Shown here piece after piece: positions 1 to 64,000 of a DNA stretch of 64,000 nt. Under the pieces are notes generated by a model. That model saw only the letters and a program-made list of their open reading frames with translations, made no database searches and was not told where the DNA came from. Numbering within the stretch: the first letter of the stretch is position 1; each line of letters opens with the position of its first letter. Position numbers and translations under genes: made by a program. Source of the DNA: Ulva prolifera. Lineage: Eukaryota > Chlorophyta > Ulvophyceae > Ulvales > Ulvaceae. The DNA lies in NCBI GenBank assembly GCA_023078555.1, contig CM041200.1, positions 4,492,936 to 4,556,935 of the forward strand, given 5' to 3'.

Positions 1-45
1 GCGGTCGCTTGTTTGAGCAGCCCTTTGCTCAAGCATGCACATGTA

Positions 46-127
46 GCATATGTGGTCCCGTTAATTCGGAGTTGTCAATGTCCAATAGGATACGGCTCAG
101 TAAATTCAGATTTACTTTACTTTACAT
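46..127 (+). repeat. Dispersed 82-bp repeat, copy 1
   Basis: The segment around GTGGTCCCGTTAATTCGGAG matches 55654-55735 in the same orientation, with only a few differences by eye. The shared part runs through TTGTCAATGTCCAATAGGAT and ends at TACTTTACTTT. Its family is not recognised. Confidence 0.75.
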
Positions 128-501
128 GTGCAGTTGCACAGGCCGAGGCTGCTGCTGCTGCCTGAATTCAAAGTATTTAAACGTGCGACCAGGGCCGAGG
201 TGGAGAGGCAGACACCACCGCCAGAACCACCGCACACGAAGACAATACAAACAGCATCGCAGTTGATAGCCGACACACAAAAATCCGAGGCTCCGTAGCC
301 GTTCAACACCACCTACAAGCAGACAATCCCGCATCCAGTACACACTACCTCCCACACGCCCGCGCCCACGGTTACAGACACCCGAACCAACACCCACACG
401 CGCGCACCCCTGCAGAGCCCCACATCACATCCGCCTCCCGAGGCAGCCTTACAGGAGGCCCCCCGCCCTCCACCGAGCCCACCCGCCGCTACAGGCCGTA
501 G

Positions 502-532
<31 letters not shown>
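502..532 (+). repeat. Poly(C) tract, 31 nt
   Basis: An uninterrupted run of 31 C residues. No flanking gene was identified, so its strand relative to transcription is unknown. The predicted glycine- and proline-rich frames across it are artefacts of the homopolymer. Confidence 0.95.
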
Positions 533-2661
533 ACACTCAGCCGCAACCTGATCGCTGCAGCGCGGCACATCACTCCAAGCCGTTGCTGCGTAAAGTGGTG
601 CCGCTCCGGCGGTGACATGACATACCGACACAAGACTACGCAGCCATGGATTGCAGGGCTGAGCACGAGAGAGGGGCGGCGGTGACCCACAGGAGATGGC
701 GCCGTGTGGGCAGAGACGGGCGGCCCGCTGCTCGGGTAATGTCGGCAGACGGGACCGTGCATCCCGTCGACGATGATCAGAACTGCCTTGCCCGCATGGC
801 GGCTCGCCCGCGGGGCAGCGGTGCCGGCCTGGCGGGCGCCCGCGTGGCAGAGCGTCGTGGAGGGGCCGCGCATGGAGCCGGCGAGCTGTCTGGAGGCAGT
901 GCCAGTCCCTGCAGCCATGCAGCAAGCCTCAGGAGTGTCATACATGCGGATGATGCGTGCGTGGCGTGTGTATCGTGTGGCACACATGTGCATGGTGCAT
1001 CAAGTTTCATCTGATATGGATCTGCGGCAGTCCATCGATGTCCATTGATCAAGTCGAACAACAATTGAAGTAGAAATCGAAAGCAAGAGCTTGAGATAGT
1101 GGTACGACCGTGGTTGGGCCACAAGCAAGGCAGTGAATTTGTGTATGCCTGCCGATCCTAATGTACTTCATCTGACTTTGCTAGTGTAAGTGTTTTTATA
1201 TATATTTAATTAGATTTTAAAATTTCATTTTTTTTTGTTTTGCAGTAGCTGCATACACCTCGACGTCAGAGTAAATGGGTCCAGGCAAGTGCTTGAGGAA
1301 GTCTGCAGCTTTCGTGCACCGTGACCAGGGGCTACAGTGGAGCTCAGCCAACAGCTGTCTCTGTGTCCCGACTCACACACACAGCTCCAAAATACACGCG
1401 GAAAGTGGACCAAACCACCTTGTGGCTGTATCCAGTGCATACAAATACAAAGCTAGCAAAGCATTTGTAGCAGCCGGTGCACAGCTGTACCATGGTACAG
1501 CTGTCTTGCATGCATGAGCCCAAGAAATAGCACTGCACATGAACCACTCGTTGTTGTCTTCAGGTCATGAGCCATTCCCTCTTATCCTGCGTCATTGCGC
1601 TGCATTCAGTGGCTGATCCCAATGCACTATAAAACTCATGTAACCTTCTAGCGTAGGTGCCAAGCGGCAACCTACACAGACTCCGGATCTGGCGCTAAAG
1701 TGTGGCACATCAGACACCTGCCATTCCTGCTGCTGCCAGGAAATTCTGCTGGAACATCATGCATGGGTATCGCCGAGCTGGTACTTCGTAGGGGGGACTC
1801 AGTGCCCCCCCAAAAGTCAAACTCGCCATGGCCAACACATTCGAATTGTTGCCTTCAGCATCATCGTTGCAGCCCCCAATGGCACAGGCTGAGTCAGGAA
1901 CTCTGATCACTGCAGTGGTATCTGAGCTGTTTCATGCGGCTGTCTTTCAAAGTGATATGAAGTGCGGTGTAGCTTTACGTGAGATGTCGCTATGCCAGCA
2001 GTACCTGGGCCCTGTGCAGTGGCTGCCAGCCTGCTTGTCGATTGGCTACTTTACCTGGTCGCGAAGCTCTGCGGCTGTGATTTAAGTATGTTGCTCCAGC
2101 ATGAGCACGATGCGTAGCATTTACACCGTAGGGACGCATAATCATGATCAACGCAAAGATGTGCGTAACAATTTTACATCATTGGCCTGCCAAATCACAG
2201 GGACCACAACCCAGATAAATGCAAGAATTCAAAGACGATGGCCACATGTCATCCTCAAAAGAAAGGGCTTCATCATGGGCAAGGGCATGCTCAGCTTGCA
2301 TGCTGACAAGCGTAAATGAGGTACAGTATTTCACACTGGACTGAAGAATGCACAACAGAAGGCATCCACATCCGCATTTTCCGGCATGCTCGAGCAAAGC
2401 ACCATCACCATCGCAGCGAATCATAGCTGCCATCCTGTTGAAGTGCCTGCAACGCAAATGCGACCTTGCCTGCTTGCCAGGCTGCGCCTGATTGATGGCA
2501 CATATGACACAATGTCATGGAGGTGCCATCTTGGCCACACGCTCAGCAAAGATCATGCCGTAGTGCTGAGTGTACAGATGGAGCCTCTGCAACACCACGA
2601 TATATGTGCCCAAACAAGCATGAAATGTGTTCAAGAAAGCCAAAACACACCTGCCAGAGGA

Positions 2662-3118
2662 TCAGGCACTCATGAAGTATAACATCATGCCAGCCAGGAA
2701 AGTCCAAAGCAAGTCTGAGTCTGCGTTCACTCCACAAACAACAGTCCCAGATCTTGTGGAGGGAGCAATCAAAGACTTGCTTCTCGAAGCGGCTGTTGAG
2801 GATTCATCAAGGCCACCGCTAGACTTTGCGTTGCTCCCTGCAAGAGAAGAGCCACATGCTGCATCCAAGCCAGCACGGTGCCGGACCCCCTTGGATGCTC
2901 CGTTAGGCATGCTTGGCTGGCTCATCGTCTCCAACATGGGTGCAGCAGGACTTCCACAAGCTGTTGGCGGAGCCCCAGAAGTACTGCTAAGTTGCAAAGG
3001 TCTAACACGAGGCCCTTTCCGTGGTGCAATCGCAACGAGGGTGCCATCCTCAACATCGCTCAGATCTTCACTGCTGGCAGCCTCCTTTGTGACTTCGAGC
3101 CAGCTGTCACCAGACTGA
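2662..3118 (-). CDS. Hypothetical protein, possible tail-anchored last exon
   Basis: The family is not recognised. This minus-strand frame reads as an acidic, serine-rich polar segment (SGDSWLEVTKEAASSEDLSD) with low-complexity linker, and closes with a short hydrophobic stretch (LLWTFLAGMMLYFM) two residues before the stop. That arrangement would suit a tail-anchored membrane protein. A plausible acceptor, CACGCAG, lies just before 3118, so upstream exons near 3.3-3.7 kb are possible. A competing frame covers the plus strand. Composition is the only support. Confidence 0.3.
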
Positions 3119-4296
3119 CTGCGTGACAGCGCAGGGCCCAGGTCATTTGATTGCAGCACAGCGGCATGAGCGGGCGAGCCTGCACCAGCTCTACCAGTTC
3201 GCCATCACACGTGTGAGGCTTGAGCTCGCCAGCGCAACAGTCACGCACATACACCAAGGCATATAACAAGCGCAGATAGAATATCATAGCGAACAGGCTA
3301 CCTGCATCAACGCTCAATGCTATGTGGCGTACCTGTTTCACACGTCGACCTTTCAATTGCCGGACGAGAGGCCGAAAACGCGAGCAGTTCGGAACATGAA
3401 GTATTCCTTTTCTTTATCCAGAACCAGCCGAAGTCCTTGGTGGTGACGCGGTCGCCACGTCTGCCTTCGCTAGGAGTGCTGGGCTTTGGCGGGGTGCTGG
3501 GCTTCGCGGCTTTTGGCGGAGACGGCACGAGGTTCACCCAAGTGTCAGCCCCCATGTCCAATACCTACAAGTATTCAAGGTCGTCGTGGACACGGAGACT
3601 GACGAAGATTTAGAGCTTTGGATTGCCCCTGGTACCGCAGCTTCATGACTCACGCGCACCCGTACTGACGCGTTTACATCGAAAACAAGTTGCGCCGACG
3701 ACACATTTGAACTGCTGAAAACTGGAGCATGTCGGACGAACATGATTTTGACCTATTAGATGACCACAGGTGCATGGAAGACCGCAGGGCACATGTCTGA
3801 CGTCTCCGAGTCTGACGGAGACCACAGCATGTCGATAACGCTCACACACAGCGAGGCTATCAGGTTTGCAGTGAAACATCCATATGCGGCAAGGAACACA
3901 ACAGCTTGTCGATGGCAGGACTGCATGAGGCACCAATCCGTCTATGATGACAGCGAGCCGAGCTGGAACTCGGACCTTCAGAGAACAAAGTAATCGGACA
4001 ACAGGCGACCACTACCCTTGGATTTGCACCGTAGTATGATCTATTCGCAAGCTCAGCGCGTACGGCTACTCAGTCGAAGTGAAGACAGCCGCTACATACA
4101 CTGCAGAGTTGCTACAGCCGCATAGCTCACAGTCTGTGGCACCCTGAAGCTACCAATCCTCATTGATTACAACGAAATACTGCAGCTCATCCATCTTTTG
4201 TTCTTCCTGCAGCAACGAACATCGCCTGTCAGCCTCGCTTTGACACGTGGGACTCCATCCCCAGCCCGACGATGTATCGAGACTGGCGCCGACTGC
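3119..4296. other. Stretch without a recognisable gene
   Basis: Nothing convincing was found. Upstream exons of the doubtful minus-strand gene ending at 2662 could lie near 3310-3560, where a Pro/Lys/Ser-rich frame occurs, but no splice chain could be built. Confidence 0.35.
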
Positions 4297-4505
4297 GCAG
4301 TTATGTTTCGCGTCGAAAGGGGCCCAGCAGCCTGCCAGCAGCCCCCAATCGCACCCAAACCACCACGCTGCTAGCCTGCCAACTCCGGTGGCCAAACTCC
4401 AGCCTGAAACTCGCATGTGCCATCATGCACCACACAGCCTCAAACTTGACACAAGTACCACTCTATATCTTCAGATTATGTCTACTCAATTTCAGCTGCA
4501 TCGAA
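4297..4505 (+). repeat. Left arm of a long inverted repeat
   Basis: About 210 bases here, starting at GCAGTTATGTTTCGCG and running past CACAAGTACCACTCTAT, reappear in reverse complement at 7110-7330. Identity is roughly 80 percent by eye. The arms bound a 2.6-kb interior holding a 183-bp minisatellite. This could be a non-autonomous element with long terminal inverted repeats or an inverted duplication. No transposase was seen between the arms, and the target-site ends could not be fixed. Confidence 0.75.
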
Positions 4506-7109
4506 CACCTCTGCGTGACCTTGGCTCTGGTAGCTGTCGGCCCAGCGTGATGTTGTCCGTGCCACCGTTCTCTCGCAAATTCTGTGCCTGTGATGACACA
4601 GTATGGCTTCGTTTGACTAGCTGCTGTACCATACGAATTATATCATAGCAACGTGCTGTGTCTGACGTACAGCACCTGTATCCTCGTGTCGAATACGGCT
4701 TCTTCAGAGCGCAAGTAACGCGCAAGAAACCGTACCGTCGCATTGCCGGTTACATGAAAGCTTGCAACAGGTGCCTTACAGCGGTGCTCATGGATGCCAT
4801 GTCAATGCCGCGCTGCGTGCGCACACAGGTCCTACAAAAACGTGCCTGTCGTGTGGGTGAAGGATCGCAGCCCGTCTTTGAACACACATGCGAAGGAGGC
4901 TGCAGCCGATGTCTGTCCGAAACTGTCGCTGTAAGTGTGGATCAGGAACACGGGATATCTTGTTGCCAAACGGAACACCACCACAGTTGCCGTACAGGCG
5001 GTGTGTGCCTTACAGCCCAACTGCTGCAGCAGCATTGGTCCCCACGCTTGATTGCACTTGTTTCAATGGATTCATCGCTGCCTCGTTGCGGGAATTAATG
5101 TACTGATCGCGAAAGACCGTGCCAGCACGCTGTCTTAACATAACTGCTCCACATCAAGGGCTGCAGATCTGCAGAAACATTGCAAACATGGCTGCCTATC
5201 CACCTCGCTGCATACAGCTGCACCTCGCTACACATAGCTCGACACAATCCACCAAAACAAGAGGTCCAATTCGATCATCGCTCAGACATCGTTGCAGAGC
5301 AAGAACATGCCTCTGCAACAAACTGGCAGTCATCAGCAGAGCAAGTGCAACACGCCCACCATTGATACTTGAGCGGGGTCTTAGTGTACATGCATAGGTA
5401 CCGGAGTATGTAACCTCTGCAATGGAATGAGTACATGTCAACACGGGTGTGCTGTGCGAGAGTCTGGTGTGCACAGCACAAGCACGGCCCATCAACATGC
5501 ACGCAATGTGCAGCAGCTGCAGCTGAATATTGGCAGCCATACTCCTTAATACAGGTGCATCTACATATTCAAATTTCAGAGATGTGTGATCTCCAGTTCC
5601 AGAGCAGTGAGCTGGGGTGTGCTGTGCGAGTGCCGTAAATTTGCCGTATTGTGTGCCAGCACAAGCGCAGACCATCTCCATGCACGCAATGTGCAGCAGC
5701 TGTAACTGAATATTGGCAGCCATACGCCTTGACACAGGTGCATCAACATATTCAAATTTCAGAGCTGTGCGACCTCCAGTTCCATAGTGGTGAGCTGGGG
5801 TGTGCTGTGCGAGTGCCGTAAATTTGCCGTATTGTGTGCCAGCACAGGCACAGACTATCTCCATGCACGCAATGTGCAGCAGCTGCAGCTGAATATTGGC
5901 AGCCATACTCCTTGACATAGGTGCATCAACATATTCAAATTTCAGAGCTGTGCGACCTCCAGTTCCACAGTGGTGAGCTGGGTTGTGCTGTTCGAGTGCC
6001 GTAAATTTGCCGTATTGTGTGCCAGCACAAGCGCAGACCATCTCCATGCACGCAATGTGCAGCAGCTGTAACTGAATATTGGCATCCATAGTCCTTGAGA
6101 TAGGTGCATCCACATTTTCAGATTTCAGAGCTGTGTGATCTCCAGTTCTAGAACGGTGACCTTGGGTGTGCTGTATGAGTGCCGCAGATGTGCCGATCTG
6201 GGTGCCGGCACAGGCATATACCAACATACTGCACTCAATGTGCAGCTGAAGCTGCAGGTTAGTCGTCACAGTCCTTGTCATGTGCAGAAAAGCTTGGGCC
6301 TCTATTGATGGAAGCAAGAATGGACAGGCGGTACATGATTCTGGGCTCTCTAGAGCTGAACTGCATTGCTCAGCACCAGTGCCTCCTGATCCGGCTGAAG
6401 GACAGCAGCTGCACTCTTTGTCCATTCGAAATTATACAACAGCTGCTCCTGTAGCTTTATAGACGGTGCATGTCAGCTGGTGTGTGCAAGCGGGTTGCTG
6501 AGTTGTGCTGAGTTCTTCTTGAAACAGTCGTCGCAGCACATCCATTGCATCAAGCCAAAGAAGTCTACGCAAATGTAAATATATTCTGTAAACTAATATA
6601 CAAACTGCAGCCCGCAATGATAGGCTGGACACCGATCAGGCAGAAACAGTTCTGGATGGACCTCCACCACTGGAGGATATCATGAATTCTATTGCATGGT
6701 AGGATAAGCTAGAGATTTTCTCACCGAATGCAGATCGGAGGCAACTGCATTCCTTTTGCTCTGCACTCAGCTGGAACTGCATACTCCACATATGAACGAT
6801 GGAATCTACGTGCTGAGGTACAGATGCAGCGAGGCCACTTGCAGGACCAGATTAGCCATACACAGGAAGTTTTGTACATACTGGTGTCCTTGGGACGTTC
6901 AGTGAGCGGCAGCGGTGCAGCAACGGTGTTGCCTGGCGATCACCACACCATCGACCATTTACGTCGCGTACAAAAAGCATCAGGTGTAGCAGCGAATCAA
7001 ACTAATCTATGCTGTGTCATCACCAGCACAAGCTTGTGGAGAGACAGGTTGCACGGGCACCCCCACGCTGGCGAGCGGGGCCTACAGCTACCAGTGGCGA
7101 GATCACTCA
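4506..7109. other. Interior between inverted-repeat arms, no conserved gene
   Basis: Apart from the minisatellite listed separately, I see no recognisable coding region. The longest minus-strand frame (5196-6425) exists because the repeat unit is a multiple of three and is stop-free in that phase. Confidence 0.5.
5450..6270. repeat. Minisatellite with 183-bp units, about 4.5 copies
   Basis: The word CTGAATATTGGC recurs at 5523, 5706, 5889 and 6072, giving an exact period of 183 bp, with a decayed unit beyond. Units differ by scattered substitutions. Because 183 is a multiple of three, one minus-strand frame stays open and encodes a 61-residue repeat containing CACAGTQYGKFTAL. There is no other evidence that it is translated. 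Confidence 0.9.
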
Positions 7110-7330
7110 TAGACGCTCGATGCGGCTGGAACTATGCAGTAACAATATTGAGACATAGAGTGGTACTTGTGTCAAGTTTGAGGCTGTGTGGTGCATGATG
7201 GCACACGCGAGTTTCAGGCCTGAGTTTGGCCACCGGACTCGGCAGGCTGGCAGCGTGGTGGTCTGGGTGCGATAGGGGGCTGCTGGCATGCTGCTGGGCC
7301 CCTTTTAACGCGAAACATAACTGCACTGCG
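7110..7330 (-). repeat. Right arm of a long inverted repeat
   Basis: Reverse-complement partner of 4297-4505. Similarity begins near the complement of GCATCGAAC and stops just outside the ATAACTGC word at about 7325. Small insertions distinguish the arms, so this is not a recent perfect duplication. Confidence 0.75.
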
Positions 7331-9663
7331 TGTCCGAGCACTCCACCACGCCACCGGGCTGCAGAAAAGTGCCAGTGCAGACAGGGTGCCAGTATGTCCT
7401 GCAGCTGCAATCTGCATAATACTACGTCAACGCGGTGCTGTGACCTTGTCGCGCGCAAATCCGTTCAAATCTTCATTGCTTGTTCACACGGAGGCATCTC
7501 TCCGCCAAGTGCGTAAGACAAACGTAGACCAGTTTTGGTGTACTCATGCCACTGTCTGCCAGATTAGCGCTGTCGACTGGAGAGTGACGCGTATACGCGC
7601 TGCCGTGGTGCTTGAGTCGGGGCTTGTCGTCTCTGGTGGTCGCAGCTTCTTCTATAATTGAAATGGCGTGGGCCGCTGCAAGTGTGCGTTCCTGACGGGG
7701 GCCTCGGGCTACACAGATCCATGGGGGCACACAGATACAGCCATGCAACAAACGATATCGCGGCACCTGAGTCTAGGCGGACATGTACACATGCAGCAAG
7801 TTCTGGAGCCTTCTGGAGCACGTTTCTTCGTTTCTTCAACGAAACGTGCTTCTGGAGCACGTTTCGTTGCATAGCCCAGATTGCGTCGGGGTGAGCCTTG
7901 CACACCGTCCAGATCGGGGCTGCTGTGCCACCAACGCAACGGCAGGCATCACAGCATGTACGAGTCACTGCACAGGACGGACGCGGCTGCTCAGATGCAT
8001 GTGCAGGCCCTTGTTTTCAGACATGGGAGGAGCAGAGGCTATGCGATGCCTTGCTGCTGACTGCCTGAGCACAGAACGCATCATGCCTGCAGACCCGCTG
8101 CCACTTCCAGCAGGCCGCAATGCCACAGGCCCACTGCTCGTATTCTACCTGTTCAGTGCAGCCACCACGTAGTAAGGCTCACCTTGAACATGCCTGCACG
8201 GCCCTGCGCCGAATCGCTGCGTCAAGAGTGTGCAGAGGCTGGTTGTGGGTAGTGCGATGCACACAGGGCTGTAGTGATCTGGTGCTACGAGCACGTACCT
8301 GCTGGAGTGTGTGCCGGCTTGAACACCTGCAGTCCCCACTTAATGCTGTTGCCAAGCATGCTGCTGTGTTTGGATCCGTCCAGGTGGCCTGAGGGCGGGC
8401 TGCCACCTGCGCTGTTGCAGCCCAAACCAGTCCATGCACCACGAACGCAGTTCATGCTGCATATTTGACCTCTCTTGCTGTGCTGCTTAGGGCAGACCGC
8501 GCTCATGGGTGTGACACGTACAGATGATTTCTACCAAGTAATCACAACGATTCCTTTGCAGTGGCTTTTTGTGTCAGACTCACTGTACATGTGCATTGCC
8601 AGCGGGGTCGGGTGCGGTGCTTCCGAATCTGCAATCTACATGACCGTCACCCCCAAAATCACTGACAGCAGCTCATGTTGACAACATCATGGCTAACAAA
8701 AGTGCAGTCCATGAACGACACCCACGGGGTTGCATGTGCCGAGGTGGGGACTATGCATGCAAGTGCGATTTAGTTTGTCATTCCTGGGCATGAGGCCAAT
8801 TCCATTGTCGCTGGGCTATGGCCCTGGACCGAGTGTTTCGTTCCCGTTGCTGCAGCGTGACTTTGCGGGGCAGTGGTCGTCCACGATCCGCACACAACGC
8901 GCTGGAGCGATGCTGTTGGTGATGAGAAAGCCGTGCGTGCGTTGCTTTGTGCATAGCAAGCTCGCATGCATGAGGTCTACATTAATTGAAATACCTAAGT
9001 GTCGCATGCTGCTGCTAAAACAACCCAGTAAAAGGAAGTGCTTACATGCATGTTAGCTATAGTTGGAGCCCGAGGAGATTGCAGCTACCTCGTACAGAGC
9101 ATGAGACACAGCTCATGTCTTCAGACAGTGGCATTGTGCAATGAAGCAAGCCTGGGTCCGAGCACATGGCTGCACACTGACGTGATCATGATTACATATT
9201 CATAGCGCAGCAGCTACATCTAAGTCAAAGTGCGCCATTGTGATGTATTGGCCTGGGCAGGAGTATGCCTTGCCAGTAATGCATGTTGGCACTCGACCAG
9301 CCAATTGCTCCACACCGAAATTTGGTTCACGGTGGGACAGACAAACTGTGATCCCTATCTGGTTGCAGCGATCGCTGTTTCTGATCGGGTCGACTCACCA
9401 GCTGCAGTCTCGACATGATCAATCGGACAGAAAATATGTAGGTGAGGCACCTTCGTCTTGTGGCATCGCCTCATGACCATGTGCCCCATCAGTTGTGTAA
9501 GCATGCACAGGTTGCCTGTTACTTGCAGAAGACATCCATGCATCAGCCAGCCCATCTAGCAGTGTGGCCCATCTAATGCTTGGTTGTGACAACAACAAAA
9601 AACCGAACAATAAAATCGTTTAGTAGAGAAGAGGACCATGCATTGACCATGAATTCCCCGAAC
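7331..9663. other. Stretch without a recognisable gene
   Basis: No conserved family is visible. At 7798-7873 the phrase TTCTGGAGCACGTTTC occurs in direct and partly inverted copies, a small local duplication. The right end is the 3' flank of the Golgi SNARE gene. Confidence 0.45.
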
Positions 9664-10545
9664 TCAGAACCATTTTCGGACTAAGTACGTAAGCAACAGG
9701 ATAGAGCACAAGACCACAACAGTTGTGATCACAATTGTGTCCCTTGATTTACGACGACGTATGGCGTTCAGAAGGCCGTTGACGACCGGAAACTTGGATC
9801 CGACGGTCATCATCTTGTTCCCGATGTTGTCAAGCAACGAGCGCTGGTCTTTGAGGGAGTTCCCAATGTGGGCAGCATGAGCCAAAACATCATCTAAGGC
9901 ACTCACGTTGGCACCCACGTTGTTACGCTCTCTCATCAATGCGTTTGCATTTGATTGCACTGTCACGCCCATGAGCGGGGTGATTTCCTTTGCCCCTGCT
10001 AACAGATCTGCACGGTCCTTGGCCTGCATGTACAGGACTGCTTGATCAATGGTTCAAACGAGTTAGGCATAAGAAATCCTTCAACTAATATGCCTCTCCG
10101 GTGTGTAACAAGTTTTGCATTGCCTGACCGATCCGGGAATTGCGTTCTGTGATCTGGATCAGGAACCGGCGCAGGATTTGGCACAGCCTAGTATACTCAC
10201 CTGCTCAATTTGTGCACTGAGTCGCCGAAACTCTTGTGAGTAGTCTTGCATGATATCCTTGTGGCGTGCTATGGTATGCTGTCGAACGTCACTGCCCATG
10301 ACCTCACCCTCCATTGAAGCGTGCACCTCGCTGAGCCGTTTCAATAAACCTTTCACTTCGACAGAAGTTTGAGAAGCGCCCTGCTCAGCACGCGATCCCT
10401 CTGCGGTTGAATCAAAGCCGCTACACAGGCGAGACAGGAAGGCTAGCTTCATTTCTATTTCGCCCTCGAGCTTGCGAGCTTGTTTCCGTAAACTTTCCCA
10501 CATCGTCAGCGACTTCTGACCAGCAGACTCAAAACTCAAGGACAT
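9664..10545 (-). CDS. GOS1: Golgi SNAP receptor, Qb-SNARE of the GOS1/GOSR1 type
   Basis: A tail-anchored SNARE acting in intra-Golgi and ER-Golgi vesicle fusion. Exon 1 (10545-10201) carries the N-terminal helical region with the family opening MWESLRKQARKLEGE, and ends at a CAG|GTGAGT donor. Exon 2 starts at 10023 after TGCAG and is in frame. It holds the SNARE helix, with LDDVLAHAAHIGNSL and the family signature KFPVVNGLLNAIRRRKSRD, then a C-terminal transmembrane anchor (IVITTVVVLCSILLLTYLV) and a short charged end. The joined protein is about 234 residues, against about 250 in human GOSR1. The start at 10545 is the first in-frame ATG fitting the family length; 10503 is an alternative. 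It lies divergent to RAD23. Confidence 0.92.
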
Positions 10546-12405
10546 CGCCAAGGTCGCATTGAGCGCGTACAGGCTTCCTTCATAGACTAGAGATGCTATG
10601 AGGAGGCCTTGCCGCGTACCACATAGCGGAGTCCCCTGCTGACTGCACGAGAAAGATTCAGGCATTGTGCATTCATTTAGGAGCGATCGTTTGCGAATGT
10701 GCACCCTTACCTTGCAGCGTACAATGCATGGGCTTCATTGAGACGCGAGAGGGGTGCTGTATGCATGTTCAAGCAGCGGTTCCTCCCAACTTCTACGGAG
10801 AGGAGGGGGTGGTGATGATTGCATGGTGCAAAACACAGCATGGACATGCAGGGCGCATGACCTTTCGGACGGAAGCCGGAAATCAGATCTTCGCTCTGGC
10901 CTCATCGTGTGCGATCCACTGCTGCACCAGGCTCACCCACCACAACAGCTCACTGTGTCAGTGCAAGCCTATAACCGTTGTGGGTGGAAGCCTAGTTCCA
11001 GGCTCACCCTCAAGAATCTATATGTATATAGTTCGTTGTCAAGCTCCTTTACTTGACTCTGAGTCTCTCGCAAACACTTTTAGTTCAAGTTCCTGCTCAA
11101 GTTGACGGTGCGTCAGGCAAAAACAGCTTGTCCAGAAGATTGCAAGCACGACATGTGGTGTCTTTGGCTCTCATGCTGTGCTTATTGACTACACCTTGCC
11201 TGCACGTGTCAGTTGCCCTGGCACGTCCAATCCAAAGCATTCCGTACAGCAGGTACATATACTGTGGGAGTGAAACGTTCGTCATAGTTCTGCGGGTCCA
11301 CAACAGGTTGCCGTGATCAAACATGAGGGCGCAGCACCAGGGGGATCCATATGTCGTGTTTCACGACAAGTTTTGGGCGTGGTTGGAACATCGGTGTCAC
11401 CGACAACATGGCATCAAGCAAACCGTGCTCTGGTGTGCTGTGGCTCAAGGCCATGGGCACATGCTGGTCAGTCTCTCTTTGGCCACCTCCCATCTTGCAG
11501 TATCCATGGTGAAGGACATACATGTGTTCCTGGCCAAGGTGTAGCTTGGCACAGTTTTGGGTTTGGCAAGGGTCGGCCTGGCTGCTCAGCCCCACAAGGA
11601 CACAGAATTGATCTTCCATCTAATAAGTTATTCTGTTTAGTAACACTTTGTTAGGCGCGACCCGATCCGCTGTGCGTAGCAGGAAAGATGCCAGATGTAT
11701 GGGCCCTTTAAGTCAGATGAAAGAGCAGGGCCATGCAGCTGACATGGAGCTCATATTTGCCAGATATGGGTGCTGACAGCGTTCACCAGTACTCAGTGAC
11801 GCACACTGGCTTCGAGACGCATTCGGGTTGTGGCAGATCTGCCCGAATGTCATTCACAGTACCCAATCGCAAATTTACCAAGCACACAGAAAGGAGTGTC
11901 TGCGCAGGAACAGTTGAACGATGCAAGCGTGATCAGACACCGACCCCTAGCCTTGTCGAAGCGGACCGAAACAATCAGGCGAGTTGATATTTCTTTGTTC
12001 CCTGGCCAAGGGATGCTTTGGCGGGTCAACGACCGGCAACTGTGCCTGGAGAAAGTGACCGTGAGGCCCTTGTGCCGCCTAGTGGACAGCTGGGATAAAT
12101 TTCATGCAGTGCTGAATTGATCTTAGGGCCACACCGAACCAGATAGCTCGTCGTGCCTGCAGCTCAGCCTTGCAAGGGACTGGGTGTCGTCGGTGCGACT
12201 TCGTGGCTTTCGCGAAGCTTCAACTGTCTCACTGTGTTCGCATGTGCCAAAGACAGTCAGGATGTGAATGTGATGTACGTTACAGATGGTGGCACGAACG
12301 ACATTTGTCCTGCAACTATTATTTGCCACGACACGACATTTGCCCAACACTGCTGCGGGGGAGTATCGTCAGTTTTCTTCGTCAACATCGTCGATCAGTT
12401 AAAAA
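10546..12405. other. Divergent intergenic region between GOS1 and RAD23
   Basis: About 1.9 kb between two divergently transcribed genes, so both promoters should lie here. No conserved coding region or clear core promoter element was recognised. Confidence 0.5.
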
Positions 12406-14186
12406 ATGAAAGTCAAGGTGAAGACAGTCAAGCAAGAAGTATTCGAAGTGGAGTTGCAGGCGGGAATGAAAGTGCGGTGCTTCCGCTCTTGCCCGACACC
12501 TTGGCGAACTCAGCCTGGTGAAAGTCTGTCCAAAACGCCGTGGGCCGCGAACCTAGATCGCTGAAGCAAAGGAATTTGCTGATAGCCGTTTGCTCGTGGC
12601 GGGGAGTACTTCTACGGTCACACTTGTGACCAATGGATGAGCTCACAGGCTGTTCGTTGCAGGTGTCCGATGTGAAGGCTGCCATAGAGACACAGGTGGA
12701 TGCTGAAAAGTTTCAAAGAGATTTGCTGACAATCGTCTGCAAAGGCAAGGTAATCACAGCTGTCTCTGCTCAAATGTTTGTATTTTTTGGAGTTCCACTG
12801 TGTTAACATTTGTTTCGTGCTACAGCGTTGGACCGACGACAATGCTTCTCTGGAAGACATGGGCGTCGAAGAATCAAGCGTCATCGTGGTCGTGGTGAAG
12901 AAGGCTCCCCCCAAGCCTGCCCCCGCTGATGCTGCAGCGCCAGCACCGGCACCGGAGCCCAAGCCTGTGGAAGCTGCACCTGCAGCAGTTCCTGCTGAGC
13001 CTGCGCCTGCTGCTGCATCTGCAGAAGGTGGTGAAGCTCCACCTGCAGGGCCTGCATCAGCATTTGTGACGGGCTCTGACTTGCAATCCTCAATTAAAGC
13101 TATCATGGAGATGGGCTTCTCAGAGGCAGATGTCAAGCGTGCTATGCGCGCAGCTTTCAACAATCCAGAGAGGGCTGTTGAGTACCTGATGACGGGTATC
13201 CCAGCTGGTCTGGAGCCGCCCACCGCACCGGCCGGCGGCGATGCGCCAGCGCCAGAACAGCTCCCCCCGGGTATCCCAGCTGCAGCGGCCCCAGCAGCTC
13301 CTGCCGCTGCCGCTGGTGCCCCTGCTGCACAAAATCCTGCCGCAACTGGACCAAACGCTGCACCCCTTGACATGTGGGGGCCAGGAGGGGCAGGGGCCGC
13401 CGCAGCCGCTGGTGGAGCTGCTGGGGCTGGTGGAATGGCCAATGTCCTCGAAGCTCTGCAGAGCAATCCTCAGATGCAGCAGCGTTTGCAGCAGCTGGTG
13501 CAAAATGACCCCAACACAATGCTGAGTCTGGTTCAGGAGCTGGCCAGACACAATCCACAGCTGTTGTCAGCACTCCAGAGCAATCCGCAGGCAGCCTTGG
13601 GTGCTTTACTAGGGGTGCGCTCTCTTTCATCATGTACAAATCGAGGGTCCTTTGCAAACCACGCTCATACGGTACCACATCACAACAATTGACATGCTGA
13701 AGCGCACGGGGTGTCTGCACATGTTGTGTACTGAAACGGACTGGGGATCTTTTCGTGCATTGGTCTGTCTCGTATGACGGCCTGTTCAGATTGCTCGATG
13801 ATGTACATGTGTGCGCTGCGTGCGATCTGAGCAAGCTGACATGCCTTGTGCGGTATCTCACTTTGCCTGAGCTGCTTTGGAAGCCGGTTTGTATGTGTCT
13901 CTACATTTCATGCCGGTGCCAGCATGCCGTGTCACATGTATGGGGTGCCCTGTGAAGTGTGGTCAGCCTGATGTACACTCATTGTGACATGCAGGGTGCC
14001 GCAGAGCCTCAAGGGGAGCAGGTACAGCTGGACCTGAGCGAGGCAGATGAGGCAGCGATCACTCATCTTGAAGCTCTGGGCTTCGCGAGGGTTGCGTGCA
14101 TCCAAGCATATATTGCCTGTGAAAAGAACGAGGAGCTGGCCGCAAACTACCTTTTGGAAAACGGTACAGAGGAAGACATGCAGTAG
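12406..14186 (+). CDS. RAD23: RAD23, ubiquitin shuttle and XPC-binding repair factor
   Basis: RAD23 carries ubiquitylated proteins to the proteasome and stabilises XPC/Rad4 in nucleotide excision repair. Four exons join in frame: 12406-12471, 12663-12749, 12826-13614 and 13995-14186, giving 377 residues. In order: an N-terminal ubiquitin-like domain ([10 protein letters not shown], then SDVKAAIE), a Pro/Ala-rich linker, UBA1 ([15 protein letters not shown]), an Ala/Gly-rich linker, the XPC-binding domain ([16 protein letters not shown] and [12 protein letters not shown]), and UBA2 ([16 protein letters not shown], ending [11 protein letters not shown]). All four family domains are present. Two of three donors are GTGCG. 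The stop lies only 80 bp from the stop of the convergent BEACH gene. Confidence 0.96.
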
Positions 14187-14266
14187 ATTGTTTGCTCCTT
14201 TTTCTTATGTGTGATACAGGTGCACATCAAAACCAGCAGATGTGTACTGCTGTTAACACTGGCACC

Positions 14267-20875
<6,609 letters not shown>

Positions 20876-21746
20876 TCGGCTAGACCTGTGACGGTTGATC
20901 GACTGAACTAGCCCCGGGCGGTCTCGAGGTGTCTTCCTGAGGAATCTCGGAACGCTCGATCGGCACCACGACCGCTGGTGGTCCGATGCTGGGCAATGCC
21001 GGAACTTGATATTCCGGCCCAATGCGTGGGCGGCGTTTAGGAGCAGTTCCGTGTAGCTTGGAAGCGGTGTGCTGCAATCGCTTGGCACTTCCCAGCTCGG
21101 GATCTGTGCCCACCGCTGCGAGAGGCCGTTTGCCCGATGCTTCTTCAGAGGGATCGCTGCTGCTCTGCATGAGATGAAGACCCGTTGTACTCGCACTAGT
21201 TCACACTGAGTGTTTACACGTTCACAAGCTCAAGCTTCGGTGTCGCATTGGCCCAAGAACGCGCCCACACACACAATAACGTTTTCCTGTTACTTCAAGA
21301 CGATGTCAATAGTCTGCAGTTCCAGGTCTTGTCCGGATTTGTAAGCAGCTACATGCACGCACATATCGCGCGAGTGACATCGTTTGGATGATCACATCTG
21401 TCGCCACTGATTCTGGAATTGCATGCCCGGCCGGCCGCATGACAGCACGGCCGCGGGCTAACATACCCACATATACGTATGCAGCACTACTCCGCGAATC
21501 ACAACTGTACACAATCAAACGAAACCATGTGTGGACGGAGGTCTAGACGAGGCTGCCGGAGTCGTTGTGACACTTGCACCTACCTATGTCCAGGTCTTCC
21601 GATGCCGGCTGCAAAATCTGTATTCGTGCATTTTGATCTCTGCTGAACATCCTTATGCTGGAGATACCTGCTCTGCGTTGACAGCCTGACTTCTGTTTCT
21701 TCGCTGCTGTGTGTGGGTAGGCACAAGCTCCACAGGCTTGGATCCG
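20876..21746. other. Divergent intergenic region between FAN-type and IQ genes
   Basis: About 870 bp separate two divergent genes, apart from the doubtful short frame inside it. Both promoters should be here. No TATA box or other motif is convincing. Confidence 0.45.
20880..21170 (-). CDS. Hypothetical 96-residue frame upstream of the FAN-type gene
   Basis: The family is not recognised. The frame opens MQSSSDPSEEASGKRP, contains a basic patch (PKRRPRIGPEYQVPALPS) and ends five bases before the assumed FAN start, in another frame. The GPEYQVPALP motif faintly recalls the start of ELM2 domains, but nothing else supports that. It could be a real short gene, a 5' leader frame or chance. Confidence 0.25.
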   Translation of the reverse strand: MQSSSDPSEEASGKRPLAAVGTDPELGSAKRLQHTASKLHGTAPKRRPRIGPEYQVPALPSIGPPAVVVPIERSEIPQEDTSRPPGASSVDQPSQV

Positions 21747-23349
21747 ATGGCTGGCAAAGATGAAAATCGAAAGGTTGTAGTAATCCAGAAGTGGGTGCGT
21801 GGATGGTCGGCAAGAAAGCTGGCTGCTCGTATGGCAGCCGTGTCCAGGCAGCAAAAACTGCAGCGCAGGGCCCAGGCCTTCCAAGAACGGCTGCAAATGT
21901 CAGAACAAGAACGCAAGCACCTGGAAGACATGGACCCTACTGCTTGTCTCAACTACTGGGACAAGCGCGCAAAAGCTGCCCTGACCGTGCAACGGTATTT
22001 CCGTGGTTGGCGTGTGAGGCGCCGCCCTGATCTGGCCAGAGTGCGTCGCAAGCGCAGCCAGGTATGCTGTTTGCTTCTCTCAGTTATCAAATTGTGGTGG
22101 ACACGGTGATGCACGCTTGGGTGGGGGCATGTCCGAAGGGATCGCAAGTCAGCAGCTGTGATGCTGCGGCTTGCCACCAACACAAGAGCTTGTACAGGCT
22201 GCAGCTGTGATCCAGAAGTATGCAAGAGGCTACCTTGTCCGCACGCATCTGAGCAGACCGGGCCCTGCTCCCATTCTGCATGGGGCAATGCCAGTGTCGC
22301 CAGAGCTCTGCTCAGACGTGCTCGGTGTGCCAGTTGTGGATGGACGCATACAGCCCTCAGAGGAGAGAATGGCAGAGTTGATGACTGAGGCACGCTCTGC
22401 ACCCCACAACAGTAGTGCATGGCATACGCTGATGGCTCACCACACTCTCTCAGCAACCATCTAAAGCTGGGGCTGCAGGCGCTTCAGGCTGTCAAGATCC
22501 TGGGTAAGATATCCCAGGATGACAAGGAACCAGCACCAGACAAGGTCACAGCGCTGCTTGAGGAGAACAACGCCCTCAGCCGGGAGGTGGTGGACACCCT
22601 GGTAGCTGCCAAGCAGGCCAAGGACTCCACTGATCACCTGCTGAGGACGTGGGAGGCCCGCCATGACCTCCCACGCGACGATGCCTCCCTGGACCCCGAC
22701 ATGTTCCCCAGGCCACCGCCCAACTCCCGCAGAGAGGTACGACTGCTACAAGCCGTTGCGCAGCGCCAGGATATGCCCATCACTCCAGAGCTATGGCCGC
22801 GCTGTTGCCCTGGTGTGTGGAGGCGTCACGGAGGCACCCAAGCCTTTGGGGGTCTGACGTGATGCCACATCGGAGGATATCTTGTGCTAGTTTGAGGGTC
22901 TGACATGATGCCACATCGGAGGATATCTTGTGCTAGTTTGAGGGTGTGACGTGATGCCACATCGGAGGATATCTTGTGCTAGCAGGTCCTCTAGATCATC
23001 CAGGAGTCTGCATGATGTCTTACTTGGTTTGTGTGCCGGCTGGCCAGGCAGGTGATGGGCGAATTCTCTGCGGTCTGTGAATGGGGTGGGCGGTCGATTG
23101 CAGGAGGCTGCGAGGCTCGCACATGCGCTCAGCCTGGTCGAGGTGATGGACGTTGCAGACATGCACGAGCGTGAGGAGCAGTGGTGGAAGCTGTATGTGC
23201 ATAACACAGTTGATGCGACGCTGTTGGGCCCGAAGCTGGAGAGGGAGCGCCATGTGCACTGGCAGAAGGCCCTTGCTTCACAGTGGGAGCTGCTTGAGAA
23301 GTCTGAGGCACTGCGCCTGAAACTCGAGCTCATCGAGGAGGACACATGA
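21747..23349 (+). CDS. IQ-motif protein, probable calmodulin binder
   Basis: The orthologue group is not recognised. Exon 1 (21747-22061) and exon 2 (from 22198) carry three IQ motifs: VIQKWVRGWSARK, VQRYFRGWRVRR and VIQKYARGYLVR, each with the IQxxxRGxxxR core or a close variant, so calmodulin or light-chain binding is likely. Exon 3, about 22440-22736, is helical and charged (KVTALLEENNALSREVVD). Exon 4 (23104-23349) encodes a conserved-looking end with REEQWWKLYVHNTVDA and closes at TGA. The exon 2/3 junction between about 22270 and 22500 is unresolved because the frame changes without an obvious standard intron. Ciliary IQ proteins are one possibility; this is not shown. Confidence 0.75.
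22857..22982. repeat. Tandem repeat, 46-bp unit, about 2.7 copies
   Basis: CGGAGGATATCTTGTGCTAG recurs with an exact 46-bp spacing (CGGAGGAT at 22871, 22917 and 22963). It lies in the last intron of the IQ-motif gene. Confidence 0.93.
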
Positions 23350-24708
23350 TGGCTACGAAGCACCACTGCGGCGTGAGCTGTGTTGGACTTTGTGCCATCT
23401 GCGAAAACCAGCACCACTCCTCCCACTTTGGCCGCTGTGGCTACACTGGGCCTGTGCACCCACCGAAGTGGAGCCTGGCAGAGTGGGTGCCTTGCACAGG
23501 AAACCAGGATTCTGCCACAGTGGCGGCGCGACTGCCCTCAGGACAGCTTCTCTGCGACATATGAAGTGGTACAAACACCAGGGTGGAGTGTGACTTGGGT
23601 GGCTGCTGGAGCTGGAGCCACATCCGCCACTATGCTCCATGCTAAAAAAGGCTTGGCAGCTGACCTGCGAGCGTGTGTTGCTTGTGGGCCTCTCACGATG
23701 GGCGCCCAGGATGTTTGTGCTATCGTAGATGGCCTTCCTATGGCATGTACTTGATGCAGCAGGTGCCACCAACAGCTCGTGACATGTACGGCGTTCCTCC
23801 GCCCTGGCACTGCCGGTCATTCCCAAATGAACAGGGCCAATGTTGACGCAGGTTGAGTAGTATTGGCCATGTGCTTCCACGTCCACTGCGATCATGAGGC
23901 TTCTTGCTACTTGCAGGCCTTCCCATTTACGTGCCAGCTGATAACGTTGGGTGCCAACACGTGTTTGTAACTTTTGGAAACCTTGCGATGTATATGTAAG
24001 CATTGAAAACTGTGGTACAGTTCACGCAGGCACCTGCAACAATTCACGGTGGTGCAACCGAGACACCGTGGCGGGCGGTGCGCCGGTGTCTAGGCGTGCC
24101 ACGCTTGTGTGTGGGCAAACTGTACGTCAAGAATCGAGGCCTGGACTAGCGTGCTGGCGCACACGAACAGTCTCGTCACCGCATCAGCTATCGATTGGCC
24201 CCTGCATTGACACCTAATGCGCATCGATGGCTGTGCAGAATTCAAACCGGAAGACGTGCTAGGTGCACACGCTAGTTAACGTCGCGTTCATGCAGAGGTC
24301 TGTAGAACGTTGCCGGATCATCACCGATCACATTCTGCGCCTCTACGACATGCTATGATATTGTGCGAGCTAGATAGATGTAAATAGCCCGACTCTCCAT
24401 GCACTCGCTGTGCGCGATCGCAGCTCTAAGTACACGCTGCTCGTTCCGCAAGCGACGCACTGGGAGTGATCGATGCAGTGCCACGTCCAGGCCAGTCAAG
24501 ATAGAGCGCAGCTGGCTGAGTCCACGATTGTGGCTTTGCCCTCATATTGGGCCAGGAGCAGGAGTGCTGTGCGGTCTTGGCTACTGTGCCTGTCGCGATG
24601 CAACGAGGCCGCATCGAAGTCCATGAACAGCCCATGTACACAAGCACTGCAACTGAGTAAAACTCAGCAGCTCGGCTGCCTTCGCCTTGATTGCTACATT
24701 GCTGCAGG
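23350..24708. other. Intergenic region and probable 5' end of MCM9
   Basis: Alignment to MCM9 implies a short first coding exon of about 20 residues before 24709. I could not identify it with confidence. Nothing else recognisable lies here. Confidence 0.5.
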
Positions 24709-26970
24709 AGCTGAGATGCATACTTGAAAGCCCAGATGCAGAGAAGCACTTCGGTGTCGAGATCAACTGTACCGAGCTGGCCAACGAGCACACAGATGTC
24801 GTCTCTGAGCTCGTTCGACAACCAGATGCAATGCTGTGTGTTCTTGACAACAGCCTCAGGCAGGCTCAGCAGCAGATGTTGGAGAACACAGTTGCCAGCT
24901 CTGCTAGCGATCTTCAGGTCAAGAGCTTGGTACATGCCAGGCTCCATGGCCTGCCATACTCTCAAGACTCAGAGGGCGTCCTCAGCCCGCAGCCCAGCAC
25001 CGTCAGCGCCAGCCACACCGGGAAGCTCCTGACCCTGTCTGGCAACATCTGTCGGGCACAGGGCGTGCAGCTTTTTGAAGCCTACCGAATCGTCCAGTGT
25101 ACCACGTGCCAGGCCCCACTCCGCCTGCAAGCATGCATTACCAACCCGAAGCACTTCGCGTCCCCAGACGAATGCCCACAGCCATCATGCAACGGCAGCA
25201 CCTTCCAACCCATGGAGCAGGACGCAATTAGATACACCAACTACCAGGAGGTGTGCATACAGGTATCGTACTCCCACCCCGTCCATGCCCTGCAGCGATA
25301 ATGCCACGATACCCAGCACGAAGCATCATCACCCAGGAGACTGCCGCGTTGTATGCCCCTTCGTTATGCTGTGTAAGGACTCCTCCCGGTCGCGCACTGC
25401 ATTGTGTGCTGCAAGCCATCAGCAGGCTCTCCAGGGCCCCGGTCGCCAGCCGGTGACCACGCATGCAGGATGCGACCTCTGCAGAGGGCCGCACCCGGCT
25501 GCCTCGGGGCTTTCCAGTCGTTCTCCTCCATGATCTTGTGGAGGCCTGCCAGGTGGGCGACCAAGTGGAGGTCACAGGCACCATTCTCCAGCAGGCGCAG
25601 GCACCCATCCCGAGCAACGGTGCGCCCGCATCAGCCACGCATGGCCGTGCTACATCCACCCGCAGAGCATGCACATGCATGCACATCAGGTGGGGAGCGG
25701 CCGCGCCGCCCACATCGTGCAACGCTGGCCGCGGTGCGCATCGTTTGCGCGGTCAGCTGAACCCACAGATCCAGCAGCACGGCCGCCTACTCCGGCGTGT
25801 CCAGAACCCGCACGATCGGCTTACAGAATCGGGCACGAGCGCGCTGCTTTGACGGGACACGTAGGGTGATGCACAAGCCCTCGGCGAGCCGCTTGTGCCC
25901 TCAGGCAAGCGCACGCATCCGGCAGCAGAGTCCGGGGCATCACTGGCAATTGCACAGCCGCCACGTCCCCATGCCACATCTGCCGATGCTGCAAACCCCT
26001 GAGCAAGCGGCGGGGAGTGCAGGCAGTGTCGCGTGCCTGCGCCTGCTGCTCCTCGCGTGCCACGTGCGGAAGACCTCCCCCACCGCCGGGCTCCCGCGCG
26101 GCCTCGCCGCGGCGCCTGCGGCAGCGTTTGAGCAGTTCTGGCGCGCCCACGCGGCGCGGCCGCTCGCCGGGCGTGCCGAGATCGTCAACAGCGTGTGCCC
26201 GCGGCTGTGCCGCGTGTTTGACGTGAAGCTCGCGCTGCTGCTGGTGCTGTTGGGCGGCGTGCCGGTGGCGCACGAGGCGACGCCGACGCGGGGGGAGTCG
26301 CACATGCTGCTCGTCGGCGACCCCGGCACCGGCAAGTCGCAGATCATCAAGTTTGCCGCGCAGCTCGCACCAAGGTCCGCCGCCTCTACCACGAGGACCG
26401 CTGCATGCGTATGACGTTTGGCGGCAGTCCTGTCGGTCGGGTTGGCACGCCTCAGCCGCCCTGATGCGCCAACGAATTCAACGTCATGCATGTCGTACGC
26501 CCCATGGGCAGATATGCTAGCAGCACTTGCACATGGCTGCACGAGTGGCTCGAGCAGGGCGCTCAGGCGCTTAGGCTTGACAGGTATGGCTGCTGCGGGG
26601 TGTGCATCTTCCCTTGCCAGGCTGCCACACCCACCGCGGCGGCTCGGGTCGAGACAAGCCTGTTCAGCACCCGGCAGCATGCCATCTACCTCGCAGGCGT
26701 GGGGTCTGTGGCAGCGTAGCCGTAGGACAGGCAGAGCACAGCACGCGGAGCACAGCATGCAGGGCGGTGGTGACAACGGGCCGCGGCACAACGCATGCCG
26801 GGCTGACGGCGGCGGCGGTGAAGGAGGGCTCGCAGTGGACCCTCAGCGCCGGCGCGCTGCCGATGGCGAACGGCGGCATCTGCTGCATCGACGAGTTTGG
26901 AGACGTGCCGGCTGCGGAGCGCGTGGCGCTGCTCGAGGCGATGGAGCAGCAGATCATCTCTGTGGCCAAG

Positions 26971-27022
<52 letters not shown>

Positions 27023-27849
27023 TGGTTTTGCGCATGAGCTTCTGCTTCACCTCTTGCTTCCGGATCTGTTCTGGTGTCCGTCCATGCATTGGCGCGAGCC
27101 TGCGCAAACACTCCTACTCCTGCTGGCCCTGGGTGTATTGTGTGGCAGTGCGGCAACTGTTGCTGTGGACCACCTGCCTCGACCCTTGCATGCAACGGCA
27201 ATTACTCCTTCATCTGCTTTCCAGATGCTCATCGGGACCTTGGCACCTCGGTTCCCCTGAGAGCGCCTCCCGTGCTGTCCGTGCCCTGCATGCACTTCGC
27301 GCGCCAGTCTCTCACACACACACATGCTGCCTGACCGCCGCTCATTCATCACAAGCGGCATTGCGGAGCACGCTTGCGTCGGGTGCATTCGCGTAGAGCA
27401 GCGCTGTCACTGGTGTGCATGAATGCCCATGCATGGGCAACATGCGTGGGGTGCTCCAGGCTGGCATGGTGACGAAGCTGGCGGCGAGGACGTCTGTGCT
27501 GGCGGCGATGAACCCTGTGGCGCAGTACGACCCGGAGCGGCCGCTGGAGGCCAACACCGGCTTGCCGGCGCCGCTGCTCAGCCGCTTTGACGTGGTGCTG
27601 GCGCTCGTGGACGGCGTGAACGAGACCAGGTGCGCCACCTGCAGACACAGCCGTGTGTTAATTACAAGGACAAAGCCAGAGGCAGGCAGTACCGCAGGAC
27701 ACAAAGAGGGGCACCACGTACACAAGGGACCGCCGTCACTCCACATGGACCGGAGCCATGCGTGGACACAGCGGTGCACATGCACTCAATGTCCCTATAG
27801 ATGTGTGGCTGCGTAATCATGCGTGATTACACGCATGCATACATGCACG

Positions 27850-27920
<71 letters not shown>

Positions 27921-29806
27921 GTGCTGCGTGCGGGGCTTCAATCTTTGGCTGGCATAACCGGTAGGGCTGTGGTACGTGCCCGTGCCCGGCCTAGTGCCAT
28001 GACTGCGTGAGTGGATTTTTGCGTGTCAATTCCTAGCAATAGCTCGATGCCCGGCGTCTGTCCTTGTAACTACATGCATGCACGCCGCGGTGCCGCGCCG
28101 GGGGCGTGGTGGCTGACCGCCCAGGGGTGACTGTGTCGCGGCGGATACTGTGCGGTGGCTGCGCGACCAATGCTTGCAGCGTATCACCGCGAGGGGGGTT
28201 GATGCTGTGGCCAGGACATGCGGCGGCGGACTCGCAGTTCTAGGCGCGTCGGCAAGTCGTTCAGAATCCAGGATGCACTTGAGTACGCTGGCGCCCGGCG
28301 CCATCGGCTCCTGCAGCGCCAACACCGGCTGCATCACACGGTGTTCATGAGGGCACGTAGCTGCATCGCCCTCCGCTACACGCCTGTCTCGATGTGAGAG
28401 AGGTCACCATACGCGTCTGCAGGGATTCCGCAATGGCGGCCCACATTTTGCAACTGGACGGGGCCGGGTGCGAGGAGTCTGCGCCGGGGGACGACGGCCG
28501 CGTATGCATGCCCACGGTAGGCGCTGCGGCGCCGCCGCCGTGGCCGGTGGGTCAGCTGCGAGACTACGTGGCGTGGGCGCGCACCACATTCACCCCCACC
28601 GTGACGCCCGCCGCACGCGCGGTCCTGCTGGCGTACTACCAGAGGCAGCGCGCCGCCGCGAGCTACGACGGCCGCGCCGGCCAAGACCGCGTCACGGTGC
28701 GGCTGCTGGAGGGGCTCGTGCGGCTGTCGCAGGCGCACGCGCGGCTGCTGGCGCGGCACACCGTCGGCGAGCAGGACGCGTGCGCGGTGCTGCTGCTGAT
28801 GCAGCGCTGCGCCAACACGGCGCCGGTGCTCGGCGGTGGCGGCGGCGGCACGGCCGCGCTGTGCACCTGCGAGCTTGACGACGCGGCGCACGCGGCGGCG
28901 GCGCGGCGGCTGATGGACAGTCTGGGGATGGATGACGGGCCGGGCCGGGGGGCGTCGGTGTGGGACGCTTCGCTTGAGGCAGCGAAGGAAGAGCACGCGT
29001 GTGCGAAGCCTGAGAGCGCGAAGTGGTCGTGCGACGGCGGGGGCACTGGCAAGGTGAAGGGGCTGTGGGATCAGCCTGGCAAGAGGGCGGCCACGGCGGC
29101 GGCCGGGGCGGCCACGGCATCCTGTAAGGTGGCAAAGTGCATGCCCCCGCCGCCGCCGAGGGCACCGTCAGCCCCTGTAGGACACAGCACCACAGCGAGA
29201 AGGCCGGGGTGGGCCTCCGCCGCGGTGACTCCGCCGCACGCGCAGCAACCTAAAGTGCCGCCATTTCATACGGTGGCTACGGGGGGAGGCAGGCCAGGGG
29301 GTGGTGGGGGATGCGTGGTCGTCGCACGAAGCGGGTCGGTGGAGGGCTGCACCGGCGCTGATCGCACGGCACACGGCATGCATGTACGCACTGCTGGTGC
29401 TGTATCGGGCTTTGCTGCGACGTGTGTGCCAGGGGACCCTGCATCGAGGCGGCCGAGGTGGCCTGCAGTGCAGCATGCAGCGTCAGCACCTGCAAGCGGG
29501 GCGGGAGCCGCGGAGCAGCAGAGGTGCCGACCGGGCGCGCTGGGGCCAGTGCATGAGGCACATGCATTGGATCTGCTCCATGCCAACAGATCTGCTGCAC
29601 CTCCAATGGGTTCGCTGGTGGGATCTGCGGGTCCGTGCGGTGGTAACAGCGCGCCGTTGAGGGAGATCCAACCTGCGGTGCAGCCGCTGCACGGGGGGAG
29701 GTTGAAAGCGGCTGCAGTGGCGCGTCCGAGGCCTCACGCCACAAGCGCGCCTGTGTTTCACTTCCATGAGGCAGACGAAGAGATAGATCTGTCGGACATA
29801 CTGTAA
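24709..29806 (+). CDS. MCM9: MCM9, MCM-family helicase of homologous recombination
   Basis: MCM9 partners MCM8 in a hexameric helicase for recombination repair. Supported exons are 24709-25262, about 25469-25622, an uncertain piece near 25690-25760, about 26030-26374, 26763-26970, 27460-27629 and 28423-29806. The N-terminal domain has zinc-finger-like cysteines (CTTCQAP, then CPQPSC) and TNYQEVCIQ. The AAA+ core has Walker A GDPGTGKSQ, Walker B ICCIDEF, sensor-region MNPVAQYDP and arginine-finger LLSRFD. The winged-helix region reads YYQRQRAAA and VRLLEGLVRLSQAHARL, which is MCM9-like. A long low-complexity C-terminus ends acidic (ADEEIDLSDIL). The first exon is missing from this model and exon edges at 25.6-26.1 kb are unresolved. 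Two introns carry long simple repeats. Confidence 0.9.
26974..27022 (+). repeat. Poly(C) tract, 49 nt
   Basis: It begins three bases after the exon end in MCM9, so the donor reads GTGCCC and continues into 49 C residues. It lies on the sense strand. Confidence 0.96.
27662..28069. mobile_element. Possible retroposon relatives in an MCM9 intron
   Basis: TTACAAGGACAAAGCC at 27662 and its inverse TGTCCTTGTAA at 28059-28069 match the conserved end of the short retroposon family. They may be two opposed fragments or the two ends of one element with terminal inverted repeats. Nothing in between decides this. Confidence 0.45.
27852..27919 (+). repeat. (GT)n microsatellite, about 34 units
   Basis: An uninterrupted GT dinucleotide run of about 68 bp inside the last MCM9 intron. 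Confidence 0.97.
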
Positions 29807-30268
29807 TGGTGATTGTCCCGTTTGATCACTACTCTTTGCCTGTGTACGCTGGGCACGGCACACATGTTCCAGCTGTGCTTCCCACCCACGCCAGGAAGTC
29901 TGTATTCCCATGTCCAAGGAAGCGATCATGAATCGTGTTGCACTGTTCCCACCACTTGCACAAACTGTTGTTTCGGATCCCAGCAAGATCTCAAACCAGT
30001 GCACTTCTCTACAGGAATGGGGGCTACATGTTGCAGGCCCGGTATCATGAGATCTTGTGCAGCTGTATGGCGACACATGTCCACGACTGAGCGTTGACCT
30101 GCCCATAGCGCTACATTAGGCGCCGCTGTGGCCGATGCATTACATGTTCCTGCCACAGCCGCACAGCATCCTTCAATGATGTACGAACCAAGGCATTGCA
30201 GGCAAAATTTACAGCAACGTCGAAGTCAAGTACCCGGCTCACTGCAAGTAATCCAGCTTTGTTGTGAT
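29807..30268. other. 3' flank of MCM9, nothing recognised
   Basis: No conserved coding region or repeat family was recognised between the MCM9 stop and the doubtful small frame on the other strand. Confidence 0.45.
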
Positions 30269-30544
30269 CTAGCATCCGTACAAATGCATCTCAAACTGCT
30301 CGGACTTGCAATCGATGGTGAATTTGGAGTATGAGGGATTCATAAACATGCCGAAATCGCACGCAGCCTTAAGGGCATGCATGGCTGAGTTGCCTGAAGC
30401 GCATTGGAAGCGTCCTGCCTGCATTGCAGGCACTCGCAAACCTCCATCTGTCGGACTCAATCTGCCTGACCCGCCGATCCGAAGCAGACTGGTCTCTCGA
30501 GGCGCGGACATCCTGAACCCTTTGGGAGCGATGACCGTTGCCAT
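30269..30544 (-). CDS. Hypothetical 91-residue protein
   Basis: The family is not recognised. The frame opens MATVIAPKGFRMSAP, contains an Arg/Gly/Ser-rich segment, and ends FTIDCKSEQFEMHLYGC. It is uninterrupted, but short enough to be chance. A longer in-frame extension to 30820 exists but looks less protein-like. Confidence 0.25.
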   Translation of the reverse strand: MATVIAPKGFRMSAPRETSLLRIGGSGRLSPTDGGLRVPAMQAGRFQCASGNSAMHALKAACDFGMFMNPSYSKFTIDCKSEQFEMHLYGC

Positions 30545-30927
30545 TTTGAAGCAAGCCTTGATCAGCTTAGCCGTGAACCTATGCTTGTGGCCCTGCTGTG
30601 CCCTGAATTGCTGAGAATCATGTGCACAAGTAAGCTGAAGTTGGACCCCGGTGAGTTCAGGAGCACCTGTGCTGGCCAGGTGCAGCTTGCGGATGATCTC
30701 AGATTCGGCAGCGTGATCCACACATCCCAATACCCACTTGATCAGATGAGGAAAGGTGCAATACACAAGCCTACCTCCACGGCATGCACCACATGCAGAG
30801 CATATGACAAGCTCTGACATCGTACGAATTCGAAAACGTTCATCAGGTCTACCTGGGTTTCACGCGCTGTGCTTGAATTCCGGCAGCCATCCACAAGACT
30901 TGTATGCAGCTGATACTGAGACACGCG

Positions 30928-33387
30928 CTACACAGCAGCTGGGTAGCCTGGTGGAGGGGCTCCAGCGTTGTTGTTGCCATAAGGTGATGGACCGGTGTTG
31001 CCGTACTGCGCAGGCCCGGAGTTGCCGTAAGGGCCGGCGCCGTAGGGGCTCCCGCCGCTGGGGCCTTGCCCGTGAGGGGACCCCGCACCATAGTTGTACT
31101 GCTCGTTTCCGCCATATTCGCCCGGCGGCTTGCTGACCTGGGCAGCCGGCACACCGGTGGCGGTGCCGTGGGCGACAGGCTGCCCGAGAGCGGTGCCTCC
31201 CGGGATGTAGTTCCCGTACTTCGCCGAGACATCATACAGCGCGGCACCGACCGGGTTCGACGGCTTCTGCTGCTTGCCGCTTGCGAACGAGCGCGCAAAC
31301 TTCACGATCATGCAGCAGCATCCTGCACGCACCGCAGCAGCTGAGCCCCGCGCGGCCAAGCACCACACACCTCGAGCACCACACGAGCTCAGTGCTGCAG
31401 CCGCCGCTTCGGAGACACAGGGCAGGAGGGGCGCACCGCAGACTAGCAGGGTGATCACGATGCCGAGCGCCAGGAGCGTGAAGCCGATGATCAGCTGCAC
31501 AGCACAGCATGTCAGCACTCGTCGTCAACCAGCATGCTGCACGAATGCATCGTCAGACAGCTCAATGAAACTGCCAGACCCCGGCTGTTGCGCCACCACA
31601 CAGGGCAGTGATGTAGGCCGATGCTGAGGCACGGCACGCCGGGCGCTGCAGTGCAGCGGCGCACCTTCTCGCTGGTCTTCAGCCCAAAGTCGCCCCGGCC
31701 GTCGCTGATGTCCAGGAAGTACAGGTACGGGTCCCGCTCGTGCCGCACACGCACCGGCACCGCGAGCTGCCCGACAGACGCGACGCTCTGCAGGCGGACG
31801 TCGTCCCACGTCGTGGCCGGGAAGTCGTTCAGGAAGCACCCTGCACAGGTGCGCGGCGGTGAGGTCCAGAACACGCGCAGCCCACAGCCGCGCAGCTGCA
31901 GCAGCGCTGCTGCCGCCAGTCGCGGAGCCGCGTCCGCCCGATGCGGTGCGTGACGGGAGCAGTCACGGGTGTAGGTGTGTGGGCTGGCACACGGAGGTGC
32001 TGAGCAAAGCATACCTGGCCCAGTCGCCCCGGAGGGCCGGTCGGGAAGCGTGCCCTGAGCAATGGCCCACTGCTCGTTTCGGCTTGTCACACGGACACAG
32101 ACCTCAGCCGGCACATTGGTCTTCTCGCACTGGAAGTTGTTGATAGTGCTGCCTCTGGGAGTTCCACCCTGTGCGCTGCAAGTGTTCTGACACCTCCTGC
32201 ACAGGCACACCACGGGTGTTGCATACATGCCTGTAGGTATGTAGTTACAAAGGACAGAGGCCGGGCACCGAGCCGCTGCTAGGAGTGCACACGCAAATCC
32301 ACTCACTCACCAGTTCCGTGCACGCCCACTACGGGCAAGTGCACTGCACATGAGAGACTACAAAAGCGTCTTCACAATTAGACAAAACACAGGCATCCAG
32401 CTTCACAAGGAAGCAGCCATTGTAGGTATGTATGCGTGTGTGCATAGGTACTACGTATGCATGTAACGCAGTCATGTCCAAAGCAAACCCCTCGCCCACA
32501 TACGTTGATGGCTTTGTCCATGCGGTCATTCACACTATTCTGTCATCACACAGGACAGTAGGGGCTGCTCCGTAGCAAGCAGCGCTCCATGACCAGATAG
32601 AGCAAGGACCAGACGGCCCTGCAGCACCAGCCGGCAGCATTAGGCGCACACCGGAAGTCTTCCTGGGCTCTTTGCACATTTGAGTTTGAGGTCGAAGAGG
32701 AGGAAGAGCTGGATCGTATGCATATGTCGTCAAAGCGCTCAACGGTTGAAGTGATGGCTGGCACACTCACGTTGCCGACCTGTACAACCATGCGAGACTG
32801 TCAACACAAAGGCGGTGCATGCATGCCCAGGCTGACCGCAGATGAGGGAAAATTGGAGTACGGTGGGGCCACACCCTGGTGTTCTGGAAGAAAATGGCAA
32901 AATTGAAGTTACAATTTTGGCTTGGCTGAACGGTGTTGGGCGCATCTTCATAAAACGTCACACGTGGGTATGCGCCAAAAGTGTCCCGTTCATCAAGTTC
33001 AAACATGAGATCTTCCTGTGACTCGCTCCTCGGTAGAGCTACATTATTCAAGGCAGCGTTGCATGTACTTGACAGTGAGTATGTCCAATCATTATTTGAT
33101 GCCGCGTTGAAATTGTCGACAGCTCCTCCATTCCAAGCATCAACAGCGACCTTGAACTCATCTGGAGAGCACACAGCTTGGCCGGTAAATATGAGCTGCG
33201 GCAATTGCACTGACAGCACGTCAACCAAGGCAGTCAGACCAGCAGGTCTAAGCCAAACATCACAGCCCATGACCGCTGACCCAGACACAGCACAGAGACG
33301 CACCAATCCGCTCTCCTCTATCATCATCGAATGCTGAAGTGATGAAGATAATTCCAACAACTGCAGAAGCAGAATTATGACCCACAT
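30928..33387 (-). CDS. Paralogue A of an unassigned type I membrane-protein family
   Basis: The family is not recognised. Exons 1-6 lie at 33161-32875, 32779-32652, 32196-32015, 31840-31665, 31494-31437 and 31322-30928. A signal-peptide exon probably begins at 33387 (MWVIILLLQLLELSSS), with its donor unresolved. Ectodomain hallmarks: VAVDAWNGGAVDNF and NDWTYSLSSTC in exon 1, CSAQGGTPRGS and VPAEVCVRVTSR in exon 3, VRHERDPYLYFLDISDGRG in exon 4. Exon 5 is a single transmembrane helix (GFTLLALGIVITLLVC). The tail is Gly/Pro/Tyr/Asn-rich and ends PPPGYPAAV, unlike its paralogues. Exons 3 and 5 match paralogue B in length to the base. Function unknown; a surface receptor or wall protein would fit. 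Confidence 0.75.
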
Positions 33388-35603
33388 CGATGTGTCGGCA
33401 TGCGTGTACAGATGTTCACGAGAACCAAACAGCACGCTACACATGTATGGGGATCGCACTGATGAGAATAGGCCCCGACACACACAGGCAGCAGATCGTC
33501 CCAGCGATGCATTGGATGCAGTCACCAATGCCCTGCAGCAAGCTAGCACAACTTTCAGTGCATTCAGAGCTTCCGACGTCGAGCACATGTTCTGGTTGTC
33601 GATGGATATACCAGAAGGGCCCACCCACTCCAGCGCTGAGCTACAGCAATACGACTACACACAGCCATATAAATATTGTCATAGACACCATCTAAGCCTG
33701 CGTATGCGACTCTTAGGGAAACAATGACAGCTATCGACGGGACGGACCAGTCTATATGCTTCCATTTCGAGCATTTCAAAGCAAGTCGCGCCTCAATGAG
33801 ATGACGCAGAGAAAATCACAGACTGACGAGGAAGATGCGACTTGCATCTTCTCGGGCACGGCCGGGACACAGCCAATGTGTTCAGGAATGAGGACCCATC
33901 ACTCCCTGAACAGATGATTACAGCTGCACCAGGAAGAGCACGCGCACCTCCAGCAGACCACATCCACCTTTACCTTTGCCTTTCCCCATGAGAACAAAAA
34001 GGTCTGACTGGAACGGTCGCTAGCAAAGGCTTCCTATGGTGCCTCAAAAGGTGACCAACGGTTCTGCGGAGCAGCGCAGCTGTCAAGGAATTGTTGACTT
34101 GACGCAAGACACAAGGAAGTTCCTTCATCCTCTTTCCATGTTGACTCAGCGCACATGTGGTATGCAGCGTAGGAACGGTGGACTGCCTGTATACAACTGC
34201 AGTCCCGTCGCGAGATACCCGTGGCCATTCTTCAGGATCCTCGTGCTGTGGCCGGGCGTGCAAATGCTGACATGACAGCCACCAGGTACGGATGGATGAT
34301 GTCACGTTTGTCGAATCCAATGGTCATAACGTTCGAGGCGATTGGCTGTACGTGAGTGCGCCCAGTTACGTATGTGGCCATGCGCCTGCTTGCAGTTGCC
34401 AGCCCACTGACTGCAAAGGTTGCAGTGCTGACGGTGTCCTCAAGAACCGCTCTGCTCTCCCTTCAGCAGAATTCATTGTTCGAACGTGGCAGTTGTCGCT
34501 ACTTAGTACGCCTCTTCCATTTGGTCACGGGAGACCCATCGGGCCAAACTGACCAAGAAAGCATGCCTGTACCAAACGGACAGTGCTTGGCCTGCCATGT
34601 TTACCAAGCTTGCCATCGTCAAACCGGTGTATGGTGTATGCTCGCCCAAGCGGGAATCGCAACTTCATATTGGAGCCCGTTCTTGATTCCACAACTGCGC
34701 AGTCCACGGCCGCACTGCCTCCCCTCAAGACGTGGCACATTGATCGCTGACTCGTCCTTGCAATTGTGGACCAGCAGTGGTGGACTGTAGCAAGCCCTCT
34801 GTGCAAGTGGCCACTGCTCAGCATTGGATCCTATCTGCCTGATGATAGAGGCAGTCTTCAACGTTTGGTGTGACAGCCCTCTAGACAGCTGTGTTACAAG
34901 GACAAAGGCAGCAAGGCGGGCAGCACCGCGAAAGAAGCAAACAGACGAAGCAAACAGCCAGACACCCACGCACGCGAGACCCGCCACGCCCAAAAAAAAA
35001 CCCCCATCACCGGCGCAGCAAACGACACAGATCCGCAGACCGCCAAGCACACACCCACACACCCACAAACCCACAAACCCAAACCCTCACACGCATGCAC
35101 AGACCCCACGGCCTACACACAACAACACAACCGCTGACACCACAACGCCCGCCGCCGTACGACAGGGCCACACCCAACACACTGCTGCCTGAGGCCGCCC
35201 ATCATGGCCGCCCGATTGCCGGGGGCCGCCCTAGCCCCAAGACCCAGCAGGGCACCTCAGGCTAGCCGCAGCCCGCTTACAGACTCACCCTTCTCAGCAT
35301 TCGCTCCTGTCACCCCTTTCACCACAAGCAATGAAGCAGCTCACCATGTCCACGGGCAAAGGCCGCGTCCGCCTGTGGCTCATTACCCGCCACGCAATTC
35401 CTGCACACAGCGATGCCAGCCTACCACTGCCCCGGGGTGACCAGTACAGCCACTTCCCCAACAGCATTTTCACAGCGTCATGCAGAGCAGAAATGCTGAA
35501 CAGAACGGGCGGTGTACAACTGCTAGTTGTGCAGGCAGCACGCCGCCGCTCTCAAGCACCCGCTTGAGCCAGAGTCTGACCGCTCAACCTCGGCGCCAGA
35601 TCA
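33388..35603. other. Intergenic region
   Basis: No conserved gene was recognised. It contains the 5' flank of paralogue A and a copy of the short retroposon family near 34.9 kb. Confidence 0.45.
34894..35100 (-). mobile_element. Short retroposon copy
   Basis: Read on the minus strand, the copy ends in CTTTGTCCTTGTAA at 34894. It shares over 150 bp with the copies at 41533 and 52021, including GCGGTGCTGCCCGCCTTG and the GGCGGTCTGCGGATCTGTG region. The far end fades into CA-rich sequence, and no clear target duplication was found. Confidence 0.75.
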
Positions 35604-37488
35604 CTACCCAAGGGAAAGGTTGTACATCTCTGCGATGTGGCTCGCAGCGTCGACGCCGCCTGCTGCCATCGCCGCCGCATTCTGCTGCGCCATGGCCTGC
35701 AGCGCCTCCTGCATCGCTGTGCGGCCACTCAAATTATACGAAGAGTACCCCTGCATCTGCTGCGTAAGGCCCGCCAGAGCCGCCTGCTGCTGCGCCGCAG
35801 CGGCCTGGGTCGCCTGATTCAGCTGCGCAAGGGCCTGCTGGTGTTGCAGTGATGCGGCCTGCATCGTTTGGGTCAGCCCCGCCATCGGATTGTGGTAGCT
35901 CGGCTGGTAAACACCCCCCTGCAGCTGGTTGAGCACATCCAGGCTCTGCTGCTGCTGAGCAGCCGCGGCCTGCATCATCTGCTGTAGCGCTACGTGGGAC
36001 TGCTGCTTTTGCTGTGCTGCAGCCTGGAATATCCCGGCTACCCCGGGAGATGCCGACGGCGAGGCCATCTGCTGCCAAGGGGCAAAGCCCCCGGTGGCCG
36101 CCGCCGCAGCACCCGCCGCCGCCGCGGCGCCGCCCTGAGCACCCACGCCACTCGCGCCTTGTCCGTACGCTGACACCTTCAGCTGTTGCAGCAGGCTGGT
36201 GATCTCAGTCTTGAGCTGCTGGATCCGCGCCTGCATGCGTCCAGTCGCGTCGAGAGCTGTGGTGGGCATCGCACCGCCAGCCACCCGATTCTCGAGGACA
36301 AGCCCCAGGCACATGCATGCTCATGTGAAACAATGGCTCAAGCGGATCGATGCGAAGGACGGGTGCGAACCGCCCGATCCACCTCGCCGCGCGAGGCGGA
36401 GTGTTGGCAGCCCATGAGACGGACGAATGTGGCCAAGGGGTCTGCTTTCATTGCTACGAGTGCACAGCCTCGTCCAGGCGCAGCTGCTCAGAGTGACGTG
36501 GGTGCCGTGGGGTGGTGTACATGGCATAGAGGCGCAAGGGGGCTGCGTTGCGAGCGGGCGCACGTTCTCGGAGCGCGCGTAGCAGAGTGCCTCTACCGGG
36601 TTGCGCTTCTTGTATTTCTCCACCTTGGTTGCTGCGCGCTCCAGGGTTTGGTTGAGTTTGGTCAGAGCAGGCACAGCGCCGCCCTGCAGGCGCTGCGCCA
36701 TGGCCTCCACATCCGCCGCGACCGTCTGCATGAAACTGCAGGCGCCACCAAAAGTGAGTTCCGGAGGGGGGGGGGGGGGGGGGGGATGTGTTTCTCAGTC
36801 TCTACGGCCTCCTGAGAGGTAGTAGTATGCCAGGAGGTGTCCACGACACATGCCAAGTGCAGATGAAGGCTATCGGCGCCAGATCCATCAGCTTGGTAAG
36901 AGTGAACGGCCCCACGTAGTAGCAGAGAAGGGGCGCACACATGGCTGATTGTGTGCTGAGCCAATGCCCACAGCAAACTGTACATGGCTACATCATGCCT
37001 TACGGGAACTGCAGTGCACACACGAGGCAGGAATGCCCAGGTCGAAAATGCACAGGACACACACGGTGTATGTATGGATGTCTCTGAACATCGTTGCGGA
37101 TGCCATGGGCAACAGCGCTCTCGAGTGGTGTTCACCCACTCTCCAGCTAGCGACACAATTCAAGCATGATTGGCAACAAGCACGCACAAGCCCCAGTCAC
37201 GATGTGTGGTCTAGCTGCGATGGCATCCTGTCAGCATATCAGTGCATCAGAGGTGCAGCATTCAGAGCTCAGGCGCTTCCACGTGCAAGAGCACTGGTCC
37301 AGCTGACGGTGCAGCGGCACTGGTAGACACTGCAAACGTTTCGACAAGCACCTGGCGAACTCTGCCAGCTTTCCTCCGCGTGCAGAGTAGATCCCATGGA
37401 CTTTGACCGCCATTTTCACGCTGTTCATCGCGAGTGACATGGGGTCAGGTGACGCGAGAGAGGCCATGTCTGCGACCCCAAACTCCAT
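35604..37488 (-). CDS. Predicted four-helix-bundle protein with Gln/Ala-rich tail
   Basis: Three exons join in frame: 37488-37321, 36725-36597 and 36230-35604, 307 residues. Residues 1 to about 120 look all-helical and follow the order of HeLo/MLKL/MCAfunc-type bundles: helix 1 with AMNSVKMAVKVHGIY, helix 2 GKLAEFARCLSKRLQ, helix 3 VPALTKLNQTLERAATKV followed by EKYKKRNP, and helix 4 ARIQQLKTEITSLLQQLKVS. In those families the bundle binds membranes or scaffolds cell-death responses. The rest is Ala/Gly-rich, then Gln/Ala-rich with repeated LxQxxQAAAAQQQ-like phrases, ending AEMYNLSLG. Such composition can be prion-like. The fold assignment is pattern-based and not certain; a generic coiled-coil protein is the alternative. 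Donors and acceptors are canonical and phases are all zero. Confidence 0.6.
36766..36785. repeat. Poly(G) tract, 20 nt (poly(C) on the sense strand)
   Basis: It lies in the first intron of the four-helix-bundle gene. In the transcript the C run ends about 40 nt before the exon 2 acceptor. Confidence 0.95.
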
Positions 37489-38957
37489 GTTTGCCCGGGT
37501 CCTCGCGGTAGCTCTGGCCTCGAAGCACGCCAGACAGACGCAGCAACTTTACTTCAGCTATCTAGCGATTACCGGCTTCAAACAGCGGCTGTTCTCGCCG
37601 CATTCGATCGGCGCTCCAGCGGATCCGGGAAGGGTCCCGTATTACAGCAATGTCTCTACAAGCAGCGTGTTTGTATGGATTGCCGAACGCTGAGGTCACG
37701 CGGTATGGTGAGAGTGATGGTGGATTCAGCAGCATGCCGGCGTGTGTACGATGCGGGAGCGGGGCCCCGCGGGGCACGAGATCACCTTCGTGTGCCGCGG
37801 ATCCGGGTGCTTGCCGCGCAAGCAACTTGAAAATTCGTTGGGCCCACATGTGGCCACACCGAACTTTTTCATTAATACGCCGCCAGCAACTGAAGACAGA
37901 TCGAATGACGCTCGTGACCTCGCGAGGCCTCGCTGATACAATGTGGACACTGAGGCCATAAATTAATTTAAACAATTGTCCCTCGAGAGCTCTGGCCGGT
38001 GCAAGGCTCGGGCCTCAGTCCCGCCTAGGCTTGCAAGGTCATAGCATATTGCAATGCAGACCCATGCATAGATAGCTCTGGCCAAGGGAAATGCCCGTTC
38101 AAAAATTGACAGCCACTGGCAGACGATCGTCTGTGAAGCTTCAGGTACTACCTAGTAGCCCTGGAAAGTCCCTGGAAGCCAAACATGAGATATATGCAAT
38201 GCAGCTAAGCCAGCCGGTCCAGAGCGTCCCAGGACTCACGTGACAGCTTGTACCTTCACGAAGCCGCGGCGCGCGCGCCACGTGCATTCGATACCCTCGG
38301 AGTTTATGACCCTGATAAACTGACCTTTGGGTGCTGACTTCAACGCAGGTAGCATGCTGACACGCTTGTGTGATAGCAGGACCGGTGCCGGCAGGGCCCT
38401 CCGGTTCCTTTCCGAGACCGCATTCGTTCCGAGAGGCATGCGTGTTCCCCTGGCATGTGTACATGTGACGTGGCGCATGCATAGCACAGCAATTCCCGAA
38501 TTGCTGTGTCAACACAGGGCAGACGACCAGCATGCACACCCATGGGTGAGCATGTTGGGTGCGCAAGCTGCACTGAAATATTAAATGTGCTGAAATAGCT
38601 TCAATTTGGCTCGTGAAGGCCTACAGTAGTAGATATGTACATTTAATGGTTAACAATTGAACTTAAGACTAGTGCTCTGCGGCCCTGCCCGCCGGACGTA
38701 GCATGGCGAATGCTTGCTTGATCATCTGAGCTATGATCATGATTCGCCTGCCGTTTGGACTACTGATCACAAAACATCACACAGACACCCCTGTTCATGA
38801 TCAGCAACACCACCTGCGCACATGAGCGCATGCATGCCAGCACTGACATACTCCCACATGGATGCATCCACACCCGCGTGCATGCTCATGTGACGGAATG
38901 GGCAGTCCCGTGCGATGACCTCGCCGCTCACTGGCCATCCGGCTTGAGCGGCGGGCC

Positions 38958-39002
38958 GTCCAATTGCAATGCATCGATGTCCAATTGCAATGCATCGATG
39001 CA
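38958..39002 (+). repeat. Direct repeat, 21-bp unit, two copies
   Basis: GTCCAATTGCAATGCATCGA occurs twice in immediate succession, followed by a further GCATCGATG. It looks like simple local slippage. Confidence 0.9.
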
Positions 39003-39383
39003 TCGATGGGATATCCCCGCCCTCCCTCCGCGCGCTTTTGTGGGCTCGAGCGCGCCTGCTTTGCCAGCCGCCGCACGCCGCTTGGATTGTGGCCGGCTCC
39101 GCCTGTTGCTGGGACGCCCGGGCGAAGCCTGGGCGCGTACAGCGGCTTGGGCATGCTTTGGCACCGGCGTCCCGGAAGGTGATGGCGCTGCGGTGTTGCT
39201 GTGCCATACTGGCCCGCCTGTGAGCGGGGTCGGATTGTGGGAAAGGTCTGGGGGGGAGGGGGGCTTGTTGGGGGGGTCGGCGGCGGCCGGGCTGTTGTTG
39301 TTCTGTGAGTGGGCCCTGGGCTGCGTGAAGTGGGCACTTAAGTGCCCAATTGGGTTGGGGGGTGAGTGGGCGTGCGTGTGCGT

Positions 39384-39470
39384 GACAAGGACAAAGCCGG
39401 AGGGGCCGGTAGCACCGCCAGGACAACGAGCAAGCACATAACAGCCCAAAGCACGCGCAGCAGAAGAGTG
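39384..39470 (-). mobile_element. Divergent retroposon copy
   Basis: The minus strand ends GGCTTTGTCCTTGTC, with a diverged version of the GGTGCTGCCC segment before it. GT-rich sequence continues to about 39.85 kb and may belong to a longer copy. Confidence 0.5.
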
Positions 39471-39702
39471 GCACCCACACCGAATCCGCCCCAACTCAGG
39501 GCCCAGTCACAGCAAACACCCGCAGCATGACAGAAACCCACTGAACACGCACCCACAAACCCCCACACCACACCCACGCACGCGTCCCTGCGCCAGCCCC
39601 CAACACACGCACCCCCGCGCCTGCACGCAGTAGCATTCCGCCGTCCGCGCGGCCACGGTGGCCCAAGCTGGCAGCCCGGCCGACGCCGGCCCGATGCGCT
39701 AG

Positions 39703-39722
39703 CCCCCCCCCCCCCCCCCCCC
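39703..39722 (+). repeat. Poly(C) tract, 20 nt
   Basis: An uninterrupted run of C with no gene recognised around it. Confidence 0.95.
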
Positions 39723-40437
39723 AACCTACTTCCCCCCCGCAGCCGTCCCTCGCTTCACCCCCGCACCCGCACCGAACGGCCCGAGTGGGGGAGGAACACG
39801 GCAGCGCCGTCACCCGCAGACCCGCCCAGGCCACAGCGCGCCCAAGACCCAGCGCACCCACGGGATGAGTCCGAACGCCGGGTTATGCGGAAGAGACGGC
39901 GTGCGCCGGCCAGAGAAGCACCTAAACGTAACTGCCTTCCCAGGCCTGCGGAACGATCCTGCAACCCATTCAAGGCACATGCCCATGAGACGCACCCGCC
40001 GGTGCCTGAGCTCGGTCGCCACAGCATACAAGCATGTAAACGTGTGCCATGACGATATCAACCGTTTGGCACTGAAGAGCGGATCGCTTTGTTCGCCTAT
40101 CCGGTTATGTTCGTTCGTTTTCGCCAAAGCTGGTTCTGCTTGTCTGCCGCGGAATTCCGCTTTTAAACTGGCTGGCCCAGCTCGAGGATCCGGGAGGGCA
40201 TCCCGCCCATCCCCCCCGGGGTGGGCTCAGCTACTCAGACTGACGGTGGGGCGTTGAGGCAGGAGAGAAGCGTGACTGTGCATGCCCTTTTCTGTGCACG
40301 CACGTTTACTTGATTTAATTCCGGTTCTGCAGAACCTCATGAGGGTACACATGTGGACATCACATCACAACAACACACGAAGTCGAGCCGCTATAGCCAC
40401 ACGCGGCTGCAGAGCACCCTTTTCCACGTTACATGTA

Positions 40438-40510
40438 TTACCAGGACAAAGTTGATTAGGCGGGCAGCACCGCGAAAGCAGCAGGCACTGCAAGGACGCA
40501 ACTACCAACA
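40438..40510 (-). mobile_element. Short retroposon fragment
   Basis: GGACAAAG followed by CGGGCAGCACCGCGAAAG on the plus strand matches the conserved end of the family. The rest is unrelated. Confidence 0.6.
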
Positions 40511-40852
40511 CACTTTCCACTTTACATGTGTAGCTGACGAACCTATAAAGATAGCCCCCGCTACATGAACACAATCCGAGGTCTAACAAGGCTCTCAGTA
40601 TGATGTATCGCGGTGACCACGTTCGCTTAGCACGAGTGATGATTGGACTGGCTCTCCCACAGGCGCGCTGTGGCCTCCGGGATACCCGTGCGCTTTCAAG
40701 GCCTGCACTGCCTTCGCAGCGAGCGGTAAACACCACGCCTTGGGATATGCCTGTGCAATACCCAAATCATGACGAGACACTCGGAAAATGCTCTGACATG
40801 CACAGCGCTAGTGTTGGCTAACGAAGTCTGCTCGCCGATCAACAACGGGGTC

Positions 40853-41030
40853 GAACAGCCATGGCATGTCTAGTTTGCGGCTGTTGCGGTCTCCGGAAGG
40901 TGCGTCAAGCCGACAGCTTTGAAGTTTGCTGTGTTCTTTCAAAGTTATAGCTACGGCTTCTGGCACCTGCGTGCACCCATCCAGACGCAGCCTGTGTAGC
41001 TGTCTCTGAGAGACAACCTGGCAATCAGAC
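40853..41030 (+). repeat. Segmental repeat, copy 1 of 3
   Basis: GAACAGCCATGGCATGTCT begins a segment resembling 47402-47560 and 53597-53740. This copy is the most diverged. It lies upstream of paralogue D as the second lies upstream of C, so it is probably part of one duplicated block. Confidence 0.6.
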
Positions 41031-41436
41031 CTGGTGACAAAAGGCACAGGATGCTTCAGCCCTCGATCGATTCATATCATGCATTGATGCTGAAGCACGC
41101 ACATTTCTCTGACACGTTCGGATCCTACATACAGCTGCGATTCAAACGTCCATCTTTGCTTACCCGCAGGCCACGGCCACAGTTGAGGCTTAGCAGCCAT
41201 ATTGTTGGAGTGTACATTGTTCTGATGTCACTTAGCAATGGTTCTCCATTGTCAGCGGGGAAGCCAGACTGGGCGCGTGTAGAGCAGGGCCCATACGCTG
41301 TGATATCATATGCTGTGATTGATTTGCATGCATATGTCACTCCCGATTGCATGGGCTCATTTGTGGTGCTGCTGTCTTCTCTATGTTGTGTCATTCGTGT
41401 GAGTCCACAATACTGACAACTTTTAACACAGTGCAG

Positions 41437-42439
41437 AAGATTAGACAGCGCAGCTTCATTGCGTCTCAGGCTTTCACCCTTGTGGTGGCGGTCGCGGCGT
41501 CTTCACGGCAGGTGTGACCTCCCTCTGGTGTGTTACAAGGACAAAGGCAGCAAGGCGGGCAGCACCGCGAAAGAAGCAAACAGACGAAGCAAACACACAG
41601 ACACCCACGCACGCGACACCCACCACGCCCCAAAAAGAAACCCAGCACGTGCTGGTGCACCGGCGCCGAAGACACAGATCCGTAGACCGCCAAGCACACA
41701 CCCACACACCCACAAACCCAAACCCACACCCCTCCCTCTGGTGTGACCATGTTTCTACAAACGGGTTCCGGCAATTGGAATCTGCGTCCGGTTTGTTTGT
41801 TGCAGAAGCTGGCGCAGTGCAGCCATGTAGGAGGCGTTACGGTGTGTGCTGCAGCTGTTGGCATCTACCGAACCATCGATTACCTCAGGAATGACAAGAA
41901 GGCAGGAAGCGAAGCGCAGGCAAGGGAGCAGGTGTATTTTCTGATTGTGTGTCTCATCAGCCACATCCCTGTCGAGCTCAGGATCACCACCAGGTGATCC
42001 TGCAGGGATCTGTGTTGGTATGCCAAGCGTGAAGGCTGACTGCGTTTATCGAGCACATCACATGGTTGCTTACATCGACGATATCACGTGGGGTTTTGTT
42101 GTGCAGCTGAGGGGAGCCCTTGGCAGCCTTGGCTGGGGCGCAGCGCTGTTACTTGTCGCCTTCGGTGCGCCCCGCATATGTGCTTTCTGTCTCGTGCCAG
42201 GCGTATGAGTCCACACAGACACGGCGCGAAAGGCTGCAGGAGGTGGCTACGTTTATGCGCACCGTATCTGGTCCACTGTGCAAACGAAGGCAAGAAAGTG
42301 CCTTGGGATCGAGGATACTGAAGATGCTCCTGAAATATATTGGAAAGGCGATGCAGGGGAAGTGACAGCTGGCGAAGGAGAAGTAAACAGTGCAGCCACT
42401 GCAGCAGATGTTGACGGCGCCTGCTGGCATAATCGTTGA
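41437..42439 (+). CDS. Paralogue D, deletion derivative of the membrane-protein family
   Basis: Three parts of the family are visible. A signal-like exon, 41437-41511 (SFIASQAFTLVVAVAASS), is homologous to the 5' part of paralogue C. A transmembrane exon of exactly 58 bp, 42107-42164, reads LRGALGSLGWGAALLLVAFG. A tail exon, 42240-42439, reads GYVYAHRIWSTVQTKARKCL and EDAPEIYWK. Exons 1-4, the whole ectodomain, are absent. The first part ends and the second begins in phase zero, so a small signal-helix-tail protein is possible. The tail stops early: sequence beyond 42439 still resembles the end of C but in another frame. No start codon was fixed. It may be a pseudogene. Confidence 0.5.
41518..41745 (-). 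mobile_element. Short retroposon with 15-bp target-site duplication
   Basis: CCTCCCTCTGGTGTG stands at 41518-41532 and again at 41731-41745, bracketing a 198-bp insert (41533-41730). On the minus strand the insert ends in CTTTGTCCTTGTAA. A 15-bp duplication with no terminal inverted repeats fits LINE-style retroposition of a short non-autonomous element. It sits in the intron between the signal-like and transmembrane exons of paralogue D. Confidence 0.85.
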
Positions 42440-43100
42440 TCCTGAGTGCCAAGATGGTCCCTGCAACTAGGCGCTGCCAGCATTGCTGACTCCCCCACAC
42501 ATGGTAGGGACGAGCCGACCACGCCTTTTGAAAGCGTCCAATCCCGTTTCAACAACTAGTGCACATATCCACTTTGGTATAGCAACCGACTGGTGGCCTG
42601 TTGAAACAACAACTGCCAACACCTGTGGCGACGATGTGCTGATGGCATCAGCGTCTTCGATTGGAGACACCTCATCTATGCGCCTGTCTAAGAGCACAGC
42701 ACTGTTACAGCAGTGCAGTGGATCATGCAGGCAGAAGCGATTGGACCGCACGGCATAGATCATCAAGACTAGGGTGACCCACCAACGACAGACACAAATC
42801 TTTTGTGAAGTAGATGCATGCCAATACCGTCAGAGTTCATGGAAGTGCATCGGCAGCAGCTCCGCTGTACTGCAGAAACGGCAGTGACAGTCCTGTTCCC
42901 AACCGACCGGCTTGCATCCAGAGAATATGCCCATGGGAACACGGAGGCATCCAGAAGCTCTTGGAGCAGCTGGGTTGTGGTGCGTTACAGGTGGCGCTTG
43001 AGGTGCTCAACATGCTGGACAAGGCTCAAGACGCTGGGAAAGGGTTGAGATCCATCAGGAGCTTTGTAGAAACGTGGCTACGAGTCAGTCTGTTCAGCAT
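42440..43100 (+). repeat. Segmental duplication, 3' flank of paralogue D
   Basis: The sequence after D resembles the end and 3' flank of paralogue C up to about 51.0 kb. GTTGATCCTGAGTGCCA, TGTGGCGACGATGTGCTGATG and AACGGCAGTGACAGTC each have close counterparts. This shows the duplicated block extended beyond the gene. Confidence 0.7.
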
Positions 43101-44499
43101 GTGCAGTGCATCCACTTGCATTATTGCTTGTTGCTCGGACGGGGTAGGTGGGAGAAGCTTCAGCGGGCCATGCGCTACTGTATCACGTGAGCTGGGATCT
43201 AGGAGGTGTCACCTTGTGCTGTGGGTACGATATGCAATCATACATAGTATGCAATCTACCATACATGCACTACAAGCACCCTGGACGCCCATTTGGGGCA
43301 GCAGCCTCCTGACCCGTCCCCTTGTGTGGCCGAAGCCGCAGAGCCAGACTGCACCACGTCTGACTATGCTATGCATATCACATTTACTTATCTCAGGGTT
43401 GTAATGCAGAGGCCATGAATTTTGCAGTAGGCTGTTGTCACCTCGCATCATTCTCACAGACTCGTGTACATCTGCAGAGGGCATGGCTGCAGGTGCAGTC
43501 AGGATCTCGTGTTGTTTGAAAATGACTGGACTTCCGGGTAGCCATGCCTGCGCCTGATGGCAAAACCAGGCCGAGTCAAAGTCTATTGCAGACACGGACA
43601 TACAGGCATATGCGGTCAGATGATGATCACATCACGCGGCCACGCCAGGCATGCATCCACATAAAACCCTGTAGACACACTGGCAGAACCCTGCGTCCTG
43701 TTTGGCTCGCACAATAACACAATAATGCGACAGCATAAGGACCGCAACAGCAGTGACCAAATCAGTCCTGCCGGCAAGTGCAGACGGCAGTGGCATATGT
43801 ACAGATGGCCTTTGCAACGTGAAATGCAGCAGCTTTGCTGCGGCCAAGATCCGAAGTCAATGACTGAGAAGCTCCTGCTGAGCGTCACTGGGGAGTCCCG
43901 AAATCCAATCTGCAGCAGGGACCTCAATCACCTGCACCCTGAGCACGAAGTGCCGACAAAATTCACATGTGATCCAAGATATGGACGTGGTATGCCACGA
44001 CTTCTCTATGCAACCAGATACAACAAGTTTCCTACACAGATGCTTGTGTGGCTTGTTCAAGTACGCCCTGCTGAGCAGGCACCAGGCACCTCCCAGCACT
44101 GTAGCCCAGCGACCAATTGAATGCAGGCCCGGCAAAGCCATGTTCAGTATTTATGCATCTGAGGACACCTCTGCATGCCAAAGTAAGTCCCCATCTGCAG
44201 TTGTTGCCCTGCTACGTCTCCAGACCCATGCAGCGCCGGCGCAGCATGAGATCACAGTGGCCATAGCGCACTGGACATGCATTCAAGGTCATAGGTCCCA
44301 TGGGCAAGTGTGCTCCGGTTGCGCCTTGTTCTGGCAGATTCAGAAGTCCAGTAGTCCCTGCCTGCTAGGGCTGCTTCCCTCCGCCATGCTATATTGACAA
44401 GGATACGAGCGCAGATCCTGGCCAAATGATAGATGTCCATATCAAAGCGTGGCTGACAGCATCGCTCCTGGAGGCGTCCACCTGACCACGATTCGTCTA
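43101..44499. other. Intergenic region, no recognised gene
   Basis: Short frames only. It forms the 3' flank of paralogue B (minus) and the far flank of the D block. Confidence 0.45.
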
Positions 44500-46367
44500 C
44501 TACACCAGAGTGGGAACGGATTGCTTTTGCCCGGCTTGTGACTGCACATTCCCATCGGTCGCTGCACCATGGCTGCCTTCTGGTGCAGAGCCGTCCGGCG
44601 CGTAGCTTGGAGGAGTGCAAGGATCATCACGACACTCCGGATCTCCATCTTCTTCGCCAAGGGCTATGTCAACATGATCCACTGCGGCCGCATGTTCCGC
44701 TGTCGCCGCTGAAACCAGCTGTTCGTCAGTTTGTGGAGGGTCACTTCCAGCGAGAGTTGTTGACGGAGCTGCATCAGGGGAAGCATCGTTGGGGCGAGCG
44801 TGCTCCTCAGCGACATCGCGCGCAGTCCAGCAGCCTCTATTTGCGTACATGCAGCCGCTTCCTGTACCATTCGCCGCTGGTAGATTTGCACACAGGGAGA
44901 GCAGCATGCTCTGGTCATGACGATCACAGCCACAACTGTTGTGGGCCATAAGCACAGCCTGAAGGACACACCACCGAGCAGCAGTGTGACGAGGACCCCA
45001 ACACCAAGGAGGATGCAGCCGGTCTTCAGCTGCACAAAACAGCACCTCAGACGCATGAGCAGCTTTCACGCAAGGCCCAGGCAAACCAGGCATAAGTACT
45101 TTGCGATGTCTGAACCTACCCCTTGTTTGCTGAAGGCGCACCTGCCCTTTATTGATGCCCCCGAAGTCGCCCGTGCCATCGGTGATGGCCAAGAAGTACA
45201 GGTATGGGTCCCGCTCATGCCTCACACGCACCGGCACCATGGCGCCTTCCTGCTGTTCAGCAGCGTATTGAAGGATGACGTCGCTGAACCGCCTACTTGG
45301 AGGTCTGGGAATGTAACAACCTGGAACGGCCCTGTGTAGCTGATGAGTGTGGGCGCCACAAGGCTGCTTGCCCGCCCCCATTCAACATTAACAAGCTTTA
45401 CGGCATGTCTGGCAGAGATCAAAGCGCAACAATACGCTGGCACAGGGCATGGCACTTCAGGGCCTGACCTGGGCCAGAAGGTCCTGCTGGGCGGTCTGGC
45501 AGTGTGTCATTTGCAAGCGTCCACTCGCCATAGCGTCGAGTCACACGGACGCAGACTTCTGCCGGTACTGACTGCAGCTCACACCTGAATGCATCGCCAT
45601 AGAGGCCACTAGGTTTGCCGCCTTGAGATTCGCAGTAAGACACGCATGCCCTGTAAGATTGCATGGTCAGCGCTCTGCAGCTGGGGCTGAAGCTGACAAT
45701 GGCGGCCCTCCGTGTGCCGTAAATGAAGCACAATTCGAGTGTGGCAAAATTGAGCTGGATATGCTGTAGCGTACACGGTGGCAAGCGACAGTTGACACGG
45801 ACCAACAACAGCAAGTTTCAGGGTCGTGTTCCCAGACCTGAGCTCCTCTTGAGCCATGGCAGCGCTTCGTTGTGGGTTCGGGTCGGGGAGTGCCCGTGGG
45901 AGGTGGTGGCACAGTTCGGAAAGGCTGTATGATACATTAGTGTCAATTGTCACGACACCAACCTGCAGCCACCGCATCAGTGATGGACTTGACTGGTGAA
46001 GCAGAAACGCGAGCCAACAGCTAGCAGACGAAAACATACAAACAAGGCAAAATGCAGACGAAGATCAAGTGGATCAGCACCGTAGAGTTGAGGTAAAGGA
46101 ATTCATAGTCCAGGATGCATCCGTTGTTCATCTCAACGGTAGGGGTGGCCCTTCTAAAGTAAGACCGGCGAGGATATGTGCTGAAGGTGCCACCCTCGCG
46201 AGACTCGGCTTTGAGGTCTTCGAACATATCATTGTTGGGCAGTGCCATAACATCTGAGCCGGGGCTGCAAGAGCTGGACAGCAAGTACGTCCAGGCATTG
46301 TCAGATGTCATGCTGAAGTTGTCAACGCCTCCACCATTCCAGGCATCGACAGCCATGTCAAATTCAT
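44500..46367 (-). CDS. Paralogue B of the unassigned membrane-protein family
   Basis: Exons 1-6 lie at 46367-46081, 45962-45838, 45650-45469, 45320-45142, 45029-44972 and 44861-44500, all in phase. Exon 1 (287 bp), exon 3 (182 bp) and exon 5 (58 bp) equal those of A. Marks: MAVDAWNGGGVDNF, SREGGTFSTYPRRSY, CESQGGKPSG, VPAEVCVRVTRRYGEW, VRHERDPYLYFLAITDGTG. The transmembrane helix is GCILLGVGVLVTLLLGG. The tail is acidic, contains GDPECRDDPC, and ends SVPTLV, close to the C end. Six cysteine positions recur between A, B and C. The signal-peptide exon upstream of 46367 was not found; a candidate opens MSLLPVLVLG near 46.54 kb. Confidence 0.75.
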
Positions 46368-47928
46368 CTACAATACGCACTGAGTCAATGGGCTGCAGTA
46401 GCAATGATTTCAAGATTCAGCGACTGCTCAAAAGGGTGATGTGCTGTGTTCTTGTCTGTGCAAAGAAGATTGTTGGCGCGACCATGGCCCAGGACAAGCA
46501 CAGGAAGCAAAGACATAGATTACTATCAACAGCAATACGCACCAACTTTGTTGCCTCTGTCAGTCTTGACTGATTTGGTCACTTCAACGATGCCCACGAC
46601 TACAGCACACACCGAGGTTGTATGGTGGCACGGCACGCAGGCCTATCGCTCAAGTGACATCAACGAATAGCAGGGATATCAGATTGAGTGTGAACATCTG
46701 CATGCAAAACCGAGTAGATCGCACTCGTCAACACCAGCCCTGCTGCAAAAAGAATTATATACAGGCGGGCCTTCCACGGACTGCTCTGCCGGAACTTCTG
46801 CACCACAACACATCAGAAGACGATATATATAAACCGACACATTATACGCCACATCATCAAAGGCGGGACATCAAGGTAGGAGATTGCAGCACATGGTTCC
46901 GCGCATGTGTGTTCGCAAAACGTTGTCAGTGCAGCTGACACTGCGGTTGCAGCGCACCTGCCATTGATCCCAGCAGCACAGGACACGCTTCATGGCTGTG
47001 ATGTGTGACTGTCGGCTCCAAGTGAAACAGCAGGTGACTTCGCTAGCCCGGTCACTGTGTCGTCGCACGCAAGCCCACTTGCTCGACTGTTTCGGTGATG
47101 AGTGCACTAGCCCATTTGGCACTGCAGCAGCATATAATTAGGCCTCGTGGTGTGCAATAGACTCCGCATGGCGGTGTCTGCCGTGTCTCCACATGCATAG
47201 TGTTTTCTGCTCATGTTCGCCGGCGAGCCATGCCCTGCCGTGTGAGTTACAAGAACCAAGGCGAGGAGGACACGACCACATGTCGGGAAGCAGTCATCTG
47301 GAACACGCTGTGTTATCATTTGCGAACGGATCGTGTTGGAGAATGAGGCGTGTATTCCTTTTTGGCCATCTGTTCACCTCAGGGCGACCAACGACCAGGT
47401 AGAACAGCCATGCCATGTCTTGGTTGGAGATGCTGCGCTCTTTGCCAGGTGCGTTGGCTCGCCAGCTGGCAGTGGGCAGAGTTCGATACGTCTTACGATG
47501 CCTGCGTGGCCTCCAAGCGGCCTCTAATGCTGTCTTTGACCGGCGAGCAGGCAATCAGGCCTGATAATGCACACACGGAAGTGTTATACCCCACATCTGG
47601 ACTCGTCTGCATGCCTCTGGCGCTCATACTTGTCTCGCATGTGTGTGGATCCTTGACGCAGCTACGCCCGAAAACATTGTTTATCCGCGCAGCCCACGTC
47701 TGAACAGGTTGCAGTAGCCACGCAGCTACACGTGATTTTTTATTATTATTATTTTTTCCCCCCTTGTGTGTCAACCGCCTGGCTGACCGTCTCGACCTGG
47801 GATATGGTAAAGCCAGATTTGAGGCTTACAGTGTTGACACCAATTGGGCCATGGTGATGCTGCCAAGTCGCGTCGTATACATGAAACTCGTATCTTGATC
47901 CCACAGGCTGCAATGTGGTCCCCATGTT
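46368..47928. other. Divergent region between paralogues B and C
   Basis: About 1.5 kb that should hold the first exon of B and the promoters of both genes. The segmental repeat copy at 47402-47560 lies here. No separate gene was recognised. Confidence 0.45.
47402..47560 (+). repeat. Segmental repeat, copy 2 of 3
   Basis: GAACAGCCATGCCATGTCTT opens a segment close to 53597-53740 and more distantly to 40853-41030. GCGCTCTTTGCCAGGTGCGT and CTGCGTGGCCTCC are shared with copy 3. Confidence 0.8.
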
Positions 47929-50554
47929 TTGTGTTGTGAGTCATGCGAGTCCAGCTGTCTGAAATTTTGTGCCACTGTGCAGAAGATTGGTGAGCGCAGC
48001 CCTGTGTTGGCTTGCCTTCAACCTGTCATGGTTACAGCAGGGCTCATCGTAGCAAGTGTGACTTCCTCATGCTGTATGTATTGTCCTGCAAGGCTATCAT
48101 GCATCTTGACAGAGTGTGTGCTGCACGTACATTGCCCGTTGCCAAGTCTGAGTCAACACAGTGACAGCCAACTGCAGCGTGTTGTGCAGTCGTTGGAATT
48201 CCAATTCTGGTCAGATCCACACGAAATGGAAGAGGAGCAAAAATTGGTGCGGTCGCGCGCTGCCTTGGTGGCTGCAATTGTACTTTTTGATCGAGACGTG
48301 TCATTCTGCTGGCTGTGGTCTCATGTGCCATATGTGCACTGCATTTTTGTCACTCATACACTGATTGTGCTTCGCCAACGATGCTGTGACCCATCGCGCA
48401 CGACTACAGACCAGTTCAATACCGCTGTTGATGCCTGGAATGGAGGGGCTGTCGACAACTTCAGTCTGGCGTCGGGTAATGATTGGACATACTCCCTGTC
48501 AAACACATGCGGCAATGGCTCAAATGCGATTCCACTGTCTCAGAACAGTATGCTCGAAGACCTGAAGTCTGAGTCGCGTGAGGGGGGTACCTTCAGCTCA
48601 TATCCCCGCTTGACATACTTTGAAAGTGCCACTCCTGATGTACAAATCAACACTGGATCCTGCGCCTTGACTTTTGAATTCTTTCATCAGAATGCCTCGG
48701 TGATGCATCCCTCGAGCTTCAGCTGGAACTATACTGATCAGTCTCCTGACCTCTGCGCCCTGCTCGTGCGTGGCCTCCACCCCAAACGTTCTGATGTGGT
48801 CGTTGCAGGTGGGCCGGGTACAGATGAGTACGACCAAACAAAAGACTTATTCAGACATGTGCACACACTTTGAATCTGCACCTGAACCACAGTATGCCAA
48901 AAAGAAAGCAGCGCCCACGAAAAGAGCGCCCACGAAAAGTCCAGGCAGGACCACAACAGTCAGAAGCAGCCCTGTGGTTAAGAGCGGATCGCCTGCTCCA
49001 CCGCCTCCTCCGACGCCTGCAGAACTATACAGGTATGCACCCACGTCGCACATCGATGTTGTTTCACTGTCTCATAAGCCCTGGTCACGTTCGGTGGGCT
49101 CCCCTCTCGCATCACCAGCGCTGCATCGTCCACAACCATGTGATGGTCCCGTCAGTGCAGAAGCGTGTTATCCACTCTCCACCTGGTCCTTCAGAGTCCA
49201 TTTCCCGCTTGGCTGCACTGACAGTGCGTTGCCGCAGGGCATGTACAAATCATTGCAACTCTCAAGGTGGCACACCCAGTGGCAGCAACCTGGATTCATT
49301 TCGGTGTGAGCTTGTGTACGTACCAACCGAAGTCTGCATCCGTGTGACTCGGTTCTACGGCAAGTGGATGGTCGCGGATGGCACGCTGCCCGATCGCATC
49401 ACAGGCCCTTACGGCCCAGGTCAGGCCCTCAGCCACCAGGCACTGTGCCAGCGCTCCTGTAAAGAACCATGCGTGTTTAACAGCCCCGGAGGCTTTCATT
49501 GAGGCGTCGAATGCGGGTGGGCTCCTCGACAGGTGACGAGGCCATCGTGCTTATTATCTGGGCGGGGCTGCTCCAGGTTGCTTCATCACCAACCCTCCAC
49601 ACTGGCTGTTCCGTGACGTTCTCCTCCGGCAGTACACCGGGCCCGCCGGGGCGATCACGGTGCCGGTTCGAATCAGGCATGAGAGGGACCCATACCTGCA
49701 CTTCTTGGCCATCACCGACGGCACGGGTGACTTTGGGCGGACGCCTAGGGAGCAGGTGCGTCCTTCCGCTCGACGTCGTTAACACCAGCAGGTGATGTTC
49801 AGTGCACGGATGAAGCAGGTCCTGTGTTGAGCTGAAATGCTTCTTTCTTGCATCAACAGCTTCACATGATGTGGTGTGTAGCGGAGGATAGGCTTCATTC
49901 TCTTGGGTGTGGGCGCCGGTGTCATACTGCTTGCCTTGGGTGCGACCCTCGATTGTGCTTGTTGTCCTATCCTGGATGTGTTCGGTCCAGGCATACAAGC
50001 CGCGACTGCTTGCAGGAGTTGGCTACATTTATGCGTACCGTGTCGTATCACGTGTTCGCAACCAGGCACAGAAGTGCCTTGGATGTGTGGATGCTTCTCC
50101 TGAAGACGCGCCTGTAGTATACTGGAAGGATGCTGCAGAGGTAGCACATGGCGAAGAGGAGAGCAGCACAGCCATCGCAGCATGCGCCGGGTCCTGGCCT
50201 GATATCATGCATGTTGATCCTGAGTGCCAGGATGATCCCTGCGATCTGGGCCCTGCCACCATACCCGACTTCCCCATGAAAGCTTCATCTGAGGACATTT
50301 CTCCAACAAAATTGAAGCATTCAGAAAAACAAACTGCTGTTGCAGAAGAGGAGACCAGTGCAGCCATTGCAACATGCATCGATGCCGGGCCTCATTCTGT
50401 CGATGTAGATCCTGAATGCCAGGATGATCTCTGCGATCTAGGCCCTGCCAGCATACCAGACTTCTCCGCGCCTGGTGGCAACGAGCCCGCAACAACATCT
50501 GGAAACGATCAATCTCTTCCCTCAGATTCAGTGCCCTTCTTCACTCTGGTATAG
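47929..50554 (+). CDS. Paralogue C of the unassigned membrane-protein family
   Basis: A hydrophobic N-terminal exon (MVTAGLIVASV) ends near 48055 in phase one. Exons 1-6 follow at 48410-48699, 48809-49032, 49238-49419, 49577-49755, 49882-49939 and 50016-50554. Marks: TAVDAWNGGAVDNF, NDWTYSLSNTC, SREGGTFSSYPRLTYF, CNSQGGTPSGS, VPTEVCIRVTRFYGKW, IRHERDPYLHFLAITDGTG, then a helix GFILLGVGAGVILLALG. Exon 2 is longer than in A and B and carries a Lys/Pro-rich insert. The 179-residue tail is acidic and holds two copies of a 64-residue unit with DPECQDD and CDLGPA, ending SVPFFTLV. Exon 5 is 58 bp as in A, B and D. The start codon is uncertain; 47929 is simply the first ATG of the open frame. Confidence 0.75.
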
Positions 50555-51010
50555 CAGTTGTCTTGTGGCCGCGTGAAAGTGGCGGTACTTGTGGCGACAC
50601 ATGTGCTCTGATGGCCTCTGGCTGGAAGCACCTCCTCTGAGGGCCTCTCTGAGTAATGAGTAAAGAGCACTGCAGTGGACCATGCATGAACAAGCTTTTG
50701 GAAAACCTGGCACAGATCATCTGGAGTGGGCTAATGACGAATTTTTGGTGAAGTTGTGTTTCCATGCCTACGCCATCTGGTGTCATGCAAGTGCATCAGG
50801 AGCTGATCTGCTCTACTTGAGGAACGACAGTGACAGTCGTGTCCACAAGAGAGCGGCTCTAAGCCACCTCAAAAAGGTTACCGGAAAATTCAAGCAAATC
50901 AACAGAAATTCGGGCGGCTGGGGTGTGGCGTGTTACGTGTGCCGCAGGTGCTCCCAACAGGATGTGCATTGGTTACGATGTCAGGCGCTGTGGAGACGCA
51001 TGACTTTCTT
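50555..51010 (+). repeat. Segmental duplication, 3' flank of paralogue C
   Basis: This is the counterpart of 42440-43100. Shared words include GTGGCGACACATGTGCTCTG, GCACTGCAGTGGACCATGCA and GACAGTGACAGTCGTGT. An open frame here is probably not coding, since its counterpart beside D is not open in the same phase. Confidence 0.7.
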
Positions 51011-51413
51011 GGTTCCGTTCAGCGTTTTCAGCCCTGTCTGAATCACTTGGGTCTGTAACAATTGTCAAAACTTTGAGCTGCGACGGTCTGTGGGGCGGGT
51101 CTGGGCCACCGCTCGGTTGGTCAGCTTCGGAAAGTAGTAATAACTTGCGTAATGGACCTGCAGCGATATGACCGCGGCACAGCCTGTTGATGCTGCCTGA
51201 TCCACGTCCCAAAGCAAGTGAATCTCTACTCCAGCGGGCTCTCCCGGTGTGTACGAAGTCATGACACAGAGTGGTAGAGCAGGGCGTCTGCCGGCGTACC
51301 CGGAGGGAATCGGCAGAACACCGGCACGGCATGTATGCATGTGCACCCCAGGACGAGCATATGGATTTGCACGCCCGGAGATGCCGAACATCATGCGATG
51401 ATGCCGCAAGCAG
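51011..51413. other. Possible further exon, unassigned
   Basis: A minus-strand frame (51065-51409) contains SYTPGEPAGVEIHLLWDVDQ and YASYYYFPKL, which look like beta strands. It could belong to the adjacent beta-rich gene or be separate. No splice link was established. Confidence 0.3.
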
Positions 51414-51743
51414 TCATGCTTTCACAGCCGAGACCGCCGGCGGCAGGGCGCAGTAGCAACGTGTCCACACCTGCAGAAGGTGTAGCGCCACGTGAGCGAT
51501 GCTGTCACAACCTGCGGTGGACATGCTGTCTGCCACAGTGGCAAAGCTGGACTGGTTGCTGCACACCGGACTGTCCCCCGCGATGGTGAGGTCGTGCCCT
51601 AGAGCCTCCTGGCCGCTGTCATTGAGGGTACCATGCAGCTGCACACGCAACCCACCATTGGCATGGCCGTGGTCCGGAGGCCGCCACAGCGCAGCAGATT
51701 CCCTGTGCATATGCATGATCACCTTCACCACTGGAGAAGTCAT
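51414..51743 (-). CDS. Beta-rich protein F, last exon, paralogue of E
   Basis: The family is not recognised. The frame aligns along most of its length with the last exon of the gene ending at 54144: HRESAALWRP with DRNFAALWTF, LRVQLHG with FLVQLQH, and GQEALGHDLTIAGD with GEEAVGQYLTIAED. The spacing suggests a beta-trefoil or similar repeated beta fold. Upstream exons were not found; a retroposon copy lies between here and the next candidate sequence, so the gene may be incomplete. Its C-terminal extension beyond the aligned part is Ala/Cys-rich and may not be genuine coding sequence. Confidence 0.45.
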   Translation of the reverse strand: MTSPVVKVIMHMHRESAALWRPPDHGHANGGLRVQLHGTLNDSGQEALGHDLTIAGDSPVCSNQSSFATVADSMSTAGCDSIAHVALHLLQVWTRCYCALPPAVSAVKA

Positions 51744-52020
51744 CAGTTGCGGCCTCTTTGCACGCCAGTGTCGTCAGCAGCCTGTGGTGGGAAAGTGCAT
51801 GTGGGCAGATGCACACAGAGGTTGGGTTCAGGGCCGGGGCCTGGCGTTTGTTTACATATCTTTGTGTATCGTTGCATGACCACGTCAGTACACATCGTGA
51901 TTGCCCAGCTGCCAGGGCAGCATGCGAATAGCATCTGAGTCATGGAATGGTCCGAGTCGTCATCTTGACACTTGCAGGTGCTGCTGCGCTTTGATTGAGC
52001 TCCCGGAGCTTCATGGGTGG

Positions 52021-52156
52021 GCCCTGTGTCGTTTGCTGCGCCGGTGATGGGTTTGTCTGGGCGTGGTGGGTGTCGCGTGTGTGGGTGTCTGGGTGTTTGC
52101 TGCGTCTCTTTGCTTCTTTCGCGGTGCTGCCCGCCTTGCTGCCTTTGTCCTTGTAA
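52021..52156 (+). mobile_element. Short retroposon copy
   Basis: On the plus strand it runs from CTGTGTCGTTTGCTGCGCC to CTTTGTCCTTGTAA, 136 bp, closely matching the copies at 34894 and 41533 in opposite orientation. Its left end is shorter than theirs, consistent with 5' truncation. No target duplication is obvious. Confidence 0.8.
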
Positions 52157-54143
52157 CACACAACCAGATCAGGGCACTCAACTGGACAGTGCGGCTATGA
52201 CACGGCCGTGCATGCATGGTGAGAGAAGTCCGGCACACACACCCCTACTCTCGTGCTCGGCCCATGGACTGCTTAGTCTGGCCGTGTCCACCCGATAGTC
52301 GATACATCCTTGGCGCATGCATGAACAAGTACAGCAAAATCGATCAAATGTTGTGAAGCAGACCCAGGCGCTCCGAAGCTGCCATGCCTAGCCTATTCAA
52401 CATCAGCTGCACCCCATCCCTTGAGGCCACTATAACATGCACTACAGCGTTGAAACGAGTGATGCTGCATGTCCTGCAGTGGCTGAGCGCTATATGCAAG
52501 ACAGCATGCGCGTTCGTTGCCGGCAGACATCGTCATCAGGGCTGAATCGACGAATCTTTGTGCTCGAGACGATTCGCTGTGTTCTTCGGGAGCCGTTCGG
52601 CGAGGGTGTGGCCATGGGTGCCTCAGCAGCGGCGCTAGCCGTGGTGGTCGACCAGTGATCAGAGTTTGGGCTGCGGTGACGGGGCCGCCCAACGGAAGCC
52701 GGAAGGCAACGCATCGTGATGCCTTTGGGGCGGGCTCGGCTTGTCGATTATTGGGGCCGTGGCTCCGGCCAAGAATATGTATTCGGTCGTGTGCCTCGCT
52801 GTTCTACAGGTGTGCCTGGCTGCATGATTGTTGAGCGTAGCTGGCCTGATGCGCAACACGCCACTCTGTACATGTGCACGTCTGTGCAGCCGCGCGCTCT
52901 TTGCGGTGCTGTCTGCCCATGCCCACTGGGTCTAGATACACGCATGACACACATGCAAGCACCAGATGACTGCGGAATCTGGTGTTGCCTCTGGCGGCAG
53001 TTCTTTGAGAACAAAAACGTGCACGATCTGTCGACGACGCTCTGTACAGCGGTTGCCCCCGCCAGGTCGACGGCACTGCCCCGGTGATGGCGCAACGTGG
53101 GCAAGGCCGGAGTGATGGGACTGACGGTCCTGACCGACGACCTCCTGCCGCTCACTGGCGATCTCGCCTGAGCGGTGTGCCGCGCCTCTTTACTTGCTAG
53201 CTGTGAGGCACCTCCTCTGGGGCGGCCGCATCTCGGCCGGCCGGAGCGTTTGTAATTTTCACATCGTCGCCGGCCGGGTCCCAGGCCTAACCTCTAGACC
53301 TCGCGCTCATTCCCGCGCTGGGTGCGGTCGATGGCTGCCAGGTCAGCTGTCAGAGCGTGGGCAGGCGTGGCCGGTGAATCGCACCGCCTTGACCACGGCG
53401 TCGCTGCATGCATGATTGTCGCTGGGAATGTTTTGCCTGCGCGCCATGACCTGTCACACCTGCCATACCTGTCTGCAGACAGATGCAGGCTACCTGTATG
53501 TACGTGCCGTGCTCTCGCATGCGCATGGATCGCGGTGGCGATCGTCCGTCTGCATACATTTTTTCCAGCTGCTCGCTTCACGTCGACAATCACGCAGGTG
53601 AAAGAGCCACGCCATGTCTTCTGTGTGGCTACTGCGCTCTTTACCAGGTGCGTGGGGTTGCCAGCTAACGGTGGCCTTTGCTCGCTACGTCTTATGACGT
53701 CTGCGTGGCCTCCTAGCGGCGCCTATTCCCCGGGGGACATCGTGAAACAATACAGCACTGGCAGGTAGGTAGTTGTGACGGAGCATGTGGCCGTGTGTTC
53801 TTGGAGATCCACCATTTCATTCAACAATGCCCGATGTATCCACATGTTTACAAAGCGACTGGCACGGCGCAGCTGCACCATTTTTACATCTGCAACCCAT
53901 GCCACCATGTGCTTGATCATGCATTTGCCAACCAAGCTGGTGCAGCCAAATGCTAGAGCTTCCTGCCAGGATCGGCTGTTTGACGCAGACGTCTGCCCAC
54001 CCCGTCACACACTCATACCTGTGCCACATACGCTTACGCAGGATCTCCAAACTAAGGCTGCGACAATGCGCCCGCACTGCATGCAGGTCTGCAACACAGC
54101 TGACACCGTAGCCGAGCGCCCTCAAATACGGCCAGGGATAGCG
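52157..54143. other. Intergenic region with an unassigned plus-strand frame
   Basis: The plus-strand frame at 52716-53087 contains MQAPDDCGIWCCLWRQFF, which recalls the Gln and DCG of Ulp1-type cysteine proteases, but no matching His/Asp region is seen. The third segmental repeat copy lies at 53597-53740. Nothing else is recognised. Confidence 0.35.
53597..53740 (+). repeat. Segmental repeat, copy 3 of 3
   Basis: It matches 47402-47560 at roughly 80 percent by eye, including CCATGTCTT, GCGCTCTTTACCAGGTGCGT and CTGCGTGGCCTCC. No membrane-protein paralogue follows it, so it marks a truncated duplication or a dispersed repeat. Confidence 0.75.
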
Positions 54144-55176
54144 TCACGGCAACTCCACCTTGACACGGGCTGCGGCGACCGTGCTCGCTGCCACCGCCAC
54201 ATCCCTGAACAGGCTGCCGCTCGGCAGCACATCCTCCGCGATGGTGAGATACTGCCCGACGGCCTCCTCGCCCTCTGCATCGAGGTTGTGCTGCAGCTGC
54301 ACCAGGAACGCTCCCTCCGGTTGCTCCACAAACGTCCACAGCGCGGCGAAGTTTCTGTCCTGGTGCGCAATCACGCGCAGCTCGCCGCCAGGGAGGCGGT
54401 CCTCCGGCAGGCGGTTGCCGTGCACCGAGAGGAAGCTGCACCCATGTCCCAGCGGCTGTTGCATGTGGCTCATGCATGTGGGGCGCAGCCGTCACAGGAC
54501 ATGGTGAGAGCTGCGGCGTGGTGTTGTATGTGCATGCGCTGACGCATGATTGCACAGCCACATCAGCATTCGTAACACACAGAACGACTGCGGCAGCGTG
54601 TTGTTGTGAGCGTCGCTGCCTGGCCTGCTGGCACAGAGCCACCATCAAGCACCGCGCGGTGCAGAAGCCTGTGCTCCGGATCCGCCGCCGCGGCGACTCA
54701 TTCGAGCTGCAACCAACCGCCATCGCAGGAATCCAGAGATTTGGCATGGCTCCATGGCAGCGGAACGAGTGGCCCAATGCTGGCACGCAGCAACACAGCG
54801 CCATGATGCACAGGTCAGTCCACGGTCAAAGCGCTGGAGCGGCTGGCGAGCCGTACGTGGCTGAAGGACCGCCCAAGGCCGTCACGCATGTGCGCACAGA
54901 GACACAAGGCAGAGCAATCGCATCAGCGGCGGGCCTCACCTGTGAGCCCCCAGGCCATCGTCGGTGCCGGGGCCCGTCTTGAACGGGACGACCGTGATCA
55001 GGTACGCATCTGTGTCTGTGAAGTACTGGAACTCAAAGACGGCTGACAGCCCCGGGGCCGCCCCGGCACGGACGTAGAAGCTCGCATCGTCACGCGAGCC
55101 GTTCACAATCGTGAGGTCGTGGCCATCGGCGGCGCCGGCGGCCACCCTGAGCATCCCGAACGATGGCAGGTCCCAC
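54144..55176 (-). CDS. Beta-rich protein E, last two exons
   Basis: The family is not recognised. Exon a (55176-54940) ends at a CACAG|GTGAGG donor and joins exon b (54435-54144) in frame. The protein alternates short hydrophobic strands and turns: WDLPSFGMLRVAAG, GHDLTIVNGSRDDASFYV, AVFEFQYFTDTDAYLITV, FLSVHGNRLPEDR, LRVIAHQDRNFAALWTF, GAFLVQLQHN, GQYLTIAED. The recurring GxxLTI and AALW phrases suggest a beta-trefoil, a fold common in lectins and actin bundlers, but no catalytic or sugar-binding set can be named. More exons upstream of 55176 are likely. The neighbouring gene F is its paralogue. Confidence 0.55.
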
Positions 55177-55653
55177 CTGCAGCGGCACCGGGCTGCTGTG
55201 GCGCGCTGGCGTTGCTTTGAGCCACAGCCCACGGAAAGTTGAGCAGATACAGGCGTCCGGTGCGGGGTCGTCACCCGGACGTGATTGAACACGTGTGCGG
55301 GCTCATGCTTGCAAGAAGGAGCTGCAGAGTGAAGCGGCCGCAGGCCCGCAGCACAGGCAACCGCGCTTCACGGCGGCTCTGAGCCACCTGCACATCTCAG
55401 TGACGGTGTATCTCAGTTGTATGAATGTACCAGAGTGCTGGAGCCCCCGGAGGGGCAGCACTGCGGAGGAAGTCACTGTGACGCAAACTTTCGATCCTGT
55501 GCCATGTGGGGTGCAAGTGCTGTGTGTGCGCCAGTGCGGACTCGGCCGTACGTGACCAAACGGCCGTACGTGACCACCTCGCATAGTACAGGAGCAGGCC
55601 CTGTGAGTTGCGTACGGTCGTCTGAGGGGGGTTTCCAGGCGGTGCACCCCTTC

Positions 55654-55735
55654 GGCATATGTGGTCCCGTGAACTCGGAGTTGTCAATGTCCAATAGGAT
55701 GCGGCTCAGTTAGTTTAGATGTACTTTACTTTTAC
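55654..55735 (+). repeat. Dispersed 82-bp repeat, copy 2
   Basis: Same-orientation match to 46-127. The flanks do not match beyond TACTTTACTTT. Confidence 0.75.
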
Positions 55736-57903
55736 ACAGCACCCACACCCCTCGGTCCATATATACCGCCCCGTGGTCTCAGGCGGAAGCAGCATTGACC
55801 CACGCAGGACGCTCGTGCCGCCCGGGCGTGCGGCCTTGGGAGAGATGTAGCGATCGCCACGCGGGCTCCGGCGTGCGACCGGAGCATCCATGCATGCAGG
55901 TGCCTGCTCACGCCCTCTCGGCGAGGCACCCAGGCAGACAGCACTGCCGGTATGTGGAGGCACAGGCAGTCCATCCACGGCTGGATTGATATTGCCGTAC
56001 TAAATTAAGTCCATCGACATCGAGACCAGCATTACACGGGGTCTATGCAAAAAAAACTAGTCTTTAAAATGTTGGGTCAGTCACCCCGAAAATCACGATA
56101 AACTATACCTAGCTGAGTACCTAGAAAACCCAGCTTCACGCGTTACGTGTCGATGCATTTTACTTCGTACGGTAATGTCTGACAGCTCGATCGTGGCAGC
56201 CAGGCACGCACCCGATCCGCTCTTCTCCCTCCGCAAAGGTTCGGCTCTCATTGCCGCCGGGCCTGCGGGCGCCGGTGCCTGTCGGCCACAAGTCCAGGCG
56301 GGCCGCTGCCGCTGGAGGTGCGAGGAGGCAGACCGCAGCACACCAGGTGATGGCGCTGCAGCCGGTCCACGCCATGGCGGTCAGCTGCAGCGTGGCAGAG
56401 GTGCTCGACGCCTGCATGGGGCACCGGCTGCTGTTTACGGCGCTGGTGAAGCAGCGGTGATCGACAGGTGTTGGGTCTCGTGGCTCTATCACATGGACTG
56501 GGTGGGGCATTGTGCCCTGTCATGGTTGCCTGAGGTGTCAGCAACCCGGTCAGCATGGCTGTGCAATCACGTATGGGGGAGACGCAGCCACTGTGCACAG
56601 GTGTTATCAAGTTACACATATCAGGCCATTATATGGCAAAGCAAACAAATACATCAAGCCAAAGAGCGACCGGCTGCCACCATAGCAACAACAAAATCTC
56701 ATCACAGCAAAAGACTCAAACAACATCTATACACAATCGCATGAAACGCGCCACGACCAGAGCTCTCAACCACACATGTGCGCACATGTGGTTTGGGGTG
56801 ACTGGTGGGTCCATGAGTGAGACTGTAGTGATACAGTGAGCTCACAGCGTCGCTGTGCGAGGGGACGAACCATTTGATGCCAGATGCATCAGGTATATGT
56901 ATGGGACATTGACCACGGCTAGGCCCGCGCAAGCGGCCAAGATGCAAATACCAAACAATAAATTTGAGTCGACAAAGCAGCCAGAGACAAATGTTTGCTC
57001 TCCGATTCCCTGTTGCCGTCGTTCATGCCGTCATGTTGACTGAACAGAGAGTGCAGAGCTGATCTCGACATGAGTCAAGTTTGACGAACAGTGATTCCTT
57101 GCAGCTTGGCACGTATGGTGAACTACTGCAACCTCCTCAGTAATACGAATGCGTGCGCATATACGGCGACATTGCCACGTCCAGCGGCTGTGGGTTCGTA
57201 GGGTAAGGTAATTAACGGCTTCGCGGCACAGTTGGGGAACCTGGCGGGCGTGAGAGGAGCGTATTTAAGCCAGAGGCCGAAGCTGAAAGAACGAGCAAAC
57301 GCCCGCGCGCAAAAGCCAGTAAAACGTCCAAACATACCCAGATGCTACCTAATATATGCCACATGGTGATGCAAGTCACTCTGTGCCGACTTTGAAGCCG
57401 ATGAAGAGCGCACACAGCTGCAAGCTTCCGATAAGTACCTGTAACAGCGCAGGACGGTCGATGCTCGCAACGACAGAAGACCAAGACGACGACTGCACAC
57501 CTCCTTGTATACTGCAGACTGTTGGAATGCCGCCTGCCCCCGGGGTTGACAAGTCGGCTTTTGGACCGAGCACTCTGTCCAAACGATGCAGCAGCTCCCT
57601 ATCGGATCGCTATCGCCTGAACTGCTGCCAGTACAGCGCTATCAGCGCAACATATCAATTCACACTGAACCTGATGGTCTGCTCTCAACGATATCAATTG
57701 CGTCACGACCTCCCGTAGGTCAGTGCATGCAGCGCCAAGGAACGGTAGGCTTTGACAACGAAATTGTGTTGTTGTGGCACGGATGCACACACAATTTTGG
57801 GTAGTGTGTATCATACACAGCAGTGTCGGATTTGCGCTGTACGGCAGGCCACCAGTCACGCCCTGACGCCATGTGAATTCCAGTGAGAAAGCACTGATGA
57901 CGC

Positions 57904-57969
57904 ACACACCGCGGAGCCGGGGCCTGCCTTGCTTGCTTTGTCCTTGTAACACACCGCGGAGCCGGGGCC
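57904..57969 (+). mobile_element. 24-bp retroposon stub with 21-bp target duplication
   Basis: ACACACCGCGGAGCCGGGGCC stands at 57904-57924 and again at 57949-57969. Between them are only 24 bases, TGCCTTGCTTGCTTTGTCCT plus TGTA, which match the 3' end of the short retroposon family. This reads as an extremely 5'-truncated insertion. Confidence 0.8.
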
Positions 57970-58017
57970 AGCAGCATCAGCAGCAAGCTGGCGCCGAGAA
58001 GCAACGTCACCCCACCA

Positions 58018-58040
58018 CTGCACACACACACACACACACA
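58018..58040 (+). repeat. (CA)n microsatellite
   Basis: A short uninterrupted CA run of about 11 units, outside any recognised gene. Confidence 0.9.
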
Positions 58041-59483
58041 GGCATCCACGGGCGTTGCTGATGTGACTGCGTTGCGAAGTGTTATTGCCCTAGCCGCCTA
58101 GCTATTTCAGTTCATACATCTGAAGCTGAGCAGCACTACTCTGGCAGAGTAAGCCTCAGCTACCTGTTTGGCTGGGGGGGGATGCAGCTGTGGGATCCCC
58201 TGGAGGTATATAAATACACGTTTCGGCGGCCCATTTGCCAGGTCCCCGCACCTCAGCCACGGCCGCTGAAGCGCCAGGTCGATACACCGGTACCTGCCCT
58301 TTAGCCCTGCTGCGCAAAGCGGCCAATTGCAACAGCAGCGCCCGTGTGTGTTGCGCAGTCCCGGGCCAGGCCTGCACTGCTGCGGGGCACATACACGCCG
58401 CACACACACACGCCGGCGGCCCGAGGCCCCCTGAGGGAGGACAGTCTATCGCAATCCAGTGATATGGCCGCTGTTCCACTGGACTGCCACACAGTCCCAT
58501 ATCGTCTGCGGTGCTTCTAGTCGGTGCTTGCCAACTGCGTGGGACCATCATCTCAGTCGGATGGACAAGCTTAAGGCAGCCGTGGCAACAGTATATACAG
58601 TCGCACTTGCGGGCAGCATATATAATGATACGAGTGGGGCAGCTGTGCTGAGGGCTCTGATACGAAACAATCGCAGGGGCACCAGCCTGGGCCGCCACTG
58701 CACGATTTCGTCTGCACCTGTCATGGAGATCACCTGCTGGCCATGCTGGCGTACTTGCACGTGGAGGCGCATCCACTTGCAGGGGCGGCAACGACATGCT
58801 GAGTTGACAACAGTGCAGCCTTAGCCGCTGCAACCTCGGGAGTCTCCGTCGATGGGCCATACAGCTATTGCAATAGTCATGACTGCAGGCTAGTTGGCTG
58901 ATGAAACAATAATGTAGATGAGCTGATTCGGCAGCCTTGAGCGCCTCGCTGTTGAAACTGTCGCTGTTCTTGCAGGAGAGGCCAGCTGGAGGTGCTGAAG
59001 TAGTGTGATCATTGCCAGCAGCAACAGATGTTATGGTCCGATCGTGGCATGTGCAGGCGCTAGCTGATCATCGATGAGCGGCAATCATAACTTGTTTTGC
59101 GGACGAAGCACAAAAGCAAGGTAGCCGCTCTAGCTTCTGAGGAAACCAACAGAGATGTGAATGGGGGCTGCTTTGGTGACTCGACGCAGTTGGGTGTTTG
59201 CATGGGTGCTGTGGCTTCCGGGGTCCTGCCAAGCTTGATCTCCTGTGACAGAGCGCAATGCCGATGCATCGCGATGGTCGGCTTGAATGCTATTCAGCTG
59301 TTGCATCAAACAGCTACAAGTCAATCCCAGATACCTGCATGTTGAAGCTGATTCCTACGTGTGTTTGACTTGTCTTGACAGAAGGTCGTCCCAGTGTGTG
59401 CCACTGAACAGTCGCCACGATCATCTAGTGCAGATCTGATCTGTCGCAACTGAACCAATTGCGGCGAGCTCAGTTCCTTCGCC

Positions 59484-62400
59484 ATGCTCGCTGAATGGAC
59501 GTGCAGTGAGCTGAGCATTCAGCGCACCGAAGCGCGCGTGTATCTCGATGAGAACGCTGAGCTCTTGTACGTCTTCAAGGTCGGCAGCATATCGGCATAT
59601 TCTCTGCCCTTGACGGCCCGAGGCGGTATGGCATTTCTTACGTGCCTGCGGTCGGCCTTCTATGGCATGTCTTCATCATGGACAACATCAGTGCACGTTA
59701 CACACCCGGGACAAGCACGGCGTTGACTATGGCACCACAACAACGATTCCTATCAATGCCGTTCCTGATGTAGATTTGACGTTGGTGTGGACCGTGCGAT
59801 GCCCAGAAGGCTTGTCGGATCCAGTCAACGACTGCATCGCTCTATCCGTGCCCACGGCTCCATCGACGCCAGCTACCACAACCAACCGGTCCACCATCTT
59901 ATCAGTCCTACAAGGCAACGACGTCATCCACTTTTTTGATGTTCAGACGGGCCAGTCCTTTATTCAGGTAGTGCATCTCAAAGCTAGCACACTCTGTGCA
60001 GCCTGGCCGTCTCTTATGTCACTGTGGATACCTTGCAGGCAGTGCCACCGCCGACAGGGCGGCTGCGATGCTTCATGTGGACATCTTGCCCAGCAGCTCA
60101 GTTTGTGACGGTCACATCTCTGGGCCTGCAATGCTACACCTTGCGCAAGCAGGCGCTGCACAGCAGCAAACAATCAAAAGCGCTCCAAGAAGCGGCAAAT
60201 GCGAATCTCACAGGCATCCTCTGGGCGAAGTACCAACACCACTCACGCCTTCTTGTCCTTGCAACCGAGTTCGATCTGGTGGTCATGCAGATCACAGGGC
60301 AGGTGTGCTCACGATCATCCAGACTGCCTGTAATAGCCACTGTCAGCGACAATCACTTTCTCCGAACAATCCGAACCAGATCGAGACTGCAGCAGGGTAA
60401 TGCTGTCACGTCTCAGCCTGTCACAGGCACATCGATGCGAGTCACTGTCCCTGCCACACAGCCACCGCACATCATCAGAGCTGCCTTGCACATCGACCAA
60501 TCCAGTCCTGCCTGCGAGATCTGTCATGGTCCTGGCAGACATGACTGCGCAGACAGGCATGCATTGTGCTAGCATGCAATACGCCGAGACCCTGCCCGAG
60601 CCAGATACGCGTGCAGAGGGGCATCACGAGGCTGAAGCACTTCTCCCTGTCCAAGCTGTACGGCTCGGTCGCCACCGCAGGCATCATGCGGCCCGAGCAC
60701 GTGGCGATCGTGCGGTCTCATCAGCTCACCTCCGCCGACACCGGCACCCGCATGTACGTCTGCGTCGTGGACGCCGCCCGGGAGGCCATCCGAGTGCTCA
60801 GCCTGTCCGCAACTGAGGTCACCTTCCTTGGTATGGCACCGCACAGCCTCCAGCTAGACTCGGTCAAACGAGACTCTGTCAAATGAGATCCACAGACCTT
60901 GGATGCAGCCAGCTGGGTCCCTGGTACAAGCACTCACCAGCATCTGCCACATGGTCCTTCTGCTGCGTGCGCTGAGTAGGCCGTGGTGGCCCGTCTTCAG
61001 GGAGATGTGCTCTTGCATGGGCATGCTAGTGTGTGGTGGTGGCAATAGCAGGCGCCCGTCTTGTCTTGTGGCGCCCCAGAGTGTGTTGCTGTCGGAGGGC
61101 GCCTGATGTTGCCACCGCTGCACAACGTGGTGTGGGGAGTAAGCTGCCCCCACTGTTGGTGCAGGTGACTTGGAGTGGCCCGCACACGAGGAGTCTCAGC
61201 AAGCACGGGTGTCTCTGCGGTACGCAGGCCTCCTTCACATTTGTCAACTCTTTGATGTTTAGTCTCCTTTAACGCCCTTCTGCACATCACTTGAGACTCG
61301 GGCATCTCATTCGATCATGGTATGTGCTTGTGTTGCAGCAGTTGTCCGCTTCACAGCATTCGCAGCAGCTCGTCCCTGCCAGCGATAGACAGTGGAAGCT
61401 GCACCGCACATGTATGGCGCAGCTCATGCAGATGCTGGGTATGAGCTGCAATCGCTGTCACTGCCATGTCTCAACAAACAGCCGCTGCGGTGCAGGGCAG
61501 CCGATATCGCGTTCACTGTGGTGGACAACATCATCGCAATGCACTGCCTGCGTCTCGGCACCGCGACGCTCTACGACTTCCTGCTGCAGCCCTCCATGCC
61601 TTCCGACGGCAGCCAGGTGCCCATGTTTGACCCTGTGGCGGTGGTGTCCTACCGAGAGCAGGGCAGTGCAGGCAGCAGCAAGGCGCTTGGACCGCCAGCG
61701 ACGGCACGATACCTGCCACCGTGCCATGCCATCGAGCTCGACTCCCTCACCCTCTTCAGGTGCCGCCTAATCCTCAACCATCTGTGATACGTTGCATGAT
61801 GCCTTCTTGTTGGCTGCTAGCTGCTGTGCTTGGCGTGGCCTTGGACTCCACTATGGACACATGTGCTGTTGTCTTTAACAATGGTGTGCATCCGCTTGCC
61901 CGTGGAAGCTTTTTCAGCACAGTCCCCAACAAACTGTACTGCCCAGTGAGTCTCTGTGCTCGGCACAGTAGCTGCTGCCTGGATTTCCAGCTAGGCAAGT
62001 TTCTTCACAGAGGCATAGTCATGCCACAGTGCTGCATGATTGACCTCCACGGTGGCTCACGCTAGCAACACTCCATGCAGGTTCAAGGTCGAATTGCAGG
62101 CATGCCTCAGCGACACTTCCCTGCCACCTGGCAAGAGGTTCCTGTGCCTCAGTGAGCGAGGCAGCCTCGAGTGGCCGTGGCTGCGGGAGCAGCAGCTCGC
62201 CAGCCTGCGGGAGTTCATGCAGACCTGCCCGAGCCTGGAGTACGTGGCCAAGGTCTTCGACAACATCAACTCGCGATTCGCCGCACATGCGAGGTCCGCG
62301 GCCGTCTGCTGCTGATGTTGAGCTTGAACGCCTTGCGCACATGTCAGATACGAGGACAGGACGCCCGTTGCCATCGTCCTCCCGTCGCAATCATGTCTGT

Positions 62401-63674
62401 CTGCGCCATGGCGCTGCTGCACCGAAGACGCTGCTGCACTGAAGCCATCGTCAGACCACCTTTTGCCACCGCACATGAACTGCTGCCTGTCCCTGCATCC
62501 TGCTATGTGCTGACAGTCGCCTGGGGGGCAAGAAATTAGTGGCCAAGGCCCCAATAGGCCAGCTTCCACTCCTTGGCTATGCAGGAGGTCGTCGGACATC
62601 GCATCCCTCAAGGTGCTGAAGCCGTCAGACATCGTGAACGAGGTCCTGCTGTGGCTGCACAAGAGCGGCGAGGTCGAGGCGGTGCAAGTCGAAGCCTACA
62701 TCAGTAGCTACGGCGTGAGCGCCAGGCGCTTCAGCATCGTGCTCCCTCCAGCGCACGGGGCACTCCTCCTGCAGTGCATCTCCAACCAAGTGCGCACCTC
62801 CCGGCTCGCGGCAACATGCATGCATGTCTACAAGAACCCGAGCTGGCCTGCATGCATTTGCAGTGTGAGCTGCCCTGGGCGGGACTGGTGCTTTGCTGGT
62901 GAGCGCTGCGACGGTGCTTTGGGTGCAGGGGAAGCAGCTGCAGGCGGGGCTGGTGCTGCGGGGGATGGCGCCGGCATGGAGCCGGCCCGCCATGGTCCAC
63001 GCGCTGCAGGCGCAGACGGCGGCCGGGGCTCTGCAGGGGGCGTGGGTGTGGTGTGCGCGGCTGTGGGCGCGCGCGGTGCTCAACCACAGCTCAGCAAACG
63101 GGCCGCGGAGCGCCCGCAACCCAGCCGCGAAGGCCGAGGCAGTCGATGGCTATGCCAGGTGCGGCTGTGACATGCATCCCACCGCGGCGTGTGAACACTT
63201 GTCGTTGGGAAATGTGCAAGTGCATGCGGCGATGTTGTGTGGCCTTGATGTTGGTTCCTCTCCAAGCCAACATCAAGGCTCGGTAGTTCACTTACCAGCT
63301 ACCAAGTCTTAGTAGGCAGGCTTGGTAGTTAGCCTCTCCTCCAAGCCTCCTCTCAAATTATGGGATGGCGATATGCATTGGCGTTTTTTCAAAACCTTTC
63401 GTGTTAGTTCATGATCTGGCGAGCAGATGTCCCGTTTGTGGCAGGGTATAGTGGTGCCAGCTGGGCGGTGGCTCAGCTCTCAGGCGGTGGGTGCAGGTGT
63501 CTGCTGCAGTGCAATGACATCTCGGGTGCGGCCATTGGCCTCCGGGACTCCCTCGGCCCGCGCAACGACCAGGCCGCCGCCGCTGTCGTGGCCAAGGCGG
63601 AAGCCTTCGACCCGCTCGTGCATGCGGCCGTCTGCCGGTGCTGCGCGGTCGCAGGGCCAGAGCCGTCCGAGTAG
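59484..63674 (+). CDS. RMC1: RMC1, regulator of the MON1-CCZ1 complex
   Basis: RMC1 (Mic1/C18orf8, fly Bulli) is the third subunit of the MON1-CCZ1 exchange factor that activates Rab7 on late endosomes. Well-supported exons: 60039-60302, 60617-60830, 61432-61759, 62081-62293, 62585-62789, 62929-63158 and 63497-63674, all phase-consistent to the stop. N-terminal exons near 59484-59630 and up to 59967 are less certain. Family matches include YLDENAELLYVFKVGS, STILSVLQGNDVIHFFDV, RLRCFMWTSCPAAQFVT with GLQCYTL, DIAFTVVDNIIAMHCL, FKVELQACLSDTSLPPGKRF and LEYVAKVFDNINSRF. The C-terminal Mic1 region is weaker. An exon may be missing between 61759 and 62081, where the human protein has about 20 extra residues. 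Confidence 0.85.
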
Positions 63675-64000
63675 TGCCGCCGGCGATTTGTGGCACTGGC
63701 TGGCATGCGCAGCCCTCTAGGAAAACAAAATCGTGCACCAGGTGTGTAATTTCACATTCCCATGACATTGCGCGTGCTTGTGGGGTGCTTGCGAATTCTG
63801 CGCTGTAGCAAGAGGTGAAGTGAAATTCAAGGATGTAGACGATGTTTGATGTGCTCATGCAGGATTGGCAGAAGATGGGCGATTGAAAAGGAAGTGCCGC
63901 CAGAATACACACAGTGTAGATTCATGCGATTTTGTGTTACGGTGGGCTACTTGCCTTTACCTTGTGGCCCCACCGTCACTTTCATTGTCTCATCGGCTAG
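63675..64000. other. 3' flank of RMC1, nothing recognised
   Basis: No gene or known repeat was recognised between the RMC1 stop and the window end. Confidence 0.4.

Follow-up and report, generated by a model that had tools for sequence, protein, structure and literature searches.

Gene organization of the cluster

The window analyzed here, a 64,000-nt stretch of Ulva prolifera DNA within which all coordinates are counted, carries three related genes, A, B and C, and a truncated, out-of-frame copy, D (Table 1). A, B and C comprise nine exons each, with identical phases at all eight introns, an agreement with a chance probability of roughly 1e-7 if phases are independent with the assumed frequencies. 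GT-AG borders were found at every intron of the three genes (24/24); the exon joins were inferred from splice signals, reading frame and paralogue comparison. With C as the query, the E1 regions of B (3.7e-31) and A (6.3e-26) were matched far above chance.

Table 1 Exons of genes A, B and C and features of copy D (positions within the window).
Gene	Feature	Position	Strand	Length (bp)	Remarks
A	exon 1, Met exon	33948..33989	-	42	MGKGKGKGGCGLLE; donor gtgcgc
A	exon 2, TM1a	33460..33532	-	73	
A	exon 3, TM1b	33304..33360	-	57	
A	exon 4, E1	32875..33161	-	287	exon 1 of the original prediction; AVDAWNGG
A	exon 5, E2	32652..32779	-	128	divergent
A	exon 6, E3	32015..32196	-	182	
A	exon 7, E4	31665..31840	-	176	RHERDPYLYF
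A	exon 8, TM2	31437..31494	-	58	
A	exon 9, tail	30928..31322	-	395	Pro/Tyr/Gly repeats, 7 YG
B	exon 1, Met exon	46958..46993	-	36	MKRVLCCWDQWQ
B	exon 2, TM1a	46725..46797	-	73	
B	exon 3, TM1b	46543..46599	-	57	
B	exon 4, E1	46081..46367	-	287	
B	exon 5, E2	45838..45962	-	125	
B	exon 6, E3	45469..45650	-	182	
B	exon 7, E4	45142..45320	-	179	
B	exon 8, TM2	44972..45029	-	58	
B	exon 9, tail	44500..44861	-	362	acidic; ends TLV
C	exon 1, Met exon	47410..47448	+	39	MPCLGWRCCALCQ
C	exon 2, TM1a	47983..48055	+	73	
C	exon 3, TM1b	48190..48246	+	57	
C	exon 4, E1	48410..48699	+	290	
C	exon 5, E2	48809..49032	+	224	Pro/Lys-rich linker
C	exon 6, E3	49238..49419	+	182	
C	exon 7, E4	49577..49755	+	179	
C	exon 8, TM2	49882..49939	+	58	
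C	exon 9, tail	50016..50554	+	539	acidic; internal duplication; ends TLV
D	Met exon	40861..40899	+		MACLVCGCCGLRK
D	TM1a-like exon	41437..41511	+	75	phase incompatible with following exon
D	TM1b sequence to apparent E4 end	41855..41931	+		AREQ; likeness to C's PREQ end, by eye
D	TM2 exon	42107..42164	+	58	
D	tail exon	42240..42439	+		C-like; early stop

The original prediction of a clustered membrane-protein family with a common exon plan is supported by these nine-exon models. The lengths that it gave for E1, E3, E4 and TM2 (the last also for D) are present in the sequence as claimed, and its statement that length changes are multiples of three holds also for E2, the tail and the Met exon. 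The ectodomain motifs that it listed (AVDAWNGG, QGGTPxG, VPAEVCVRV, RHERDPYLYF) are common to A, B and C; B carries the slightly altered form QGGKPSG, and C the forms VPTEVCIRV and RHERDPYLHF. The proposed signal exon plus six further exons, seven in all, had to be revised: the Met exon ahead of TM1a had been overlooked, and the "signal exon" is the first membrane helix, whose coding sequence is cut by a phase-1 intron between the TM1a and TM1b exons. With the models thus corrected, future searches need to include the Met and TM1 exons. We are highly confident in these two-pass gene models for A, B and C.

Predicted topology of the encoded proteins

The three proteins share the order N-terminal tail, helix, ectodomain of ~270–300 aa, helix and divergent tail. 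The main hydropathy peaks lie at 27–45 and 316–334 in A, 26–44 and 318–336 in B, and 27–45 and 351–369 in C; A shows two lesser overlapping peaks besides the main pair. With two main helices flanking the ectodomain in A, B and C, TM2 is not the lone transmembrane helix described earlier, and a single-pass protein with a cleaved signal is ruled out.

Eight ectodomain cysteines are invariant across A, B and C. The tail of A contains 18 P, 11 Y and 7 YG in 130 aa; those of B and C contain no YG, and 2 and 4 Y, respectively. The tails carry S/T-P sites, with one P-x-T-P in B and none in A or C. Two fold predictions, made on contiguous, unspliced window reads, gave mean pLDDT values of 33.9 and 38.6, too low to be informative.

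Match to the PSSA-2/TcSMP/ISA family

Searches of Pfam gave no match above the curated cut-off for any of the three proteins (0/3), and NCBIfam gave none for A and B; for these two collections, the earlier statement that no known family could be recognized stands. It does not stand for the PDB (177,635 distinct sequences), where the A+B+C profile retrieved the T. cruzi surface membrane protein TcSMP (6y0d) first with an E-value of 1.2e-6, the next unrelated match being at 0.85. The A+B+C profile without tails matched 6y0d at 4.3e-5, A alone at 2.2e-6, and A without its tail at 1.3e-6, in two collinear stretches (bias 0.3 and 0.4) that both sit at the helices: residues 11–71 with TcSMP 5–67, into which the Met exon of A leads, and 283–340 with 229–283. 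Directly before helix 2, the algal proteins and the family have in common the stretch V.VR....DPY...T.G..D.G, defined here from alignments (V.VR....DPY...T.GT.D.G in the comparison with TcSMP). To our knowledge, the solved structures of this family are 5KLH (PSSA-2), 5KMX (ISA) and 6Y0D.

The cited papers place TcSMP in one family with PSSA-2 of T. brucei and with the insect stage antigen (ISA) of T. congolense; TcSMP1-1 (PMC10286712) is described as a different, myristoylated protein with a similar name. Like the algal proteins, TcSMP has two helices, predicted at 13–35 and 264–286 (PMC8781870), flanking one ectodomain, and the N-terminus and helix 1 are similar. The first helix is reported as a signal anchor in TcSMP_S and most orthologues, the T. 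grayi orthologue having one helix only (PMC4643927); PSSA-2 was described with a single helix in 2009 (PMC2739429) and with a signal anchor plus one helix in 2015 (PMC4643927). Gene copies are clustered in T. cruzi (PMC4643927), as they are in the alga. In contrast to TcSMP, the algal genes are intron-rich, the algal ectodomain is larger, the tails of B and C are acidic and not Tyr/Pro-rich, and the cysteines are not spaced as described for TcSMP (PMC8781870). A, B and C are probably distant homologues of PSSA-2, TcSMP and ISA, with a sequence similarity to a known member that is significant for A and for the A+B+C profile and weaker for B + C.

Possible function

Our tentative proposal for A, B and C, drawn from the sequences, is a sensor mechanism. 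In these two-pass proteins, probably located at the cell surface, the N- and C-tails would be cytoplasmic and helix 1 a signal anchor; E1 and E4 would form one lobe of a two-lobed ectodomain and E2–E3 the other, and a ligand may bind at the hinge between them. A peptide at the hinge is described for ISA (5KMX), as cited in PMC8781870. The divergent tails would relay the signal through phosphorylation and partner binding, and the paralogues would combine a common ectodomain scaffold with differing linkers (E2) and tails, that is, with differing fine specificity and output.

The algal proteins, while homologous to PSSA-2 and TcSMP, might instead function in adhesion or as structural components of the surface and have no signaling role, a possible reading that we would not call probable: Pfam finds no domain, the proline-rich linker in C is variable, and a part in host-cell invasion has been reported for TcSMP (PMC4643927). 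Against it, the long divergent S/T-P tails, one with P-x-T-P, are nearer to the PSSA-2 tail, described as phosphorylated (PMC2739429), than to a structural stub. The PSSA-2 tail is also described as carrying Pro/Tyr repeats (PMC2739429), which the tail of A resembles.

Distribution and origin

BLAST of the algal genome with A's E1 read gave three matches and with B's E3–TM2 seven, all in this cluster. Full-length C gave 18 matches, 16 of them in the cluster; the other two, on C6 (E 0.10) and on C7 (E 0.51), cover the linker and the E3 start only. Further family members elsewhere in the genome are thus ruled out at BLAST sensitivity. None of the pattern matches was confirmed in viral contigs (0/50 and 0/46) or in prokaryotic genome contigs (0/57 and 0/28), and PHROGs gave no match for two reads of A. 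The cited papers, in the portions consulted, list members from Trypanosoma only; a limited literature search found no algal PSSA-2/TcSMP/ISA member, and the texts it returned joining PSSA-2 and Chlamydomonas concern trypanosome motility or flagella.

The Trypanosoma-only listing and the single algal locus at BLAST sensitivity would fit an origin by horizontal transfer, with a euglenozoan and a green alga as the partners, in place of descent within an old common family. Each gene carries eight introns whose splice signals are regular; this and the deep divergence argue against a recent event, and we consider transfer unlikely.

Specificity of the match

We weighed the TcSMP match against a chance likeness of two glycine-rich helices and a short DPY motif in a new, unrelated algal surface family. 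Such a family would be consistent with the empty Pfam and NCBIfam searches, and several profiles lean the same way. The B + C profile reached only 0.0047, close to chance matches at 0.021 and 0.022; taken singly, the two stretches of A without its tail are weak (independent E-values of 0.023 and 0.066). The signal is carried mainly by A, and it is mainly through A that a confident match to a described family, which the original prediction had named in advance as its refutation, was largely obtained. E1 alone found no family member in the PDB, and the ectodomain-only profile gave no significant match among the ten listed (5kmx 0.17, 6y0d 1.7, 5klh 5.6). With the E3–TM2 profile, ISA (5kmx) remained the best ectodomain match, in the strand before helix 2, at a value not significant alone (0.041, beside a chance match at 0.049), and PSSA-2 (5klh) was likewise not significant at 1.2. 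The best match of the reversed-sequence control is also a membrane-helix piece (BST-2, 0.56).

That control, however, was far weaker, with three matches up to E 10 and no family member among them. Two separate stretches match in order and at matching distances from the helices; all three known solved members (3/3) fall within the ectodomain-only list of ten; and the seven sequences that the A+B+C profile listed with E-values of up to 10 include, judged by name, no membrane protein from outside PSSA-2/TcSMP/ISA. A chance likeness is improbable, and the PSSA-2/TcSMP/ISA family probably includes A, B and C as an algal branch; the three are putative surface sensors or receptors.

Copy D and selection

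In copy D, E1–E3 and most of E4 were not found. Across E1+E3+E4 of A, B and C, dN/dS was 0.29–0.32, at high dS (0.97–1.59); per exon, it was higher in E4 for A (0.66 and 0.69). Decay of the whole cluster, without expression, would agree with the state of D and is very improbable given that A, B and C are open across nine exons with 24 GT-AG introns and a dN/dS of about 0.3.

Implications

PSSA-2 and TcSMP matter in trypanosome development and host-cell contact, and we know of no ligand for either. The algal proteins resemble a trypanosome surface antigen as remote relatives would, and the antigen family may therefore be older and wider than the known parasite proteins indicate. It is plausible, though just short of an even call, that free-living green algae have retained an old eukaryotic family of two-pass surface sensors and that the trypanosome stage-specific antigens PSSA-2, ISA and TcSMP are members of it adapted to parasitism. 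An algal branch, if true, would widen the family, and its distant sequences would help to locate conserved functional residues. Furthermore, the original, non-parasitic role would become open to study in a green alga, a harmless organism for testing basic function.

Gene structures of the clustered paralogues

The paralogous membrane-protein genes A, B and C were rebuilt from raw sequence with nine exons each, encoding predicted proteins of 465, 452 and 546 aa, respectively. The exon start phases (0,0,1,1,0,2,1,0,1) are common to all three genes and every one of the 24 introns is GT-AG, with a G preceding the donor GT in 21 and a G as fifth intron base in 22. The lengths originally predicted for E1, E3, E4 and TM2 were matched exactly; the "signal exon" of that prediction proved to be a membrane helix encoded jointly by TM1a and TM1b, with a phase-1 intron between them, and a short Met exon that had been missed precedes it. 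Hydropathy peaks at this first helix and at TM2, previously described as a lone transmembrane helix, indicate two-pass proteins.

Features of the cluster and its neighbourhood (exon order: Met/TM1a/TM1b/E1/E2/E3/E4/TM2/tail)
Feature	Position	Strand	Exon lengths (bp)	Description
Gene A	33989 to 30928	minus	42/73/57/287/128/182/176/58/395	
Gene B	46993 to 44500	minus	36/73/57/287/125/182/179/58/362	
Gene C	47410 to 50554	plus	39/73/57/290/224/182/179/58/539	
Copy D	40861-42439		TM2 58	Met exon, TM1a-like exon, TM1b sequence, TM2 exon, tail
B/C gap	46994-47409			416 bp between Met codons
C tail duplication	50153-50275; 50345-50467	plus		123 nt, 80% identical
Short interspersed repeat	41529-41643; 34890-35004			TTACAAGGACAAAGGCAGC...
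RAD23-like frame	12754-13689	plus		UBA and XPC-binding domains
FAN-type PH frame	20528-21229	minus		PH domain
MCM helicase gene pieces	24657-29806	plus		MCM_OB, MCM_lid; just upstream of cluster

B and C lie head to head, the gap between them possibly being a shared two-way promoter, and both proteins end in TLV. The duplication within the C tail exon repeats a DPECQDD...LGPA..IPDF segment. In D, a further copy with a C-like tail, the TM1b sequence continues into the apparent end of E4, and this join is out of frame and runs into stops; D is probably a truncated, dead copy. In D, the TM1a and TM1b exons are separated by a high-copy short repeat, for which 40 of 1118 first-look candidates were scored and 39 of the 41 matches listed were 96-98% identical; judged by eye, a short duplication (CCTCTGGTGTG) seems to flank the copy in D.

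Similarity to trypanosome surface proteins

The original statement that the proteins belong to no known family held for Pfam (A, B and C without a match above cut-off) and for NCBIfam (A and B, the two scanned), but not for the PDB, where an A+B+C profile matched 6y0d, the trypanosome surface protein TcSMP, at E 1.2e-6 (next match no better than 0.85). A alone matched it at 2.2e-6, A without its repetitive tail at 1.3e-6 with low bias (other listed matches: one by chance, 1.7, and 5kmx, 5.9), and a tail-less A+B+C profile at 4.3e-5. In tail-less A, the two matching stretches have independent E of only 0.023 and 0.066. The similarity takes in helix 1 with the NEF..NAW.G stretch after it, and V.VR....DPY...T.GT.D.G with helix 2; a third stretch between these is collinear and carries no weight (independent E about 1000). 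For A, the choice of Met and TM1 exons had been made by splice signals, frame and B/C comparison, ahead of any knowledge of outside homology; the match of its joined N-terminus to that of TcSMP at nearly equal numbering (11-71 with 5-67) supports this model.

The reversed-sequence control gave no family member among 3 matches up to E 10 (best 0.56, a BST-2 membrane-helix piece), nor did E1 alone retrieve one from the PDB. B+C without A placed 6y0d top at 0.0047 (chance matches 0.021 and 0.022), and an E3-TM2 profile gave 6y0d 0.004, 5kmx 0.041 and 5klh 1.2, chance matches starting at 0.049. With the ectodomain only, 5kmx (0.17), 6y0d (1.7) and 5klh (5.6) were interspersed with chance matches; that all three known solved members are among the ten listed, of 177,635 sequences, is suggestive and falls short of proof, because they are related to one another. 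Fold predictions made from contiguous reads, one with 5 rows and one with 3, were uninformative (mean pLDDT 33.9 and 38.6). Given these controls, the homology rests on the sequence round both helices, strongest in A, and the common layout, and we consider it likely that A, B and C belong to the PSSA-2/TcSMP/ISA family.

Conservation and genomic distribution

Identity among the paralogues is 44-63% in E1, E3 and E4, and eight ectodomain cysteines are invariant; E2 (26-31%) and the tails (17-38%) diverge strongly, as originally predicted. A simple Nei-Gojobori count for E1+E3+E4 (dN/dS 0.29-0.32; dS 0.97-1.59) points only roughly to purifying selection, because values for individual exons are very uneven (0.66 and 0.69 for A's E4 compared with B and C; saturation in one TM1 pair).

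In the 88.9 Mb assembly (44 contigs; window at C5:4492936-4556935), neither A's E1 nor B's E3-TM2 as query found the family outside this cluster, and full-length C gave only two weak partial matches elsewhere (E 0.10 and 0.51). The assembly has two nuclear RuBisCO small-subunit loci, with a sequence that we take to be of green-algal type and that assigns the genome to the green lineage. Kinetoplastids are intron-poor, and the eight introns per algal gene oppose a recent arrival from such a source; the family may be old in eukaryotes or may have moved between lineages.

Comparison with the trypanosome proteins and possible function

PMC8781870 describes 6Y0D as the structure of T. cruzi TcSMP, for which T. 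brucei PSSA-2 (5KLH) served as the search model; it resembles T. congolense ISA (5KMX), in which a hinge-bound peptide suggests a ligand site. Excerpts of PMC4643927 describe clustered TcSMP genes, two helices in African orthologues and TcSMP_S, the first a signal anchor, and one in the T. grayi orthologue, and give TcSMP orthologues from Trypanosoma species only. PSSA-2, according to the earlier PMC2739429, is a surface protein with a signal peptide and then one membrane helix; its surface delivery needs a cytoplasmic tail with Pro/Tyr repeats, a P-x-T-P threonine is phosphorylated in a MAPK4-dependent manner, and null mutants are poor at colonising salivary glands. That study proposes that PSSA-2 acts as a sensor. 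A's tail (7 YG and 18 P in 130 aa) is like this trypanosome type, whereas those of B and C are acidic with S/T-P sites, and B's has one P-x-T-P.

Beyond the layout itself, we infer the following mechanism. Helix 1 would anchor the nascent chain, the ectodomain would face outside and helix 2 would lead the chain back into the cytoplasm. One lobe would, by analogy, be formed from both ectodomain ends by E1 and E4, and the other by E2-E3, and a ligand at the hinge would change the lobes, a change that the tails would report.
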